Positions 1-64,000 of a DNA stretch of 64,000 bases are shown here, in pieces. Position numbers and translations under genes: made by a program. The notes beneath the pieces are model-generated. The model saw only the letters and a list, made by a program, of their open reading frames with translations. It searched no databases and was not told the DNA's origin. Every line of letters begins with the position of its first letter. Within the stretch, counting starts at the first letter, position 1. The stretch spans positions 2,262,501 through 2,326,500 of the forward strand of contig NZ_CP043028.1 of the NCBI RefSeq assembly GCF_008935055.1. The letters run 5' to 3'. The DNA is from Pseudobutyrivibrio xylanivorans (lineage in GTDB: Bacteria; Bacillota; Clostridia; Lachnospirales; Lachnospiraceae).

Positions 1-287
1 TCAAGGCTCTCGGTGACAAATTGTTTTTGGATTCCGGCACACTTACACCTGTTCTTAAGAAGCTTGAGCAGAAGGGATATGTGACTAGAAAGCGTTCAAA
101 GGATGATGAGCGAAACCTTATTATTTCTTTGACCAAAGAGGGAGAGGAATTAAAAAAGCAGGCATGTAACATACCTGCTAAGATGGGCAAATGCGTTAAT
201 CTGTCGCCAGATGAAACAAGAACCCTTTATGATTTGTTATATAAGCTTCTCAGCCTGGCACCATCAATGGATGAGATGGCTGATTAA
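1..287 (+). CDS. MarR-family transcriptional regulator, C-terminal part (truncated by window edge)
   Basis: The open frame enters from the left edge and ends at TAA 285-287. The visible residues carry the second half of a MarR winged helix: a LDSGTLTPVLKKLE recognition helix, then the wing GYVTRKRSKDDERNLIISLT. The phrase LDSGTLTP is typical of the OhrR branch, which senses organic peroxides. The OhrR cysteine lies in the missing N-terminal part, so that assignment is not testable here. The stop overlaps by four bases the stop of the convergent gene on the minus strand. The family call is secure; the ligand is unknown. Confidence 0.85.
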   Translation, partial: KALGDKLFLDSGTLTPVLKKLEQKGYVTRKRSKDDERNLIISLTKEGEELKKQACNIPAKMGKCVNLSPDETRTLYDLLYKLLSLAPSMDEMAD

Positions 288-1468
288 TCAAAGAAGTTGA
301 ACAAATCAACATTCTTACGAGCTTGTGAAATGACATCGTCTACGAAAGAGGCGGTGTCATTTTTTATTGTGTCCCAATCGATGACGGTGACATTTGATAA
401 ATCGACACCTGCATTTTTAAATACGTCGCCCATGTCATCAACCTTTTTAATGCGACCCTTCAGATATCCCTGTGCGAGAACGACATTGTCTTCTGTGACT
501 GAGAAATCAGTTGCTTCGATTTTGATTCCATCATCAACATAGTTCAAAAGGACATTTGTATCGATTGAAAAGACCTTGCCCTTGTTGGTAGTGTAGGTAA
601 TGTTGTCGGTGAAGGAATTGGTATAGTTGGTGTTACCATTTCGCTTTATAGTAGCAACAACTTTCTCTTCATCCGGAAGAGGAGCGTATATCTCCATAGT
701 GCTAAAATTCTTTCCGAAGATTGAAATGTAGGCACCCTTGGTCTTATGAGACAAATCGAAGGTAATCTTGTGGGTGTGATTACGCTTGTCTAAATACATG
801 AAGCATGTGATATCGTGATCAGGTGCATCTGTGCCAAGCAGCTCCCAAATGAAATCACCCTGTCCCTGTGGAATAGTCAGCTTAAATTCGCTGCATTCGG
901 TACCATCATCAATATATTTTTCCTCAGTCTTTTCAATTCCAATGTTTCGGACAAAGTTGAAAATGTTTCGTTTGTTATTGTGGAACCATTCCTGATTGAT
1001 ATCGTTATTAAGATCTGGCGCCTTAAGGAAGAGATTCTCGCCTGTATTGAAACCGTAGGAAATGTCACCTAAAAGTGGGGCAACAAGATATACTGTTTCA
1101 TTGTCGGCATAGGCTTCCATTTCTCCCACATTGAGAACCAGCACGTTCAAATCGGATTTGCAGGAGAATTTGCGCTGCTCGCAGGAACGTTCACCTTTGA
1201 TGCTACCGCTGATAGAATATGGGAACCCTTTAAGTTTCTTGATATAAGCGCTTCCTGAATAACGGATATCTGCGTTTGTGTAATTTCGGAACAAATCCTT
1301 CAGGTCGATATTGTAGGCAAGATAATCGGGACTGTTCAGAGTGGATTCGGAGAAGTCCACAACCGATGCCAAAACTCTGAATGATGGATTAAATTCCAGC
1401 TCTACTTTTGTAAGTATGGCGAGAGCCAAAACCACACCTATTATTATCCATAACTTCTTCTTTTTCAT
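284..1468 (-). CDS. Membrane-anchored extracytoplasmic protein of unknown function
   Basis: This is a 394-residue protein starting with MKKKK and one hydrophobic segment (about residues 5-22), so it is probably an N-terminally anchored protein facing outward. I recognise no family. The body is mixed beta-rich sequence with two cysteines close together near residue 97-102 (GERSCEQRKFSCKS), and others near 190 and 220. These could form disulfides outside the cell. It lies nine bases downstream of the TPR-like gene on the same strand and is probably cotranscribed with it. A substrate or partner cannot be inferred. The frame and coding character are convincing. Confidence 0.8.
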   Translation of the reverse strand: MKKKKLWIIIGVVLALAILTKVELEFNPSFRVLASVVDFSESTLNSPDYLAYNIDLKDLFRNYTNADIRYSGSAYIKKLKGFPYSISGSIKGERSCEQRKFSCKSDLNVLVLNVGEMEAYADNETVYLVAPLLGDISYGFNTGENLFLKAPDLNNDINQEWFHNNKRNIFNFVRNIGIEKTEEKYIDDGTECSEFKLTIPQGQGDFIWELLGTDAPDHDITCFMYLDKRNHTHKITFDLSHKTKGAYISIFGKNFSTMEIYAPLPDEEKVVATIKRNGNTNYTNSFTDNITYTTNKGKVFSIDTNVLLNYVDDGIKIEATDFSVTEDNVVLAQGYLKGRIKKVDDMGDVFKNAGVDLSNVTVIDWDTIKNDTASFVDDVISQARKNVDLFNFFD

Positions 1469-1476
1469 AATGACAA

Positions 1477-2424
1477 TTATATTAATTCTGTAGGAGTATC
1501 TGCAATAGACAATGCGATTGATGTGTCCATCTCCAACAGATGTTCTGCTGCCGTGGCATCTTTATATGCGATTGAATCCTCTGCATAGCGAACGCAGGCC
1601 TGATGATATTTCTCATCCTCGCCGCTTTGCTTGTAGATGTACATATACAGTCTGGCAGTTTCCAGCTTTAACAGGTAGTTGTTGGAAATGGTTGCTGTAG
1701 AGTCCAAATTTTGGGCAACAGCTTCAGCACGGGCATACTCATTCATGTTGCAGAAGGTTTCAATCAGAAGCTTTATATCCTCAAGATAATCCTGAATTGT
1801 GATTTCAGTGCTCTTCATAAATCCGGCAAATTCCTCAAGATGCTGATATACAAATTCATCGTCCCCAGTCTGATGATGGAAGCTTGCATGTAAAATAGCC
1901 AGGGTGAAATCGTGATAGTGAATATCGTTCTTTCTGGCAATTTCTGTGGCACGCTTTATGTAGGTCTCTGCCTCGGAAAATCTGTGAATATGCAGATATG
2001 AATAGGCAAGGTTCAGGCATGCAACAAGATAGGAATGAGGTTCATTCTCAAAGTTTGTTCCGTAATCCTCCAAATCCTGCATCGCCATTTTTCCATAATT
2101 TACAGCGCTGTCATAATCGCCCAAGAGCATGTAGCGGTTGCAGATTGTGGTGTAAAAGTAATGCTTGGCGCCCTGAATCTTGTTTTTATCAATGTAATTA
2201 AAGGCATCAAGGCATTTGTAGAGCATTTTCGAATCGTAACCCAGAATTCCGTATGCAATGGCCAGTCCACGAAGAGTCATGATGTAGTTTTTGGTGTCAT
2301 TAAGCTCCTCATAGATTGTTTTTGCCATATTCAGATTATCAATGCCCAGCTCAGCGCTGTTGGCATGAATCAGATTAATTCCCTTGTCGTAATATTCCTT
2401 TGCAATTTGCTCAGAACTTGCCAT
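1477..2424 (-). CDS. TPR-like repeat protein
   Basis: This 315-residue soluble protein is made almost entirely of helical-hairpin sequence with TPR-type spacing, for example AKEYYDKGINLI, TLRGLAIAYGILG, ACLNLAYSYLHI and RFSEAETYIKRATEIA. Such proteins act as scaffolds or as regulators that bind a partner or peptide. No DNA-binding domain is visible. The frame opens seven codons upstream, but the ATG at 2424 is preceded at normal distance by AGGAGGG on the minus strand and gives MASSEQIA, so I chose it. The gene is divergent from the histidine kinase across a 160-bp promoter region and upstream of the anchored unknown protein. A sensory partnership with the kinase is possible but only inferred. 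Confidence 0.8.
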   Translation of the reverse strand: MASSEQIAKEYYDKGINLIHANSAELGIDNLNMAKTIYEELNDTKNYIMTLRGLAIAYGILGYDSKMLYKCLDAFNYIDKNKIQGAKHYFYTTICNRYMLLGDYDSAVNYGKMAMQDLEDYGTNFENEPHSYLVACLNLAYSYLHIHRFSEAETYIKRATEIARKNDIHYHDFTLAILHASFHHQTGDDEFVYQHLEEFAGFMKSTEITIQDYLEDIKLLIETFCNMNEYARAEAVAQNLDSTATISNNYLLKLETARLYMYIYKQSGEDEKYHQACVRYAEDSIAYKDATAAEHLLEMDTSIALSIADTPTELI

Positions 2425-2583
2425 GTTTTGCCCTCCTAAACACAATTGACCACAATTTAATATGATAATTCTATAATAATTTTGTGACTATTTTCGTAAC
2501 TTGTTGTTTAATCACTGTCAACAATTTATACTAGAAGATGACTAATTGTGTGTTACTCAACGATTGCAAAATGGGGATGAGAT

Positions 2584-4923
2584 ATGAAAAGTACTAATAG
2601 TTTTGTTTACAACTTGACATTAATTGGTGGACTCCTTTTATTTTTCTTTATTATCATTATGACCTTCGTGGGAGAATATTCGCTTTCAGACGAGAGAAGT
2701 TACACGGACATGACGATAGAGGATTTCAATGAGGGATGGAAGAGAATTCATTGGAATGGAATAGTTGAGGAGATTAGCGTTCCTGGAAACTATGAGGCGG
2801 AGGGGTCTCATGAATTTGTCATGCGAAATAAGGTGAAAGCATGGCAGGACAAGGACTGCTATTTGGGCTTCAATTCAAATAAGCAGGACGTGGAGGTGTA
2901 CGTTGGCGAGAAATTGCGATATACCTATTCTACAGCTAAGACCCGCCTTTTCGGTGATCATAGTCCGAGCATTATGGTCTTTGTTCCCCTCACACCAGCA
3001 GATAATGGGTCAACTATTAAGATTGTATTAAAGGGAAATAATAATTACTCAGGCGTTATAGACGGATTTATTATTGGAACACAGCTTGGCATAGTAAAAC
3101 ACATTTACGAAGAGGAGCGATACACACTACTTATGATATTAGTGTCTTTGACTTTGGGTGTTATTGCTTTCATTATTGGTGTCAGCGTAAAAATTGCGTA
3201 CAACAGGGCGATTTCGCTGTTCTTTGCAGGTTGGAGCGTAATCTGTGCTAGCATGTGGGCGCTTGCTGAGTCAAGCTGCCGACAACTGTTCGTGCCAAAC
3301 TATTCATTATTGTCATATTTAACCTACACAGCAATTGGAATGATTCCGATTGCAATGAGTCTTTACTTCGACAGACTGCAGCAGGGACGCTATCGAATGA
3401 TTTATATGTGCCTGGCGGTACTGGAAGAATTCTCTGTATTTGTAGCTATTATTCTTCAGTTCTACAATGATACTGATTTAAGCAATTTGCTTCAAATTTC
3501 ATTTATTGCATTCGCCCTTACTGTGGTTGCATATATTCTTACTTCTATTCCTGATTTGCTAGCGGGCCGTGTGAAGGCATACTGGCCAGAGTTTATTGGT
3601 GTCCTTGGCGCTATGTTTATGGGCGCTTTTCAGATGTATTACTATCAGACAAAGCATCCGATTATCATGAACCCGTTTTATCTAATGTGTGGCCTTGTTT
3701 TCCTGATGGTAATGGCTTACATCAGAGCATTGAGGGATATTAGAGATACTGAGAGAGAAATGTATGCTGCTGTTCAGGCTCATGATGCCAGCACTGCATT
3801 TATGACACGTATGTCCCACGAGATGCGAACACCAATCAATGCCATACTTGGTATGAACAAGATGATTCTTCGCGAGAGTAAGGAAGAAAATATCCTTGAT
3901 TATGCCAGAGATGTTAATGGCGCAGGTAATTATCTCCTTTCGATAGTTGATGAGGTCCTTGATTTAGCGAAGGTTACTGCAGGAAAATTTGAGATTTCCC
4001 CTGAGGACTATGATTTGATGGACATGATTCGCGAATGTTACGCACTGGTTCGTCCAAGGGCAAAGGCAAATCGTTTGTCATTTGAGGTGGACATGAGTGA
4101 TGTGCTTCCTTCAACACTTCGCGGTGACAAGGAGCGAATCATTCAGATAATTACAAACCTTTTGACAAATGCCATTAAATATACTCCTGAGGGCCGCGTT
4201 ACATTATCGGTTCAGGGCAAGATTAATGATGGAAAGCTGATGCTGATTGTGACGGTTACTGATACGGGAATTGGTGTGGCTGAGGAAAATATGCCATTCC
4301 TCTTTGAATCCTTCAGGCGTGTTGGTGAGTTTAACAGTAAACGAATAGAAGGTACGGGACTTGGTCTTACCATTACGAAGCAGTTGGTTGATTTGATGGA
4401 CGGAACAATTACGGTAGAGTCTGAGCTCGGAAAAGGCTCTACATTTACAGTAATGATTCCTCAGGAAATCCGTTCGGTTGAGCCTTGTGGAACATTCTCC
4501 ATGGGACCTAACGGAGATCGACGTGTCATGGATCGTCACGAAAACTTTGATGTGTTTGGCAAGATTCTTGTGGTTGATGATGTGGCAATTAATCTTCGAG
4601 TATTCTCGGTGCTTTTAAACAATACTGATATATCTGTGGATACAGCTCTTAGCGGTCCGGAGGCCATTGAGAAGATTAAGAGAAACAAATACGATATCAT
4701 CTTCCTTGATCATCTGATGCCTGGCATGGATGGATTGGAGCTTAAGACTCTCATTGATAATCTTCCTGATAATCCAAACAAGGAGACTCCAATTGTGATG
4801 CAGACGGCCAATGCAGTTGTTGGCGCCAAGGAAGAGTATGAGCGCCTTGGCTTCACCGACTACATCGCCAAGCCTATTAAGGAAGAAGAGTTGCGAAAGA
4901 TCATCCGTAAATATATAATTTGA
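2584..4923 (+). CDS. Membrane hybrid sensor histidine kinase with C-terminal receiver domain
   Basis: This 779-residue protein has an N-terminal membrane helix (residues 10-30) and a roughly 150-residue extracytoplasmic domain. A block of about seven membrane helices (about 175-385) follows, resembling 7TMR-DISM sensors. The kinase core comes next: H-box SHEMRTP with phospho-acceptor His412, N-box NLLTNAIKYTPEG, and glycine boxes DTGIGV and GTGLGL. A complete receiver follows (GKILVVDD to the end) with phospho-acceptor Asp709 in FLDHLMPGMDG and the conserved lysine in IAKPIK. No separate response regulator or HPt gene is adjacent, so the output partner is unknown. The short upstream region is shared with the divergent TPR-like gene. 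Confidence 0.93.
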   Translation: MKSTNSFVYNLTLIGGLLLFFFIIIMTFVGEYSLSDERSYTDMTIEDFNEGWKRIHWNGIVEEISVPGNYEAEGSHEFVMRNKVKAWQDKDCYLGFNSNKQDVEVYVGEKLRYTYSTAKTRLFGDHSPSIMVFVPLTPADNGSTIKIVLKGNNNYSGVIDGFIIGTQLGIVKHIYEEERYTLLMILVSLTLGVIAFIIGVSVKIAYNRAISLFFAGWSVICASMWALAESSCRQLFVPNYSLLSYLTYTAIGMIPIAMSLYFDRLQQGRYRMIYMCLAVLEEFSVFVAIILQFYNDTDLSNLLQISFIAFALTVVAYILTSIPDLLAGRVKAYWPEFIGVLGAMFMGAFQMYYYQTKHPIIMNPFYLMCGLVFLMVMAYIRALRDIRDTEREMYAAVQAHDASTAFMTRMSHEMRTPINAILGMNKMILRESKEENILDYARDVNGAGNYLLSIVDEVLDLAKVTAGKFEISPEDYDLMDMIRECYALVRPRAKANRLSFEVDMSDVLPSTLRGDKERIIQIITNLLTNAIKYTPEGRVTLSVQGKINDGKLMLIVTVTDTGIGVAEENMPFLFESFRRVGEFNSKRIEGTGLGLTITKQLVDLMDGTITVESELGKGSTFTVMIPQEIRSVEPCGTFSMGPNGDRRVMDRHENFDVFGKILVVDDVAINLRVFSVLLNNTDISVDTALSGPEAIEKIKRNKYDIIFLDHLMPGMDGLELKTLIDNLPDNPNKETPIVMQTANAVVGAKEEYERLGFTDYIAKPIKEEELRKIIRKYII

Positions 4924-4995
4924 TGTGAAGTATTACGTGAGCTGGTTAAAAAACATATGAGTATATAATGAGCTGGTTGCTCAGTACCTATAGAT

Positions 4996-5152
4996 AGCTG
5001 TAGCTGACAAGCTCTGATATTTCTTAAGTGAGAAATTTCTTGATTTGCAAAGCAAATCGAGAACATGACGAGCCCATTGCTTTAGCAATTTGCATGGGCG
5101 AGTATCCCGTTAGTCGAACTGAGAAATCATCAGGCTTGTAAGTGTAACAGCT
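4996..5152 (+). ncRNA. Candidate structured RNA, long variant (copy 1 of 4)
   Basis: This region repeats the pattern of the shorter element at 5489-5580. It has a basal stem AGCTGT/ACAGCT, then CAAGC/GCTTG, CTGAT/ATCAG and ATTTCT/AGAAAT. The apical conserved words AGTGAGA, ACATG and TAGTCGAAC are kept. Two extra hairpins are inserted into the loop: GATTTGC/GCAAATC near 5042-5060, and CCCA/TGGG near 5081-5097. No U-tract follows. It fills most of the gap between the histidine kinase and the small unknown gene. Keeping the core words while inserting hairpins in loops is what a functional RNA would do. I cannot match it to a named family. Confidence 0.55.
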
Positions 5153-5210
5153 AAGAGTATATTGAAAATGCAACCAGCGGAGTAGATAACCAGCGGATTA
5201 GGAGAATTTT

Positions 5211-5450
5211 ATGGGATTTAATCCAGCAGATTTATTTAAAGTTAGAAGTGCAGCAGAGACATTCAATTCAAATCACCCAAAGCTGCTTCCATTTTTTAAT
5301 GCGGTGAAGGGACGTGCAATGACTCCAGGTTCAGTCATTGAAATCGCAGTCACTGATTCAACCGGAGAGCGCATCGAGACCAACCTTCGAATCCAGGAAA
5401 GCGACCTGGAACTCATTCGTCTATTGACGGAGATGGGCATGAAAGGCTAA
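5211..5450 (+). CDS. Small hypothetical protein (79 aa)
   Basis: A 79-residue soluble protein starts at ATG 5211 after GGAGAATTTT. It begins MGFNPADLFK and ends with an acidic, leucine-rich helix (SDLELIRLLTEMGMKG). There is no signal peptide, no membrane segment and no recognised motif. It stands alone between two copies of the same candidate structured RNA, at 4996-5152 and 5489-5580, with more than 200 bases free on either side. Codon use matches its neighbours, so I treat it as a real gene of unknown function. It could be regulated together with, or by, the flanking RNA elements. Confidence 0.65.
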   Translation: MGFNPADLFKVRSAAETFNSNHPKLLPFFNAVKGRAMTPGSVIEIAVTDSTGERIETNLRIQESDLELIRLLTEMGMKG

Positions 5451-5488
5451 TTCGTATTTGCGTATTGGAATATTGCGAGAACTAGGAG

Positions 5489-5580
5489 AGCCCCAGTAGG
5501 CATCAAGCTCTTAGGTCTCTCAGTGAGACATGTAGTCGAACAGAGAGACTCTAAGGCTTGTAGCCGTAACTGGGGCTTTT
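5489..5580 (+). ncRNA. Candidate structured RNA / terminator hairpin (copy 2 of 4)
   Basis: This is a long hairpin. The basal stem is GCCCCAGT/ACTGGGGC, followed by GGC/GCC with CAAGC/GCTTG, CTTAG/CTAAG and GTCTCTC/GAGAGAC. The apical loop is AGTGAGACATGTAGTCGAAC. It ends in GGGGCTTTTG, so it can act as an intrinsic terminator for the small gene at 5211. The loop and the internal words are shared with copies at 30887-30984 and 15683-15778 (both on the opposite strand), while stem bases change in pairs. A plain terminator would not need a conserved loop. Confidence 0.65.
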
Positions 5581-5712
5581 GATGTATTGGTGGATTTTTG
5601 AAATCTTCCGTCAGTCTTCCGCAATTCTTCCGACTGCGCTCACCTGTCCGTCACATTCGTACAGTAAAGTAGCAGCATAGAGATTCACAAATTCGCAGGA
5701 AGGAGAATTCCT

Positions 5713-6429
5713 ATGGGACAAATTCAAAAAGTTTTTAATCGATACGAAAAGAAATTTTTACTGGATGAGCAGACATATCTGGCATTCAAGAAGGAGCTGG
5801 ATGAGTACATGTTAGAAGATGAGTACGGACTGCACACAATTCGAAATATATACTACGATACACCAGATGATGAGCTGATTCGAACCTCCATTGAGGGACC
5901 AAAATACAAAGAGAAGTTTCGAGTCAGATGCTACGGCAAGCCGACCTACGATAGCATGTGTTTTCTTGAGATAAAGAAGAAGTACAAGGGACTGGTCAAT
6001 AAAAGGCGAGTGGCAATTCCAATGGAGGAGGCAGAAACCTATCTGATAGATGGAAAAATGCCAAGTCATCCAAATCAGATTTTCAAAGAGATAGATTATT
6101 TCTTCTCACATTATCCAATCGAGCCGAAGCGCTACATCGCATATGACCGGTTGGCAATGTATGGTAAGGAGGATTCAGAGTTCAGAGTTACCTTTGATCA
6201 GAACATCAGAAGTCGTACCTGGAACCTGACACTGTACAGTGATGAGGATAACGAATATCTTTTGGAACCAGGACAGCGGCTGATGGAGGTTAAAATATCA
6301 GATGCAATGCCACTTTGGTTTGCAAGGCTTCTGTCTAAATACAGGGGTTATCCAACATCATTTTCCAAGTATGGAAATTTCTACAAGAAACAGCTTAAGG
6401 AAGCAGCAGAACATTCGTTAGCAGTATAA
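5713..6429 (+). CDS. VTC-domain protein, polyphosphate-polymerase-like
   Basis: This 238-residue protein has the triphosphate-tunnel fold of the VTC family. Visible signatures include NRYEKKFLL near the N-terminus, YYDTP, the basic strand KFRVRCYG and FLEIKKKYKG followed by NKRR. A later SRTW and an EVKIS strand supply further tunnel residues. In eukaryotic VTC4 this tunnel makes polyphosphate from ATP; for bacterial homologues the reaction is inferred. It starts after GGAGAATTCCT and lies 11 bases upstream of a DUF4956 membrane gene and a beta-helix lipoprotein gene. This arrangement recurs in Firmicutes and suggests a membrane-linked complex. Confidence 0.9.
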   Translation: MGQIQKVFNRYEKKFLLDEQTYLAFKKELDEYMLEDEYGLHTIRNIYYDTPDDELIRTSIEGPKYKEKFRVRCYGKPTYDSMCFLEIKKKYKGLVNKRRVAIPMEEAETYLIDGKMPSHPNQIFKEIDYFFSHYPIEPKRYIAYDRLAMYGKEDSEFRVTFDQNIRSRTWNLTLYSDEDNEYLLEPGQRLMEVKISDAMPLWFARLLSKYRGYPTSFSKYGNFYKKQLKEAAEHSLAV

Positions 6430-6440
6430 AGGAGTAAAAA

Positions 6441-7130
6441 ATGGAATCAATTTTAGCAGCACTTCAGGCATCAAGCGTTGAGACAACATTCACAATAGTT
6501 GACGCGATTATCGACGCATTAGCGTCAGGAATTTTAGGACTTATAATCTCACTTACATATATCAAAACTGGCAAGACATCAAAGAATTTTGCAAGGACAC
6601 TTATCATTTTACCGATACTGGTTTGCATAGTAATGCTGGCAGTTAATGGAAACTTTGGAACAAGCTTGGCGGTAGTTGGAGCGTTTTCACTGGTACGATT
6701 CAGATCATTGCAGGGAAGCTCACGCGACATCGGATTCATTTTCTTTGCAATGGCGATTGGTATCGTTTGTGCAATCGGCGAGTTGCCACTGGCAGCACTC
6801 GTGACAGCTCTCGTTTGTGCAATTCACTTCGGATTATTTTTCACAGGCTATGCGAACCATGATGGTGATGAAAAGGATTTACGTGTGACAATCCCAGAGA
6901 ACCTGGATTATAGCGATATATTCGACGATCTTTTTGCCAAGTACACAAAGACTGCAAAGCAGGTGGCAGTTAGAACAACAAACATGGGCTCAATGTACGA
7001 AATTAATTATCGTATCCGACTCAACGATGAAAAACAGGAGAAGAATTTCCTGGATGAAATCCGAATGAGAAACGGAAATCTTACAGTTGTTTGTGGACGT
7101 TGTGATGCAAATGAAGCAGAGGAATTGTAA
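6441..7130 (+). CDS. DUF4956 family membrane protein
   Basis: This 229-residue protein has about four membrane helices in its first 135 residues (ALASGILGLIISLTYI, TLIILPILVCIVML, IGFIFFAMAIGIVCAI and AALVTALVCAIHFGLF). The conserved block SLVRFRSLQGSSRDIGFIF lies between helices. A soluble C-terminal alpha/beta domain of about 90 residues follows. The pattern matches DUF4956, which is commonly encoded beside VTC-domain proteins, as here. Its start is 11 bases after the VTC stop, with GGAG in between. It probably anchors or feeds the VTC-domain enzyme, but no activity is established. Confidence 0.87.
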   Translation: MESILAALQASSVETTFTIVDAIIDALASGILGLIISLTYIKTGKTSKNFARTLIILPILVCIVMLAVNGNFGTSLAVVGAFSLVRFRSLQGSSRDIGFIFFAMAIGIVCAIGELPLAALVTALVCAIHFGLFFTGYANHDGDEKDLRVTIPENLDYSDIFDDLFAKYTKTAKQVAVRTTNMGSMYEINYRIRLNDEKQEKNFLDEIRMRNGNLTVVCGRCDANEAEEL

Positions 7131-7132
7131 TT

Positions 7133-8410
7133 ATGAAAAGAAGAATAGTATTGGCTCTTATGGGGCTTATGATAATAGGAACATTGGCTGGATGTGGAGC
7201 AATCACATCAGCTTCAAATACAGGAGATTCTGGGAGTGCCACCACGGCGGAGGTAACCTCTACGAAGGTGGCAAACTCAGAGAATGCTACATCGACTATT
7301 GATGACTATAAAGCTCTTACCGTAAATACGGATTGGGAGGAAAAAGCATCAGTTACATTTACAGAATCAGGAATGACAATAGATGGAGCTGGTGCGACAA
7401 ATGAAGATGGTGTCTTGTGCATCACTGAGGGGGGCGCATACACTCTGACAGGTAGTTCAAGCGCCACATCTATTGTGATTAACACTGAGGAAAATGTGAA
7501 GCTTATCCTGAACGGGGTGGAGCTTACAAGCACAAATGGACCTGTTATTTATGGCGCACAGGTGAAGAATCTTTACATTGAGCTTGCTAGTGGCACAACA
7601 AATACTCTTGAGGACAGCTCCGATTATGCAACTGATTCTTCATCAGGTGAGGAGATTGGAAAGGGAGTTATTTCCTGCGAGGACGATATTATCATCCTTG
7701 GTGATGGCACTCTTAACATCACTGCAAATCACAAGCACGGTATAGTCTCTGACGACAAGCTTTATATTGAGTCGGGAAATATCAATATTGTTTCAAAGGG
7801 CACAGATGGAATTCATGCCAATGATTTGATTTCTATCGACGGAGGAAGCATTAATATTGAAGCGGCCAGCGACATGATGGAAAGTGAAGACCTCTTTGTG
7901 ATTAATGGTGGAACAATCACTGGCTCAAGTGATGATGAGGGTCTGGAGGCAAAGGGCTCAATTTATATCTATGGTGGTGAAATCGATATCACAACTGTGG
8001 ATGATGCAATCAACGCAGGCTATTACATTGAGATAAATGATGGAAAAATTACTGTGACAAGCACAAATGGTGACGCCATTGATTGCAATGGAAATTATGA
8101 TGGATGCATCACTATTAATGGTGGTGAAGTGAATGCTACAGGTGCACAGGTTCCTGAAGGAGCACTTGATGCAGATGAGGCATCGGTAATCATCAACGGT
8201 GGAAAGGTTACAGCTTCAGGCGGCTGTAACAGTCCAATTATTGAAAACGGAGGTGAAAACAATATCACTGGAGAAACCTCCACTGGAGGTGGTCCAGGTG
8301 GCGGCTTCGGAGGTAATGGAGGCCCAGGTGGAAATGGTGGTCAGAAGCCAGATGGTGAACCACCAGAGGGATTTAGTGAGGGCGAGCGCCCAGAGTTACC
8401 ATCCAAGTAA
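7133..8410 (+). CDS. Beta-helix carbohydrate-binding lipoprotein (Cthe_2159-like)
   Basis: This 425-residue exported lipoprotein has the signal peptide MKRRIVLALMGLMIIGTLAGC, with lipobox LAGC and lipidated Cys21. The mature part is built from short strands with repeated I-x-I-x-G-G turns (SIDGGSINIEA, VINGGTITGS, YIYGGEIDIT, VIINGGKVTA). This is typical of the right-handed beta-helix family of Cthe_2159, a protein reported to bind cellulose and polygalacturonate. The C-terminus is a glycine-rich then proline/glutamate-rich tail. The start codon is two bases after the DUF4956 stop, so the gene is operonic with the VTC and DUF4956 genes. A role as surface glycan adhesin is inferred. Confidence 0.88.
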   Translation: MKRRIVLALMGLMIIGTLAGCGAITSASNTGDSGSATTAEVTSTKVANSENATSTIDDYKALTVNTDWEEKASVTFTESGMTIDGAGATNEDGVLCITEGGAYTLTGSSSATSIVINTEENVKLILNGVELTSTNGPVIYGAQVKNLYIELASGTTNTLEDSSDYATDSSSGEEIGKGVISCEDDIIILGDGTLNITANHKHGIVSDDKLYIESGNINIVSKGTDGIHANDLISIDGGSINIEAASDMMESEDLFVINGGTITGSSDDEGLEAKGSIYIYGGEIDITTVDDAINAGYYIEINDGKITVTSTNGDAIDCNGNYDGCITINGGEVNATGAQVPEGALDADEASVIINGGKVTASGGCNSPIIENGGENNITGETSTGGGPGGGFGGNGGPGGNGGQKPDGEPPEGFSEGERPELPSK

Positions 8411-8419
8411 TCCATAAAA

Positions 8420-8456
8420 AATCCCTGGTGGTATAATAACCATCAGGGATTATTTT
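8420..8456. terminator. Bidirectional intrinsic terminator
   Basis: The stem AATCCCTGGTGGT/ACCATCAGGGATT has a short loop and is followed by TATTTTAT on the plus strand, with a run of A residues before it that serves the minus strand. It separates the convergent lipoprotein and thioesterase genes. Confidence 0.85.
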
Positions 8457-8484
8457 ATGTTGGAGTTTATTGTGCAAATTCCCG

Positions 8485-8940
8485 CTATTTAAATTCAAAG
8501 AATTTGGTATCTAATTCTGGATAAGCACGCTTCATGGAAATAGGGATTCCTGCTTTGTTTACAAAGCAGTGAACACTGCGAGCAACAGCACGGTCCTCAC
8601 CAGTTGCTTTATCGTATATACGATATGCAATTTCCATCTCATGACCATCGTAGGACAGTAGCTTTGTGTCGACAATTACCGTCTCATCAAATTTGATTGA
8701 GCTTCTATGCTCAATGCTCTGGGAAACTACAGGCGAGCTGATTTCCATATCAAGCATCTGCTTGAAACCAAGGCCCATCTGTTCCATCAAATTCATCCAG
8801 GCATCCTCCATCCAGTTGGTATAGTTGGAAGGATGGATGATTCCCTGCTGATCTGTCTCATGATATTTTGTGTGATGCTCAAAAGGGGTAATCTTTATCT
8901 GCCTCTTAGCACCAGCAACTTCAATTTCTTGTTTTGCCAT
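8485..8940 (-). CDS. Acyl-CoA thioesterase, YbgC/4HBT hotdog fold
   Basis: This 151-residue hotdog protein has the 4HBT signature YHETDQQGIIHPSNYTNWMED, which contains the catalytic-type Asp and the conserved G-x-x-H and Y-x-x-W/E positions. A second half follows (SSIKFDETVIVDTKLLSYDG, then AVARSVHCFVN). These enzymes hydrolyse acyl-CoA thioesters in the cytoplasm; the chain length preferred here is unknown. AGGAGGTAAG precedes the start on the minus strand, and a TATAAT lies about 34 bases further upstream. It is a single gene with no partner: it converges with the lipoprotein operon and diverges from the inverted-repeat element. Confidence 0.9.
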   Translation of the reverse strand: MAKQEIEVAGAKRQIKITPFEHHTKYHETDQQGIIHPSNYTNWMEDAWMNLMEQMGLGFKQMLDMEISSPVVSQSIEHRSSIKFDETVIVDTKLLSYDGHEMEIAYRIYDKATGEDRAVARSVHCFVNKAGIPISMKRAYPELDTKFFEFK

Positions 8941-9040
8941 CGTCTTACCTCCTAATGAAATTGGATAATTAAATTATAACACTAAACATTATTTTTCCAT
9001 AGTCAGCATTTGTCGATGACGGTTGCTACCAGCATGTGAT

Positions 9041-9346
9041 GATACTATTCATGGTATATCTTTTAATATAGGGATAGATTGGACATGGTCCCCACCACCT
9101 TGCAGGTCTGTATAGGTGAATTGGAGCAAAATAATAGATTCTCTTAATGCTACTGATGTAGCTTTTAGTGGGTGTATTTTTATTGATTTTGCACTTTGAA
9201 GCAACTGTTTGATATACACAGACACTGTCATAGACTACAAATGACCTTACCAAACAAGATTTAGGATAATTGTGTTCATGTTACATTCACCAAGTAAAAG
9301 TCAAAAGCAGGTTTTGTGAATTTTAAGATATACCATGAATAGTATC
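9041..9346. mobile_element. MITE-like element with perfect 22-bp terminal inverted repeats
   Basis: Bases 9041-9062 are the exact reverse complement of 9325-9346, bounding a 306-bp unit. The ends begin GATACTATTCATGGTATATC. The interior contains only short frames with no recognisable transposase. TGTGAT occurs immediately left of the unit (9035-9040) and two bases beyond its right end (9349-9354), so a target duplication is possible but not clean. Size, perfect ends and lack of coding fit a non-autonomous transposable element. It occupies most of the 450-bp gap between the thioesterase and the DUF4015 gene. Confidence 0.55.
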
Positions 9347-9391
9347 CTTGTGATACAATACTGCTTAGTATGTTTTTAATGAGGGAGAATT

Positions 9392-10600
9392 ATGAAGAAG
9401 TATATAAGTGCTGCAGCAGTTCTAGGATTGATTGTTTTTTGTGGAGTTGCGGCTGTGTTGCAGTCTGGTGAGATTCAGGAAACGCAGGATGATATAGAGG
9501 CTATGGCTCAGGCTGAGGTTATAGCCGAGGAAGAAGTGCCTACTTCAATGGCTGACTGGAGAGATAATCATCTGAAGGTCAAGGGAATATATGTGACAGG
9601 CCCAACAGCCGGCTCTGAGAGGATGGATGACATCATCAGTCTCGTGAATGAAACAGAGCTGAATGCTGTGGTAATTGATGTTAAGGATGATGCGGGAAAT
9701 GTCACCTTCAAAATGAATAATGAAAATGTAATCAGCATGGATGCCGGTGTTGCTTACATTAAGGATATAGAAAAGCTTTTGGCTGAACTTAAGAAAAATG
9801 ATATCTATGTGATTGCAAGAATCCCATGCTTTAAGGATCCAATTTTGGCAGCCACACATCCGGAATTGGCGTTGACTGCTTCAGACGGCTCACCTGTTAC
9901 CGATGCAAATGGAAATGCTTGGGTTAATCCAACCAAGGAAGAGGTTTGGGATTACATTTTAAGTCTTGTGGACAGCTGCTGTGAGCTTGGTTTTGATGAA
10001 ATCCAGCTGGATTATGTTCGTTTTCCAATTGGACAGAATGCAGAGGAAGCTTTGTATGGCGCAGTATCTGATGATGACAATCGTCAGAGCTACATCACAC
10101 AGTTCCTTGGCAGAGTTTGTGATGAGGCACATAAGTATAATGTCCCTGTTGCGGCAGATGTCTTTGGAACAATTATCAAAAGCACTGCGGATGCAAAGCA
10201 TGTAGGCCAGGACTACGTAACACTGGTTTCTAATCTGGATGTCATTTGCCCAATGATTTACCCATCACATTACGCTGCAGGCGAGTTCGGATTGGACGTG
10301 CCGGACGCAGCTCCTTATGACACAATTTATGCTGCGCTTGAAGGCTCAAATGAAGCACTGGAATCATTGCGTTCTGGTGATGGAGCTTCCAGTGGAAATG
10401 CTGCTGGTGGTCAGGGTGCTAATGGAGCAGTGGTTAGACCTTGGCTTCAGGCCTTCACCGCCAGCTGGGTGGATGGCTACATCAATTATGGTGGCCCAGA
10501 AATCCGCCAGCAGATTGAAGCAGTTTACGCAGCCGGCTACGAGGAGTGGATTCTCTGGAACTCCAAGAGTGATTACAGCATGGGCGGGCTAGAGAAATAG
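9392..10600 (+). CDS. Putative glycoside hydrolase, DUF4015 family, secreted or membrane-anchored
   Basis: This 402-residue protein has an N-terminal hydrophobic segment (residues 4-25) that acts as a signal anchor. A spacer and a TIM-barrel-like domain from about residue 60 follow. Signatures of PF13200 include KGIYVTG, NAVVIDVKDDAGNV, YVIARIPCFKDP, AWVNPTKEEVWDY, GFDEIQLDYVRFP, VAADVFG, VICPMIYPSHY, PWLQAF and EWILWN. The acidic residues of IQLDYVRFP and VIDVKDD are likely catalytic or structural. The substrate is not known for this family. A glycine/alanine-rich insertion lies near residues 330-345. The gene follows GGGAGAATT and ends before a terminator hairpin at 10656. Confidence 0.87.
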   Translation: MKKYISAAAVLGLIVFCGVAAVLQSGEIQETQDDIEAMAQAEVIAEEEVPTSMADWRDNHLKVKGIYVTGPTAGSERMDDIISLVNETELNAVVIDVKDDAGNVTFKMNNENVISMDAGVAYIKDIEKLLAELKKNDIYVIARIPCFKDPILAATHPELALTASDGSPVTDANGNAWVNPTKEEVWDYILSLVDSCCELGFDEIQLDYVRFPIGQNAEEALYGAVSDDDNRQSYITQFLGRVCDEAHKYNVPVAADVFGTIIKSTADAKHVGQDYVTLVSNLDVICPMIYPSHYAAGEFGLDVPDAAPYDTIYAALEGSNEALESLRSGDGASSGNAAGGQGANGAVVRPWLQAFTASWVDGYINYGGPEIRQQIEAVYAAGYEEWILWNSKSDYSMGGLEK

Positions 10601-10655
10601 AATATGAATTAGGCTGTTGTTAAGAAAGAAATGGTCAATGGCCGATTTTGATTTG

Positions 10656-10696
10656 AATCCTCAGTGGATGGCTAGCGCTGTCTACTGGGGATTTTT
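10656..10696 (+). terminator. Intrinsic terminator
   Basis: AATCCTCAGTGGA pairs with TCTACTGGGGATT (with G-U pairs) and is followed by TTTTT. It lies about 55 bases after the DUF4015 gene. Confidence 0.75.
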
Positions 10697-10813
10697 GAAA
10701 TAATGCTTTATTATTATTGAATTCCGTGATACAATTCATTAATCATACTCATTCGAGTATTAAAAATCCATTGGCGGCTTAACTAAATATCGTGGTCCAT
10801 GTACAGTTTGTTG

Positions 10814-11156
10814 GGTGGTACCACCGCATTCTTTGTTTTTGAGGAAGCGGGGCATTGCTATTCTTGAGTGCAACAAGATAAGCAGGTTTTTTGAGAATTG
10901 GGGTACCCGTAGTGGTTTTTGGTACCACAAGGAATGTGGACTTTACTAATCTTGGGGTGTGCTGGTACCACAAGACTTGGAAAAGTGTAATTTCTTGAGG
11001 TACCATGAGCTGATTCGGCACCACCGGGATTGGTGAAATCTTGCAGATTGGGGTACTACACTACCTCAAGAATAGAGATTCGCTGTTTCCTTGGGGTACC
11101 ATTGGAAGCTTATAGTACCACTAGGATTAAAAAGCTAAAAATCTTGGGGTACCAAA
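10814..11156. repeat. Array of GGTACC hairpins (array A)
   Basis: About six short imperfect hairpins built from CTTGGGGTACC and GGTACCACAAG words are separated by 20-30 bases of unrelated sequence. The spacers include AAGGAATGTGGACTTT and GAAAAGTGTAATT. The same words and several of the same spacers recur in the same order at 13820-14166. The two arrays are in direct orientation and flank the nuclease-fold gene and the surface-protein gene. No convincing frame runs through it. It accounts for most of the 10601-11294 gap; the rest holds the terminator at 10656. Confidence 0.7.
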
Positions 11157-11294
11157 TTGCTAAAACTAGCTGTAGGGCAAAAAATCTGGCCTAGCGTCTT
11201 CCAAGCAAGGAAGAACATGCAAGGACCGTATACTTTTGTTTGGAAACATGAGGATTTCCAACAACAATATTTTTATTTTGCACAAGGAGGATTT

Positions 11295-12113
11295 ATGAAG
11301 AAACAAAAGAGTGCTGAAGAGATGAAAGAATACTTTGAAAATGAGCTGAATGCAGTGAAAGATTTGCTTGTGATTAATGAGGCTAATATGAAAAGCTTGG
11401 AGGGGGTTCCGGAGGGGAGTCTTAGAGTCAGAAAAAAGAAGGAATCATACCAGTATTATTTTAAATCAAATGGAACAGATTGCGAAAAATATATTAGCAC
11501 ATCAAGAAAAAATCTGATTCAGAAAATCGCGCAGCTGGATTATGAAATGAAGGCCAACAAAACTTTAAAGCAGCGTAAGAATTGTCTAGAAAAAATGATA
11601 CGGAACTATGAGGATTCAGACATAGAGCAATTATATGAAAAGCTTGGTGAAGGAAGAAAAGGATTGGTTAAGCCATTAGTTACTCCAACTGATGAGTATG
11701 TGGCTGATTGGTTAGAGAAGCATTCTGGTGGAAAGAATAATTATCCAATTTCAAAGCCAATTAAAACAAAGCGAGGGGAAATAGTAAGATCCAAATCTGA
11801 GAAGTTTATTGCAGATATGCTTTATGCAAAAGGGATACCTTACCAGTATGAGCCGCAACTAGTTTTGGGGCGAGATAACATTTATTATCCTGATTTCTTA
11901 GTCTTAAATGTAAGGAACAGAAAGACATATATTTGGGAGCATCTGGGGTTGGTAGATGATGAAGGATATAGCAGTAAGAATTTTAAGAAGATATTGTCAT
12001 ATGAAAAACATGGTTTTCTCCTTGGAAGAGACTTGATCATCACAATGGAGACAGAGAATGATGTTATTGATTTGAAAAATGTTGAAGATAAAATAGCGGA
12101 ATTTTTGATGTGA
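11295..12113 (+). CDS. Putative PD-(D/E)XK-fold nuclease-like protein
   Basis: This is a 272-residue protein. Its first 130 residues are charged and probably coiled-coil. The C-terminal domain reads RSKSEKFIADMLYAKG, IPYQYEPQL, then YYPDFLVLN and YIWEHLG. This matches the layout of PD-(D/E)XK nuclease folds, with Glu169, Asp200 and Glu215, although histidine stands where lysine is usual (WEH rather than ExK). Such proteins are common in Firmicutes accessory regions; the activity is unproven. The frame is open back to 11157 through repeat sequence, but AAGGAGG at 11284 points to ATG 11295. The gene sits between the two GGTACC arrays with the surface-protein gene, suggesting a shared cassette. 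Confidence 0.65.
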   Translation: MKKQKSAEEMKEYFENELNAVKDLLVINEANMKSLEGVPEGSLRVRKKKESYQYYFKSNGTDCEKYISTSRKNLIQKIAQLDYEMKANKTLKQRKNCLEKMIRNYEDSDIEQLYEKLGEGRKGLVKPLVTPTDEYVADWLEKHSGGKNNYPISKPIKTKRGEIVRSKSEKFIADMLYAKGIPYQYEPQLVLGRDNIYYPDFLVLNVRNRKTYIWEHLGLVDDEGYSSKNFKKILSYEKHGFLLGRDLIITMETENDVIDLKNVEDKIAEFLM

Positions 12114-12204
12114 GAAGTTGTGACTAAATGGAGAATTGTCTGTGAATAATGTATGTATTATTGGAGTATATACTTGCTTTTTCTTTTTTTGAGTGTAGAA
12201 TTCC

Positions 12205-12249
12205 AAATAGTCAGACTCTAAAGGGAGAAGTGTTGAGCTGACTATTTTT
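12205..12249 (+). terminator. Hairpin with T-run just upstream of the surface-protein gene
   Basis: AAATAGTCAG (12205-12214) pairs perfectly with CTGACTATTT (12238-12247) and ends in TTTTTA, directly before the ribosome site of the next gene. It can end transcription of the nuclease-like gene or attenuate the downstream gene. A possible promoter TTGCTT-16-TAGAAT lies at 12174-12201. Confidence 0.65.
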
Positions 12250-12266
12250 ATGTGGAGGTATTCTAT

Positions 12267-13739
12267 ATGAGAAGAAAAAAGGTATTGGCATTTATGATGG
12301 CTTTTGCAATGGTTGCTTCAGTAGCAACGCCTGCTATTACAGCTGATGCAGCTGGCCTTACTCAGGCAACAGCACCAGATCAGGTTAAGTATGGAAAATT
12401 AACCGCTGCCGAGAAGAAGGTTTTGGCATCTATTTTTGATGTTGAGTTTTATAAGGCTCAGAACCCAGAGCTTGTTGAAAAGCTAGGCAGTGATTATGAT
12501 AAATTATTTGAACACTTCTGTTTATGTGGAATCTTTGAAGGACGTACATGTAATGCAAACTTTGACCCATCAGCTTATGCTTCAGCATATTCTGATTTAA
12601 AGGCACAGTTTGGTACAGATATCATCAAGTACTATGAGCATTATGTAGCTTTTGCAGCTAAGGAAGATAGAACTATTACTACAATTGCAGCTTGTGCAGA
12701 AAAAGGTATCACAGTTGAGTCTCTTGCTGTAGATACTGTTAAGATTACACCTGCAGCTTATCAGATTGCATTAAAGCTTGGTACAACTGATTTTTCAGTA
12801 GTACAGAATGCTGTTAATAGAGCTGCTGAGATTGCAGCGCAAAATAATTCTGGTGGCGGAGTAACTATTGTAGCAACAACAAGTAAAGTAGATGAATTAA
12901 TTGCTAAAGCAGCAGGTTTAACTTTTGTTGGAACAGTAGGTACTAATGCATTTGTTGATTCTTCATCTACAGGTACAGAAACAGCTTCGTCAAAATATCA
13001 GGAGTTGAAACTTTACATTGTTAAAGCTGACTCTGCATATGCAGCATATAGAAATAATGAAGATGAGAATAAGTACTTTACAATAGATACAATAAACGAA
13101 TTTAAACCTGTTTATTACACTGATGGATATGATGCATCAACTGCTGAAAACGTATCTTGGTTTGGCGAAATAATAGTAGCTCCTAGAGAAAAAGGAACTT
13201 CAAGTTCATCAGGTTCGAGTGAGGAATATGATCCAACGGGTGACGAATATTACGAGTATGAGGATGAAGGAGAAGTATCTGAGAAAGGTAACAGAGTCGA
13301 TGTGTACCAGTATGCATATTCAGGAGAAGGATATAAAGAAGCAAAGGAAGTAGAGCAGGAAGGCACTAATATATGGAAGACGACTGGTACATTGGCAGGT
13401 TATTATTCTGATGAGAATTATACAAAGCATCCATTTGCTAGCGAGGAAGAAAAGCAACAGTATTTAGCTGATTATGAGACCAATTATAAGGCCAAGATGG
13501 CTAAGGAATATCCTAGTGAGGCTACTACATCTTCAGGGTATGTGCATATTCCTGATGAAGAGTATAAGTATTCTCAAGTTCAGGATCCTAATGGTAATAA
13601 AGATACAACATACAACGTTGGCATGGAAATTAAGGAAAATGAGGACGGCAATGTTAATGTAACTGTGGGTATATACAATGAGGACAATGAGTTTGCTTAC
13701 ATAGGTACCTATGGTTTCGAAAAGACTGAGGAAAAATAA
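12267..13739 (+). CDS. Secreted surface protein of unknown function
   Basis: This 490-residue protein has a classical signal peptide (MRRKKVLAFMMAFAMVASVATPAITADA). From about residues 45-130 it carries two linked motifs of a kind common in Lachnospiraceae wall proteins: FYKAQNPELVEKLGSDYDKL with HFCLCGIFEGR, then FDPSAYASAYSDLKAQFG with HYVAF. The C-terminal half is acidic, tyrosine-rich and low in complexity, with serine/glycine linkers near residues 312-330. No LPXTG or membrane anchor is visible, so attachment is unclear. The frame opens at a GTG five codons earlier, but GGAGG at 12254 favours ATG 12267. The gene lies inside the segment flanked by the GGTACC arrays. Confidence 0.75.
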   Translation: MRRKKVLAFMMAFAMVASVATPAITADAAGLTQATAPDQVKYGKLTAAEKKVLASIFDVEFYKAQNPELVEKLGSDYDKLFEHFCLCGIFEGRTCNANFDPSAYASAYSDLKAQFGTDIIKYYEHYVAFAAKEDRTITTIAACAEKGITVESLAVDTVKITPAAYQIALKLGTTDFSVVQNAVNRAAEIAAQNNSGGGVTIVATTSKVDELIAKAAGLTFVGTVGTNAFVDSSSTGTETASSKYQELKLYIVKADSAYAAYRNNEDENKYFTIDTINEFKPVYYTDGYDASTAENVSWFGEIIVAPREKGTSSSSGSSEEYDPTGDEYYEYEDEGEVSEKGNRVDVYQYAYSGEGYKEAKEVEQEGTNIWKTTGTLAGYYSDENYTKHPFASEEEKQQYLADYETNYKAKMAKEYPSEATTSSGYVHIPDEEYKYSQVQDPNGNKDTTYNVGMEIKENEDGNVNVTVGIYNEDNEFAYIGTYGFEKTEEK

Positions 13740-13758
13740 TTAAGAATCGTTGACGTAT

Positions 13759-13794
13759 AATAGCCCTGGCAGGTTTAAGCTGGGGCTATTTCTT
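13759..13794 (+). terminator. Intrinsic terminator
   Basis: AATAGCCCTGGC pairs with GCTGGGGCTATT and is followed by TCTTAT. It ends the surface-protein gene. Confidence 0.75.
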
Positions 13795-13819
13795 ATATTA
13801 AATCGGAATAATCAAATAC

Positions 13820-14166
13820 GAGGGCCCTTTGTTTTTGGATGAAATGAGGGGATTGTTGTTCTTCAGTGCAACAAGAAAGCAGATTTTTTGAAAATTGGGG
13901 TACCCAGAGAGGTTTTTGGTACCACAAGGAATGTGGACTTTTGTAATCTTGAGGTACGCTGGTACCACAAGACGGGGAAAAGCTGAATAGCTTGAGGTAC
14001 GGAAAGTGGATTTGATACCACCGTAATAATGGAAAAATTGAAGCTTGGGGTACTGTGGCGCCACAAGCTAGCTAATTTGCAGGATTCTTGGGGTACCGTT
14101 GAAGGCTAATTGTACCTCTCAATCTGAAAAAGACAGGATTGTTGGGGTACGCAACTGGTTGTATGG
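13820..14166. repeat. Array of GGTACC hairpins (array B)
   Basis: This is a diverged second copy of the array at 10814-11156, in the same orientation and order. Shared landmarks include GTGCAACAAGA, TTGGGGTACCC, TTTTTGGTACCACAAGGAA, TGTGGACTTT, GCTGGTACCACAAGAC and CTTGAGGTAC. Hairpin arms are better kept than spacers. It fills most of the 575-base gap between the surface-protein and CoA-transferase genes. The remaining bases hold the promoter of the CoA-transferase. Confidence 0.7.
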
Positions 14167-14247
14167 ACCAAGACAGAAAATATGATAGGCCTTGCAGTAG
14201 AACTAAAAAGAACTAGAGTGATTTTTCCAAAAAACACAATGTATTTA

Positions 14248-14276
14248 TTGAAGCCGCTCCCCAGAAGTGGTAAAAT
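14248..14276 (+). promoter_or_regulatory. Likely sigma-A promoter of the CoA-transferase gene
   Basis: TTGAAG (14248-14253) and TAAAAT (14271-14276) are separated by 17 bases. The spacing is ideal and the start codon lies about 32 bases past the expected transcription start. Confidence 0.6.
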
Positions 14277-14314
14277 TTAGCTAATTGATAAATTTTTAAC
14301 GAGCGGAGGTTATT

Positions 14315-15655
14315 ATGGATTTTCAAGCTGAGTACAAGAAAAAGCTCACTACCGCAGCAGAGGCTGTAAAGGTAGTAAAGAGCGGTGACTGGGTAGACTA
14401 CGGTTGGTGCACTGGCACACCTGATGCATTGGATAAGGCACTTGCAGCACGCACTGATGAGCTTACAGACGTAAAGGTTCGTGGCGGTATTCTTATGAAG
14501 CAGCCAGCTATTTTTGATAGAGAGGATGCAGCAGAGCATTTCACATGGAACTCATGGCACATGGGTGGCATCGAGAGAAAGCTTATCAGCAGAGGATGCT
14601 CTTTCTATGCCCCAATCAGATATTCTGAGCTTCCAAGATACTATCGTGATCACATTGAGCCAAACGATGTTCTTATGATTGTGACAACTCCAATGGACAA
14701 CCATGGCTATTTCAACTTCGGACCAAATGCGTCACACCTTATGGCTGCAGTTGAGAAGTCAAAGCACATCATCGTAGAGGTTAATGAGAACATGCCTCGT
14801 TGCCTTGGTGGTTTTGAGGAAGGCATCCACATTTCAAAGGTTGATGCTATTGTTGAGGGTGAGAACCCAGCTATCCTTGAGATGGGTGGCGGCGGAGCTC
14901 CAACAGAGGTTGATAAGGCTGTTGCTAAGCTTATCGTTGAGGAGATTCCAAACGGTGCCTGCTTACAGCTTGGTATTGGTGGAATGCCAAACACAGTTGG
15001 TGCAATGATTGCCGAGTCGGACCTTAAGGATCTTGGTGTTCATACAGAGATGTATGTTGACGCTTTTGTTGATATTGCTCGCGCGGGAAAGATTACTGGT
15101 GCAAAGAAGAATATCGATAGATTCCGTCAGACATATGCTTTCGGTGCTGGTACAAAGAAGATGTACGATTACATGGATGAGAATCCAGAGCTTATGAGTG
15201 CACCTGTTGATTATACAAATGATATCCGCCAGATTTCGGCTCTTGATAATTTCATTTCTATCAACAATGCAGTTGATGTTGATTTATTCGGACAGATTAA
15301 TGCAGAGTCTGCTGGAACAAAGCACATTTCTGGTGCAGGCGGACAGCTTGACTTCGTGCTCGGTGCTTACCTTTCAAAGGGTGGAAAGAGCTTTGTTTGT
15401 CTTTCATCTACATTCACAACAAAGGATGGCACAGTAAAGAGCCGTATTCGTCCTACACTTGCAGAGGGCTCAATCGTAACTGATACACGTGCTAACACAC
15501 ATTATCTTGTTACTGAGTACGGCAAGGTTTGTCTCAAGGGACTTTCAGCATGGGAACGTGCAGAGAAGATTATTTCAATCGCACATCCTGACTTCCGCGA
15601 TGAGCTCATCGCAGAGGCTGAGAAGATGCATATCTGGAGACGCTCAAATAAATAA
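14315..15655 (+). CDS. but: Butyryl-CoA:acetate CoA-transferase
   Basis: This 446-residue class I-type CoA-transferase moves CoA from butyryl-CoA to acetate, releasing butyrate and acetyl-CoA. It is the last step of butyrate formation in many gut and rumen Lachnospiraceae. The sequence carries the family blocks [36 protein letters not shown] and [11 protein letters not shown]. Glu245 of HTEM aligns with the glutamate that forms the enzyme-CoA thioester. [19 protein letters not shown] and [16 protein letters not shown] also match. The start follows AGCGGAGGTTATT. The length is normal for the family. The closely related 4-hydroxybutyrate CoA-transferase is the main alternative, but the match to the butyrate enzyme is very good. 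Confidence 0.93.
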
Positions 15656-15682
15656 AAAACATTATATAGCGACCATTGTATG

Positions 15683-15778
15683 AGGCCCCTAGTTACGCCT
15701 ACAAGCCATGGTTAACTCCGTTCAACACATGTTTCACTTGAGTTACCCATGAGCTTGATGGCTACTAGGGGCCTTTTT
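15683..15778 (-). ncRNA. Candidate structured RNA (copy 3 of 4), also terminator for the CoA-transferase
   Basis: Read on the minus strand this is GGCCCCTAGT, GCCATCAAGC, CATGGGTAACTC, loop AAGTGAAACATGTGTTGAACG, then GAGTTAACCATG, GCTTGTAGGC and ACTAGGGGCC. The GGC/GCC pair of the other copies is here GCC/GGC, and GAC/GTC in the loop is AAC/GTT; both are compensatory changes. On the plus strand the hairpin ends in CCTTTTTCT, so it can terminate the CoA-transferase transcript. The sense strand of the RNA, if it has one, is therefore uncertain for this copy. Confidence 0.6.
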
Positions 15779-15876
15779 CTCCACTTGCGTTTTACGAAAA
15801 ATAATGTTATACATATAGTTAAAATAGTTTATATATATGCAAACTAAATGCTAATTACGCGAAGGGGGATTACACA

Positions 15877-17436
15877 TTGAGGAGAAGAATGTTAGCGCTT
15901 GCGATGGTGGGCGCGGGTGTGCTCACAGCTTGCGGAGCGCCGAAGGAAATTACGATTGAAAAATGCACCACAGGAAATCCGATGGTTGCAGACAATCAGA
16001 ATATTGTCTATGGGGGAGACCCATCGGTGTTGGTGGATGGTGACATGGTTTATCTTTACACTGGGCATGATGCGTCCACAGACGAGGAGGTTGCAAAATC
16101 TATTTACAACATTCCAGAGTATCTTTGCTATTCATCTACGGATTTGAAGAACTGGAATGCGGAAGGCGTGGTAATGTCCATGGAGGATGTGAGCTGGGAT
16201 AGTGGTGATACTTCTGCATGGGCATCACAGGTGATGAAGCACAAGGATCCTACAGATGGCAAGGACAAATATTATCTCTATTACTGCAGTTGGGACAAGA
16301 CGGGAAAGCAGTGTATCGGTGTGGCAGTTTCAGATTCGCCAACAGGAAAGTTTGAAGATATTGGTGAGCCGCTGGTGAAAAGCTCTGTCACAAAGCCAAA
16401 CACCAGCACCTACAACGACATCGATCCAACAGCATGGATTGAGACAGATGAGAGTGGTGAGGAGCATCGCTATCTCGCCTGGGGCAATGGAATGTTTTTT
16501 GTCTGCGAGCTTAATGAAGATATGATTTCTATAAAGGATGTTAACGGTGACGGCAAGATTACCAATGGAAAGACGCCGGGAGAGGATGATATTATTACTC
16601 GCACAGCAGGGCTCGACAGCTACACGGAGGCACCATGGATTTATCGCCATAGTGATGGCCATGGAAATTACGATGGCCCATATTATTTGTTCTTCGCTCA
16701 TCAGTGGAGAGAGTGCATGGCCTACGCTACCACAGATGATTTGATTTCTGGAAAGTGGAGTAAGACGCAGATGATTATGACTCCAACCGCCACCTCTAAC
16801 ACAAATCACATGGCGGTTTTTGATTTCAAGGGCAAGACCTACTTTGTATATCACAATGGTTCTTTGCCAGCGGGAAGTGGATTCAGGCGAACAGCTTGCA
16901 TAGAGGAAATTATCGTAAATACGGATTACACCATAGATATGTTTGAGGAGAGTGCAGCAGGAATTGATGGCATGAAGTCTGCAATCACCACCATGGATGG
17001 CAGTCAGTACATTGCTCATGAGGCATTCCTTAATTCCTCAATGGACAGTGATTATCCATACAAGGATGTGAAGCTAATTTCATCGGAAGAATCACCTGTA
17101 AACACCAAGGACGAGCAGTGGGTGATTCGACCAGGTAAAGCTGATGCAGAAAATGCTTCCTACGTTTCCATTGAATCTGAAAACAAACCAGGTCTTTATA
17201 TCACAGCAAATTCTGATGGCACAGTTACCCTATGTCAGGACACAAAGGCCACTGAAAAATCTGCAGCAAATCAGTCTTTTAAAACCGTTGAAGGATTGTC
17301 AGATAAAAAAGGCGTAAGCTTTGAAAGTGTAGCTCAGCCAGGAAAATACTTGACACTAACAGGAGGTATAGTTTCCTTAAGTGATGGCAAGGATAAGGCT
17401 TCTGCAACTTTCCTTGTGACATCAGTACTGGATTAG
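15877..17436 (+). CDS. GH43 family lipoprotein, arabinofuranosidase/xylosidase type, with C-terminal beta-trefoil-like module
   Basis: This 519-residue surface lipoprotein has the signal peptide RRRMLALAMVGAGVLTAC, with a lipobox at LTAC. The five-bladed GH43 domain shows the catalytic base Asp48 (YGGDPSVLVDG), the pKa-modulating Asp183 (NDIDPTAW) and the acid Glu251 (SYTEAPWIY). The last 110 residues resemble an AbfB/CBM42-like or ricin-like trefoil (YVSIESENKPGLYITA). An EF-hand-like loop DVNGDGKI (Asp221-Ile228) sits inside the catalytic domain and may bind calcium. I chose TTG 15877 because AAGGGGG lies ten bases upstream; ATG 15889 is the alternative. It is probably exo-acting on arabinan or arabinoxylan side chains. 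Confidence 0.85.
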   Translation: MRRRMLALAMVGAGVLTACGAPKEITIEKCTTGNPMVADNQNIVYGGDPSVLVDGDMVYLYTGHDASTDEEVAKSIYNIPEYLCYSSTDLKNWNAEGVVMSMEDVSWDSGDTSAWASQVMKHKDPTDGKDKYYLYYCSWDKTGKQCIGVAVSDSPTGKFEDIGEPLVKSSVTKPNTSTYNDIDPTAWIETDESGEEHRYLAWGNGMFFVCELNEDMISIKDVNGDGKITNGKTPGEDDIITRTAGLDSYTEAPWIYRHSDGHGNYDGPYYLFFAHQWRECMAYATTDDLISGKWSKTQMIMTPTATSNTNHMAVFDFKGKTYFVYHNGSLPAGSGFRRTACIEEIIVNTDYTIDMFEESAAGIDGMKSAITTMDGSQYIAHEAFLNSSMDSDYPYKDVKLISSEESPVNTKDEQWVIRPGKADAENASYVSIESENKPGLYITANSDGTVTLCQDTKATEKSAANQSFKTVEGLSDKKGVSFESVAQPGKYLTLTGGIVSLSDGKDKASATFLVTSVLD

Positions 17437-17546
17437 TCAATAGAATCAAAACTAAAGAGTGTGTTGAATAAAATAATTTTTGTTTCAAATACCACAAAAT
17501 TAGAAAAAGAGTTACGGAAATCACAAAAATTTTAAAATTTATACGC

Positions 17547-17799
17547 AGTATAACCATTGCCCGAAGGTACAATTAATACGATACATATTATGTCGGTGTA
17601 CGAATGATGTTCGGGCCGAATGCAGTATTTGAAAGGTTTTGTTGCTATGGATAGAGTAATTTTGATCCAAAGCAGAATAGAAATGGTTATACTTCAGGTG
17701 AAGTGCGGCCCAAAGCCAGAAGAAAATAATATTGAATCCAATAAGCTCAAAGGTAAAGTTTGGACTTTTTCCAAGCCTTCCCTTTGAGCTTGTTTTTTT
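17547..17799 (+). promoter_or_regulatory. Structured leader with intrinsic terminator, upstream of the giant adhesin
   Basis: A perfect 12-bp stem AGTATAACCATT (17547-17558) / AATGGTTATACT (17682-17693) closes a multi-branched region. Inside are GCCCGAA (17559-17565) / TTCGGGC (17610-17616), and TGCTATGGAT (17643-17652) / ATCCAAAGCA (17665-17674). A hairpin ACTTCAGGTGAAGT overlaps the closing stem. Then a strong terminator AAGCTCAAAGG (17743-17753) / CCTTTGAGCTT (17781-17791) with GTTTTTTT stands 42 bases before the adhesin ATG. The layout is that of a riboswitch or attenuator. I could not fit it to c-di-GMP, T-box, SAM, cobalamin or other known consensus sequences. It fills the 405-base gap after the GH43 gene. 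Confidence 0.55.
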
Positions 17800-17841
17800 A
17801 TAGAAGTAACGTTGGTGGGTTAAAAATTGGAGGAATTGAAT

Positions 17842-20800
17842 ATGAAGAGAGGTTATTTTAGCCGATTCGTATCAATGGTTCTGTCCATAGCTATGGTTTT
17901 TACAATGGGATTTGATCCCACATTAGTTATGGCAGAAGAAGGAGGCGAAAGCTATGTCCTCACTGGCATAGCTGACCTCGAGGGCGATGTAAAAGAGCAG
18001 CGCCTGGAGGTTGGTTCATCCGAAAGTGACATAGTATTCCCAAGTACGTTGACGGGAATAATTGAGCATTCCGAGGAAGTCTTAGTTGAAGAGTCTGAGG
18101 AAGAGGATGCAATAGAAGATGCAGTTTCAGAAGAAAACACTGAAATTGCAAATCCTGAGACGGAAGGTGCAGAGTCTGTTGCAGAGGAGACTCCGGAAGA
18201 GGAGACTGCAGAGTCAGTTAAAGAAGAAGCTCCAGCAGTAGAATCAGAACCGAAAGTGGAGCCTGAAATAACAGAGGCACCAGAGCCAGTTGCAGAGTCA
18301 GAACCAGCTATAGAGCCGGAACCAACAATTGAGTCAGTTCCAGAGGAAATTCCAGTGGAAGTGCCTGTATTTGAAGCAGTTCCTGAGCCAGCTCCTGAAG
18401 CAGCTCCAGTGGAAGAGGCTGAGCCAGAGGCGTTAGTTGATCCGGTTGCATTTATTATTGATTTAGTTTTCCCTGCTATTACAGCTAAGGCTGCAGATGG
18501 AGGTGTAATTGCTGAGGTTTCACATACTACAGCAGATATTATTTCTCCTGCAGAAGAATCTGAAGAAGCATCAACAGCTGAAGCATCAGAGGAAAATGCT
18601 GAGCCAGCTGAAGATGAAGCTACATCAGAAGCGGCAGAGGCAGAAGCTGCGGACCTTAAGGTGAAGACTGTCATAACAAAGGAAGAGATTACAATTAAGG
18701 ATGTTACATGGAAATTAGACGCCGAGAAGAGTTCTGCGCCTAGTTTTGATGGAACAGTTGAGGGTGCAACATATGTTTATACACCTGTCATTAGTCCTAA
18801 ATATATTGTAGAGTCAGAGCTTCCTACAATCACTGTAGTTATTGTTAAGACTCAGTTCGAATTTGAGCAGTCTGTAACAGTTGACGGTGTTGTAATTACT
18901 GTAAAGGCAGACAAGGGCGTATTCCCTAAGGATGCGACTTTGAACGCAAGAAGAGCCACAGCAGCTGAAGAAGCAGTAGCAGAGGAAGCTGTTGAAGGTG
19001 AAAGAGAAGCTTCTGATAAGGTAGCTGCATCTTATACATTTGATATTACAATTTTGGACAAAGATGGTAACGAGCTTCAGCCTGATACTTCTAAGGGAAG
19101 AGTAAAGGTTGCATTTACTCTTGAAGAGGCTAAGAACGACAATTTGGAGGCTGATATTTATCATATTACTGATGAAAATCCAGCAGCTCCAACAGCAGAA
19201 AAGCTTGATACTGATAATTACGCTTCTACAGTAGAGGCTGAGACCACAGGATTCTCATTCTATACAGTAGAGTTTACTTATGGTGGATTCCAATATGTGC
19301 TTATTGGTGGTACTACAATTGCGCTTTCTGAGATTTTAGAAGCATTGGAGATTGAAGGAACAGTAGTTGCTGCTACAAGCTCTAATGAGTCACTATTTTA
19401 TGTTAGAAAGTACATCTTTAATGAATCGACACAGGGGCATCCTAAGCCATGGATGGAAGAAAGTCCAGATGGTCAGTGGTATCTGGTATCATGCCAGGCA
19501 TTTGATACTCAGGAGCTTCTTACTTTAGATATGGAGGATGGCTCTCATTATGAGATAGAGGTAACAGATAGTGCAGGTGTAGTTGGCGCTCATAAGGATA
19601 CAAATACTAGTGGTGATGTATTCTTAGGTGGTCGTTTTATTGAAGTAGGTATTGCAAAGACAGGTTCTTTTGGTACAGCAGGTTCTCCTAATACTGATGC
19701 TGGATTCCATCCTGTTTACAGTGGAAATTTAATAGGTCTTAGTGTAGATAAAGATGGATTTGGTGAGGGAAATGCTCCTACAACATGTGATTTCTTCCTT
19801 CCGGGTAGTCCAGAAGAGCGATACAATGTAGCCTATAAAATTGATGGAACTACTTATGAAAATCCTAATGCAGAAAGAAATAGAGTTGGTTGGCCTACTC
19901 CTAAGCAGGCTCCTACTACAGTAGATGAGTCAGTGATAGAAAAAGGTGAATTACAGGCTACAACAACAGGTATTACTCGTGAAGGTGTTAAGATGGTTAC
20001 AACCGTTTCCTTCAACGAGGAAGATTATAGCTTCTTAACAAAAGTTACACTTACAAACAATACTGGAAAGAAAATAACAGATTTGCGATGGGTTCGTTCG
20101 TTTGATCCAGACCAAAACGCTCAAATTACGGGTGGAACGTATTCAACCTATAACAAGGTTATTAGTAATCCTAATTCATCGAAACCTTCTGAAAATGCAT
20201 GCGCAATGGTAGTTGCAAAGGGTGGAACAAATCAGGAGGCGTTCTTCTTTGCGGCATTTGATGACAGAGCAAGAGCTTCTATTTTAGGAAGTCTTTCACC
20301 TAGTTCGGCTTATGATTCAAGATTGTGGAAAGATGATGACAGCATGCCTACAGAAGTTCTTGAAGAAAACTACACAGGCACTGATGGATATAATAATGAT
20401 GATGTTGGTATAGCTTTAACATTTAATCTTGGTGAGCTTGAAAATGGCGAGTCTACAACTCTTGAATATTATTCAAGCTTGGACCCTGATGTAGCAAATA
20501 CTTTCAATAAGCTTAACGGTAAAATTAACTACAATGGTGAAACTATTGATGGTTTTACACCAAGCACAACATATTTAATTACAGTATATAGAGATTCCAA
20601 AGGAAAATACTTCAGAGTAGATTCAGATTCTAAGGGAAGTATCATGATTGAAGACAAGGACAACAATGGTAATGACTACAGCTTATTTGGAAAATCTATT
20701 AGAGTTCTTGAATTAAGTGAAGAATCAGGTATTCAGTATTTTGATGTAAATCCACGTCCAGTTGCATTGGATTTAAACGAGGATGAGGATGATATTGATA

Positions 20801-23800
20801 TTGGCGCTGAGTCAATAAAGATTACATTAGATAGTAGTAAAGAAAATCAGGAATATCGTGTTTATACTGCAAGAGGAAAGGAGATTACAGGACAGGATTG
20901 GACATCTCCTACTGGCAATAAGCTAACACTTACTGGATTAAAGAAGAATACCAGCTATACTATCAAGGCTCATGTGAAAGCAAGTGCTTCAACACCTGAA
21001 TCCAAGATTTCTGATGGTATAACTTTGACTACTACAGAAAACGATGTAACTGTTGATTATGATGATGAGGTAATCGAAGGCCTTAAGCCAGATAAAGAGT
21101 ATGAGATAACTGAGACTTATGAAGATCCTACAACTCATGAGAGGAAGAATAGAAAGCGCAGGGTTAAATCTGATAGAAATGGACGTATTCCATTTGAGGG
21201 TACAGATGAAGATGGCGACCCATACGATTTTACTGGCGAAGAAATCATTATAAGAGAGCCAGGCTCAGATGATGATGGCGATGATGATTCACCTGAGGAG
21301 ATTATTAAGAAGAAAATCGACGGACGTCCAAAGGCTGATGATGTTACGCCAATAGATACAGGTGATCCTGACGACCCAACGAAGCCAGGCGTTGTTGCAG
21401 CTACAGGTAGAACTATCACAATTAAGCCTGCAGAGCGAGATCAGGAATATCGTATATACGATAGCGCAGGAAATGAACTTCCTGGTCATGGCTGGGTTAC
21501 ACCAGAAAAGGATACAGATAAAAATTACAAGGTTGTATTTACAGACCTTGAATATGACAAGGAATATATAGTTAAGACAAGAAAGGCAGCAACAGATGGC
21601 AAGCCAGCTTCTGAGCCAACAGGCGGCACGGAAGTTAAAACTGATGATGAGACAGATGAAGAAGATGTTGATGTTAATTATGATGACGAGGTAATCGAAG
21701 GCCTCAAGCCAGATACAGAGTATGAGATAACTGAGACTTATGAAGATCCTACAACTCATGAGAGGAAGAAGAGAAAGCGCAGGGTTAAATCTGATAGAAA
21801 TGGACGTATTCCATTTGAGGGTACAGATGAAGATGGCGACCCATACGATTTTACTGGCGATGATATTACTATAGGCGAACCAGATACAGATGGTGGTGAA
21901 GATGACCCTGAACCTGTTATTCCTCGCTTGCCTATATCAGGCCGTCCAGCCCCAACTGGAATTGATCCTATAGACACGGGATCTCCATCTGGAACCGGCA
22001 GCGAGGTTGAAACAAGAGGTACATATATTGTAGTTAAGCCTGCAAACATGAAGCAGGAATATCGTATATACGATGAAGACGGAAATGAAATTGAAGGAAG
22101 AGATTGGGTTAAGCCTACTTTAGAAGGTGACGTCCCAGTCGTGGTATTTGACGGCCTTGAGCCAGAAACAAAATATGTCATCAAGACTAGACTTGCAGCT
22201 ACAGATGATAAGCCTGCATCAGATCCTGATGAGGGTATAGAGGAAACTACTGGTACTGAAAGTGATGACGTAGATGTTGATTATGAAGATGAAACTATTG
22301 GAGGTCTCTTACCTAATACTGACTATGTAGTTGAGTACGATGATGACGATGATCCTGAGACCCCTGATAAAGAAATCAGAGTAAAGACAGATGAGGAAGG
22401 AAAGCTTCCAATTGAAGGCAAAGACAGAACAGGAAAGCCTTATGACCTGACAGGCAAAAAGCCAGTCAAGTTCTATAAGTATCCAAAGAAGACTGATAGT
22501 GAACCTATAACAAAGGATATTGAAGGTCGTCCAACATCAGATGACCCTGTTACACCAATATATATAGGCACAGGTGATACAGATGACCCAACAAAGCCAG
22601 GTGTTGTTGACGCTACAGGTAGAACTATCACAATCAAGCCTGCAGAAAAAGATCAGGAATATCGTATATACGATAAGGAAGGTAACGAAATCTCAGGTTA
22701 CGGCTGGGTTAAGCCAACAAAGGATACTGATGGAAAATATAAAGTAGTATTCGAAGACTTAGATTATGACAAGGAATACACAGTTAAGACAAGGAAGGCA
22801 CCTACATCAGGTAAGCCAGGCTCAGAGCCTACAGCAGGTGTGCCAGTTAAGACTGATGATGTTACTGATGAAGATGTAGATGTTGACTATGAAGACGAGA
22901 ACATCGAAGGCCTTAAGCCTAACACCGAATACGATGTTTACGAGATTGAAGAAGGTGAAGAAGGCACAAGTGGAACTGGCGGAAGAGGAAGAAGACACAG
23001 AGTAAAGACTGATTCTAGAGGAAAGCTTCCATTTGAAGGTAAGGATGAAGACGGTAAGGAATATGATTTCACAGGTAAGAAGCTTGAAATCGTTGAGCCA
23101 GGCAAAGAAGATACAACTGGTATCAGAGAGGACATTCCAGATCGTCCAGATAGTACTGAGGTAAAGGAACCAAAAGAGGAAGATATTGAGTCTAAGGGTA
23201 CATCTGTAACCATTTATGATGCAGATCCAGATCAGGAATATCGTATATACGATGAAGAAGGAAACGAGATTCCAGGTCGCGGTTGGACTAAGCCTAATGA
23301 CGATGGCACAGTAATATTTAAGGACCTTGACTACAACAAGCGTTACATCGTAAGAGCTAGAAAGGTACCTAAGAAGACAGAAGGAACAACAGGCGGAACA
23401 GATACAACAGGTGGAACACCAGGTTCTGAGCCATCAGAGGGTATTGAAGTAACAACCAAGGATGAATCAGATGGAACAGATGTTGAAATCGATTATGAGG
23501 ATGAGGTAATCGAAGGTCTCAAGCCAGATACAGAGTACGAGATAACAGAGACATATGAAGATCCTACAACTCATGAGAGAAAGACGAGAAAGCGCAAAGT
23601 TAAATCAGATAGACATGGACGTATTCCATTTGAGGGTACAGATGAAGACGGTGAACCATACGATTTAGCAGGTGAACCAATTACCATTAGTGAAGATAAG
23701 TCAGATGACCCTGATTCACCAGATGGAGAAGATTCTGAGCCTATTATCAAAACTCATATAGAAGACCGTCCATCAACTGATGATATTGACAAAGTTGCTG

Positions 23801-26800
23801 ACGATGAATTAAAGACAAAGGGCAAGTCAATCACAATCAGACCAGCTGATGAAGCTTTAGAGTACAGAATTTACGACAAGGATGGAAATGAGCTTGAGGG
23901 CCGTGATTGGGTTAAGCCTGATAAGGACCTTGTAGTAATCTTTGATGATTTGGATTACGACACAGATTACATCATTAGGGCTAGAATTGCGCCTACAGAT
24001 GACACACCAGGTTCAGAGCCTAAGGATGTTAAGGAAGTAAAGACTGATGATGTAAAACCAGATGATGTTATTATCGATTACGAGGATGAGGAGATTGAAG
24101 GTCTCAAGCCTGAAACAGAATATGAGATAGGCATAGATGACGACAATGACCCTACGACTCCACGTAAGAAGATTAAAGTAAAAACTGATAAGCATGGACG
24201 TATCCCATTTAAGGGTACAGAAGTTGGAACAGGCGGAACAGGTGGAACAGGTGGTACACCAAGACCAGAGTATGATTTGTTAGATAAAGATATTGAGATT
24301 TCAGAATCTGGTTCAGACAAAGACCCTATAGGTAAAGACATAGGCGAACGCCCTGAGATTATAAAAGATGGCGAGCATAAGAACTTTACACCACCTACTT
24401 CTGGTGATACTACACCTAAGGGTACAACTATAACCATCAATCCAGCAGAGCCAACTCAGGAATACCGCGTATACAAGAAGGTTGATGACAAGCTTGTAGA
24501 AGTTGCAGGTCAAGACTGGACTAAGCCAACAGGTGGCAAGGTTGTATTTACAGACTTAGACTTTGGTACAGAATATATTGTAAAGACTCGAATCGCTCCA
24601 ACAAGCGAAAAGCCAGCTTCATTACCATCTGATGATGTAGTAACTGTAACTACCAAGGATATGGATGATCCTGTAGTAGATTACGTGGATGATGAAATTG
24701 GTGGATTTAAGCCTGATACAACATACGAAATCTATGTAGGCGATAGCACCGAACCAATTATTGTAAAGACTGACAAAGACGGAAAGTTTGATATTGAAGG
24801 TAAGGACAAAGATGGTAAGGGCTATGACCTTGAAGGCAAGACAATCAAGGTAAAGGAAAAGAAGAAGGAAGGTGAAGGCGAAGGAGCAGTGTCTGACCCT
24901 ATCACATTAGGCTCACGTCCATCAGCTCCTACACCAGACGGTACAGACATTTATGGCACAACAGGAGCAGGTACATCTGACAAGCCAATAGTAGATGATA
25001 TTGATACTATTAACATCTACCAGGAGTCTATCGAAATACTTGATCTCAACAAGAAGAATAAGGAACTTGAATATCGTATTTACGATGAATATGGCAATGA
25101 AATCGACGGTCAGGATTGGGTTAAGCCTGACAAGAATGGAAATGTCAAATTCAAGGGATTAGAGAAAGGAAAGAAATATACAATCAAGGCTAGAAAGCCT
25201 GCAACAGAAAAGAAGCCAGCTTCTAAGCCAACAGGTACAATCCTGACTGTTACGACAAACGATGGTATAGGCTTAACTCCTAAGGAAGGTGCAGAAGGCG
25301 ACGAGACTGTACTTGAAGGTGAGCCAAATGAGAAGGATGAAATCGGTGGATTCAAGCCTAATACAGAATATGAAGTAAGCTACGATGACGATGGTGATCC
25401 AACTACTCCAGATAAGAAGATTGTAGTGAAATCTGACAAAGATGGAATAATCAAGGTAGATGGTGACGATGAGGAAGATAAGCACTTCTCACTCTATGGC
25501 AAGAAGATTAAGGTTAGAAAGAAAGGCTCTAAGGACAAAGATACAATTATCGATGTAACGGATACTCGTCCAGAAGCTCCTACATTTAGTGAAGAGGAGT
25601 GGGGCAAACATGATGAAACCTTAGAAACTGATACTGAGAAGATTAAGATTTATCAGAAGGAAATCAGAATTACAGGTCTTTCAGAAGAAGAGAAGGAACT
25701 TGAGTATCGTGTATACGGTCCTGACGGTGAAGAGCTGAAAGAGTTTGACTGGGTTAAGCCTGACGAAGATGGAACTCTTCACTTATACAGCAAGACTGAT
25801 AAGGATGGCAAGCTCCAGCTTGATAAGATGCTTCTTGGTGAAACAGAATATATCATCAAGGCTAGAAAGCCAAAGGTAGAGAGTAAACCAGCTGACGGCG
25901 ATACACCAGCTACAGAAGGCTCTCCTGCTTCTGATGCAGTTATCGTTGTCAAAGTAAAGACAGATCCTGTTGTTTACCCAGAGATAGATGTTATCAAAGA
26001 GGTAATCGACGGCTGCAAGCCAAATACAGTATATGATATTACTGTTAAGGATGGAGATACATCTACAGTTTACAAGGTAAAGTCTGATGCGGATGGAAAT
26101 CTCATTCTTGAAGGTAAGGACAAGGATGGCAAGGACTTTAGTCTCGTTGGAAAGGATGTAGTTGTAAAGAAGTCAGGTTCAGCAGATGATTATCCATCTG
26201 ATGAACTTAAGATTCCAACTCGTCTAGCTCCTATTAAGTTTGTAGAAGAAGGCAGCGAGACATCAACAGAGTTAATCACTGAAGATACTGAGCAGGTTAC
26301 TCTTTCAGAGTCTGTAATCTTTATTAACGGATTAACAGGCGCTAAGTCAGATTATGAATATCGTTTGTATGACGCTGATGGAAATGAAATCCCTGGAATG
26401 GAATGGGTGAAGGCATCAGACGGACTACTGTTATTTACTGACTTACCAAGTGATACCGTATATACGGTAAAGGCTAGAAAACCAGCTACAAGCAAGGAAT
26501 TAGCTACACTTCCTGTAGATACAGGTCTGAAGATTAAGACAGATGTCTCTTATGAGCCAACAGTAAATTACGATACTGACAGAATTGAAGGCTTAAAGCC
26601 TAATACAGAGTACGATGTTTTTGTTGGAGATAAGATATTCTATCTTAAGACAGATGCAAATGGTGGATTTGCTCTAAGCGGTGAAGATTACAATGGGGAT
26701 GCGTACAATTTCGAAGGTCAGGATTTGGAAATCCAGATTAATGGAAAGTACGAATTTAAGTCACTTAGCGTTCCAACCCGCCCAGAGCCAACACCAGAGA

Positions 26801-27846
26801 TAATTCCAACACCAGAAGTAACACCAACACCAGAGGTAACTCCTACACCTACGCCAACGCCAACTCCAACACCACGCGGTGGAGATGAAGAAGTACACTA
26901 TCCTGTAATTCCTAATGAAGAAGTACTCGAGGAGATTTTGCCAGAATTAACGCAGGAAGATGCTGATGAGACTACACCTGCACGTACAAGAGAAGCAATT
27001 ACGGAAATAATCGAAGAAGTGGGACTTGGCAAGGGTAACATCATCGACCGTGGCGACATCTGGGGCGATATGAGTAACGAGACAAAGCAGAAGTTACTTG
27101 ATAAGCTTGATGCATCAGGCGGCGAGATTATCCTGGCAGAAGACCTTGAAAACATGGAAGCTGTCGCTGTAAAGGATAGACCAATTGCCTTTGTAATAGG
27201 CGAAGGTTCGGTTATCGTTACAATCGAATCTACAGACACTACAAGAACAAATGCAGGTCTTGTTGATGCAGCAGCAGTTGCAAAGTCAATTCTTACAGAT
27301 GAGCAGAGAGCAGCAGTTGCAGCAGGTAGTGTCCTTGAAATCAGAGTAGAGGTAACACCTCTTGATGATGCTACAATACCTGCAGCAGATAAGCAGATTA
27401 TCGAAGACGGAGTGACAGAATACGCAGAGTCAATTCCAAATCTGGCAATGGCAGATTATATCGATATCAGCTTATACTTCAGAATTGATGATAGTGAATG
27501 GAGTCAGATTACTGATACTGACCCTATCGATATCGTGATTGATATTCCAGACAGCTATAAGGGCTTGTCTGATAGATATTTCATCATGAGAGCACATCAG
27601 GGTAAGACTACACTCCTTGAGGATCAGGACAATGATCCAGATACAGTTACTATTTCAACAGGTGAGTTCTCAACATATGCACTTATGTATGAGGAGAGAG
27701 CAGCAGTTGCAACAGTTGATACTGTAGTGGAAGATACAAATAACGGATTGTTATTTGGCCTTAGCTACTTCGCATGGCTTGGAATACTTGCAGCAGCTAT
27801 GGCAATATTCCTGTTCTTCATACTGTTCAAGAAATCTGATAGATGA
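17842..27846 (+). CDS. Giant repeat-built surface adhesin (3334 aa)
   Basis: This exported protein has a signal peptide (MKRGYFSRFVSMVLSIAMVFTMGF). An acidic Glu/Ala/Pro-rich stalk (about residues 60-210) and two non-repeated domains (about 220-900) follow. Then about ten alternating modules run to about residue 2980. One module type starts IEGLKPDTEYEI and contains VKSDRNGRIPFEGTDEDG; the other, fibronectin-III-like, has QEYRIYDxxGNEIxGxxWVKP. A TPTPTP linker, a roughly 270-residue C-terminal domain and a final membrane helix before KKSDR complete it. No LPXTG is present. GGAGG at 17829 supports ATG 17842. Very low cysteine and high acidity suit a long fibre. It lies inside the arabinan-enzyme region; a role in binding plant wall or other cells is inferred. 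Confidence 0.88.
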   Translation: MKRGYFSRFVSMVLSIAMVFTMGFDPTLVMAEEGGESYVLTGIADLEGDVKEQRLEVGSSESDIVFPSTLTGIIEHSEEVLVEESEEEDAIEDAVSEENTEIANPETEGAESVAEETPEEETAESVKEEAPAVESEPKVEPEITEAPEPVAESEPAIEPEPTIESVPEEIPVEVPVFEAVPEPAPEAAPVEEAEPEALVDPVAFIIDLVFPAITAKAADGGVIAEVSHTTADIISPAEESEEASTAEASEENAEPAEDEATSEAAEAEAADLKVKTVITKEEITIKDVTWKLDAEKSSAPSFDGTVEGATYVYTPVISPKYIVESELPTITVVIVKTQFEFEQSVTVDGVVITVKADKGVFPKDATLNARRATAAEEAVAEEAVEGEREASDKVAASYTFDITILDKDGNELQPDTSKGRVKVAFTLEEAKNDNLEADIYHITDENPAAPTAEKLDTDNYASTVEAETTGFSFYTVEFTYGGFQYVLIGGTTIALSEILEALEIEGTVVAATSSNESLFYVRKYIFNESTQGHPKPWMEESPDGQWYLVSCQAFDTQELLTLDMEDGSHYEIEVTDSAGVVGAHKDTNTSGDVFLGGRFIEVGIAKTGSFGTAGSPNTDAGFHPVYSGNLIGLSVDKDGFGEGNAPTTCDFFLPGSPEERYNVAYKIDGTTYENPNAERNRVGWPTPKQAPTTVDESVIEKGELQATTTGITREGVKMVTTVSFNEEDYSFLTKVTLTNNTGKKITDLRWVRSFDPDQNAQITGGTYSTYNKVISNPNSSKPSENACAMVVAKGGTNQEAFFFAAFDDRARASILGSLSPSSAYDSRLWKDDDSMPTEVLEENYTGTDGYNNDDVGIALTFNLGELENGESTTLEYYSSLDPDVANTFNKLNGKINYNGETIDGFTPSTTYLITVYRDSKGKYFRVDSDSKGSIMIEDKDNNGNDYSLFGKSIRVLELSEESGIQYFDVNPRPVALDLNEDEDDIDIGAESIKITLDSSKENQEYRVYTARGKEITGQDWTSPTGNKLTLTGLKKNTSYTIKAHVKASASTPESKISDGITLTTTENDVTVDYDDEVIEGLKPDKEYEITETYEDPTTHERKNRKRRVKSDRNGRIPFEGTDEDGDPYDFTGEEIIIREPGSDDDGDDDSPEEIIKKKIDGRPKADDVTPIDTGDPDDPTKPGVVAATGRTITIKPAERDQEYRIYDSAGNELPGHGWVTPEKDTDKNYKVVFTDLEYDKEYIVKTRKAATDGKPASEPTGGTEVKTDDETDEEDVDVNYDDEVIEGLKPDTEYEITETYEDPTTHERKKRKRRVKSDRNGRIPFEGTDEDGDPYDFTGDDITIGEPDTDGGEDDPEPVIPRLPISGRPAPTGIDPIDTGSPSGTGSEVETRGTYIVVKPANMKQEYRIYDEDGNEIEGRDWVKPTLEGDVPVVVFDGLEPETKYVIKTRLAATDDKPASDPDEGIEETTGTESDDVDVDYEDETIGGLLPNTDYVVEYDDDDDPETPDKEIRVKTDEEGKLPIEGKDRTGKPYDLTGKKPVKFYKYPKKTDSEPITKDIEGRPTSDDPVTPIYIGTGDTDDPTKPGVVDATGRTITIKPAEKDQEYRIYDKEGNEISGYGWVKPTKDTDGKYKVVFEDLDYDKEYTVKTRKAPTSGKPGSEPTAGVPVKTDDVTDEDVDVDYEDENIEGLKPNTEYDVYEIEEGEEGTSGTGGRGRRHRVKTDSRGKLPFEGKDEDGKEYDFTGKKLEIVEPGKEDTTGIREDIPDRPDSTEVKEPKEEDIESKGTSVTIYDADPDQEYRIYDEEGNEIPGRGWTKPNDDGTVIFKDLDYNKRYIVRARKVPKKTEGTTGGTDTTGGTPGSEPSEGIEVTTKDESDGTDVEIDYEDEVIEGLKPDTEYEITETYEDPTTHERKTRKRKVKSDRHGRIPFEGTDEDGEPYDLAGEPITISEDKSDDPDSPDGEDSEPIIKTHIEDRPSTDDIDKVADDELKTKGKSITIRPADEALEYRIYDKDGNELEGRDWVKPDKDLVVIFDDLDYDTDYIIRARIAPTDDTPGSEPKDVKEVKTDDVKPDDVIIDYEDEEIEGLKPETEYEIGIDDDNDPTTPRKKIKVKTDKHGRIPFKGTEVGTGGTGGTGGTPRPEYDLLDKDIEISESGSDKDPIGKDIGERPEIIKDGEHKNFTPPTSGDTTPKGTTITINPAEPTQEYRVYKKVDDKLVEVAGQDWTKPTGGKVVFTDLDFGTEYIVKTRIAPTSEKPASLPSDDVVTVTTKDMDDPVVDYVDDEIGGFKPDTTYEIYVGDSTEPIIVKTDKDGKFDIEGKDKDGKGYDLEGKTIKVKEKKKEGEGEGAVSDPITLGSRPSAPTPDGTDIYGTTGAGTSDKPIVDDIDTINIYQESIEILDLNKKNKELEYRIYDEYGNEIDGQDWVKPDKNGNVKFKGLEKGKKYTIKARKPATEKKPASKPTGTILTVTTNDGIGLTPKEGAEGDETVLEGEPNEKDEIGGFKPNTEYEVSYDDDGDPTTPDKKIVVKSDKDGIIKVDGDDEEDKHFSLYGKKIKVRKKGSKDKDTIIDVTDTRPEAPTFSEEEWGKHDETLETDTEKIKIYQKEIRITGLSEEEKELEYRVYGPDGEELKEFDWVKPDEDGTLHLYSKTDKDGKLQLDKMLLGETEYIIKARKPKVESKPADGDTPATEGSPASDAVIVVKVKTDPVVYPEIDVIKEVIDGCKPNTVYDITVKDGDTSTVYKVKSDADGNLILEGKDKDGKDFSLVGKDVVVKKSGSADDYPSDELKIPTRLAPIKFVEEGSETSTELITEDTEQVTLSESVIFINGLTGAKSDYEYRLYDADGNEIPGMEWVKASDGLLLFTDLPSDTVYTVKARKPATSKELATLPVDTGLKIKTDVSYEPTVNYDTDRIEGLKPNTEYDVFVGDKIFYLKTDANGGFALSGEDYNGDAYNFEGQDLEIQINGKYEFKSLSVPTRPEPTPEIIPTPEVTPTPEVTPTPTPTPTPTPRGGDEEVHYPVIPNEEVLEEILPELTQEDADETTPARTREAITEIIEEVGLGKGNIIDRGDIWGDMSNETKQKLLDKLDASGGEIILAEDLENMEAVAVKDRPIAFVIGEGSVIVTIESTDTTRTNAGLVDAAAVAKSILTDEQRAAVAAGSVLEIRVEVTPLDDATIPAADKQIIEDGVTEYAESIPNLAMADYIDISLYFRIDDSEWSQITDTDPIDIVIDIPDSYKGLSDRYFIMRAHQGKTTLLEDQDNDPDTVTISTGEFSTYALMYEERAAVATVDTVVEDTNNGLLFGLSYFAWLGILAAAMAIFLFFILFKKSDR
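20521..26790 (+). repeat. Intragenic tandem modules of the giant adhesin
   Basis: Eleven IxGxxPxTxY modules and ten EYRxYxxxGxE modules alternate. Some pairs are nearly identical in DNA: 21096-21239 and 21717-21860 (144 bases) differ at one base, although flanking parts of the same modules have diverged. A third relative lies at 23496-23660. This points to recent duplication or gene conversion and to possible size variation between strains. Confidence 0.85.
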
Positions 27847-27888
27847 GAGGACTAGAACCAAAAGCTAATAATTTAAACTAACACCCCC

Positions 27889-27948
27889 AACCGGTGTAGG
27901 CGCCTCCCCCAAAAAGGGAGGTTAGCCTGCATCGGTTGTTTTTTTTTG
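27889..27948 (+). terminator. Strong intrinsic terminator after the giant adhesin
   Basis: AACCGGTGTAGGC pairs with GCCTGCATCGGTT, and the inner stem CCTCCC/GGGAGG extends it; a run of T residues follows. Confidence 0.9.
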
Positions 27949-28025
27949 TTTTAATTAATTTTAAAATAATTATTGTTATTTTAAAGTAATGATGATATAG
28001 TAAAATAAATTAATGATGAAGTGTT

Positions 28026-28073
28026 ACACCTCATCAGTCAGCAAAGCTGACAGCTTCCCCTCAAGGGGAAGCC
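28026..28073 (+). repeat. Short copy of a dispersed intergenic repeat
   Basis: ACACCTCATCAGTCAGC, then GCTGAC, then CTTCCCC/GGGGAAG form two small hairpins. Longer and shorter relatives lie at 40287-40387 (reverse orientation) and 48194-48227. Similar repeats are widespread in Firmicutes genomes. With the terminator at 27889 it accounts for the gap between the adhesin and the next GH43 gene. Confidence 0.75.
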
Positions 28074-28139
28074 AATTCAAAGCATATAAAGGGGCTTGAT
28101 GCTTTGGACCAAACCAATAATTATCAGGAGGTAAGATGC

Positions 28140-29672
28140 ATGAAGCGTTTGCTTTCATGTGTTCTGGCTATTTCTATGGCAGGTGGTCTAGTGGCTTGTT
28201 CAGGCTCTGAATCTGAAGTGAAAAACTATACAGTTAGCTACGATGGCATTGCCACAGGCGACGTTTCTTCGGGCGTTTCAGTCCATGACCCATCCATATT
28301 AGAAGTAGATGGAACCTATTATATTTACGGCTCGCATATGACTGCGGCCAAAAGTGATGATCTTTTAAACTGGAAAAAGGTGGCAGACGGCTACAACAAG
28401 ACAAATCCTGTCTACGGACAGATTTATGAGGTGGCTGATGAGGCCTTTGCATACTCTGGTAGTAAGGACAGCATTATTAAAACTGATGACAAGAAGACCC
28501 ATGTGTGGGCACCGGATGTGATTTACAACGAGACCATGGGAAAATACGTGATGTATTATTGCACCACCAGTACCTGGAATGCATCTAATCTTTGCTTCGG
28601 TATCAGTGATACTCCGGAGGGACCATTTGAATGGCAGGGAGCACTAATCTATTCCGGATTTACCAATAAAAATATCGCATATACGGATGTTCTCGAATAT
28701 GTTGATGAGGAATATGCAAAGAAGCATTATATAAAGGCAGGCGCCTATAACTACGAGGATTATCCTAATGCAATCGATCCAACAGTTTTTTATGACAAGG
28801 ATGGTCGCATGTGGATGACCTACGGTTCATGGTCAGGCGGTATTTATCTTTTAGAGCTTGATCCTAAAACAGGTCTTGTGATTCATCCAGAGGGTGATGA
28901 GGCAAATGGTGTTGATGCCTACTTTGGCAAGAAGCTGATTGGCGGTGGACACATCTCAATCGAGGGGCCATACATAATGTACGACAGCGATACAGATTAT
29001 TATTATCTGTTTGTATCCTACGGTGGGCTCACAAGCACTGGTGGCTACCAGATGCGAGTTTTCCGCTCAAAGACCGTGGACGGAGATTATGTGGATATGA
29101 ATGACAGCTTCCCAGAAAAGAGTGCAATGCATCAAAACTTTGGGCTGAAGCTTTCTGGAAACTATAAGCTGCCAAGCCTGGACAGGGCATACATGGCAAC
29201 AGGTCATAACTCAGCATTTGTTGATAGTGATGGAAAGAAATATATTGTGTACCACACCAGATTCAACGATGGCGGTGAGGGACATTCGCCAAGAGTTCAT
29301 CAGCTTATTATGAATGAGGAGGGCTGGCCATGCGAGCTTCCTTATCAGACACAGGGGGAGACTGTTTCTGATACAGGCTACAGCAAGGAAGATGTGGTTG
29401 GTCGCTATTATGTGATTAATCAGGGCACAGATATTTCAAGTGATATTGCAAATCCAGTTATCATTTATCTAAACAAGGATGGCAGCTGCGAGGGCAAGGA
29501 TTCCACAGGCACCTGGGAGATGAAGGATGGCACTTATTATATGAGTGTCACTATCGATGGAATTGACTACAGCGGCGTGTTCTGCCAGATGAGGGATGAG
29601 GCAGGCACTGACGTGATGACATTCTCGGCAGTAGGCGAGAATCAGTCAGTTTGGGGAGTTAAGTATGAATAA
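28140..29672 (+). CDS. GH43 family lipoprotein, probable endo-arabinanase type
   Basis: This 510-residue surface lipoprotein has the signal MKRLLSCVLAISMAGGLVAC. The GH43 propeller carries Asp50 (SVHDPSILEVDGTYYIYGSH), Asp213 (NAIDPTVFYDKDG) and Glu275 (HISIEGPYIMYD). The HDPS and EGPY forms and the GH43 plus C-terminal beta-domain layout are typical of endo-1,5-alpha-L-arabinanases. A histidine near SRDAHNSAF-type positions (ATGHNSAFVDSDG) fits the family's metal site. The frame is open 12 codons upstream, but AGGAGGT at 28126 supports ATG 28140. The next gene, a cytoplasmic GH43, starts 17 bases after the stop, so the two are an operon for stepwise arabinan breakdown. Confidence 0.87.
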   Translation: MKRLLSCVLAISMAGGLVACSGSESEVKNYTVSYDGIATGDVSSGVSVHDPSILEVDGTYYIYGSHMTAAKSDDLLNWKKVADGYNKTNPVYGQIYEVADEAFAYSGSKDSIIKTDDKKTHVWAPDVIYNETMGKYVMYYCTTSTWNASNLCFGISDTPEGPFEWQGALIYSGFTNKNIAYTDVLEYVDEEYAKKHYIKAGAYNYEDYPNAIDPTVFYDKDGRMWMTYGSWSGGIYLLELDPKTGLVIHPEGDEANGVDAYFGKKLIGGGHISIEGPYIMYDSDTDYYYLFVSYGGLTSTGGYQMRVFRSKTVDGDYVDMNDSFPEKSAMHQNFGLKLSGNYKLPSLDRAYMATGHNSAFVDSDGKKYIVYHTRFNDGGEGHSPRVHQLIMNEEGWPCELPYQTQGETVSDTGYSKEDVVGRYYVINQGTDISSDIANPVIIYLNKDGSCEGKDSTGTWEMKDGTYYMSVTIDGIDYSGVFCQMRDEAGTDVMTFSAVGENQSVWGVKYE

Positions 29673-29689
29673 TTAGTAAGGGAGATTAT

Positions 29690-30646
29690 ATGAAAATGGA
29701 CAAGGATTTTAAGTTTAACAAACCGTGGATTCTGCAACGCGCAGATCCCTATGTCTACAGACACACTGATGGGAAATATTATTTCACCGCATCTGTGCCT
29801 GAATATGATAAGATTGTACTCAGATGCAGCGACAGTCTTGAGGGGCTAAAGGATGCTGCAGAGCTTGAGGTATGGCATAAGCACGACAAGGGCCCTATGT
29901 CTAAGCATATTTGGGCACCGGAGATTCATTATCTTTTCGGCAAATGGTACATCTATTTTGCTGGAAGTGATGTTGATGATATTTGGGCGCTTCGCCCTTA
30001 TGTTTTGGAGTGTCAGGGCGACGACCCTATGAAGGATGCCTGGATTGAAAAGGGTAAAATCACAAGAGCAGACTCTGACGAGTTTTCTTTTGAAGCCTTT
30101 TCTCTTGATGCCACTGTTTTTGAGAATAAGGGTCAGTGGTACTATATCTGGGCTGAAAAGGTGGGAGTTGGCAAGCAGATTTCAAATCTCTACATTGCCC
30201 GCATGAAAAACGGATATACGTTAGAGACAGACCAGGTGCTTCTTACAACACCAGACTATGACTGGGAGCGCCACGGCTATTGGGTAAATGAAGGCCCTGC
30301 TGTGATTAAGCGTGACGGCAAGATTTTCATGACCTATTCTGCCAGCGATACAGGAATCAATTATTGCATGGGAATGCTGACTGCAGATGAGGACAGTGAT
30401 TTGCTGGACCCACTTTCATGGAAGAAGGAGCGCTATCCAGTGCTTGCTTCATCTACTGAGCATGTGGTATACGGCCCAGGTCATAATTCATTCACTGTGG
30501 ATGAGGAAGGCAATGATATTCTGGTTTATCATGCAAGGACAGAGACGGAAATCGTGGGTGACCCTCTCTACAATCCAAACCGCCATGCCATGCTTATGAA
30601 GTTTGAATTTAAGGATGGAAGACCAGTATTTGACTATGATAGATAA
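29690..30646 (+). CDS. Cytoplasmic GH43 family arabinofuranosidase-type enzyme
   Basis: This 318-residue protein has no signal peptide. The GH43 residues are Asp19 (RADPYVYRHTDGKYYFTAS), Asp140 (SLDATVFENKGQWYYIWAE) and Glu201 (WVNEGPAVIKRDGKIFMTYS), followed by VYGPGHNSFTVDEEG. This compact single-domain form is typical of exo-acting alpha-L-arabinofuranosidases that trim imported arabino-oligosaccharides. GGAGATTAT precedes the start. It follows the endo-arabinanase-like lipoprotein gene closely, and the downstream small DUF6171-like gene overlaps its end by 11 bases. The precise linkage specificity cannot be read from sequence. Confidence 0.85.
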   Translation: MKMDKDFKFNKPWILQRADPYVYRHTDGKYYFTASVPEYDKIVLRCSDSLEGLKDAAELEVWHKHDKGPMSKHIWAPEIHYLFGKWYIYFAGSDVDDIWALRPYVLECQGDDPMKDAWIEKGKITRADSDEFSFEAFSLDATVFENKGQWYYIWAEKVGVGKQISNLYIARMKNGYTLETDQVLLTTPDYDWERHGYWVNEGPAVIKRDGKIFMTYSASDTGINYCMGMLTADEDSDLLDPLSWKKERYPVLASSTEHVVYGPGHNSFTVDEEGNDILVYHARTETEIVGDPLYNPNRHAMLMKFEFKDGRPVFDYDR

Positions 30647-30884
30647 CAGAGTTTGTACACGGTGTCTGCTTCGAGATATGATCGATGCAGACACTGCTAT
30701 GATTGAAAAATATAAGGCTGCACTGAAGCCGGAGGATATGGCTTCGGAAGCAGAATATGAGAGACGCCTTGGTATCTGCAAGGAATGCGAAAAGCTCAAC
30801 GCAGGCACGTGCATGTCCTGCGGATGCTACGTCGAGCTTCGCGCAACGGCCAAGATATCTAGGTGTCCAAATAAGAGATGGTAA
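30636..30884 (+). CDS. Small cysteine-rich protein, DUF6171-like
   Basis: This 82-residue protein has CTRCLLRD near the N-terminus and a second cluster ICKECEKLNAGTCMSCGCYVELRA, ending CPNKRW. The CxxC pairs suggest a small zinc-binding protein. The pattern matches what I know as DUF6171, found widely in Lachnospiraceae and of unknown function. I chose ATG 30636, inside the last codons of the GH43 gene, because homologues begin near the first CxxC; the frame is open to 30603. Translational coupling to the GH43 gene is likely. Confidence 0.7.
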   Translation: MIDNRVCTRCLLRDMIDADTAMIEKYKAALKPEDMASEAEYERRLGICKECEKLNAGTCMSCGCYVELRATAKISRCPNKRW

Positions 30885-30886
30885 TA

Positions 30887-30984
30887 CAAAAGCCTCCAGT
30901 TACGGCTACAAGCCTGAGAGTTTCTTTGCTCGACTACATGTCTCGCGCCAGAAACCTCAGAGCTTGATGCCTACTGGAGGCTTA
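30887..30984 (-). ncRNA. Candidate structured RNA (copy 4 of 4) between convergent genes
   Basis: On the minus strand this reads AGCCTCCAGT, GGCATCAAGC, CTGAG, GTTTCT, loop GCGAGACATGTAGTCGAGC, then AGAAAC, CTCAG, GCTTGTAGCC and ACTGGAGGCTTTTG. Compared with the copy at 5489, the stems change in pairs (CTTAG/CTAAG to CTGAG/CTCAG; TCTC/GAGA to TTTC/GAAA), while the loop is almost unchanged. It lies just past the stop of the minus-strand regulator gene and has a short T-run in that direction. Confidence 0.65.
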
Positions 30985-30993
30985 TTCGTTACT

Positions 30994-31914
30994 TTAATTA
31001 TTAGGCATATAGTTCATCGATACGCGGATATCTTGTCCGTAGTTTCCGAAGGTCTTTCCGAAGAGCGTGATGCCGCCTACATGCTCTGCATCGTCTTCGA
31101 CTGCGATGCGGAAATCCATTGGTGCACCCTGCTTCAGGTTGAGCGAGTCGATAGTCACATCCGAAATTTGAAGACCATCGATGAAGGTGCCGTGGCGGTT
31201 GATAACAAGAAGCTTCAGCAGGCCATACTGGTTCCAGTTTGGTGGCCACCAGTCAGGCGTGAACATTCCAAGAATGTCTCCACCGAAATCTCCAGGGCTT
31301 GTCCACATGCCAAGCTTGGTTCCGTTAAGTGAAAATGAAATGTCCGAAGGCCAATTATTGTCTATGCCTGGTGCCTCAGAGGAAATCTCGAAGGAGATTG
31401 AAATCTGAGTGATTTTATTGTTGCTAGGGATAAGGTTTGGAAGTGAATATTCCACAAATCCCTTTGTGAACCAGATGATGTCTGCATTGAAACGATCAGG
31501 ATGGCTGAAGTAGCGGGCGTCGTCGATCTCGCCGATAACTGAGCTACTGTTTGCAATACCACAGGTAGGGCAAACCTCGTATTTTGAGAACTGGCCCACC
31601 TTGATATCGGTGGTGAATACATTAGCCAAATCAACAGGCTTTTCAATTTCTACAACGATTTTATCCTGAATAACTGAGCATATCTTCGAATTGCCGTGAG
31701 CAGCAGATTCATTGGAGGTGGAGATAAGTCCGCACTCCTCAAGCTTTTTGATGTGACCTGTGAGGGCACCGTTGGAAAGCTTCAGCTCTGTGGCTAACTG
31801 GTTCATGCTCATGTGATCATTTTCCAATAGTATGTTTAATATCTGGATACGCACGTCTGAGCCTAAGGCTTTAAACAATTCCAGTCCTTCGTCTAGTGAA
31901 GTGATGTGAATCAT
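30994..31914 (-). CDS. ArsR-type winged-helix regulator with C-terminal sensor domain, probable arabinan regulator
   Basis: This 306-residue protein has an N-terminal winged helix (FKALGSDVRIQILNILLEN, then SMNQLATELKLSNGALTGHIKKLEECGLI). The roughly 220-residue C-terminal domain carries CPTC and aromatic-rich beta sequence such as MFTPDWWPPNWNQYG. That domain is far longer than in metal-sensing ArsR proteins and may bind a sugar or other ligand. AAAGGAG precedes the start. It is divergent from the sugar ABC transporter across a 430-base region with palindromes, and convergent with the GH43 pair, which suggests control of arabinan use. The ligand and operator are inferred. Confidence 0.8.
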   Translation of the reverse strand: MIHITSLDEGLELFKALGSDVRIQILNILLENDHMSMNQLATELKLSNGALTGHIKKLEECGLISTSNESAAHGNSKICSVIQDKIVVEIEKPVDLANVFTTDIKVGQFSKYEVCPTCGIANSSSVIGEIDDARYFSHPDRFNADIIWFTKGFVEYSLPNLIPSNNKITQISISFEISSEAPGIDNNWPSDISFSLNGTKLGMWTSPGDFGGDILGMFTPDWWPPNWNQYGLLKLLVINRHGTFIDGLQISDVTIDSLNLKQGAPMDFRIAVEDDAEHVGGITLFGKTFGNYGQDIRVSMNYMPNN

Positions 31915-31956
31915 TTTATTTATACTCCTTTGCTTTTATACTTCATTCCCACTAAA

Positions 31957-31980
31957 AATACTTTAGCAAGATAAAGTATT
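31957..31980. promoter_or_regulatory. Candidate operator palindrome upstream of the regulator gene
   Basis: AATACTTTA and TAAAGTATT are perfect 9-base arms six bases apart, 43 bases upstream of the regulator start. The position suits autoregulation by the adjacent ArsR-type protein. Confidence 0.45.
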
Positions 31981-32190
31981 ATACATATTATAAAAATAAA
32001 CGATTATTATGTCAATAAAAGACCTCTAAATCATATCGATTATTTTAATTAAAAGTAAAAATGCCATCACTTTATCTAGTTGAAGACCATTAACTTCAAC
32101 CGTTATAGTAAAATTGTCCAAAAACTCTGTGACGAATTTGTGTATAATAAAAGAATATCCAAAATAGTTTAGAAATATCTAAAATAATTA

Positions 32191-32219
32191 TTGACTTAGT
32201 GAAATACGAGCCGTATGAT
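32191..32219 (+). promoter_or_regulatory. Sigma-A promoter of the sugar ABC operon with palindrome in the spacer
   Basis: TTGACT (32191-32196) and TATGAT (32214-32219) are 17 bases apart. The spacer and -10 contain ATACG-AGC-CGTAT (32204-32216), a good operator candidate. The expected start point gives a leader of about 120 bases. Confidence 0.65.
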
Positions 32220-32238
32220 AATTACATAATCGTTAATG

Positions 32239-32303
32239 AGTTTTGCAGAACAACATTAAATGACTATCAAGCCTCAGTCATTAATGAATGAAGTTGCAAA
32301 ACT
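32239..32303 (+). promoter_or_regulatory. Structured 5' leader of the sugar-binding protein gene
   Basis: AGTTTTGCA (32239-32247) pairs with TGCAAAACT (32295-32303). Inside, AATGACT (32259-32265) pairs with AGTCATT (32276-32282). It lies between the promoter and the ribosome site and could stabilise the highly expressed binding-protein mRNA. Confidence 0.45.
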
Positions 32304-32344
32304 AAACGAAAGAAAATTTCTTTTTGATTAAAAGGAGGAGAAGA

Positions 32345-33778
32345 ATGAAGAAGAAATTGCTTAGTGCATTACTTTGCACATCAATGGCAGCAAGCTTATT
32401 CGTAGGTTGCGGGGGCGCTGCTTCAGAGGGAGGAGTTGATCCTGACGCTGCTGAAGCTACAGAAGAGGAAGCTGCAGAGGAGACTGCTGAGGCAGAGGCA
32501 GTAACAAACACATTTGGTGATCCAAACGGAACACATCTTGAGATGTGGACATTCGTTGAACTTCACGGACAGCACTACGGTGTTATGGCTGAGGAGTGGA
32601 ACAAGCAGCATCCAGACAACACAATCGAAATTACATGTACAACATATCCATATGGTGATATGCACACAAAGCTTCTTACAGCTTTAGAGGCAGGTACAGG
32701 TGCTCCTGATATCTGTGATGTAGAGGTAGGTCAGTTCCCTAACGTAGTTGAAGGTCTTGACCAGTGGTTAGTACCTCTCAATGATTACGCTAAGGATTAC
32801 CTTGATACAATGGTTACATCAAGAATGGAAACATATCAGGGTGAAGATGGAAACTACTATGGCGCTCCATACCACGTAGGTGCTACAGTAATGTACTACA
32901 ACGTAGCTGCAATGAGCGAGGCTATGGGACTTAGCCAGGAGGATGTAATCGCAAAGATTGATGCAGTTAAGACTTGGGATGATTACGCAAAGCTTGGTGA
33001 AGAGTATGTTGGAGCAGTTAACGAAGAGGGCAAGTACTGGACATCAGTTGATACAGGCGGAACAGATTGGCTCTGGCTTGCAATGGCTGAGAACGGTGAT
33101 GACTGGACAGGTGGATTTGATAATCCTGCAAACGTAGAGCTTGACTCAGTTAAGACAATGCTTGAGATGCAGCAGAGCTGGTTAAAGTCAGGTCTTGCAG
33201 AGATTTCTCCAGATGGACATGTTGATCTTGAGGCTGGTTTCCAGAACATCATGGATCACAACATCGTTTCATTCCCTAAGGCAATGTGGTACATGTCACG
33301 TTTCACAAACTACATGCCAGAGGAGTCAGGCAACTGGTACATCGCTAAGTGTCCTGTATTCAAGGCTGGTCAGAAGTGCTCAGTTGGTATCGGTGGTACA
33401 GGTACAGTTGTAACACAGCAGTCAGCAAATAAAGAGCTTGCAGCAGAGTTTACATGCTGGGCAAAGATGTCAGCAGAGGGCGAGCAGCATATCTGGGATA
33501 CACTTGGATTTGATGTATGTAACTCAGCTCTTTGGGGTGATGATGCATTCGCACATGATGACAACAACCAGTACAACAAGTTCTTCATCAACTATCCATA
33601 TGATGTATTAAATGATATTGGAATGGACAACATTGGAAAGATTTCAGTTGTTTCAATCAGCCCAACAATTAACGAGTACATCTGCACAACAACACTTAAT
33701 GAAGTTCTTGAGGATCCAGATTACTCAGTAGCTGACGCTTTGAAAGAGGCTCAGGATGCTGTTGATATGGAGCAGTAA
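32345..33778 (+). CDS. Extracellular sugar-binding lipoprotein of an ABC importer
   Basis: This 477-residue family-1-type solute-binding lipoprotein has the signal MKKKLLSALLCTSMAASLFVGC, with the lipid-modified Cys at residue 22, and an acidic linker. The lobes contain HLEMWTFVELHGQHY, AGTGAPDICDVEVGQFP, YGAPYHVGATVMYYN and KCSVGIGGTGTVV, typical of oligosaccharide-binding proteins. AGGAGG at 32332 supports ATG 32345. It heads an operon with two permease genes and a GH51 gene, so arabinose or arabino-oligosaccharides are the likely ligand. It is the AraN-type component, and no ATPase gene is nearby, so a shared MsmX-like ATPase is probable. Confidence 0.88.
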   Translation: MKKKLLSALLCTSMAASLFVGCGGAASEGGVDPDAAEATEEEAAEETAEAEAVTNTFGDPNGTHLEMWTFVELHGQHYGVMAEEWNKQHPDNTIEITCTTYPYGDMHTKLLTALEAGTGAPDICDVEVGQFPNVVEGLDQWLVPLNDYAKDYLDTMVTSRMETYQGEDGNYYGAPYHVGATVMYYNVAAMSEAMGLSQEDVIAKIDAVKTWDDYAKLGEEYVGAVNEEGKYWTSVDTGGTDWLWLAMAENGDDWTGGFDNPANVELDSVKTMLEMQQSWLKSGLAEISPDGHVDLEAGFQNIMDHNIVSFPKAMWYMSRFTNYMPEESGNWYIAKCPVFKAGQKCSVGIGGTGTVVTQQSANKELAAEFTCWAKMSAEGEQHIWDTLGFDVCNSALWGDDAFAHDDNNQYNKFFINYPYDVLNDIGMDNIGKISVVSISPTINEYICTTTLNEVLEDPDYSVADALKEAQDAVDMEQ

Positions 33779-33823
33779 GCTTTCCCGTTAACAGGAGTAG
33801 AATTATGGATATTTCAAATACAA

Positions 33824-33855
33824 GGGTGCCTGCCGAGGGGCAGGCATCCTCTTTT
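33824..33855 (+). terminator. Terminator-like hairpin between binding protein and permeases
   Basis: GGGTGCCTGCC and GGCAGGCATCC form an 11-bp stem with a GAGG loop, followed by TCTTTT. Placed here it would lower permease expression relative to the binding protein. Confidence 0.6.
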
Positions 33856-33882
33856 AAAAAATCAGAAGGAGTAGAAGGCGTT

Positions 33883-34779
33883 ATGAAATTTAGAAAAATC
33901 TTTTATTCACAAAAGGTTGCACCATATGTTTTTGTTGTGCCTTTTATTCTTAGTTTCTTTTTCTTCTGGGTGTACCCACTTATCACTGCATTCACAATGA
34001 GCTTCCAGGATATTGGCGCTATCACCTCAGAATGGATTGGCTTTGCAAATTACACAAAGCTTTTAAAGGATAATGTATTCCACATCGCTGTTATGAACAG
34101 CGTGAAGTACATGTTCTTTACTCTGGTTCTTCTTATTCCATTCCCAATGCTTTTTGCAGTGCTTATGGATAGTCATCTAGTTAAGGCTAAAGGTGTGTGG
34201 AAGGCAATTCTATACATGCCAGCATTAACTTCAGTAGTTATTTCTGGTACACTTTTCCGCCTTATGTTTACAGAGTACACAACAGGTCAGATGAATATCA
34301 TTTCATCATTCCTTGGACTTGGAACCTATAAATGGTTGAAGATGGGCTGGTCAGGTATGCTTGCCCTTTTGATTGTAGCCTGCTGGAGATGGACAGGTGT
34401 AAACATGCTTTACTTCTTATCTGGTCTAAAATCTATTGATACTGCTTTATATGAAGCAGCAGATATCGATGGAGCTTCAGGATGGCAGAAGTTTAGATAT
34501 GTCACATTGCCACTTTTAAAACCAACTACAGTTTACGTACTTACAATTTCAGTTTATGCAGGTCTTTCAATGTTCCTTGAGTCATACATGTTATGGGCAG
34601 GAAACTCATCACCAAACAACATTGGCCTTACAATTGTAGGTTACCTGTACAAGCGTGGTATTGAAAAGAACGACATGGGTTATGCATGTGCAGTTGGTGT
34701 AGTACTACTTGTAGTAGCACTTATTATAAATTTCGTTCAGTTGATATTTAACGGAACATTTAAGAAGGAGGAGCAGTAA
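33883..34779 (+). CDS. Sugar ABC transporter permease, MalF/AraP-like
   Basis: This 298-residue inner-membrane permease has six predicted helices and the ATPase-contact EAA loop YEAADIDGASGWQKFRYVTL near residue 213. It begins MKFRKIFYSQKVAPYVFVVPF. The frame is open to ATG 33805, but that part encodes the terminator-like hairpin. ATG 33883 has AAGGAG upstream and gives the usual family length. The second permease starts two bases after its stop. Confidence 0.87.
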   Translation: MKFRKIFYSQKVAPYVFVVPFILSFFFFWVYPLITAFTMSFQDIGAITSEWIGFANYTKLLKDNVFHIAVMNSVKYMFFTLVLLIPFPMLFAVLMDSHLVKAKGVWKAILYMPALTSVVISGTLFRLMFTEYTTGQMNIISSFLGLGTYKWLKMGWSGMLALLIVACWRWTGVNMLYFLSGLKSIDTALYEAADIDGASGWQKFRYVTLPLLKPTTVYVLTISVYAGLSMFLESYMLWAGNSSPNNIGLTIVGYLYKRGIEKNDMGYACAVGVVLLVVALIINFVQLIFNGTFKKEEQ

Positions 34780-34780
34780 T

Positions 34781-35650
34781 ATGGCAAAGCAAAAAACAAT
34801 GTCAGGTACTCCTCAAAGAAGAGTAGGAACAATTTTAGGAACAGGCTTTTTCCTGATTCTTTCATTAATTATCGTATTTCCGGTTTTTGCAGGTTTGCTT
34901 GCATCCTTCAGACCAGGAACACAGCTTATACGTAGAGGTCTCGCAATTGATTTAGATATTTCTACTATGAATCTTGACAATTATACTTACCTGTTCAGTG
35001 GTAATGCAGACAGCCAGAAATATTTCATGTGGTATAAGAACTCTCTTGTTATCACTATTGTTTCTGTAACACTGACACTTTTGATTTGTTACTTTGTTGC
35101 GTATGGTCTGACTATGTACGATTTCAAATTTAAGAATCTCTTATTTACAATCGTTCTTGCAACAATGATGGTGCCATTTGAGATCCTTATGCTTCCACTT
35201 TATAAGGAAATAATTGCATTCAAGCTTATCGACACTTATACAGGTGTAATTATTATCGGTCTTTGCGGTGCATCCACGATTTTCTTCTTCAAACAGTATC
35301 TTTCAGGTCTTCCTAAGGATTTGTTGGATGCAGCCCGTATTGATGGATGTAATGAGTACAGCATTTCTGTAAGAATTATTTTGCCACTGGCAAAGCCAGC
35401 CTTTGCATCAATGGGTATCCTTTGTGCAATGGGTAGCTGGAATGCAATCCTTTGGCCACTGCTTGTACTTAAGGGAGCAGAGAAGTTTACACTTCCAATT
35501 GGTCTTAACACACTGTTGACACCATACGGAAACAACTACGATGTGCTCATCGCTGGTTCAATGTTTGGAATTTTACCTATATTGGTCATTTTCTTAATCT
35601 TTAATCGATACATTATTGACGGAATGACTGCAGGTGCGGTAAAAGGATAA
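34781..35650 (+). CDS. Sugar ABC transporter permease, MalG/AraQ-like
   Basis: This 289-residue protein has an N-terminal membrane helix (GTGFFLILSLIIVFPVFAGLLAS), five more helices and the EAA loop LLDAARIDGCNEYSISVRIILP. It is the partner of the preceding permease; together they form the transmembrane pore for the sugar delivered by the binding lipoprotein. AAGGAGGAG lies just before ATG 34781. The GH51 gene begins 24 bases downstream, tying import to intracellular hydrolysis. Confidence 0.88.
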   Translation: MAKQKTMSGTPQRRVGTILGTGFFLILSLIIVFPVFAGLLASFRPGTQLIRRGLAIDLDISTMNLDNYTYLFSGNADSQKYFMWYKNSLVITIVSVTLTLLICYFVAYGLTMYDFKFKNLLFTIVLATMMVPFEILMLPLYKEIIAFKLIDTYTGVIIIGLCGASTIFFFKQYLSGLPKDLLDAARIDGCNEYSISVRIILPLAKPAFASMGILCAMGSWNAILWPLLVLKGAEKFTLPIGLNTLLTPYGNNYDVLIAGSMFGILPILVIFLIFNRYIIDGMTAGAVKG

Positions 35651-35674
35651 TATCAAAATACGAGGAGAAGAATA

Positions 35675-37195
35675 ATGGCTAAACTAGTTATAAACAACGA
35701 GAATAAGAAATCTACAATTGCTCCAGAAATTTATGGACACTTCTCAGAGCACCTTGGTCGTTGTATTTATGAGGGACTTTATGTAGGCGAAAACAGTGAC
35801 ATTCCAAACGTAAATGGTATGCGTACTGACGTAGTGGAAGCGCTTAAGGAAATGAAGATTCCTGTACTTCGCTGGCCAGGCGGTTGCTTCGCAGACGAGT
35901 ATCACTGGATGGACGGAATCGGTCCAAAGGAAAAGCGTAAGAAGATGATTAACACTCACTGGGGTGGTGTAGTTGAGGATAACAGCTTCGGTACACATGA
36001 GTTCTTCGAGCTTTGCCGTCAGCTTGGATGCAAGACATACGTAAATGCGAATTTAGGCTCAGGCACAGTTCGTGAGATGAGCGAGTGGGTTGAGTATATG
36101 ACCTTCAATGGCGTTTCTCCAATGGCTGACCTTCGTAAGGAAAACGGTCATGAGGAGCCATGGGTAGTTGATTACCTTGGTGTTGGAAATGAGAACTGGG
36201 GTTGTGGCGGAAACATGCGCCCGCAGCACTATGCTGATGAGTACAGACGCTACCAGACTTATGTTAGAAACTACAATGGCAACAAGCCAATCACAAAGAT
36301 TTGCTGTGGTGCAAACGTAGATGATTATCATTGGACAAAGGAAGTTCTTGATACTTGCTTTGACCATACTCCAGAGCACTTACACGGACATATGGACGGT
36401 CTTTCTCTTCATTATTATACCCTCCCAGAGACAGAGGATGACTGGAATTTCAAGGGAAGTGCTACAGATTTCACAGAGGAGGTATTCTACCAGACTCTTA
36501 AGAGAAGCTACTTTATGGAAGAGCTTATCAACAAGCATGGCGCAATCATGGATCAGTACGACCCAGACAAGAAGATTGGCCTCATGATTGATGAGTGGGG
36601 TATCTGGACAGATGTTGAGCCAGGTACAAATCCAGGCTTCTTATATCAGCAGAACACAATGCGTGATGCACTTGTTGCTGGTATGAACCTTAATATTTTC
36701 AACAAGCACTCTGACAGAGTTAAGATGGCTTGTATTGCACAGCTTATCAATGTTCTTCAGTCAGTTATGCTTACAGACGGCGAGAAGATGATTAAGACCC
36801 CAACTTATTATGTCTTCAAGATGTTCCGTCATCATCAGGGAGCAAAGCTTCTTGATTCAAGCCTTCTTAATAATGGTACAGTTGGCAAGGACAAGAACGA
36901 GCTTCCAAAGGTATTTGAATCTGTTTCTGAGGACGAGAACGGTGTAATCACAATTACACTTACAAATAACTCTCTTGAGTCAGCTGAGGATGTAGAGATT
37001 CAGCTTACAAAGGATGGCGGTGCATTCAATGTTTGCGAGGCAGTTTACGTGTCTGGCGCAATGAACGCTCACAATACTTTCGAGGCTCCTGAGGTTGTAA
37101 AGGAAGCAGAGTTCAAGGATTATGCAAAGACTGCTGATGGTCTTACTGTCAAGCTTCCAGCTTGCTCAGTTGTAAGCATCAGAATTAAAAAATAA
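35675..37195 (+). CDS. abfA: Alpha-L-arabinofuranosidase, GH51
   Basis: This 506-residue cytoplasmic enzyme releases terminal alpha-L-arabinose from arabino-oligosaccharides. GH51 motifs are clear: IYGHFSEHLGRCIYEGLYVG at the N-terminus, VLRWPGGCFADEYHW, the acid/base Glu173 in GVGNENWGCGG and the nucleophile Glu307 in LMIDEWGIW. A beta-sandwich domain follows (TITLTNNSLESAEDVEI). There is no signal peptide. CGAGGAGAAG precedes the start. As the last gene of the transporter operon it would act on imported products. The symbol follows common use; arfA is also used. Confidence 0.93.
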   Translation: MAKLVINNENKKSTIAPEIYGHFSEHLGRCIYEGLYVGENSDIPNVNGMRTDVVEALKEMKIPVLRWPGGCFADEYHWMDGIGPKEKRKKMINTHWGGVVEDNSFGTHEFFELCRQLGCKTYVNANLGSGTVREMSEWVEYMTFNGVSPMADLRKENGHEEPWVVDYLGVGNENWGCGGNMRPQHYADEYRRYQTYVRNYNGNKPITKICCGANVDDYHWTKEVLDTCFDHTPEHLHGHMDGLSLHYYTLPETEDDWNFKGSATDFTEEVFYQTLKRSYFMEELINKHGAIMDQYDPDKKIGLMIDEWGIWTDVEPGTNPGFLYQQNTMRDALVAGMNLNIFNKHSDRVKMACIAQLINVLQSVMLTDGEKMIKTPTYYVFKMFRHHQGAKLLDSSLLNNGTVGKDKNELPKVFESVSEDENGVITITLTNNSLESAEDVEIQLTKDGGAFNVCEAVYVSGAMNAHNTFEAPEVVKEAEFKDYAKTADGLTVKLPACSVVSIRIKK

Positions 37196-37247
37196 GATAC
37201 AGTTACTTTTTCTTTTCATTAACTTCCTATCGATAAAAATTATGAAA

Positions 37248-37280
37248 GGGCTCGGCGGTTGTTGGTCGCTGGGCTCTTTT
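37248..37280 (+). terminator. Intrinsic terminator of the arabinose-uptake operon
   Basis: GGGCTCGGCG pairs with CGCTGGGCTC through several G-U pairs and is followed by TTTT. It lies 53 bases after the GH51 stop. Confidence 0.7.
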
Positions 37281-37323
37281 GTGTTACAATACAAAATATC
37301 AAAAGCATTGTTAGGGGAAAATA

Positions 37324-38388
37324 ATGAAATCTGTAAAGATGAATGATATAAAAAGAATAGTTTACATGGGGGCGCTTGTTAGTTGTGCCCCTATTTTTTG
37401 TGCCTGCCAGAAGAATGACGTTTCTCAGGACTACAGTTCTACCACTTTTTTTGCTATGGATACTGTTATGGAAATTCAGATTGACGGTGATGAGACTCTT
37501 TTGACAGAAGCGCAGCAGCAGGTTATGGATCTAGAGAACAGATTGTCTGTTACTAAGGATGGCAGTGAGGTTAGCAAGCTTAACAGCGCAAAGATTTGCA
37601 GATTTTCAGAGGATTCTACGGAGATTCTAACAGGTGCCCTTCAGGTTTGTACAGATACTGACGGAGCTCTTGATATTTCCATCTATCCTGTGCTTAAAGA
37701 GTGGGGCTTTACTACTGGTGAATATAAGGTGCCGGATGAGGAGACTATAGAGGATTTGCTCTCTGATGTGGACTATTCACAGGTTCAGGTGGCTGTCAGA
37801 GATGATGGTCAGGCAGATGTGGTGATTCCTGAGAATATGGAAATTGACTTGGGAAGTGTGGTTAAGGGTTATACCAGCCAGATGCTTGCCGACTATTTTG
37901 CAGAAAATGGAGTGGATTCGGCTCTCATAAATCTGGGAGGAAATGTCCAGTGCATCGGAAGAAAGACTAATGGAAATCCTTGGAAAATTGCAATTAAGAG
38001 TCCATTTACTGATTCAAAAACTGGCATCCTAGGAGTGCTTGAAGCTGAGGATGTTTCCATTATTACATCAGGTGGCTACGAGCGCTATTTCGAAGAGGAT
38101 GGCCAAATGTACTGGCACATTTTGGACCCTGCCACAGGCCATCCTGCAAAGAATGGACTGGTTTCAGTTTCCATTATTGGAACTGATGGCCTTAAGGGTG
38201 ATGGATTGTCTACCTCACTTTTTGTTAAGGGGCTTGATGCAGCGTCTGATTATTGGAGAGAGCATCAGGATTTTGATGCGATTTTTGTTACAGATGACGA
38301 GCAGGTATATATTACTGAGGGGGTGGCTGAAAAGTTTCAGCTCTCTCAGGAATATGCGGATTTTGATTTAAAGGTGATTAATAAATAG
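37324..38388 (+). CDS. apbE: FAD:protein FMN transferase, ApbE family
   Basis: This 354-residue exported protein attaches FMN to threonine residues of extracytoplasmic proteins. Family motifs include FFAMDTVMEI, the long middle strand ALDISIYPVLKEWGF, MEIDLGSVVKGYTSQ, ALINLGGNVQCIG, ITSGGYERYFEEDG, HILDPATGHPAKNGLVSVSI and GDGLSTSLFVKG. The N-terminus is a hydrophobic signal with CAC near residue 28; the lipobox is not standard. It begins after AGGGGAAAAT and lies two bases upstream of a NusG-II protein gene and then a Gx-transporter gene, a set often seen together in Firmicutes. No flavin acceptor gene is adjacent. Confidence 0.92.
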   Translation: MKSVKMNDIKRIVYMGALVSCAPIFCACQKNDVSQDYSSTTFFAMDTVMEIQIDGDETLLTEAQQQVMDLENRLSVTKDGSEVSKLNSAKICRFSEDSTEILTGALQVCTDTDGALDISIYPVLKEWGFTTGEYKVPDEETIEDLLSDVDYSQVQVAVRDDGQADVVIPENMEIDLGSVVKGYTSQMLADYFAENGVDSALINLGGNVQCIGRKTNGNPWKIAIKSPFTDSKTGILGVLEAEDVSIITSGGYERYFEEDGQMYWHILDPATGHPAKNGLVSVSIIGTDGLKGDGLSTSLFVKGLDAASDYWREHQDFDAIFVTDDEQVYITEGVAEKFQLSQEYADFDLKVINK

Positions 38389-38390
38389 TT

Positions 38391-38789
38391 ATGAAGAAAA
38401 ATGATTTTATTCTGATAGCTGTTGTTTTGATTATCGCATTTACGATATTTGCGGGACAGCGACTTTTGAACAAAAATAATAACGAGAATAACGAGGCGGT
38501 TCCAGTGGCTGTTGTGCAGGTTTGTGGTGAGGTTTATGGTGTATATCCTCTGTCTGTTGACCGTGAGGAGAGGATTGAGCTCGAGGATGGAAGCTATAAT
38601 ATCTTTTCTATTAAAGATGGAGAGGTAACTATGATAGAGGCTTCCTGCCCAGACAAAATCTGTGTGAATCATCCTGCAATTCATTCTTCCTATGATCCGA
38701 TTGTCTGTCTTCCTAACGAGGTGATTATCACTGTACAAGGAAATGACGATGCAGATGGCGATAACGATATTGATTCTATAGCTAATTAA
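38391..38789 (+). CDS. NusG domain II-containing secreted protein
   Basis: This 132-residue protein has an N-terminal membrane helix (DFILIAVVLIIAFTIFAG). The outside domain matches NusG domain II (PF07009): YPLSVDREERIELEDGSYNIFSIKDGEV, then EASCPDKICVNHPAI and IVCLPNEVIITV. The cysteine pattern CPDKIC with a following H and a late C may bind metal or redox cofactors. Despite the name it is not a transcription factor. It is translated directly after apbE and probably serves the same extracytoplasmic flavin or redox process. Confidence 0.87.
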   Translation: MKKNDFILIAVVLIIAFTIFAGQRLLNKNNNENNEAVPVAVVQVCGEVYGVYPLSVDREERIELEDGSYNIFSIKDGEVTMIEASCPDKICVNHPAIHSSYDPIVCLPNEVIITVQGNDDADGDNDIDSIAN

Positions 38790-38810
38790 CGATAATAGGA
38801 GCATAGTCTT

Positions 38811-39311
38811 ATGAAAATGAACACTAAGAAAATTGCATATTTAGGTCTTTTGATTGCACTGGCATTTGTTCTATCTTATATAGAGGTTTTGCTTCCGCTT
38901 AATATTGGAATACCTGGAGCAAAGGTTGGACTTGCAAATATTGCAATTGTGGTAGCGCTTTACACTATCGGTTCCAAGAATGCATTTATGCTTTCTATTG
39001 TACGTGTGATTCTTGTAGGACTTACATTTGGAAACCTTGCAATGATGATGTACAGTGCGGCAGGAGCGGTTCTTTCCTTTGCTATGATGTATATTGGAAA
39101 GCGAACAAAGAAGCTTTCAATTACAGGTGTCAGTGTTCTTGGAGGAGTTTTCCATAATGTGGGACAGATTATCGTGGCGATGTTTGTCCTTGAAACAAAG
39201 CAATTGGTATATTACCTGCCATTTTTGATTGTAATTGGTACTATTTCTGGAGTGGTAATTGGTATAATTTCAGCTATGGTTAGCAAGCGTGTAAAGGTTG
39301 CATTCTTCTAG
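38811..39311 (+). CDS. Gx transporter family membrane protein (heptaprenyl diphosphate synthase component I-like)
   Basis: This 166-residue protein has five predicted membrane helices and conserved phrases IGIPGAKVGLANIAIVVALY and GGVFHNVGQIIVAM. The family was first named after heptaprenyl diphosphate synthase subunit I, but its members look like ECF-type substrate-binding transporters. Adjacency with apbE and the NusG-II gene is recurrent in Firmicutes and may point to a flavin, quinone or vitamin-like substrate. It starts after a weak AGGAGC ribosome site. Confidence 0.83.
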   Translation: MKMNTKKIAYLGLLIALAFVLSYIEVLLPLNIGIPGAKVGLANIAIVVALYTIGSKNAFMLSIVRVILVGLTFGNLAMMMYSAAGAVLSFAMMYIGKRTKKLSITGVSVLGGVFHNVGQIIVAMFVLETKQLVYYLPFLIVIGTISGVVIGIISAMVSKRVKVAFF

Positions 39312-39368
39312 CTGTTTGGGGTATACTTTTACAGGTTATAATGTTATTTGAAGAGTTAGGGTAGAAAA

Positions 39369-40256
39369 ATGGAAAAATACGTTATTAGTTGCTGTTCGAC
39401 AGCAGATGTGACTGAAGAATTTCTTAAGGAAAAAAATATAGAGCATATTTGCTTCCATTATTACATGGATGACAAGCCATATGTGGATGATCTTTTTAAA
39501 TCAATGTCACCAGCTGAGTTTTATCAGGCAATGTTAGACGGAGCAATGACCAGAACTTCTCAGGTCAATGCGGAGGAGTTCACTGAGTACTTCAGAGGAT
39601 TTTTAAAAGAAGGAAAGGATGTGCTTCACATTACACTTTCAAGCGGTATTTCCGGTGTTATCAATTCAGCCCGCATTGCTGCAAACGAACTGAAGGATGA
39701 GTTCCCAGACAGAAGAGTAGTTGTTATCGACAGTCTTACAGCTTCATCTGGCTATGGACTTTTCATGGACAAGCTTGCAGAGCTTAGAGACTCAGGTTTT
39801 GATTTTGATAAGCTTGTTGCATGGGCAGACAATAATGTGCAGAAGCAGAATACCTGGTTCTTTACCACAGATCTTACATTCTTTATCAGAGGTGGTCGAA
39901 TCTCAAAGATTTCTGGATGGTTCGGCACAGCCCTCAATATTTGTCCGCTTCTGAATATCAATGATGAAGGAAAGCTTATTCCTCGTCAGAAATGTCGTGG
40001 TAAGAAGCTGGTTAAAAAGGCAGCTCTTGCAGCTATCAAAGAGCGCATTGAAAATGGAACAGATTACGATGGAAAGATTTTCATCACTCACTCAGTTTGT
40101 ATGGAAGATGCCAGAGAGATGGCAGATATGCTTGAAGAAGCTTTCCCAAACATGAAGGAGAAAATCCGTATTTTTGATATTGGACCTACAATTGGTTCCC
40201 ACACAGGCCCAGGCACAGTAGCCATCGGATTCTGGGGTGGAGATAAGGAACATTAA
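39369..40256 (+). CDS. DegV family fatty-acid-binding protein
   Basis: This 295-residue protein belongs to the DegV/FakB group. Visible motifs are ISCCSTADVT at the start, MTRTSQVNAEEF, ITLSSGISGVINSARIA, VVVIDSLTASSGYG, FFIRGGRISKISGWFGTALNICPLLNI and DIGPTIGSHTGPGTVAIGFWG. FakB proteins hold a fatty acid for phosphorylation by FakA; a specific role here is inferred from family. The gene is monocistronic, with TATAAT near 39338 and a terminator right after the stop. Confidence 0.9.
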   Translation: MEKYVISCCSTADVTEEFLKEKNIEHICFHYYMDDKPYVDDLFKSMSPAEFYQAMLDGAMTRTSQVNAEEFTEYFRGFLKEGKDVLHITLSSGISGVINSARIAANELKDEFPDRRVVVIDSLTASSGYGLFMDKLAELRDSGFDFDKLVAWADNNVQKQNTWFFTTDLTFFIRGGRISKISGWFGTALNICPLLNINDEGKLIPRQKCRGKKLVKKAALAAIKERIENGTDYDGKIFITHSVCMEDAREMADMLEEAFPNMKEKIRIFDIGPTIGSHTGPGTVAIGFWGGDKEH

Positions 40257-40261
40257 AAGTC

Positions 40262-40282
40262 TCCCCTGCGGGGGATTTTTTT
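40262..40282 (+). terminator. Intrinsic terminator after the DegV gene
   Basis: TCCCC and GGGGA form a compact stem with a TGCG loop, followed by seven T residues. Confidence 0.85.
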
Positions 40283-40286
40283 AATA

Positions 40287-40387
40287 GGCTTCCCCTTGAG
40301 GGGTGCTAGATGCCAGTGGCATCTGTTTAGCACCGACCGAGGCGGTAGCCGAGAAAAGCTGTCAGCGATAGCTGACTGATGAGGTGT
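40287..40387 (-). repeat. Full-length dispersed intergenic repeat
   Basis: On the minus strand it runs ACACCTCATCAGTCAGC, GCTGACAGC, then CTCGGCTACCGCCTCGGTCG, a GATGCCACTGGCATC hairpin and CCCTCAAGGGGAAGCC. Partial copies are at 28026-28073 and 48194-48227. It is strongly self-complementary and noncoding. Confidence 0.75.
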
Positions 40388-40405
40388 TAAAAGGGGGAAA
40401 CTAAC

Positions 40406-40975
40406 ATGAAAGAAAAAATCAAAAGCTTACGACTCAACATCACAATCTCAGCACTATTTAGCATAGTCATTGGTGCACTACTTTTGATTTACCCAGCGGA
40501 GAGCCTTGCTACAATCAGTCGTGTGATTGCGGCAATCATTATTCTGGCAGGTCTGTTTATTATTATTAGCCAGATTTATGAATATGGCTTCAATGCCATG
40601 GGAATTGTTGTTGGTGGAGTGCTTGCAGTCATCGGTATCTGGCTTTTTCTTGCACCAGGCTCAATTGTTTCAATCATCCCTATCGCAATCGGTGTACTTT
40701 TAGTGGTTCACGGCTTGCAGGATTTGGGACTTGCCATTGAGGGTGTAAAGGCACATGCGCCAAGAGGCTGGCTGCCATTCGTATTTGCGATATTGAACAT
40801 TGTTCTTGGTGCAGTATGTATCGCAGGTGCATTCAATGTTGTAAAGCTTGCTACACGACTTATCGGTATAATGCTTATCTATGATGGCATTTCCGATATC
40901 GGAATTGTCCACAAGGTTAGAAAGGCTACTACCACAGTGGTTGATTCTACTATTATAAAAGAGGAAAATGTCTAA
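40406..40975 (+). CDS. DUF308/HdeD-like membrane protein
   Basis: This 189-residue protein has six short membrane helices in three pairs (ISALFSIVIGALLLIYP, ISRVIAAIIILAGLFII, AMGIVVGGVLAVIGIWLFL and so on) and the recurring phrase VLLVVHGLQDLG, as in the HdeD/DUF308 family. Its function is unknown; the family is linked to acid or envelope stress. GGGGGAAA precedes the start. The next small gene overlaps its end by eight bases. Confidence 0.85.
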   Translation: MKEKIKSLRLNITISALFSIVIGALLLIYPAESLATISRVIAAIIILAGLFIIISQIYEYGFNAMGIVVGGVLAVIGIWLFLAPGSIVSIIPIAIGVLLVVHGLQDLGLAIEGVKAHAPRGWLPFVFAILNIVLGAVCIAGAFNVVKLATRLIGIMLIYDGISDIGIVHKVRKATTTVVDSTIIKEENV

Positions 40976-41210
40976 AATGGGACAAATGGAATTTAAGATG
41001 GAACGCACCGGTCTCCTTGAGATCGGTGATGTTTTATCTATCACAGAATACGAACTGCCAAACTCATATTATTATGTGCTTGGCCGTTCTTACGCCATGT
41101 CTGGCAATTACACAACTCTCCAACGCATTTCAGCAAAAGAGGGTACGGTGGTTGACGTAAAGGAGACCCCTAAAGGATTCTACGTTACAGTGGAATATAA
41201 GGATTCTTAA
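40968..41210 (+). CDS. Small hypothetical protein (80 aa)
   Basis: A soluble 80-residue protein, MSKMGQMEFKMERTGLLEIG onward, probably a small beta-barrel. No family recognised. Its start overlaps the end of the DUF308 gene, and the TetR-like gene follows 10 bases after its stop, so the three form an operon. ATG 40977 is an alternative start. Confidence 0.7.
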   Translation: MSKMGQMEFKMERTGLLEIGDVLSITEYELPNSYYYVLGRSYAMSGNYTTLQRISAKEGTVVDVKETPKGFYVTVEYKDS

Positions 41211-41219
41211 GGAGCTAGA

Positions 41220-41789
41220 ATGAATAATCAGACACAAAATCCAATTGATATAGTACTTGCAAACAGCTTGAAGTCTCTTGCTGCCACTAAACCAATTGAA
41301 AAGATTACAATCAAAGAAATTACTGACAAGGCGGGTGTTATCAGACCTACCTTCTACAATCACTTTCAGGATAAGTACGAGCTTTTAGAGTGGATAACTT
41401 TCAACGAATTGTTCAATCCTGTGGAACCATTGCTTGAAAATGGAATGCTCAAAGAGGGTGTTACATTTATTCTCACTGCAATGGAAAAGGAAAAGGATTT
41501 CTACAAGAGAGCGGTAGCACTAGAGGGCCAGAATTCCTTCAACGAGATTTTTACAAGATGCGTTCAGGATGCAGTAGCTCACTATATCGATTTGGAAAGT
41601 CTTGCAAAGGTGGCTAATTATCCTTGGCTCAAAGAGGATTTGGTTGCAGAATTTTTAGCTCATTCCATCAGCTGGGTTACCATCGAATGGATTAAGAAGG
41701 GCATGAAGGTGCCTGTTGAGGAGCTGACTGACGTCTATATCAAGATTTTCCATAGCCCAATCATTGAGGTTGTCACCAGCCTGAAATAA
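41220..41789 (+). CDS. TetR-family transcriptional regulator
   Basis: This 189-residue protein has an N-terminal helix-turn-helix typical of TetR proteins: ITIKEITDKAGVIRPTFYNHFQDKYELLEWI. The C-terminal ligand domain resembles the TetR_C_8 type common in Firmicutes. AAGGAGCTAGA precedes the start. It is the last gene of the operon with the DUF308 protein and the 80-residue protein, which it may autoregulate. The ligand is unknown. Confidence 0.87.
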   Translation: MNNQTQNPIDIVLANSLKSLAATKPIEKITIKEITDKAGVIRPTFYNHFQDKYELLEWITFNELFNPVEPLLENGMLKEGVTFILTAMEKEKDFYKRAVALEGQNSFNEIFTRCVQDAVAHYIDLESLAKVANYPWLKEDLVAEFLAHSISWVTIEWIKKGMKVPVEELTDVYIKIFHSPIIEVVTSLK

Positions 41790-41812
41790 GTCTTTTTAAA
41801 AGTCATACAAAA

Positions 41813-41846
41813 AAGCTACATTGTAGCTTGTGTTAACACAGTTTTT
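41813..41846 (+). terminator. Double hairpin terminator after the TetR-like gene
   Basis: AAGCTAC/GTAGCTT is followed by the palindrome TGTGTTAACACA and then TTTTT. Confidence 0.65.
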
Positions 41847-41950
41847 AATGATTGAATATTAGTATAGGGGATTCTTTGATTTATTATTAAAAATGTGAGA
41901 AATTTAAGAATTTTAGATTTTATTTTTGTTGATTGGAGTATAATAATTTT

Positions 41951-42535
41951 ATGACTTGGTTAGAAAATCTGCTAATTATAGCAGGAATCTTGCTGGATGT
42001 CTTTGCTGCCATGGAAATCCAGGGCGCAATGATATCACACATAAAAAAGCGCACCCTTGTGATTGCCTGTGCTGTTGTTGCAGGAATTGAGCTGGCTTTT
42101 TACTTTGCAGGGTATTTTGCATGCTGGCTTTTGTCTAGCAACGGCTACATCGACAATCCTTGGTATCACGGCGAGGCCATCGCGGCAGCGGTGCTTGCGC
42201 TTCTTGGAATCAGACTTATTGCAAAGGCCATCAAAAGAGAGTTTATTCAGGAGCGTTTAAAGGAATCTCTTAAGGTCTTTGAATATGCAAGGACAATCGT
42301 TATGTCCAGCATCTATACAGCAGCTGCTGGTTGCGTTTGCGGACTTGTTGGAATTACAATCTGGCAGTTAATCATTATGATTATTGTTATCTCGATAATC
42401 ATGGTTGTCCTTGGACTTTACACTGGCCTTCACTTTGGCTTTGAGAATAAGACCATTGCCTATGTGGCAGGTGCAGTTCTTCTTTGGGCAGTGAGCCTGG
42501 AGATGCTTTTACACAGAATATTGGAAGTTTTTTAG
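41951..42535 (+). CDS. MntP-like multipass membrane protein
   Basis: This 194-residue protein has five to six membrane helices. The first, NLLIIAGILLDVFAAMEIQG, has the acidic residue spacing seen in MntP/LysE-type exporters, but the rest is only loosely similar, so manganese export is a weak inference. ATG 41951 is chosen. The only GGAG is 13 bases upstream, and a TATAAT at 41939-41944 ends seven bases before the ATG. It lies 36 bases upstream of secY2 and may be transcribed with the accessory Sec operon. Confidence 0.65.
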   Translation: MTWLENLLIIAGILLDVFAAMEIQGAMISHIKKRTLVIACAVVAGIELAFYFAGYFACWLLSSNGYIDNPWYHGEAIAAAVLALLGIRLIAKAIKREFIQERLKESLKVFEYARTIVMSSIYTAAAGCVCGLVGITIWQLIIMIIVISIIMVVLGLYTGLHFGFENKTIAYVAGAVLLWAVSLEMLLHRILEVF

Positions 42536-42571
42536 TGAAGAATTGTTTCAAATGATAATCGGGGCAGGAGT

Positions 42572-43777
42572 TTGAAAAAACATTTTTTTCCTAAAACATT
42601 AGTTGAAAAGCTGATCTACACTCTGTTTATCATGGCAGCCTATTTGATCGGAAGAGAGCTGCCTCTTTTCGGTGTGGATTTAGCGGCTTACGATGCTTTC
42701 AGAAATCATTCGACAGATTTAATAATGCAAACAATTGGTGGAGATAGATACAAGACAAGTCTGCTTGCTCTTGGTATATCTCCATTTATGTTTTCTACAC
42801 TGTTTGTGCAGATGATAGTTTCAGTTAAACGCGCAGACAGCAAGTCTCATACCTCGCCAAAGAAGATAAATCGGGCGACTCTTATTCTTATGCTTATTTG
42901 GGCCAGTGTTCAGGCCTATTTCACAACACAATCCACACTTTATATTTATGACGGAGGAATGAAGCTTTTTGTTGCAAAGCTGGTTTCAGGCGTTGAAATG
43001 GTTACAGGTTCATTCCTAATTCTTTGGATGGCAACCAGAAACGGAAAATATGGAGTGGGAGGACAGACCATTTTAATTTATGTAAATATTTTGGATAGTG
43101 TAGTCAACACTGTAAGAAGCGTACCCTTTAAGGAGCTTAAGTTCATTGGAGCGCTTTCGGTGCTGGCACTTTTGGGAACTATCATATTCGAAAATACGGA
43201 ATACAGAATTCCAATGCAGAGGATTTCTATTCACAGTATTTTCTCCGACAAGAACTATATTCCAATCAAACTAAATCCAATTGGAATGATGCCGGTCATG
43301 TTTTCATCAGCATTCTTTATGCTGCCGGTTTATGGCACCCAGCTTTTAACCATGCTATTTCCTGATAATCCGGATTTCGCATGGGCTAAGGAAAACATGG
43401 ATACTTCACACATGCTTGGCATAATAGTATACGTAATTACGTTATATTTCATTACCGTGATTTTTTCCTTTATTTTTATCAGCCCGAAGAATTTGACGGA
43501 GTCGCTTCAAAAGGCAGGAGATAGTATTACAGGCCTGAGGGCTGGACGAAAAACCAAGATTTTTATAGCCAAAAGGCTTTTTGTAATAGCGGTTTTTTCA
43601 GCGAGTGTAATGAGCATTTTTATTGCAATGCCACTTTACCTGCAGATGCGAGGCCAGGTGCCTGCATCTGTAATGAGCCTTCCTTCCATCATGATTGCAA
43701 TGGCTAGTATAAATTGCAATTTGTATAGGGAGTTTAAGGCTGTGGTAGATTATGATGCTTATGTGCCGTTCATATAG
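42572..43777 (+). CDS. secY2: Accessory Sec translocon subunit SecY2
   Basis: This 401-residue, ten-helix protein is of the SecY fold but shorter than housekeeping SecY. It includes KLIYTLFIMAAYLIGRELPLFGVDL at the start, a plug-like segment SLLALGISPFMFSTLFVQ and the cytoplasmic C-terminal loops. It forms the membrane channel for export of a glycosylated adhesin. The likely start is TTG 42572; GGGGCAGGAG lies close upstream with suboptimal spacing. The asp1 ribosome site AGGAGG overlaps its stop codon, showing tight coupling. The identity is strengthened by the following asp1, asp3, secA2, gtfA and gtfB genes. Confidence 0.88.
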   Translation: MKKHFFPKTLVEKLIYTLFIMAAYLIGRELPLFGVDLAAYDAFRNHSTDLIMQTIGGDRYKTSLLALGISPFMFSTLFVQMIVSVKRADSKSHTSPKKINRATLILMLIWASVQAYFTTQSTLYIYDGGMKLFVAKLVSGVEMVTGSFLILWMATRNGKYGVGGQTILIYVNILDSVVNTVRSVPFKELKFIGALSVLALLGTIIFENTEYRIPMQRISIHSIFSDKNYIPIKLNPIGMMPVMFSSAFFMLPVYGTQLLTMLFPDNPDFAWAKENMDTSHMLGIIVYVITLYFITVIFSFIFISPKNLTESLQKAGDSITGLRAGRKTKIFIAKRLFVIAVFSASVMSIFIAMPLYLQMRGQVPASVMSLPSIMIAMASINCNLYREFKAVVDYDAYVPFI

Positions 43778-43785
43778 GAGGCGCC

Positions 43786-45393
43786 ATGCTGTATTTTATT
43801 CCTGCCTGGTATCAACAGAATAAATGGAAAGAGCTGGAGCAGAACTGGCACACACGAAGAATGCACACCGAATTCGATGATACGGTAAAGCAGGTGCAGA
43901 TGTTTCATCGAAGCGGAATGCGAGATTTCAAAATTCTTCTTTTGAGCCACACACCAAACTTTAGACATTTCCTCCATCGCCAGGGCGTAATACACGCCAA
44001 CTACTGGTCTTGTTTTGATGCCATTCAGGAGGTGCGCAGGAAGAAGCCAGTGGTTTTTTCTTTCCACAATTTTGACTGGCCTCAGGGGATTGAGTTCATT
44101 TATACGCCATTTGTGGTGGTGGCATATCTTGATAATAAAAAATACGCACAGATAGAGTTCGGCGAGGCAGGCAATCCAATTGAGGTTGCCATGTACAAGG
44201 ACGGGCTAGTCAGCCGCAAGAACATATACGACGATAGGGGCTTTGTGTCTGCCATGGAGGTATACTCTGAGGGGCATATTATTTACACCGATTATCTGAC
44301 AGAGCTTGGTGTAGTAAAGATGCGAGAATACGCCGACGATGGACGTGTGGATATTAATCCCAATGCGAATAATTTCCTGATTTTTGATGGGAATGAAGTG
44401 GAGACTGCTACCTTCAATTCCTTGCATTACCGCAATATTTTGGAGGTGATTCGAGAGGTATTTTACTCTCATATTTTGACCAATGACAAAGCTGACGATA
44501 CTTTCTGTATTGCCATGCATCAGAAGAATGTGTTTGTAGCCAATGAGCTGGTGGGAAGGAAGAAGTGTATTTTGTCCTTCTACGAGGATCGTTACAGGCT
44601 GAAGAATTATCCTGAGGCTTTTCATCTGGTAAAGCATGCCAGCTATATTGTGACGGATTCTGAGGCCACCAGCAGGTATCTCATGAGAGAGTTTGGGGAT
44701 GCCATAGAAAATATTATTGATATCTCTCCTTATGATTCACGAATGGATTTTGGTATCAGCTCTGAGCTTATGGTTCAAAAGATTTTAGTTCCGGTTGATC
44801 ATTTGCCGGATGAGCGATTCAATGCGCTGATTAAACAGTTGGCAACTTACATTCAGACCAATGAAAATGCCATGGTGCATTTGTTTACAAGAAATGCAGA
44901 CTATGACCTGCCAGAGAGGCTTCTTAACCGAGTGGCAGATATTGTGGAGCAGATAGGATATGACCGTCGAATTGTAATTCCGGAGGATGTAGAGGATTCC
45001 ACAGCTGAAAATGAAATTGAGGGCGAAGACAAGGAAGAAATCCCAGTGAGATTTTTCGTGGAGCAGTGTGTGGATGAGCTTTCTGTCAGCAGGTGCATTC
45101 GTGAGCAGAGAATCATGGTAGATATGAGCCACAATCCGGATTTGTATTTACAGATAAACTGTATCAGTGCCGCAATTCCACAGATTGTACGCCGAGAGAC
45201 TCATTACATGAAGAATATGTACAACGGCTTCGTAGTGAGGGAATTTGAGCAGATTCCGGCAGCTCTGGATTACTTTTTGGGGTCACTTGCAAACTGGAAT
45301 CAGGCGAAGGTTTATTCTTACGACATAGCCCAGAATTTTACTACGAAGAAATTGCTTGAGAAGTGGAAAATAGTTCAGGAGTATATGGAATAG
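43786..45393 (+). CDS. asp1: Accessory Sec system protein Asp1
   Basis: This 535-residue protein begins with the Asp1 signature MLYFIPAWYQQ. EFDDTVKQVQMFHRSG, FRHFLHRQGVIHANYWSCFDAIQ and a C-terminal glycosyltransferase-like fold without obvious catalytic residues (MVDMSHNPDLYLQINCISAAIPQI) follow. In streptococci Asp1 works with Asp2 and Asp3 to deliver the glycosylated adhesin to SecA2/SecY2. Here asp3 follows 15 bases downstream and no asp2 gene is found. AGGAGGCGCC precedes the ATG. Confidence 0.9.
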   Translation: MLYFIPAWYQQNKWKELEQNWHTRRMHTEFDDTVKQVQMFHRSGMRDFKILLLSHTPNFRHFLHRQGVIHANYWSCFDAIQEVRRKKPVVFSFHNFDWPQGIEFIYTPFVVVAYLDNKKYAQIEFGEAGNPIEVAMYKDGLVSRKNIYDDRGFVSAMEVYSEGHIIYTDYLTELGVVKMREYADDGRVDINPNANNFLIFDGNEVETATFNSLHYRNILEVIREVFYSHILTNDKADDTFCIAMHQKNVFVANELVGRKKCILSFYEDRYRLKNYPEAFHLVKHASYIVTDSEATSRYLMREFGDAIENIIDISPYDSRMDFGISSELMVQKILVPVDHLPDERFNALIKQLATYIQTNENAMVHLFTRNADYDLPERLLNRVADIVEQIGYDRRIVIPEDVEDSTAENEIEGEDKEEIPVRFFVEQCVDELSVSRCIREQRIMVDMSHNPDLYLQINCISAAIPQIVRRETHYMKNMYNGFVVREFEQIPAALDYFLGSLANWNQAKVYSYDIAQNFTTKKLLEKWKIVQEYME

Positions 45394-45408
45394 TAGAGAG
45401 GAAATGTA

Positions 45409-45840
45409 ATGAGCAGAGCATCGTGGACCGTCTTTTGGAATGAATATAGCTCAGACACTTATTTGTATGGTTCTCAAATCGATTATGAGGCAAAGAATAA
45501 TGTTCATTTCAAGAATGAGCTGATGCCACCAGGAACCATCATAAAGCAGTGGTATTCGCTGACTAATTATCAGGCACAGCGAATTGAGCCATCACTTCCA
45601 ATTATCGATGGAGAAAGCAAATATAGAATAAAGGTCAATGTGGAAACGCCAGACGAAAGAGGTTATCTGATTCGTTTGGTATTCCTGGACAGATATGAGC
45701 GTGAAGCAGGGGATTTCACAGTTCGAGGAAAAGAGGCTGAGTTTTCCTGCCCACTTAAAACCTACAGCTATAGAATGCAGCTGATAAACGCTGGTATGAA
45801 GGAGTTTATTTTCCATTCAGTCATAATTGAAGAAATCTAA
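45409..45840 (+). CDS. asp3: Accessory Sec system protein Asp3
   Basis: This 143-residue beta-sandwich protein matches Asp3 in length and pattern: WTVFWNEYSSDTYLYGSQI, a central VNVETPDERGYLIRLVFLDRYE strand pair and SYRMQLINAGMKEFIFHSVII at the end. Asp3 forms a complex with Asp1 and Asp2 that binds the adhesin and SecA2. It starts after GAGAGGAAATGTA and abuts secA2. Confidence 0.87.
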   Translation: MSRASWTVFWNEYSSDTYLYGSQIDYEAKNNVHFKNELMPPGTIIKQWYSLTNYQAQRIEPSLPIIDGESKYRIKVNVETPDERGYLIRLVFLDRYEREAGDFTVRGKEAEFSCPLKTYSYRMQLINAGMKEFIFHSVIIEEI

Positions 45841-45841
45841 A

Positions 45842-48190
45842 ATGAAAATCAAAAAGACTAAGGGGATAGTAAAAAAACTTTATAAAGAGCTGAAGCAGGT
45901 TAAGAGGTATGGAGAGGAGATGGCTGCGCTTTCCGATGAGGAGCTGAAGTTTAAGACTACCGAATTCAGAAAGCGCTATCACGATGGTGAGGATTTGGAC
46001 CATCTTTTGCCGGAGGCTTTTGCTGCAATGTGCGAGGCTGATAAGAGAGTCCTTGGCATGTTCCCTTTTGATGTGCAGATTTTGGCTGGGATTGCCATGC
46101 ACCACGGTTATCTTGCAGAGATGAACACGGGTGAGGGTAAGACACTTACTGCCACTTGTCCGATGTATTTGAACGGCCTCACTGGTAAAGGGGCAATACT
46201 TGTAACAAATAACGAGTATCTTGCCTTAAGAGATGCTGAGGAAATGGGCCCGGCCTACAGATTTATGGGTCTTAAGGTGGCGGCAGGCGTAAAGCGTGAT
46301 ACTGATGACAAATTTGAAAATGAGGAAAAGAAGAAGATTTACAACTGCGATATCGTATATACGACGCACTCAGCTCTGGGCTTTGACTATTTGATAAATA
46401 ATCTTGTAAAGTCTGCCAATGACAGATTTATGAGAGATTTCTATTTCATCATCATAGATGAGGCTGATTCGGTGCTTTTGGACAGTGCCAGCACGCCGTT
46501 GGTTATTTCTGGTGCACCACGTGTTCAGTCGAATTTGTATGATATGGCTGATTTCTTCGTGAGAACGCTTCAGGAGAATTTGGACTATGAGGTGGAAGAG
46601 AAAAATGTCTGGTTTACAGAGAAGGGACTTGAATATGCGGAAAGCTATTTTGGAATAGATAATATTTTTGACCCAAAGTATTTTGAGATATATCGCCATC
46701 TGGTGCTTGCGCTTCGTGCCAACAAAATTATTGAGAAGGGCACAGAGTACATGATTTCTGAGTCTGGAGAGGTAGCGCTTATCGATGCCAGCTCAGGTCG
46801 AATGTTAAAGGGGGTAAAGCTTCGTGGCGGTCAGCATCAGGCTTTGGAGTGCAAGGAAAAGGTAGAGATTACGCAGGAGAATCGTTCCATGGCATCTATC
46901 ACCTATCAGAATTTCTTCTCCATGTTCCCAAAGATGGCGGGCATGAGTGGAACAATTTACGATGCCAAGGACGAGCTTTACGATGTGTATGGAAAGAAGG
47001 TTGTGGTTATCCCAACCAACAATCCGATTCAACGTGTGGACTGTCCTGACTGGTTTTTCAGTGATTCCAAAAAGCAGTTTGAGGCTGCAATCAGGCTGGC
47101 GGTGAAAAAGCACGAGACGGGGCAGCCGGTGCTTATTGTTACAACAATGATTTCCGATACGGAGATTCTTTCACATCTGCTTGTTAGGGAGGGAATTCCA
47201 CATTCAGTATTGAATGCTAATAATGCTTTTTGGGAAGCCGATATCATCAAGGAGGCTGGCCAGATGGGAGCTATGACGGTGGCTACATCCATGGCAGGAC
47301 GTGGAACTGATATCAAGCTTGGACCTGGTGTGAAGGAGCTTGGTGGGCTTGCTGTTATCGGTGTTGGCCGAATGCTGAACATTCGCGATGAGAGACAGGC
47401 AAGAGGTCGTGCTGGCAGGCAGGGAGACCCGGGATACAGTAGATTTATCGTCTCTCTGGAGGATGATATTGTGGAGAAGGGCACCGACCCGGAGAAGCTG
47501 AAAAAATATATAGATGGCAAGCGTCGAATCAGCAGCAGGAGAATAAAAAAAATTGTAAATGGAGCCCAGCGAACCAACGAGGAGATGGGCGTTACCAATA
47601 GAAAGAATTCCAAGGACTACGATGTTGTGCTTCAGCTGGAGAGAAAGCTGATGTATGAAACCCGCGATAAGCTTTTGGATGGTGGCACAATTCCGTGGGA
47701 GAAGCTTATTGATATATCCATGGAAAATTTGGATAGATTTCTCAAGAGCAGCAAGACTTTGGTATGGTCGGACTTAAACCGTTATCTTTTGGATAATATA
47801 TCCTACCGAATGGATAACGAGGTGAAGACCATCAATCTCCAAAACAAGGCAAGGGTGAAGGCTTATGTGAAGGCGAAGGTCCAGCAGTCATTGGAGGAAA
47901 AGCTTGAGATGATTGGCTCGAAAAACGGCATGAATGATTTCATCCGTGTGGCCGCGCTGTCGGCAATCGATGAAGCCTGGATTGAGCAGGTAGATTACCT
48001 TCAACAGCTTCAGGGAGCTGTGTCTGGAAGAAGCTCCGCTCAGAGAAATATCATCTACGAGTACCAGGGGGAGGCACTAGAATCCTTCAGGAAGATGGAA
48101 GTGCGAATTAAGCAGAATATTATCAGGAATGTGTTGTTGTCGGAAGTGAGTATGGATAAGAAGAGCAAGTTACATATAATCTTGCCTTAA
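45842..48190 (+). CDS. secA2: Accessory Sec ATPase SecA2
   Basis: This 782-residue motor ATPase drives accessory Sec export. Walker A is MNTGEGKTLTAT and the DEAD-box motif is IIIDEADSVLLDSA. Later motifs are MAGMSGT, VATSMAGRGTDIKLG and ERQARGRAGRQGDPG. It lacks the C-terminal zinc and SecB-binding tail of housekeeping SecA and is shorter, as expected of SecA2. The frame opens at TTG 45827 inside asp3; I chose ATG 45842, just past the asp3 stop, with translation probably coupled. Confidence 0.92.
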   Translation: MKIKKTKGIVKKLYKELKQVKRYGEEMAALSDEELKFKTTEFRKRYHDGEDLDHLLPEAFAAMCEADKRVLGMFPFDVQILAGIAMHHGYLAEMNTGEGKTLTATCPMYLNGLTGKGAILVTNNEYLALRDAEEMGPAYRFMGLKVAAGVKRDTDDKFENEEKKKIYNCDIVYTTHSALGFDYLINNLVKSANDRFMRDFYFIIIDEADSVLLDSASTPLVISGAPRVQSNLYDMADFFVRTLQENLDYEVEEKNVWFTEKGLEYAESYFGIDNIFDPKYFEIYRHLVLALRANKIIEKGTEYMISESGEVALIDASSGRMLKGVKLRGGQHQALECKEKVEITQENRSMASITYQNFFSMFPKMAGMSGTIYDAKDELYDVYGKKVVVIPTNNPIQRVDCPDWFFSDSKKQFEAAIRLAVKKHETGQPVLIVTTMISDTEILSHLLVREGIPHSVLNANNAFWEADIIKEAGQMGAMTVATSMAGRGTDIKLGPGVKELGGLAVIGVGRMLNIRDERQARGRAGRQGDPGYSRFIVSLEDDIVEKGTDPEKLKKYIDGKRRISSRRIKKIVNGAQRTNEEMGVTNRKNSKDYDVVLQLERKLMYETRDKLLDGGTIPWEKLIDISMENLDRFLKSSKTLVWSDLNRYLLDNISYRMDNEVKTINLQNKARVKAYVKAKVQQSLEEKLEMIGSKNGMNDFIRVAALSAIDEAWIEQVDYLQQLQGAVSGRSSAQRNIIYEYQGEALESFRKMEVRIKQNIIRNVLLSEVSMDKKSKLHIILP

Positions 48191-48193
48191 AGG

Positions 48194-48227
48194 ACACCTC
48201 ATCAGTCAGCTTGCGGTGGATGAGGTG
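48194..48227. repeat. Palindromic fragment of the dispersed repeat between secA2 and gtfA
   Basis: CACCTCATC and GATGAGGTG are perfect 9-base arms of a hairpin. The left half matches ACACCTCATCAGTCAGC of the copies at 28026 and 40387. No T-run follows, so it may process or stabilise the operon mRNA rather than end it. Confidence 0.65.
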
Positions 48228-48244
48228 GAAAGAGGTGTATCGGT

Positions 48245-49741
48245 ATGATCTATAACTTTAACTTAGGCATAGGGTGGGCGTCTTCAGGGGTGGAGTATGC
48301 CCAAAGCTACAGAGCTAAAGTCTTGCGCAGCATAGGTGCACCTGCAAAATTCGTATTTACGGATATGTTTCCAAGGGATAACCTCACTGATATGACAAGA
48401 AACATAGGCTTTGAGGATGAGGAAATCATATGGCTTTACACCTTCTTCACGGATTTTAAGCCTGAGCCAGTAAGTTATACTCTTTCTGATTTGAAGGCTA
48501 CTTTGGAAGGGCAGAGATTTACCTTTGAGAGGGATGGAAAGATAGGCAGAATCCTTTTTGAGGGAGAGAACAATTTCTACAGAGTATACTTCGTAAATAC
48601 GGATACAGAGTTTGTACATAGAGTGGAGATGGTATCAAGAGGCTGTCTAATCCGCAAAGATTATTACATGAGCCGCAGGATATTCTCTGAGTACTATGCG
48701 CCGCTTGACGGCAAGGCGCATCTTTATGAAAGGCGATTTTTCAACAAGGATGGCTCGATAGCATATCAGGAAATAATTGATGATGAGGCAGTGATGTATA
48801 AATTTCCTGATAAGCTCATTTGCTCCAAGGAAGAGCTTATAGGTTATATGACAGCATGCCTTGAGCCTACAGCAGATGACATTATCATCATTGACCGTTC
48901 TACAGGACAGGGGCAGGCAATATTGGAAAATGCAGGTGAAGCTAAAGTGGGAATTGTGATACATGCAGATCATTTTAGTGAAGGAGCAACAGACGAAAAG
49001 CATATTCTTTGGAATAATTATTATGAATACAGCTTTGCAATGAATCGGCATATTGATTTTTATATTACAGCCACTGAGGACCAGAGGAAGCTTCTCATAG
49101 AGCAGTTTGAAAAATACCTGGGAGTGACTCCTACCGTATATACGATACCAGTGGGGAGCTTGCCAAGACTTGTGGTTCCATCTGAACCTCGTAAGAAGCA
49201 CGCCTTTATCACTGCATCGCGCCTTGCAACGGAAAAGCATGTGGATTGGCTGGTGGCAGCTGTGGTGGAGGCTCATAAGGATATATCGGACATTACCCTT
49301 GATATCTACGGAAAGGGTGGCGCCGAAAAGGAGCTTAAGCAGCAGATAGAAAAGCTGGGAGCTGATTCCTATATACGACTTATGGGGCAGCATGACCTGA
49401 CAGATGTTTATCGTAAATACGAAGTATATCTTTCGGCATCAACAAGCGAGGGATTTGGACTAACGCTTATGGAGGCTATAGGCTCGGGACTTCCAATCAT
49501 TGGCTTTGATGTAAGATATGGCAATCAGAATTTTATTGATCAGGGAAAGAATGGCTACAAGCTGCCGTATGCTGTAGGAATGGAGCGTAGCAGGCGGCAG
49601 GCAAAAATGGTGGAGGCAATCAAAAAGCTTTGCCTGGAGGATGATATAGAGGCCTTTAGCATGCATTCCTACGAGAAGGCAAAGGAATATTTGACAAATG
49701 AGGTTGAACTTAGATGGAGAAAGCTGATAGGGACGCGATAA
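48245..49741 (+). CDS. gtfA: Accessory Sec glycosyltransferase GtfA
   Basis: This 498-residue GT4-type enzyme adds the first sugar (GlcNAc in streptococci) to serine/threonine of the exported adhesin. It begins MIYNFNLGIGWASSGVEYAQ, a GtfA hallmark. The catalytic half has FITASRLATEKHVDWLV, DIYGKGGAEKELKQQI and the E-x7-E motif SEGFGLTLMEAIGSGLPIIG. It functions as a complex with GtfB. A dispersed-repeat hairpin separates it from secA2, and its end overlaps gtfB by 28 bases. Confidence 0.92.
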   Translation: MIYNFNLGIGWASSGVEYAQSYRAKVLRSIGAPAKFVFTDMFPRDNLTDMTRNIGFEDEEIIWLYTFFTDFKPEPVSYTLSDLKATLEGQRFTFERDGKIGRILFEGENNFYRVYFVNTDTEFVHRVEMVSRGCLIRKDYYMSRRIFSEYYAPLDGKAHLYERRFFNKDGSIAYQEIIDDEAVMYKFPDKLICSKEELIGYMTACLEPTADDIIIIDRSTGQGQAILENAGEAKVGIVIHADHFSEGATDEKHILWNNYYEYSFAMNRHIDFYITATEDQRKLLIEQFEKYLGVTPTVYTIPVGSLPRLVVPSEPRKKHAFITASRLATEKHVDWLVAAVVEAHKDISDITLDIYGKGGAEKELKQQIEKLGADSYIRLMGQHDLTDVYRKYEVYLSASTSEGFGLTLMEAIGSGLPIIGFDVRYGNQNFIDQGKNGYKLPYAVGMERSRRQAKMVEAIKKLCLEDDIEAFSMHSYEKAKEYLTNEVELRWRKLIGTR

Positions 49742-51054
49742 TTCTATTATTTGATTATTGGAACAGGGGCAGTCAGGATCTTTTTGAGTCATTCAAAAAT
49801 GCTGGCAAGGTGTTTCATGCCATAGTTATAAATGATGATGGCTTTCTTCCTGAGGGCGTGACTAATGTTTTTGAGCATTTTCTCGGAGAATTTCAAGGTG
49901 AGGCCAGATATTTTAATCAGATTCCGGTGCCTGATTATTGGGAAATAAGCGCTAATAATACAAACGGAAGTATACATGATAAATCAAAGGAGCGCGGGCG
50001 AATTTTCTTTGCACATCCAGCCCACAATCGTCTGGTGAAGGTGGTGGATTACCTGGATGAGGAAGGCAATGTCCGATGTTCGGAGCACTACAATAAATTC
50101 GGCGCTTTATATGCGAGAACTAGCTTCAACAAAAAATCCCAAAAGGTTACCAAATCCTATTTCAATGCCAAGGGGCAGGAGATAGTTGTTGAGAACTATG
50201 TGACAAACGATATCATTCTTGAGTACGAGGGTAGACGCCAAATTTTCAAGGGCAGGACGGAGTTTGTGTGCTTTTTCATAAAGCTGATGGGATGGGACAC
50301 TAATCGATTGTTCTTCAATTCGCTGTCTGTTCCATTCTTTGTTTCAAATGGATTGCCTGCTCTTGATGGTGAAAATGGCAAGCAGGACATTCTTTTCTGG
50401 CAGGAGAAAACCGGAGAAGAAATACCAGGAAATATGCAGGTTATTTTGCAGGGAAAGGCAAAAAGGTGTGGCAGGATAATTGTTCAAAATCATCCATCTT
50501 ATCTAAAGCTATTGGAGCTTGGGGTTGATAGTAATAGGCTTTCAGAGCTTGGATTTATCTATTCCTTCAAGAAGCAGAATCGAGGCAGAAAGGAAGCCCT
50601 TATTTGTACCAACACAGAGAACGTGGAGAAGCTGAAGGAAATAGCGGAGGCTCTGCCAGAACTCAAGATTCATGTGACGGCCATAACCGAGATGTCTGGA
50701 AAGCTGCTGGCACATGAGAAATACGAGAATGTGATCATGTATCCGAATGTAAAAGCTGCAACCTTAGACAGGCTTTTTATGCAGTGCGATTTCTATCTGG
50801 ATATCAATCATGAGGGAGAGATTTGTGAGGCTACCAGAAGGGCATTTATACACCAATTGCTAATTCTTGCTTTCGAGGAAACAAAGCATGGTGCAGAATG
50901 CACAGCTTCAGAGAACGTTTTTGGTATAAATTGCTATGAAAATCTTATACACAGATTGAAAGAACTGTTGGCAGATAAGGAAACGCTGAAAAATGCAGTA
51001 TCTCAGCAGCTTGCGGCAGGGTTGACTGTTACGGAAACCGATTATAATTTTTAG
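49714..51054 (+). CDS. gtfB: Accessory Sec glycosylation-stabilising protein GtfB
   Basis: This 446-residue partner of GtfA has a related fold without a clear donor site and helps bind the adhesin substrate. The N-terminal phrase ILLFDYWNRGSQDLFESFKNAG is characteristic, as are YLDEEGNVR and the C-terminal DFYLDINHEGEICEATRRAF. ATG 49714 lies inside gtfA with GAGG about ten bases upstream; the 28-base overlap implies coupled translation. It is the last gene of the operon before a strong terminator. Confidence 0.9.
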   Translation: MEKADRDAIILLFDYWNRGSQDLFESFKNAGKVFHAIVINDDGFLPEGVTNVFEHFLGEFQGEARYFNQIPVPDYWEISANNTNGSIHDKSKERGRIFFAHPAHNRLVKVVDYLDEEGNVRCSEHYNKFGALYARTSFNKKSQKVTKSYFNAKGQEIVVENYVTNDIILEYEGRRQIFKGRTEFVCFFIKLMGWDTNRLFFNSLSVPFFVSNGLPALDGENGKQDILFWQEKTGEEIPGNMQVILQGKAKRCGRIIVQNHPSYLKLLELGVDSNRLSELGFIYSFKKQNRGRKEALICTNTENVEKLKEIAEALPELKIHVTAITEMSGKLLAHEKYENVIMYPNVKAATLDRLFMQCDFYLDINHEGEICEATRRAFIHQLLILAFEETKHGAECTASENVFGINCYENLIHRLKELLADKETLKNAVSQQLAAGLTVTETDYNF

Positions 51055-51087
51055 AAAGAGCTTGAATGGTCTGATTATTTATAACAT

Positions 51088-51136
51088 GCGGCTATTATGT
51101 GCGAAAAAATTGCACAAAAATAGCCGCTGTTTTTTT
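51088..51136 (+). terminator. Strong terminator of the accessory Sec operon
   Basis: GCGGCTATT (51088-51096) and AATAGCCGC (51119-51127) pair perfectly, with an inner TGTGC/GCACA stem and a following run of T residues. Confidence 0.92.
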
Positions 51137-51198
51137 GTTATAATTACAACCACGTATTGTTTGAATATGTGTACAATTTGTGATTAAATAGTTAAGGG

Positions 51199-51226
51199 TC
51201 GTCCGAACCCCGTAAACCGGATGACT
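51199..51226 (+). promoter_or_regulatory. Leader hairpin upstream of ppdK
   Basis: GTCGTCCG and CGGATGAC enclose AACCCCGTAAAC, 42 bases before the ppdK start. It may influence mRNA stability or translation. No matching known riboswitch consensus is seen. Confidence 0.4.
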
Positions 51227-51267
51227 CAATGAATAATGTTATTTATATATTTAGGAGGATTATCAAA

Positions 51268-53910
51268 ATGGCTAACAAATGGGTGTATATGTTTAGCGAA
51301 GGCGACATGACAATGCGTAATCTTCTCGGTGGTAAGGGTGCTAACCTTGCTGAGATGACAAGCATCGGTCTTCCAGTACCACAGGGCTTCACAATCACAA
51401 CAGAGGCTTGTACACAGTACTATGAGGATGGTCGCAAGATTAATGATGAAATCATGGCTCAGGCTATGGAAGGTGTTAAGAAGATGGAGGAGATCAACGG
51501 CAAGAAGTTCGGCGACCTCAAGAATCCACTTCTCGTTTCAGTTCGTTCAGGTGCTCGTGCTTCAATGCCAGGTATGATGGATACAATCCTTAACCTTGGT
51601 CTTAACGACGAAGTAGTTGCAGCAATGATCGCTGGTAACCCAGATCCAGCTTTTGAGCGTTTCGTATATGATTCTTACAGACGTTTCATTCAGATGTTCT
51701 CAGACGTTGTTATGGAAGTTGGTAAGAAGTACTTTGAGCAGCTCATCGATGAGATGAAGGAAAAGAAGGGTGTTCAGTTCGACGTAGATCTTACAGCAGC
51801 TGATCTTAAGGAGCTTGCTGAGCAGTTCAAGGCTGAGTACAAGAATCAGCTTGGTTCAGACTTCCCTTCAGATCCAGTAGAGCAGTTAAAGCTTGCTATC
51901 GAGGCTGTTTTCCGTTCATGGGATAATCCTCGTGCAAACGTATATAGAAGAGATAATGATATCCCTTATTCATGGGGTACAGCAGTTAACGTAATGCCTA
52001 TGGTATTCGGTAACTTAAATAACGAGTCTGGTACTGGTGTTGCATTTACTCGTGATCCAGCTACAGGCGAGAACAAGCTTATGGGTGAGTTCCTTATCAA
52101 CGCACAGGGCGAGGACGTAGTTGCTGGTGTTCGTACACCAATGCCAATCGCTCAGATGGAGAAGGAGTTCCCAGAGGCATACGCAGAGTTCATCAAGGTT
52201 TGTGAGACTCTTGAGAATCACTACCATGATATGCAGGATATGGAGTTCACAGTAGAGAACAAGAAGCTTTACATGCTCCAGTGCCGTAACGGTAAGAGAA
52301 CAGCTCCAGCTGCACTTAAGATCGCTTGCGACCTCGTTGATGAGGGACACAAGACTCCAGAAGAGGCTGTAGCAATGATCGACCCACGTAACCTTGATAC
52401 ACTTCTTCACCCACAGTTCGAAGCTGCTGCTCTTAAGGCTGCAACTCCACTTGGAAAGGGTCTTGGTGCTTCTCCAGGTGCTGCATGTGGTAAGGTTGTA
52501 TTTACAGCAGACGATGCTGAGGCATGGGCTGCAAGAGGAGAGAAGGTAGTTCTTGTACGTCTTGAGACATCTCCAGAAGATATCACAGGTATGAAGGCTG
52601 CTCAGGGTATCCTTACAGTTCGTGGTGGTATGACATCACACGCTGCAGTAGTTGCTCGTGGTATGGGTACATGCTGCGTTTCTGGTTGCGGCGACATCGC
52701 TATGGACGAGGAGAACAAGAAGTTCACACTCGCAGGCCAGACATTCACAGAGGGATCAGAGATCTCTATCGATGGTACAACAGGTAACATCTATGCAGGT
52801 ATCATCCCAACTGTTGATGCTACAATCGCTGGTGAGTTCGGTCGTGTTATGGCTTGGGCTGATCAGTTCAGAACACTTAAGGTTCGTACAAATGCAGATA
52901 CTCCAGCTGATGCTAAGAAGGCTAGAGAGCTCGGTGCAGAAGGTATCGGTCTTTGCCGTACAGAGCACATGTTCTTCGAGGCTGACAGAATTGCAGCTTT
53001 CCGTGAGATGATCTGCTCAGATACAGAGGAAGAGAGAGAAGTTGCTCTTGATAAGATTCTTCCTTACCAGCAGGGAGACTTCAAGGCTCTTTACGAAGCA
53101 CTTGAGGGTTGCCCAGTTACAATCAGATTCCTTGATCCACCTCTTCACGAATTCGTTCCTACAGAGGATGCTGATATCGAGAAGCTTGCAAAGGCTAAGA
53201 ACAAGTCAGTAGAGGAAATCAGAAACATCTGCGAGTCACTCCACGAGTTCAACCCAATGATGGGTCACAGAGGATGCCGTCTTGCAGTTACATATCCTTC
53301 AATTGCTAAGATGCAGACAAAGGCTGTTATCCGTGCAGCACTTGAAGTACAGAAGGCTCATCCAGATTGGAATGTTAAGCCTGAAATCATGATCCCACTT
53401 GTATGTGAGGTTAAGGAGCTTAAGTATGTTAAGGACGTTGTTGTAGAGACAGCTGATGCTGAAATCGCTGCAGCAGGTGCAAAGCTTGAGTACGAAGTTG
53501 GTACAATGATCGAGATCCCACGTGCAGCTCTTACAGCTGATGAGATCGCTAAGGAAGCTGACTTCTTCTGCTTCGGTACAAACGACCTTACACAGATGAC
53601 ATTTGGTTTCTCTCGTGATGATGCTGGTAAGTTCTTAAATGCTTACTATGATACAAAGATCTTCGAGAACGATCCATTTGCTAAGCTTGACCAGACAGGT
53701 GTTGGTAAGCTTATGGAGACAGCTATTAAGCTTGGTAAGCCAGTAAATCCAAACCTTCACGTAGGTATCTGCGGTGAGCACGGTGGAGATCCATCTTCAG
53801 TAGAGTTCTGCCACAAGATTGGTCTTGACTATGTATCATGCTCTCCATTCAGAGTACCAATCGCTAGACTTGCTGCAGCACAGGCAGCTATCGCCGAGTC
53901 ACGTCAGTAA
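51268..53910 (+). CDS. ppdK: Pyruvate, phosphate dikinase
   Basis: This 880-residue cytoplasmic enzyme interconverts pyruvate, ATP and phosphate with PEP, AMP and pyrophosphate. The N-terminal ATP-grasp domain starts MANKWVYMFSEGD with NLLGGKGANLAEM. The phosphohistidine domain carries His458 in GGMTSHAAVVARGMG. The PEP-binding barrel has GLCRTEHMFF, RGCRLAVTYP, GTNDLTQMTFGFSRDD and the end motif GICGEHGGDPSSVEF. The frame opens at ATG 51229, but AGGAGG at 51252 indicates ATG 51268. Codon choice is strongly biased, as in highly expressed genes. In rumen and gut clostridia it serves glycolysis or PEP synthesis. Confidence 0.96.
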   Translation: MANKWVYMFSEGDMTMRNLLGGKGANLAEMTSIGLPVPQGFTITTEACTQYYEDGRKINDEIMAQAMEGVKKMEEINGKKFGDLKNPLLVSVRSGARASMPGMMDTILNLGLNDEVVAAMIAGNPDPAFERFVYDSYRRFIQMFSDVVMEVGKKYFEQLIDEMKEKKGVQFDVDLTAADLKELAEQFKAEYKNQLGSDFPSDPVEQLKLAIEAVFRSWDNPRANVYRRDNDIPYSWGTAVNVMPMVFGNLNNESGTGVAFTRDPATGENKLMGEFLINAQGEDVVAGVRTPMPIAQMEKEFPEAYAEFIKVCETLENHYHDMQDMEFTVENKKLYMLQCRNGKRTAPAALKIACDLVDEGHKTPEEAVAMIDPRNLDTLLHPQFEAAALKAATPLGKGLGASPGAACGKVVFTADDAEAWAARGEKVVLVRLETSPEDITGMKAAQGILTVRGGMTSHAAVVARGMGTCCVSGCGDIAMDEENKKFTLAGQTFTEGSEISIDGTTGNIYAGIIPTVDATIAGEFGRVMAWADQFRTLKVRTNADTPADAKKARELGAEGIGLCRTEHMFFEADRIAAFREMICSDTEEEREVALDKILPYQQGDFKALYEALEGCPVTIRFLDPPLHEFVPTEDADIEKLAKAKNKSVEEIRNICESLHEFNPMMGHRGCRLAVTYPSIAKMQTKAVIRAALEVQKAHPDWNVKPEIMIPLVCEVKELKYVKDVVVETADAEIAAAGAKLEYEVGTMIEIPRAALTADEIAKEADFFCFGTNDLTQMTFGFSRDDAGKFLNAYYDTKIFENDPFAKLDQTGVGKLMETAIKLGKPVNPNLHVGICGEHGGDPSSVEFCHKIGLDYVSCSPFRVPIARLAAAQAAIAESRQ

Positions 53911-54036
53911 AAGATGCAAGCTGTTTTTTGGGAACTTTTGAAATCTCCAAAGATTTCATGAGACAAAGTATGAGGATTTATCATCCGGAAAATACTTTCC
54001 ATTACCCAGAAAAGCTTGAAATAAAGCTATTCCTAG

Positions 54037-54071
54037 TATAGGGTGTCTGCTTAGACACCCTATATTTTTTT
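54037..54071 (+). terminator. Strong terminator after ppdK
   Basis: ATAGGGTGTCT and AGACACCCTAT form a perfect 11-bp stem, followed by seven T residues. The stretch 53911-54036 before it holds only a weak GAAATC/GATTTC hairpin. Confidence 0.92.
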
Positions 54072-54152
54072 ACTTAAGAATAATTTCAACCAAGCTGTAA
54101 TGAGAGCTAGACACAAGAAATTGTTGACTGCATTCGACAGAAATTCGAAGCA

Positions 54153-54211
54153 TTTGTTTCGAAAATCGTAACACGAAAAATAGCCCATTTTTGATTTTGT
54201 TTCGAAAATCG
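54153..54211. promoter_or_regulatory. Two direct copies of TTTGTTTCGAAAATCG, likely Xre operator
   Basis: The 16-base word occurs at 54153-54168 and 54196-54211, 43 bases apart, with the core TTCGAAAATCG. It lies directly upstream of the Xre-like gene and is probably bound by its product. A related TTCGAAG is at 54144. Confidence 0.65.
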
Positions 54212-54233
54212 AAACTTTGAAGGAGGTTTAAAA

Positions 54234-54569
54234 ATGTCGGAATTTACAGCTAAGAAGCTTAAAGAGGCACGTGTGAGAGCAGGATTGTCTCAGGATGAAG
54301 CAGCTAATCTTATGAAGTTGAATAAGAGAGCTATCAGCCAGATTGAAGCGGCACAGAGAAATTTATCTGCTGATGAACTTGCACAGTTCTCTCGTATCTA
54401 TGAAGTTGATGTAAGAGAATTACTGTTCCTGGAATTCACAGAAGCCGGTGAAGAGCAGAGACTTGCAGCTAAGTACAGTTCTTTCTTTAAATTACTTGAG
54501 AAATTATCTGATCGTGATATTGAAGATGTTTATTGGGTAATAAAGCGTAAGGTTGAAGGATTGCTCTAA
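54234..54569 (+). CDS. Xre-family helix-turn-helix regulator
   Basis: This 111-residue protein has an N-terminal Xre helix-turn-helix (KKLKEARVRAGLSQDEAANLMKLNKRAISQIEAAQRNLSADE) and a helical C-terminal part ending ISDRDIEDVYWVIKRKVEG-like sequence. GAAGGAGG precedes the start. The two TTTGTTTCGAAAATCG copies just upstream suggest autoregulation. It is probably the left-end regulator of the conjugative element, though the exact chromosomal junction is not visible. Confidence 0.85.
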   Translation: MSEFTAKKLKEARVRAGLSQDEAANLMKLNKRAISQIEAAQRNLSADELAQFSRIYEVDVRELLFLEFTEAGEEQRLAAKYSSFFKLLEKLSDRDIEDVYWVIKRKVEGLL

Positions 54570-54587
54570 AAACTGAATAAGACTCAG

Positions 54588-54632
54588 GATGCCCGCATTG
54601 CAGATTACACCTGCTTTGCGGGTATTTTTTTG
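54588..54632 (+). terminator. Intrinsic terminator after the Xre-like gene
   Basis: ATGCCCGC with GCAG pairs with CTGC and GCGGGTAT, followed by seven T residues. Confidence 0.82.
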
Positions 54633-54634
54633 TA

Positions 54635-54690
54635 TTGACATATACGGAGACCGTATATATAATGAAAGTAGATAGATATACGGAGACCGT
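54635..54690 (+). promoter_or_regulatory. Sigma-A promoter overlapped by two direct operator repeats
   Basis: TTGACA (54635-54640) and TATAAT (54658-54663) are exactly 17 bases apart. The word ATATACGGAGACCGT occurs in the spacer (54640-54654) and again at 54676-54690, so a repressor would block polymerase. The downstream helix-turn-helix protein is the obvious candidate. Confidence 0.8.
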
Positions 54691-54706
54691 GCATAGGAGG
54701 TGCGTT

Positions 54707-54991
54707 ATGGCAGATTTAGATTTTAAGCTTGATGGTATCGCTAATGGCGTATTAGTTGAACAAACTGATAAGAAAAAAGCTGATGCGGACAAGAAAAAAA
54801 GAATGTATGCAAGCGCCTTTGCTTATATTAGAAATCAGACAGGAATGAATAAGAAGGAGTTTGCAGAATACCTTGGAATTCCATATAGAACGTTACAGGA
54901 CTGGGAACTTGGTAATACCCAGGCTCCAGAATATGTGCTTCGATTAATTGCTTATAAAGTAATGTGGGAGAAGGAAAGGGGGACCCTATGA
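54707..54991 (+). CDS. Helix-turn-helix protein of the conjugative element
   Basis: This 94-residue protein has a lysine-rich linker and a C-terminal helix-turn-helix (NQTGMNKKEFAEYLGIPYRTLQDWELGN). AGGAGGTGCG supports ATG 54707; the frame is open further upstream through the promoter. It is likely to bind the ATATACGGAGACCGT repeats. Its stop overlaps the start of the next gene (ATGA), so the two are translated together. Confidence 0.85.
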   Translation: MADLDFKLDGIANGVLVEQTDKKKADADKKKRMYASAFAYIRNQTGMNKKEFAEYLGIPYRTLQDWELGNTQAPEYVLRLIAYKVMWEKERGTL

Positions 54992-55284
54992 TGACAGTGT
55001 TGAGATTTATCCTTAGAATTGCTTTATTACCAGTACAGGCAGTTCTTACTCTTTTAGTATTGGCAATAGATTTTTTAAGTGGATGGGCTATTTTGGCATT
55101 CAGAATAATCGGTGCATTATTTCTCCTTGGAGGCCTGTGTCAGTTTATCAGTAAAACAGGTTCTGCTTCTCTAGGCTGGCAGGGAATCATAGTTGCAGTC
55201 ATTATAGTAGCTGTTCCACAGGCTCTTACGATTTGGGGTGAAGCAGGACTAATTAGATTTAAGGAGCTTTTAGCAAGAATTTAG
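54988..55284 (+). CDS. Small membrane protein, CD1845-like
   Basis: This 98-residue protein has three membrane helices (ILRIALLPVQAVLTLLVLAI, ILAFRIIGALFLLGGL and IIVAVIIVAVPQALTIWG). Size, topology and position resemble the CD1845-type proteins found near regulators in CD1108-type ICEs; function unknown. The start ATG 54988 overlaps the previous stop, and GGGGG lies seven bases upstream. Confidence 0.75.
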   Translation: MMTVLRFILRIALLPVQAVLTLLVLAIDFLSGWAILAFRIIGALFLLGGLCQFISKTGSASLGWQGIIVAVIIVAVPQALTIWGEAGLIRFKELLARI

Positions 55285-55299
55285 TCTCATGACCGATTT

Positions 55300-55331
55300 T
55301 GTCTCGTTTTGACTCGTTTTGTCTCGTCTCG
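55300..55331. repeat. Short tandem repeat, TTTTGTCTCG units
   Basis: Units TTTTGTCTCG, TTTTGACTCG and TTTTGTCTCG follow with a 10-base period, flanked by CCGA and TCTCGACCGA. Such iterons can be replication or transfer origin parts. It lies in a 282-base gap that also holds the hairpin at 55450 and the sequence GCGCGCGCC. Confidence 0.6.
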
Positions 55332-55449
55332 ACCGACATTAGCACTTTTCTTATAGATTTAACGGTGCTATTATTATCATAGACAAGTGAGAGGTAAACA
55401 AAAGCCACTCACTTGTTTTTCTTTTGCAGAAGAATAGGAAGCAGATTTA

Positions 55450-55497
55450 AGCGTCCACATGACCAAACCCTCAAGGTCGTGTGCGGCGCTTTTTTTG
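55450..55497 (+). terminator. Terminator-like hairpin upstream of the DUF5688 gene
   Basis: AGCGTCCACATGACC pairs with GGTCGTGTGCGGCGCT with a few mismatches and is followed by seven T residues, 70 bases before the next start codon. It may end leftward read-in or act as an attenuator or origin hairpin. Confidence 0.65.
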
Positions 55498-55566
55498 TTA
55501 TCCGAAACCGGAAAGCGCGCGCCGGTGTTTCTATTAAAACTGTCAAAGAAAAGGAGAAAATTGAAT

Positions 55567-56622
55567 ATGGATTATGAACGTTTCAAAGAAGGTTTCCAGG
55601 ATGCGTTAAAGGCTGAACTTGCTGTTAGAGGAGCTGATGTTGAACTTACTGCTCGAAGAGTAGATAAGATGAATGAAAGCTATGATGCTATCACAGTAAG
55701 ACCTACGGACAGTTCTATTGGAGTGAACATCAGCGTTGAAAAGGCGTTTGCTGCTTATGAGAATGGTACACCAATCCCTGAGATTGCAGAACATTTTGCT
55801 GATGCAGTGGAGAAAGGATTCCGTGAATCGCCTCAGGTGGATCTGGAGTCGCTCTCTGATTATGAGCAGATGAAGAGCAAGCTTTCTATGGAAGTGGTTT
55901 CTGCAGAGAAGAATGCGGAACTTCTTGAGAGCGTACCTCATGAAAGAATGGAGGATATGGCTGTTGTTTATCGCTTTGTGCTTGATCAGACAGATTCCGG
56001 CAATGGAACAATCCTTGTTACCAATCAGTTGCTTGATCAGTATGGCATTACCAAAGAGCAGCTTCGTGCTGATGCCATGGAGAATGCACCAGAGATCAGA
56101 CCATCTGAGATCAGAGGTATGTCTGAAGTAATGAGTGAGCTTGCACCTGGCATGATTCCTGAGGTTGCACCGGAAGATGAGCAGATGTTTGTTGCTACAG
56201 TTCCGGATAAGATCCATGGAGCTGGTGTTATCGCATATCCGAATTTCATGGAGGATGCAGCTGAAAAGATGGGCGGTGACTTCTTCGTTCTTCCAAGCAG
56301 TATCCATGAGGTGTTGCTTGTAAAGGACAATGGCCAGATGACAGCCAAAGAGCTGGAAAACATGGTTAAGGAAGTCAATGCTACTCAGGTTGAACCTGCA
56401 GATCAGCTTACAGATCACGTTTATCATTACGACAGTCAGAATCATATTTTTGAGCTGGCTGATAAGTATGAGGAACGTCAGCGTGAGGCTGAACACGAGG
56501 CTGTTGATAAAGATTCCGTCCTTGGAGATCTAAAAGAAAAGAAACAGGAGATTGCAAAGAAAGATCCGGCTAAGGATGCAGCAACAAAGGCTGCAACCAA
56601 GAAGCATGAGACTTCTTTATAA
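55567..56622 (+). CDS. DUF5688 family protein of the conjugative element
   Basis: This 351-residue soluble protein matches the DUF5688 type common in Firmicutes ICEs: MDYERFKEGFQDALKAELA, then VEKAFAAYENG, TILVTNQLLDQYGIT and GDFFVLPSSIHEVLLVKDNG. Function unknown. The frame opens at 55459, but AAAGGAGAAAA points to ATG 55567. A charged lysine-rich tail ends the protein. It precedes the small cysteine protein and RepA genes. Confidence 0.85.
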   Translation: MDYERFKEGFQDALKAELAVRGADVELTARRVDKMNESYDAITVRPTDSSIGVNISVEKAFAAYENGTPIPEIAEHFADAVEKGFRESPQVDLESLSDYEQMKSKLSMEVVSAEKNAELLESVPHERMEDMAVVYRFVLDQTDSGNGTILVTNQLLDQYGITKEQLRADAMENAPEIRPSEIRGMSEVMSELAPGMIPEVAPEDEQMFVATVPDKIHGAGVIAYPNFMEDAAEKMGGDFFVLPSSIHEVLLVKDNGQMTAKELENMVKEVNATQVEPADQLTDHVYHYDSQNHIFELADKYEERQREAEHEAVDKDSVLGDLKEKKQEIAKKDPAKDAATKAATKKHETSL

Positions 56623-56645
56623 GCTTCATCAATAAGTAAGAGAGA

Positions 56646-56673
56646 GGCTTCCCTATTTTAGGGAGGCCTTTTT
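56646..56673 (+). terminator. Intrinsic terminator after the DUF5688 gene
   Basis: GGCTTCCCT pairs with AGGGAGGCC (one G-U) with an ATTTT loop and a following TTTTT. Confidence 0.82.
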
Positions 56674-56697
56674 CAATGGTGAAAGGAGATATCTAAG

Positions 56698-56910
56698 ATG
56701 AGTAAGAAATATATGAGAGTTCAGAAAAACTTTAACAAAAATGGCATTTCAAGGGTGCCACACAGTGTTGCACCTAAGCTTGGTCCAGTTACACCTTGCA
56801 ATTGCAGTCATCCTTGCCCTTATGGCAATGGAAGGACGTTTTGCTTTCCCTGCTATCAGAAGCTTGTTGCTGACAGCAGAAGTAACAGTGTTGCTACAGG
56901 TAATGCCTAA
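56698..56910 (+). CDS. Small cysteine-rich ICE protein
   Basis: A 70-residue basic protein with the cluster CNCSHPCPYGNGRTFCFPCY, which could hold one zinc ion. No known function. GGAGATATCTA AG-type ribosome sequence precedes it, and the RepA gene begins 11 bases after its stop. Confidence 0.75.
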   Translation: MSKKYMRVQKNFNKNGISRVPHSVAPKLGPVTPCNCSHPCPYGNGRTFCFPCYQKLVADSRSNSVATGNA

Positions 56911-56921
56911 AGAGGTGTGGT

Positions 56922-57785
56922 ATGGACTTTGGCTATTTTTATGAAGAAGAGTCTGAGCAGTTTGCCTTCTATAGGATTCCCCAGGTGTTCTTTAAGGATG
57001 AAAAGTTTGCAAAGCTTTCTACGGATGCCAAGGTTCTGTATGGACTATTTCTGAATCGGGTATCCCTTTCCAAAAAGAATCATTGGATTGATGACGAGGG
57101 CAGAGTGTATGTTTATTACACACTTGTCAGTATTCAGGAGGATTTGCATTGTGCAAGTCAGAAGGCATTAAAGCTTTTAAAGGAACTTGAGAGCTATGGA
57201 CTTATCGAAAAAGTTAAGCAGGGACTTTGTAAACCTGACAGGATCTATGTGAAGAACTTTATCCTGCTTCAGGAATCACCAGTCCGGAGTGGTGAAAATC
57301 ACCATACCGGTGTAGTGAAAATCACCAGCCCGGAATGTCGAGAATCACCACCTAATAATACTGAGTTAAATAATACTGAGTGTAGTAATACTAATCTTAT
57401 CTTATCTAAGAGCAGAGAAGATGAGAGGGAGCTATACAGACAATATTTATACCAGTCACTGGATATAGAGATACTCAAAGAGCGCTACCCCTATGGAGTA
57501 GAAGAGATAGATGAGATTTTTGACATAATCCTGGATGTGCTGTGTAGCAATCAGAAGTTTATCACTATATCCGGGGATAAAAAGCCTATTAATGTAGTGA
57601 AAAGCAGATTCATGAAGCTGGATAGCAGCCATATCCAGTTTGTAATGGATAGTATGAAGGACAAGACTACAAAGGTTCGCAATGTAAAGAAATACATAGT
57701 GGCAGCACTTTATAATGCGCCAATTACGATTAACAACTATTATCAGTCGCTGGTCCAGCATGACATGGCGACAGGAAAAATCTAA
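56922..57785 (+). CDS. repA: Replication initiator protein A (RepA N-terminal domain)
   Basis: This 287-residue protein starts with the RepA_N domain: FAFYRIPQVFFKDEKFAKLSTDAKVLYGLFLNRVSLS, then YTLVSIQEDLHCASQKALKLLKELESYGLIEKVKQG, a winged helix. Such proteins start replication of plasmids and of the circular form of ICEs. A low-complexity linker (residues about 120-165) separates a second helical domain. GAGGTGTGGT precedes the start. An origin would be expected within or near this gene; none is obvious to the eye. Confidence 0.88.
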   Translation: MDFGYFYEEESEQFAFYRIPQVFFKDEKFAKLSTDAKVLYGLFLNRVSLSKKNHWIDDEGRVYVYYTLVSIQEDLHCASQKALKLLKELESYGLIEKVKQGLCKPDRIYVKNFILLQESPVRSGENHHTGVVKITSPECRESPPNNTELNNTECSNTNLILSKSREDERELYRQYLYQSLDIEILKERYPYGVEEIDEIFDIILDVLCSNQKFITISGDKKPINVVKSRFMKLDSSHIQFVMDSMKDKTTKVRNVKKYIVAALYNAPITINNYYQSLVQHDMATGKI

Positions 57786-57797
57786 GGAGGAATGACA

Positions 57798-58208
57798 ATG
57801 GAACAGATTACAATTGATATTCAGCTTGATCCTATGAAGGATGGAATTAAAGTACCGGAGACAGATGTATCTAGGCCTGATGCTCATGCTGTGATTCTTG
57901 GGACCAACGGCAAAATCAGACAGATTTCTATGAAGGAAGCAGAGACAATCCTTGATCAGATGGCTACTTGTGGGGCAGGGACTCACCTTGGAAAGTCAGA
58001 TTATATTGCTGTTTACAACAAAGATAAGCTTTTTAAGGCTGAAGGTGAGGAGTACCTGGTAGGCAGTGTTCTCATTTTTCAAAGAGCAGGGAATGTGCTC
58101 AAGGCTATTCCTGATGATGAGATTGGTGATCTCTTAGAGGTTGCTATGGCACAGATGGATACTTTGAAGGCAGGAGATGCTTGCTTTTCTGCAATGCGTG
58201 TTGATTAA
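57798..58208 (+). CDS. Hypothetical ICE protein
   Basis: A 136-residue soluble protein, MEQITIDIQLDPMKDGIKVP onward, with no recognised domain. AGGAGG at 57785 with seven-base spacing favours ATG 57798 over ATG 57792. It lies between repA and the DUF7768-like gene in an unbroken operon. Confidence 0.75.
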   Translation: MEQITIDIQLDPMKDGIKVPETDVSRPDAHAVILGTNGKIRQISMKEAETILDQMATCGAGTHLGKSDYIAVYNKDKLFKAEGEEYLVGSVLIFQRAGNVLKAIPDDEIGDLLEVAMAQMDTLKAGDACFSAMRVD

Positions 58209-58220
58209 GGAGGAAATATC

Positions 58221-58550
58221 ATGAGTAGAACAATACCGAGAGCATATGTTACTGCAGCATGGAATAAGAATCCGGTTGTGGCAAAAGAAGATGCCAAGAA
58301 ATACTGTCAGGAACTGGTAAAGGAAGGATACCTTCCCCTTTGTCCTATTCTTGCTTTTGATGGAATCTTTTCAGCTGAGGATACGGAAGCTCATAAGAGA
58401 TTCAAGGAGATGTCTGAGGATCTGCTTCGTAGAGCAAGATTCCTTGTTATCTGTGGTAATAAGCAGAACGAAGAGGTTAAGGATGATATTGCAATTGCTA
58501 GGAAAGCAAAGGTAATTGTAACAACGCTTGATGGAGTTGTTGGTTTATGA
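58221..58550 (+). CDS. DUF7768/DUF4406-like protein, nucleoside deoxyribosyltransferase fold
   Basis: This 109-residue Rossmann-like protein has RAYVTAAWNKNP at the start, PLCPILAFDGIFSAED in the middle and RARFLVICGNKQNEEVKDDIAIARKAKVIV at the end. The arrangement resembles the nucleoside 2-deoxyribosyltransferase fold of DUF4406/DUF7768 proteins in phages and ICEs. The activity is unproven. AAGGAGGAAA precedes the start. Confidence 0.77.
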   Translation: MSRTIPRAYVTAAWNKNPVVAKEDAKKYCQELVKEGYLPLCPILAFDGIFSAEDTEAHKRFKEMSEDLLRRARFLVICGNKQNEEVKDDIAIARKAKVIVTTLDGVVGL

Positions 58551-58574
58551 AGTTATGAGAGGAGGCGATAATTC

Positions 58575-59060
58575 ATGGTAAATGAAGAACTATCATCCAA
58601 GTCGCTTCACTTTGTAGTTGATTATGTTGCCAAGCCTGCAGCTAGAGAGATTGTAAAGTCATTGGAAAAAATTTGTCTTCAACTTAAAGCACAGAATCAA
58701 AAGCAAAAGGAAAAAGTTAAAACAGGTAAGATGCCTGTGAAAAAGCTCATTAAGCAAGGCAAAGGTGCTCAGAAGATTGAGCTGGATGGTGAAGATATTC
58801 ATCTGTTTAATCGCCTTGCCAGGAAGTATGGTGTGGATTATGCCGTGGTGAAAGATAAGGAGGCTGGCACTTATAAGATCTTTTTCAAGGCTCAGGATGC
58901 AGATGCTATCTCTGATCTGGTGGCTGATTACACCAGAAGAACCCTTGGAAAAGAAAAGGGTGAAAAGGCAAGTGTACTTGGTAAGCTTCAGAAGTTTAAG
59001 GAGATTGTGGCTTCTCTACCTCGAAAGGTTGCTGAGAAGAGGAAGGAGCAGACACGATGA
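58575..59060 (+). CDS. pcfB: PcfB-family conjugation protein
   Basis: This 161-residue protein matches PcfB/DUF3801: VDYVAKPAAREIVKSLEKI, a basic linker, then EDIHLFNRLARKYGVDYAVVKDKEAGTYKIFFKAQDADAISDLVADYTRR. It is an accessory factor linked to the coupling protein in Gram-positive conjugation. Its stop overlaps the virD4 start by four bases. Confidence 0.86.
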   Translation: MVNEELSSKSLHFVVDYVAKPAAREIVKSLEKICLQLKAQNQKQKEKVKTGKMPVKKLIKQGKGAQKIELDGEDIHLFNRLARKYGVDYAVVKDKEAGTYKIFFKAQDADAISDLVADYTRRTLGKEKGEKASVLGKLQKFKEIVASLPRKVAEKRKEQTR

Positions 59061-60826
59061 ACAACAAAGTAAAAAAGAAGATTATTCTAAACATCCCGTA
59101 TGTAGCCATTGGCTTATTTGCTACGAATTTCGGTGAAGCCTGGCGAATAGCAGAAGGGATGAATGCTTCAGAAAAGCTCCAGGGCTTGATCCTTGGAGGA
59201 GGATTTCAGGAGGCATTTTCTAATCCATTGCCGAGCTTACATCCTTTTGATTTACTTATTGGTTTTGTCTGCGGTGCAGCACTAAGACTTGCAGTTTATC
59301 TCAAGGGTAAGAACGCTAAGAAGTATCGGCATGGCGAAGAATATGGTTCGGCTAGATGGGGGAAGCCCTCCGACATAGAACCATTCAAAGATCCTGATCC
59401 GAAGAATAATGTGATTCTATCCCAGACGGAGCAGATTACACTAAGTTCCAGACCATCACAGCCAAAGTACGCAAGAAATAAGAATGTGCTGGTTGTAGGT
59501 GGTTCCGGCTCAGGTAAAACTAGGTTTTTTATTAAGCCGAACTTGCTACAGTGTGACAGTAAGGATTATCCCTGTTCTTTTGTAGTAACAGATCCTAAGG
59601 GAAGTGTGGTTCTGGAATGTGGTAATGCGCTTGTGAAGAAGGGGTATCGAATCAAGATTTTCAATACCATCAACTTCAACAAGAGCATGCATTACAATCC
59701 TTTCGCTTATATTCATAGTGAGAAGGACATCTTAAAGCTTGTAACTACACTGATTGCCAATACCAAAGGTGAAGGAAAAGGCGGGGATGAGTTCTGGGAG
59801 AAGGCTGAGAAATTGCTGTATTCAGCGCTTATAGGCTATATCCATTATGAGGCTCCGCTTGAGGAGCAGAACTTCACAACTCTTCTTGAAATGATCAATG
59901 CAATGGAGGTTAGAGAAGATGATGAGGAGTTCAAAAACGCAGTAGATATGCTCTTTGATGATCTGGAAGAAAAAGATCCAAATCATTTTGCAGTTCGCCA
60001 ATATAAGAAATACAAATTGGCGGCTGGAAAGACAGCAAAATCAATCCTTGTAAGCTGTGGTGCCAGATTGGCTCCGTTTGATATCAAGGAGCTTCGAGAG
60101 ATTACAGCTTATGATGAATTACAACTGGATACTATCGGTGATAAGAAAACGGCGTTGTTTCTGATTATGTCAGATACAGACGCCACTTTTAATTTCCTAA
60201 TATCTATGGTGTATACGCAGCTGTTTAATCTACTTTGTGAGAAGGCTGATGATGTTTACGGTGGAAGGCTTCCGGTCCATGTAAGGTGCCTTGTAGATGA
60301 GTGCGCCAATATCGGACAGATTCCTAACCTAGAAAAACTTGTGGCAACTATCAGATCCCGTGAGATTAGTGCCTGCCTGGTACTTCAGGCTAAATCACAG
60401 CTTAAGGCAATCTACAAAGATAATGCTGATACCATTATCGGTAACATGGATTCACAGATCTTCCTTGGTGGAACTGAGAAGACAACGCTTAAGGATCTTA
60501 CAGAGATTCTTGGCAAGGAAACCATTGATATGTACACCACAGGAAACACCAAGGGCTCCCAGGAGTCCTACAACATGAATTATCAGAAGCTTGGCAAAGA
60601 GCTGATGAGCATGGATGAGCTTGCTGTTATGGATGGCAGTAAATGTATCGTGCAGGTGAGAGGTGTGAGACCTTTTCTTTCAGATAAGTATGACCTGACA
60701 AAGCATCCAAACTATCCGCTGACTGCAGATTATGACAAGAAGAACTGGTTTGACATTGAGAAATATCTTAACAGAAAGCTTGTCCTACATCCAAATGATG
60801 AATACGAAGTATTTAACGATGCCTAG
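59057..60826 (+). CDS. virD4: VirD4-like type IV coupling protein (CD1115 family)
   Basis: This 589-residue ATPase brings the DNA-relaxase complex to the conjugation channel. Two N-terminal membrane segments (IPYVAIGLFATNF and LIGFVCGAALRLAVYL) precede the motor domain. Walker A is VVGGSGSGKTRFFIKPNLLQ and Walker B is RCLVDECANIGQIPNLEKL, followed by STIRSREI-type and LQAKSQLKAIY segments. Its four-base overlap with pcfB and the following maff2, virB6, prgI and virB4 genes identify a CD1108-type ICE. The nitroreductase gene is inserted between it and maff2. Confidence 0.93.
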   Translation: MNNKVKKKIILNIPYVAIGLFATNFGEAWRIAEGMNASEKLQGLILGGGFQEAFSNPLPSLHPFDLLIGFVCGAALRLAVYLKGKNAKKYRHGEEYGSARWGKPSDIEPFKDPDPKNNVILSQTEQITLSSRPSQPKYARNKNVLVVGGSGSGKTRFFIKPNLLQCDSKDYPCSFVVTDPKGSVVLECGNALVKKGYRIKIFNTINFNKSMHYNPFAYIHSEKDILKLVTTLIANTKGEGKGGDEFWEKAEKLLYSALIGYIHYEAPLEEQNFTTLLEMINAMEVREDDEEFKNAVDMLFDDLEEKDPNHFAVRQYKKYKLAAGKTAKSILVSCGARLAPFDIKELREITAYDELQLDTIGDKKTALFLIMSDTDATFNFLISMVYTQLFNLLCEKADDVYGGRLPVHVRCLVDECANIGQIPNLEKLVATIRSREISACLVLQAKSQLKAIYKDNADTIIGNMDSQIFLGGTEKTTLKDLTEILGKETIDMYTTGNTKGSQESYNMNYQKLGKELMSMDELAVMDGSKCIVQVRGVRPFLSDKYDLTKHPNYPLTADYDKKNWFDIEKYLNRKLVLHPNDEYEVFNDA

Positions 60827-60941
60827 GCTAATGGAGTATAAGAGAAGAAATTTTTCACTGACATTTTTAAAATTCATCCCGTATAATTGAGGATGAGTTA
60901 TTTAACTTATATTTAATATATTCGCTGGAGGAATGAGATTC

Positions 60942-60986
60942 ATGAAATTTGCTATGTTACTGTGGAGTTTTGGATTTTTTGAGTAA
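60942..60986 (+). CDS. Tiny hydrophobic peptide (14 aa) upstream of the nitroreductase gene
   Basis: GGAGG at 60927-60931 is ten bases before ATG 60942, which encodes MKFAMLLWSFGFFE and a stop. An in-frame ATG at 60933 is too close to the ribosome site. The good ribosome site, hydrophobic composition and position 51 bases before the nitroreductase gene suggest either a leader peptide or a small membrane peptide. I know of no named match. Confidence 0.4.
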   Translation: MKFAMLLWSFGFFE

Positions 60987-61037
60987 CTACCATATCTTTT
61001 AAATAACAGAATCAATGTAGCAAAGGAGATTATAGAT

Positions 61038-61544
61038 ATGGAATTTAATAAAGTTATTCAGAAAAGAGAGTCTGTTCGTAAGTATAGCGATACAAAGCCA
61101 ACAGAAGATCAAGTGAAATATATTCTGGAAGCAGGGCGCTTAGCACCAACAGCTTTTAATAAACAACCACAACGAGTGTATATACTAAAAAGTGGAGAAG
61201 CTCTTCAGAAGATGGACAGTGTTCATCCATGCCGTTATGGAGCACCGATGGTAATTCTAGTATGTTCCGATAAAAATGCTGCAAGTAATTTTCAGGGTGG
61301 AAATAGCTATTTGACAGATGGTGTTATTGCAGCAACACATATGATGCTGGCAGCAACAGATATAGGATTGGATACATGTTGGGCTGGAGTGAATGATGTT
61401 CTTAAAACACAGAATGTTTTTGATTTGCCAGAAAACATCTATCCTATTTGTTTCCTGGATTTGGGATTTCGCGCTAGCGATTTCAAAGGTGTATCTAGCG
61501 ATAAAAAAAGAAATCCAATTGATTCAATGGTAACTATTTTATAA
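61038..61544 (+). CDS. Nitroreductase family protein (probable ICE cargo)
   Basis: This 168-residue flavoprotein is of the compact nitroreductase type. It has VIQKRESVRKYSDTKPTEDQ at the N-terminus, LEAGRLAPTAFNKQPQRVYI, MMLAATDIGLDTCWAGVND and a C-terminal LDLGFRASD. It should bind FMN as a dimer and reduce nitro or quinone compounds with NAD(P)H. It has its own upstream region and is not a transfer gene, so it is probably cargo inserted between virD4 and maff2. AAGGAGATTATAG precedes the start. Confidence 0.9.
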   Translation: MEFNKVIQKRESVRKYSDTKPTEDQVKYILEAGRLAPTAFNKQPQRVYILKSGEALQKMDSVHPCRYGAPMVILVCSDKNAASNFQGGNSYLTDGVIAATHMMLAATDIGLDTCWAGVNDVLKTQNVFDLPENIYPICFLDLGFRASDFKGVSSDKKRNPIDSMVTIL

Positions 61545-61605
61545 AAAATTGCGGCGTAGCCAAAGGGCGATTGAAAAGCAGGAGTCATAACCTGCCGCCG
61601 TATTT

Positions 61606-61657
61606 ACTCCTGTAGAGGAGTATAGCGGAAGATTCCGCGTTAATTAATGCAGCGCTG
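61606..61657 (+). promoter_or_regulatory. Paired small hairpins upstream of maff2
   Basis: ACTCCT/AGGAGT and GCGGAA/TTCCGC follow each other. They belong to the 272-base gap before maff2, which also holds the terminator at 61731. The function is unknown; transfer-related or mRNA-processing structure is possible. Confidence 0.35.
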
Positions 61658-61730
61658 TGCCGGAAAAGTCACTGCAGAAGACATCCGGCTTACAACTGAA
61701 TATGGAACTTTTTTCAAGGGTAATTAACGA

Positions 61731-61763
61731 GAGTCACGGCCTGATCAGCCATGGCTCTTTTTT
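61731..61763 (+). terminator. Terminator-like hairpin upstream of maff2
   Basis: GAGTCACGGC pairs with GCCATGGCTC at nine of ten positions and is followed by TTTTTT. It may insulate the transfer operon from the cargo gene or attenuate it. Confidence 0.7.
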
Positions 61764-61816
61764 AATGCCCGCAACTACAAACAATCAATTTTTTAAATCA
61801 CAAGGAGGATTTTATT

Positions 61817-62029
61817 ATGGCATTTTTCAACTCAGCAGTAGGCGTACTTCAGACACTCGTTATCGCACTTGGTGCAGGTCTTGGAATTTGGGGTGTTGTA
61901 AACCTCATGGAGGGATATGGCAATGACAACCCTGGAGCTAAGTCACAGGGCATGAAGCAGCTCATGGCCGGTGGTGGAGTTGCCCTCATCGGTACTACTC
62001 TTGTTCCACTTCTTTCCGGACTTTTCTAA
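61817..62029 (+). CDS. maff2: Maff2 family mobile-element membrane protein
   Basis: This 70-residue protein has two hydrophobic segments (LQTLVIALGAGLGIWGVVNLM and LMAGGGVALIGTTLVPLLSGLF) separated by EGYGNDNPGAKSQGMKQ. This is the Maff2 pattern of CD1108-type ICEs. Size and topology resemble VirB2-type pilins, an inferred role. AAGGAGGATTTTATT precedes the start. Confidence 0.9.
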   Translation: MAFFNSAVGVLQTLVIALGAGLGIWGVVNLMEGYGNDNPGAKSQGMKQLMAGGGVALIGTTLVPLLSGLF

Positions 62030-62103
62030 TCCGGCCTATCACCAACAAAAAATCAGGAGGGGCAGTGTAACAAGCTGCCCTTCCCTGAGAAAGGAGGCAA
62101 TCG

Positions 62104-62970
62104 TTGGAAAGTTTGTTAGAAAAACTGACTGATTGGCTCAAAGACATGCTGGTAGGTGGGATTATGGATAACCTCACATCTACATTTTCAACCTTGAATC
62201 AGAAGATTGGAGAAGTAACAGCACAGGTAGCACAGACTCCGGACCAGTTCCAGCCTACGGTTTATAACCTTATCAGGAATCTGTCGGAGAATGTGATTTT
62301 ACCCATAGCAGGAATCATCCTTACGTTTATTGCCTGCTATGAACTGATACAGCTGGTCATCGCTCACAATAACCTGGCAAACTTTGAAACCTGGATCTTT
62401 TTCAAGTGGGTATTCAAGACCTTTGTAGCAGTAACGCTGATTACAAATACCTTTAATATCACCATGGCAGTCTTTGATGTAGCACAACATGTGGTCAGTC
62501 AATCAGGATCACTTATTGCCGGAAGTACCGCAGTGGACGGTTCAACTCTGGCAACTATGCAAAGCACTTTGGAAGCAATGGATGTAGGGCCGCTGTTTGG
62601 TATATTCCTGCAGTCCTTTGCCGTGAAGTTCTTATTCGAGATTTTATCGATTCTGATCTGGGCTATTGTCTATGGACGAATGATAGAGATCTATTTGACC
62701 ATCAGCCTTGCTCCGATTCCTTTTGCGACTTTTGGCAATAGAGAACAGAGCATGATTGGACAGAACTACCTTAGATCCCTTTTTGCACTTGGCTTCCAGG
62801 GATTCTTAATTATGGTATGCGTAGCAATCTATGCAGCCCTGGTTCAGACAGTTTCATTTTCATCAGATATCATGGGCTCTTTGTGGAATGTCCTTGGTAT
62901 CACATTACTTCTTGCATTTACCTTGTTTAAGACAGGTTCTATTGCAAGATCTGTATTCCACGCACATTAA
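62104..62970 (+). CDS. virB6: VirB6/TrbL-like conjugation membrane protein (CD1112 family)
   Basis: This 288-residue protein has an amphipathic N-terminus (ESLLEKLTDWLKDMLVGGIM) and about six membrane helices (ILPIAGIILTFIACYELI, WVFKTFVAVTLITNTF, VKFLFEILSILIWAIVYG, SLFALGFQGFLIMVCVAIYAAL and others). It would form part of the inner channel of the type IV secretion machine. The start is TTG 62104 with AAAGGAGG at good spacing. It sits between maff2 and prgI as in related ICEs. Confidence 0.88.
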   Translation: MESLLEKLTDWLKDMLVGGIMDNLTSTFSTLNQKIGEVTAQVAQTPDQFQPTVYNLIRNLSENVILPIAGIILTFIACYELIQLVIAHNNLANFETWIFFKWVFKTFVAVTLITNTFNITMAVFDVAQHVVSQSGSLIAGSTAVDGSTLATMQSTLEAMDVGPLFGIFLQSFAVKFLFEILSILIWAIVYGRMIEIYLTISLAPIPFATFGNREQSMIGQNYLRSLFALGFQGFLIMVCVAIYAALVQTVSFSSDIMGSLWNVLGITLLLAFTLFKTGSIARSVFHAH

Positions 62971-62982
62971 GGAGGAAAAGAA

Positions 62983-63441
62983 ATGGCATCTTATATTCCG
63001 GTGCCTCGTGATCTCACGAAGGTAAAGAGTAAAGTGGCATTCAACCTCACCAAGCGTCAGCTCATCTGCTTCTGTATAGCTGCAGCTATTGGTGTTCCTA
63101 CCTTTTTCCTTTTGAAAAAGATCGGAGACTCAACCTTTGCAGCTATGGGCATGATGATTGTAATGATGCCGCTGTTTTTCTTTGCAATGTATGAAAAGAA
63201 CGGACAGCCGCTTGAGGTATTCTTGCATCACTTTATTCAGGCAACATTTATCAGGCCGAAGATAAGGCCTTACAAAACAGATAATTATTACGCTGCCCTG
63301 ATGAGGCAGGAGAAAGCAGAGAAGGAGGTAGAAAAAATTGTTTCTGAAAGCGAAAAAAAGAGACATCGCAATGCCGGCAGGGTTATCGAGAGCAGACCAG
63401 AAAAGAGTAAGAGCCGTCATCAAAGAAGCTCAGAAAAATGA
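62983..63441 (+). CDS. prgI: PrgI family conjugation protein
   Basis: This 152-residue protein opens SYIPVPRDLTKVKSKVAFNLTKRQLICF, has two membrane helices (about residues 27-65) and a basic tail. It is the VirB3-like PrgI component of Gram-positive conjugation machines. AAGGAGGAAAAG precedes the start. The virB4 gene begins inside it at 63338, an overlap of about 104 bases. Confidence 0.88.
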   Translation: MASYIPVPRDLTKVKSKVAFNLTKRQLICFCIAAAIGVPTFFLLKKIGDSTFAAMGMMIVMMPLFFFAMYEKNGQPLEVFLHHFIQATFIRPKIRPYKTDNYYAALMRQEKAEKEVEKIVSESEKKRHRNAGRVIESRPEKSKSRHQRSSEK

Positions 63442-64000
63442 TGGTGTTCCCAGAACAGCTCAGCAGAGCATTCCTTTTGACAGGATGTTTAAGGATGGCA
63501 TTTGCAGAATAGGCAGCGATTATTATACAAAGACGATTCAGTTTCAGGATATCAATTATCAGCTGGCACAGCAGGAAGATCAGACAGAGATTTTCGAGGA
63601 ATGGTGCAGCTTCCTGAATTTCTTTGACAGCTCGGTTCACTTTGAACTCAGCTTCATGAACATGGCTACGGATGCTGAGAAGTTTGAAAAGTCCATTGCC
63701 ATACCACATCAGAATGATGGTTTCAATGAAGTTAGGGATGAGTATACCGGTATGTTAAAGCGTCAGATGGAAGCTGGAAACAATGGTCTAACCAAGACCA
63801 AGTATTTATCCTTTGGTATTCATGCAGAGTCCATGAAAGCAGCAAAACCGAGACTTATTCATATCGAGATGGATCTTCTTAACAACTTCAAGAGACTTGG
63901 TGTTCAGGCAAATACGCTAAACGGCGCAGAACGCTTAGAGCTGATTCACCAGCAGTTTCATATGGGAGATGATGAGAAGTTCTTCTTCGACTGGAAATGG
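63338..64000 (+). CDS. virB4: VirB4-like conjugation ATPase (CD1110 family), N-terminal part, runs off the window
   Basis: The frame opened by TTG 63338 (eight bases after AAGGAGGT) continues to the right edge without a stop. Visible residues include KRDIAMPAGLSRADQKRVRA, YYTKTIQFQDINYQLAQQED, EEWCSFLNFFDSSVHFELSF and KYLSFGIHAESMKAAKPRL, the N-terminal domain of VirB4/TraE proteins of this ICE group. The ATPase motifs lie beyond the window. The start overlaps prgI, so the pair is translationally coupled. It would energise assembly of the conjugation apparatus. Confidence 0.85.
   Translation, partial: MFLKAKKRDIAMPAGLSRADQKRVRAVIKEAQKNDGVPRTAQQSIPFDRMFKDGICRIGSDYYTKTIQFQDINYQLAQQEDQTEIFEEWCSFLNFFDSSVHFELSFMNMATDAEKFEKSIAIPHQNDGFNEVRDEYTGMLKRQMEAGNNGLTKTKYLSFGIHAESMKAAKPRLIHIEMDLLNNFKRLGVQANTLNGAERLELIHQQFHMGDDEKFFFDWKW

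Follow-up and report, generated by a model that had tools for sequence, protein, structure and literature searches.

What kind of sequence recurs, between genes, as a large hairpin whose stems change in matching pairs while a part of its interior stays fixed: a transcription terminator, a regulatory RNA or a genomic parasite? The question is raised by a stretch of 64,000 nucleotides of the Pseudobutyrivibrio xylanivorans chromosome (‘the window’ hereafter means this whole stretch of 64 kb), in which an earlier note, made by inspection of the letters, had described four intergenic copies of such an element. The coordinates and orientations given there were correct; a rereading of the sequence and a covariance model built from 28 genome copies lead to the same four places (Table 1). 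The model finds exactly four matches in the window (E values from 3e-27 to 2.4e-18), of which the three short ones match by construction, since all three are in the model's input, while the long copy is absent from that input. Compared with shuffled sequence, the four copies fold with z scores of -8.1, -8.1, -7.5 and -5.5. In the long copy approximately 75 nucleotides replace the short apical loop, and the predicted fold has a base like that of the short copies and a longer top. Copy 2 carries a T-run on its plus-strand side and could therefore serve as the terminator of the plus-strand gene. Elsewhere in the window lie an open reading frame of 3339 amino acids (17827-27846) with internal repeats of roughly 600 bp and, outside the hairpin copies, a 178-nt direct repeat (10880-11057 and 13877-14054, 80% identity).

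Table 1. Positions in the window of the four hairpin copies and of the structural parts of copy 1
Feature	Position	Strand	Basis	Remarks
Copy 1, terminator-like form	5482..5584	+	covariance model, fold	between a 79-aa ORF (5211-5450) and a VTC-domain gene (5713-6429)
Copy 1, outer stem, 5' arm	5486..5497	+	fold	GAGAGCCCCAGU
Copy 1, outer stem, 3' arm	5569-5580	+		ends in UUUU
Copy 1, 1x3 internal loop	5498 / 5566-5568	+	fold	unpaired A opposite GUA
Copy 1, 2x2 loop below the CAAGC helix	5502-5503 / 5561-5562	+		AU / UA
Copy 1, CAAGC helix with GCUUG	5504..5508 / 5556-5560	+		nearly invariant
Copy 1, bulged U above the CAAGC helix	5509	+		
Copy 1, variable upper hairpin	5510..5555	+		GA/GA mismatch; apical loop AUGUA 5530-5534
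Copy 2	15678..15779	- (model's sense strand)	covariance model	neighbors, both +: acetyl-CoA hydrolase/transferase gene (14315-15655) and GH43 gene (from ~15886)
Copy 3, terminator-like form	30885..30988	-	covariance model	between convergent genes: winged-helix protein gene (30994-31914, -) and DUF6171 gene (30603-30884, +)
Copy 4, long intercistronic form	4986..5162	+	covariance model, fold	flanked by a hybrid histidine kinase gene (2584-4923) and the 79-aa ORF

The term ‘four-copy’, which is exact for the window, does not hold for the chromosome, where the family occupies at least 152 distinct places (166 aligned rows, less 12 antisense matches and 2 repeats). An exact pattern is found at 55 places in the genome and its reversed control at none; the half-motif GTARNNNNCAAGC occurs 208 times, as opposed to 24 times for its reversed control; and the covariance model gives at least 144 matches, a figure that is a floor because only 150 of 1323 candidates were scored. 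The main chromosome carries all of these (at least 144) listed matches, with none listed on the two smaller replicons. The genome of P. xylanivorans MA3014 comprises 3,584,491 bp in total, of which the chromosome makes up 3,412,851 bp (PMC7523725).

As far as searched, the repeat is specific to the genus Pseudobutyrivibrio. Among 31 genomes it was found in all 19 of that genus (the genome under study included) and in none of the 12 from other families, with 1 to 127 matches per genome among the matches listed. The search of Lachnospiraceae genomes with a covariance model, which had been proposed as a check on the original observation, was run with stricter filters on one genome per genus, and returned the genome under study (1 of 150) and nothing in the other 149 genera. 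A search across the order, also with stricter filters, matched 10 of 392 genomes, all of them Pseudobutyrivibrio and hence 1 of 173 genera, the unmatched genomes being mostly unlisted. When applied to 485 kb of relatives' DNA, spread over 28 loci, the model finds just two copies, both in the same locus.

The fold of a short copy is a single long rod, which consists (from its base) of an outer stem, a 1x3 internal loop (A/GUA), three base pairs, a 2x2 loop, the CAAGC/GCUUG helix, a bulged U and a variable upper helix with a GA/GA-type mismatch by the tip. The unit measures approximately 85-105 nt, and long forms reach about 175 nt. The conserved loop of the earlier description survives as an internal one: the A/GUA loop and the CAAGC/GCUUG helix are kept across the family (the A opposite GUA is exact in 133 of 143 in-register copies), whereas the apical loop varies and can take up an insert of some 70-75 nt.

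The compensating stem changes that first drew attention to the element are real. In the 28 genome copies both sides change at 15 of 24 pairs, and 96.9% of cells are paired, against 78.9% for shuffles and at most 45.1% for slid partners; the corresponding covariation scores are 0.485, 0.148 and at most 0.094. Across 152 copies and 19 stem pairs there are 2715 Watson-Crick combinations, 90 G.U, 13 A.C, 64 others and 6 that are gapped. The invariant pairs of one alignment (A2) are partly invariant by choice, since its copies were picked by an exact CAAGCTC...GGCTTGTA pattern, and a wider set of copies, which includes about 12 antisense matches, contains a CAATC/GATTG-type change in about 15 rows. 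Pairing of the outermost A/T-rich flanks of the intercistronic form is weakly supported, in a set that includes approximately 12 antisense matches. Individual letters change but the fold persists, and the comparison with shuffles and slid partners, together with an alignment from a single operon junction that is described below, supports the selection on structure that had been proposed from four copies.

The same pairs indicate which strand folds. If mutation alone were responsible, we infer that G.U and A.C combinations would be expected at about equal rates; after removal of the two G.U-richest pairs, they stand at 47 versus 12 (nominal binomial P of 5e-6, for copies that are not independent of one another). 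This excess points to the modeled (sense) strand as the folding strand, either as RNA or as single-stranded DNA. Because the 20 copies that lie antisense to both neighboring genes, one of which is copy 2 of the window, show the bias as well (7 to 1), simple co-transcription with those neighbors does not explain it.

That last observation favors a rival account, which we regard as possible but doubtful: that the repeat is a selfish DNA element of the MITE or REP-like kind, that its RNA has no function, and that positions 3' of genes are merely sites where it is tolerated. The pairing of its arms would then arise from quasi-palindrome correction, from gene conversion between copies, or from a transposase that needs a hairpin of single-stranded DNA. 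DNA hairpins tolerate G.T better than A.C, so that the strand bias is compatible with single-stranded DNA. However, a process that corrects palindromes would be expected to remove the mismatched A/GUA loop, and the exactness of that loop in nearly all in-register copies argues against any simple correction of a DNA palindrome.

The position of the copies relative to genes bears on the same alternative from both sides. Gene context was assigned to 144 copies with a crude, purpose-built gene caller. Only two copies lie inside genes; the 142 extragenic ones comprise 95 in tandem arrangements and in sense, 25 at convergent sites after a gene on the same strand, 20 antisense to both neighbors, one between divergent genes and one without a downstream gene. 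Adjacent gene pairs with a copy number 114 tandem, 1 divergent and 25 convergent (a set that includes about 12 antisense matches), compared to 181, 18 and 4 for copy-free pairs from those stretches; convergent sites are thus enriched and divergent ones avoided, relative to a baseline that is itself biased towards the neighborhoods of the element. The near absence of copies within genes and between divergent genes is what a tolerated parasite might leave behind, but the strong preference for the sense orientation (a gene in the same direction precedes 121 of the 142 extragenic copies) speaks against it. Among the junctions with copies are dnaK-dnaJ, gap-pgk, ilvD-ilvB, purM-purN and rnc-smc, as judged from a reading of protein ends by eye; the genes beside copies are, again by eye, unrelated to one another.

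Two forms of the repeat can be distinguished. A ‘terminator-like’ form (45 of 152 copies) has a stem extended outward, with a G+C-rich base, an A-rich 5' flank and a T-rich 3' flank; 15 of the 43 that have context are convergent, and those in tandem arrangements lie a median of 119 nt from the next gene. The second form (107 of 152) lacks the extended stem and has flanks like TTTTAAATGA...GGACTATA; 74 of its 98 copies with context are tandem and in sense, with a median gap of 37.5 nt before the next gene, and a ribosome-binding-like motif follows within 50 nt in 53 of the 107, versus 7 of the 45 terminator-like copies. TTT is found in the 3' flank of 25 of 50 extended-stem rows (antisense rows included). 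A pattern scan for intrinsic terminators reports none at the copies, the scan being blind to hairpins with such interiors. The sorting of the extended-stem and intercistronic forms by gene context counts against a repeat that is purely selfish.

Another proposal is that these are ordinary intrinsic terminators which share a large hairpin by chance. The extended stem and the A-rich and T-rich flanks of the first form agree with that proposal, yet most copies belong to the second, which has no such stem and mostly sits in tandem and close to the next gene; moreover, a terminator has no need of a fixed internal loop or of a shared sequence. We consider this explanation quite improbable, and the covariation and the fixed internal loop bear out the earlier judgment that the element is more than a plain terminator.

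A riboswitch-like family or a family of small trans-acting RNAs might instead be suspected, given that covariation around a fixed loop resembles a structured RNA and that many intercistronic copies precede ribosome-binding-like motifs. This is very improbable: more than 150 copies lie beside genes that appear (by eye) to be unrelated, the apical loop is variable and carries inserts, and promoter-like sites near the copies in the window are no more frequent than chance. The last point, along with the finding that most copies lie in sense and are either internal to a transcription unit or terminal in it, tells against the small-RNA interpretation put forward in the earlier note. Its other suggestions come closest: an element of 3' UTRs or intercistronic spaces, or a protein-binding site, agrees best with the evidence, though in the form of a dispersed repeat family and not of a single regulatory RNA. 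Its failure to match a named RNA family was confirmed: none of the 4227 families of Rfam 15 matches the window above its gathering score, on which ground Rfam membership was rejected, and a permissive search of 4900-5712 yields four weak matches, all to eukaryotic families and below cut-offs.

The gap-pgk operon junction is naturally filled or empty across two dozen genomes. Thirty loci were reduced to 24 genomes by leaving out three without an anchor and three that were second pieces of genomes already listed; the junction is filled in 13 and empty in 11. At the 11 empty sites a terminator is followed by a few bases and then by the pgk ribosome-binding site, and the covariance model finds no match in these loci. 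At the 13 filled sites the repeat lies between the terminator and the ribosome-binding site, and in the genome under study and one other it is nested. That a separate terminator precedes the repeat is a further argument against its being an ordinary terminator. Mean identity among the filled sites is 96% in the motif columns, 61% in the upper helix and 66% in the 10-nt flanks (the two nested sites enter as their inner copy, which lowers the figure for the flanks), while the gap and pgk stretches of the relatives match those of the genome under study at 84-99%. The alignment of this junction has 14 rows (13 of them distinct sites, and one a second copy elsewhere in its locus), with changes on both sides at 16 of 24 pairs and 94.6% of cells paired; none of 500 shuffles scores as high on four of five covariation measures, and the fifth (further pair types) is equaled by 170 of the 500. 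The family as a whole offers unusually clean evidence that a shape, and not a sequence, is kept. The nested pair of the genome under study is predicted to fold as a single continuous rod. A possible target-site duplication, ATTTA, can be made out by eye, although the ends of the repeat are not sharp. The presence and absence of the repeat at this junction, where a site left empty in relatives agrees with a MITE, the nested copies and the difference in upper helices between species at one and the same site are all consistent with a selfish element; they also support the mobile origin proposed below.

Other sites are filled more sparingly. At dnaK-dnaJ (two loci without anchors, one second piece and one further locus having been left out) 3 of the 26 genomes in which both anchors are present carry the repeat (the genome under study, G015 and G188); the others have different hairpins or shorter sequence, and in two of them the genes are genuinely separated by just 3 nt. 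In loci L340, L341, L344, L354 and L360 the junction is taken up by hairpins of other families, unrelated to the repeat, and those of L340 and L341 have no match in Rfam. In the slot of copy 3 the model finds a copy in 6 of 20 loci (that of the genome under study and five others), and by coordinates copies are present in genomes G004 and G008 too; in these seven relatives the copy is oriented, relative to the flanking genes, opposite to that in the window. Most of the other readable loci hold terminator-like hairpins or unrelated palindromes. A palindrome that four genomes have in this slot (L301, L304, L308 and L313) is built of GCCTTCCCCC and GGGGGAAG-like arms around a GCGTAGCAGACGGATGAGGG interior, with an extra insert in L308 and L313. 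The TwoAYGGAY RNA (RF01731) scores above threshold at L311:1110-1269, L312:2936-3087 and L075:340-500, the first two falling by coordinates within the copy-3 slot.

In the slot of copy 2, a copy is present in one of 19 relatives' loci (G013), oriented as in the window and with a wholly different upper helix, and most other relatives have terminator-like hairpins. That most relatives read at these two slots hold other, mostly terminator-like hairpins lends the terminator explanation some support; the slots are thus reused, and the repeat can occupy a position that holds a terminator in other species. Insertion into the loop of an existing terminator was considered for copies 2 and 3, but finds no support in the relatives' terminators, whose stems are different. 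The neighborhood of the VTC gene is non-syntenic in 28 relatives' loci, so that these loci cannot tell whether relatives have empty sites where copies 1 and 4 lie.

On the chromosome, six copies are clearly nested in another copy (383119, 2205454, 2890788, 3101921, 3114425 and 3115939; chosen by eye from nine that a pattern listed among the 144), and further copies look nested, with degraded outer arms. Five of six long copies have a common insert of approximately 70 nt at the same apical point, and the insert of the long copy in the window differs from it. This multi-hairpin insert (L092:1404-1575, L075:3311-3483, L099:1491-1662, L132:1485-1656 and L073:4069-4240), whose host copies differ in sequence, is possibly another mobile hairpin, one with this loop as its target. 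At L072:1501-1699 and L075:1501-1701 there are two pairs of opposite-strand copies with an overlap of a few bases. The ends of the repeat are fuzzy (in a set that includes about 12 antisense matches).

A mobilizer was sought among the Y1 transposases of the genome under study, which has three Y1_Tnp genes of equal score, IS200-like by reading (L031, L032 and L033). No repeat lies near any of the three, so that an IS200 or RAYT mobilizer was rejected and no autonomous partner was found among these genes; the lack, in this search, of a transposase with flanking copies also weighs against the selfish account. An origin from phage or plasmid was set aside when one copy gave no blastn match in phage and plasmid records, and a strict pattern has no match in viral contigs.

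Taken together, the evidence points to a short interspersed hairpin repeat, specific to Pseudobutyrivibrio, that was probably dispersed by non-autonomous copying and has been kept as an mRNA structure. Against this reading speak the fuzzy ends of the repeat, the failure to find an autonomous partner among the Y1 transposases, the antisense copies with their G.U bias, the mere two copies in 28 loci of relatives and the one covariation measure that shuffles can equal. Once transcribed, its RNA would fold into one rod at the ends of genes or between them. Where its base is long and G+C-rich and a U-run follows, it would end transcription and cap the 3' end, while the intercistronic form without a U-run would protect the mRNA or mark it for cleavage, leaving neighboring genes unequally expressed. 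A host protein (of the RNase III type, or another binder of double-stranded RNA) may recognize the two fixed parts, A/GUA and CAAGC. A bolder version, which we think unlikely, is that the formerly mobile hairpin has been domesticated as a genus-wide intercistronic RNA module, with a dedicated protein that reads A/GUA and CAAGC and processes or stabilizes more than 100 operon mRNAs. If so, gene dosage within operons would be set by copies that are gained, lost and nested, and the remainder of the helix would be free to turn over.

As far as the searches reach, the family is an undescribed one in a common rumen genus: no description of it was found in Rfam and the open-access literature, although it may be described elsewhere, and the available portion of the MA3014 genome paper (PMC7523725) does not mention it. 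The terminator-like form shares with intrinsic terminators a G+C-rich base, an A-rich 5' flank and a T-rich 3' flank, but the repeat differs from them in its large conserved interior and in that most copies lack a U-run. YPAL (in Yersinia) and EFAR (in Enterococcus) are small palindromic repeats in transcripts, which by description differ from the present repeat in taxon. ERIC/IRU and Correia elements, likewise compared by description and found in other taxa, resemble it as small palindromic repeats in transcripts, and ERIC and Correia elements can act as cleavage sites (PMC3049150). BOX, RUP and SPRITE of Streptococcus pneumoniae, for which effects on co-transcribed genes have been proposed, are similarly dispersed and strongly folded, with modular length variants and insertions into one another (PMC3049150). 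By their descriptions the repeat is set apart from them; in BOX it is the number of boxB copies between A and C that varies, whereas in the present repeat the internal loop is fixed and entire helices around it undergo compensating changes.

The repeat is read as REP/BOX-like in its distribution. REP/BIME elements are high-copy extragenic palindromes of 20-40 bp, tagged at one end by a GTAG that is unpaired, and have associated RAYT transposases; like the repeat, they follow genes, between tandem as well as convergent neighbors, and are plausibly transcribed as hairpins (PMC3733652). In contrast, the present unit is 85-105 nt long, the G and T of its GTAG are paired in 159 and 162 of 164 rows (about 12 antisense rows included), and none of the three Y1 loci of the genome under study has the repeat, whereas a RAYT gene is flanked by its REPs; for these reasons of size, GTAG pairing and the lack of an associated RAYT in that genome, membership in the GTAG-REP class was rejected. 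The clean evidence for a conserved shape and the natural presence and absence at one operon junction make a long-standing question testable: do palindromic repeats of this dispersed kind live merely as parasites, or do they do work in the mRNA? The family is akin to REP, BOX and ERIC-like repeats, and a similar preference for the 3' ends of genes has been described, and similar effects at the level of RNA proposed, for repeats of this type (PMC3733652, PMC3049150).
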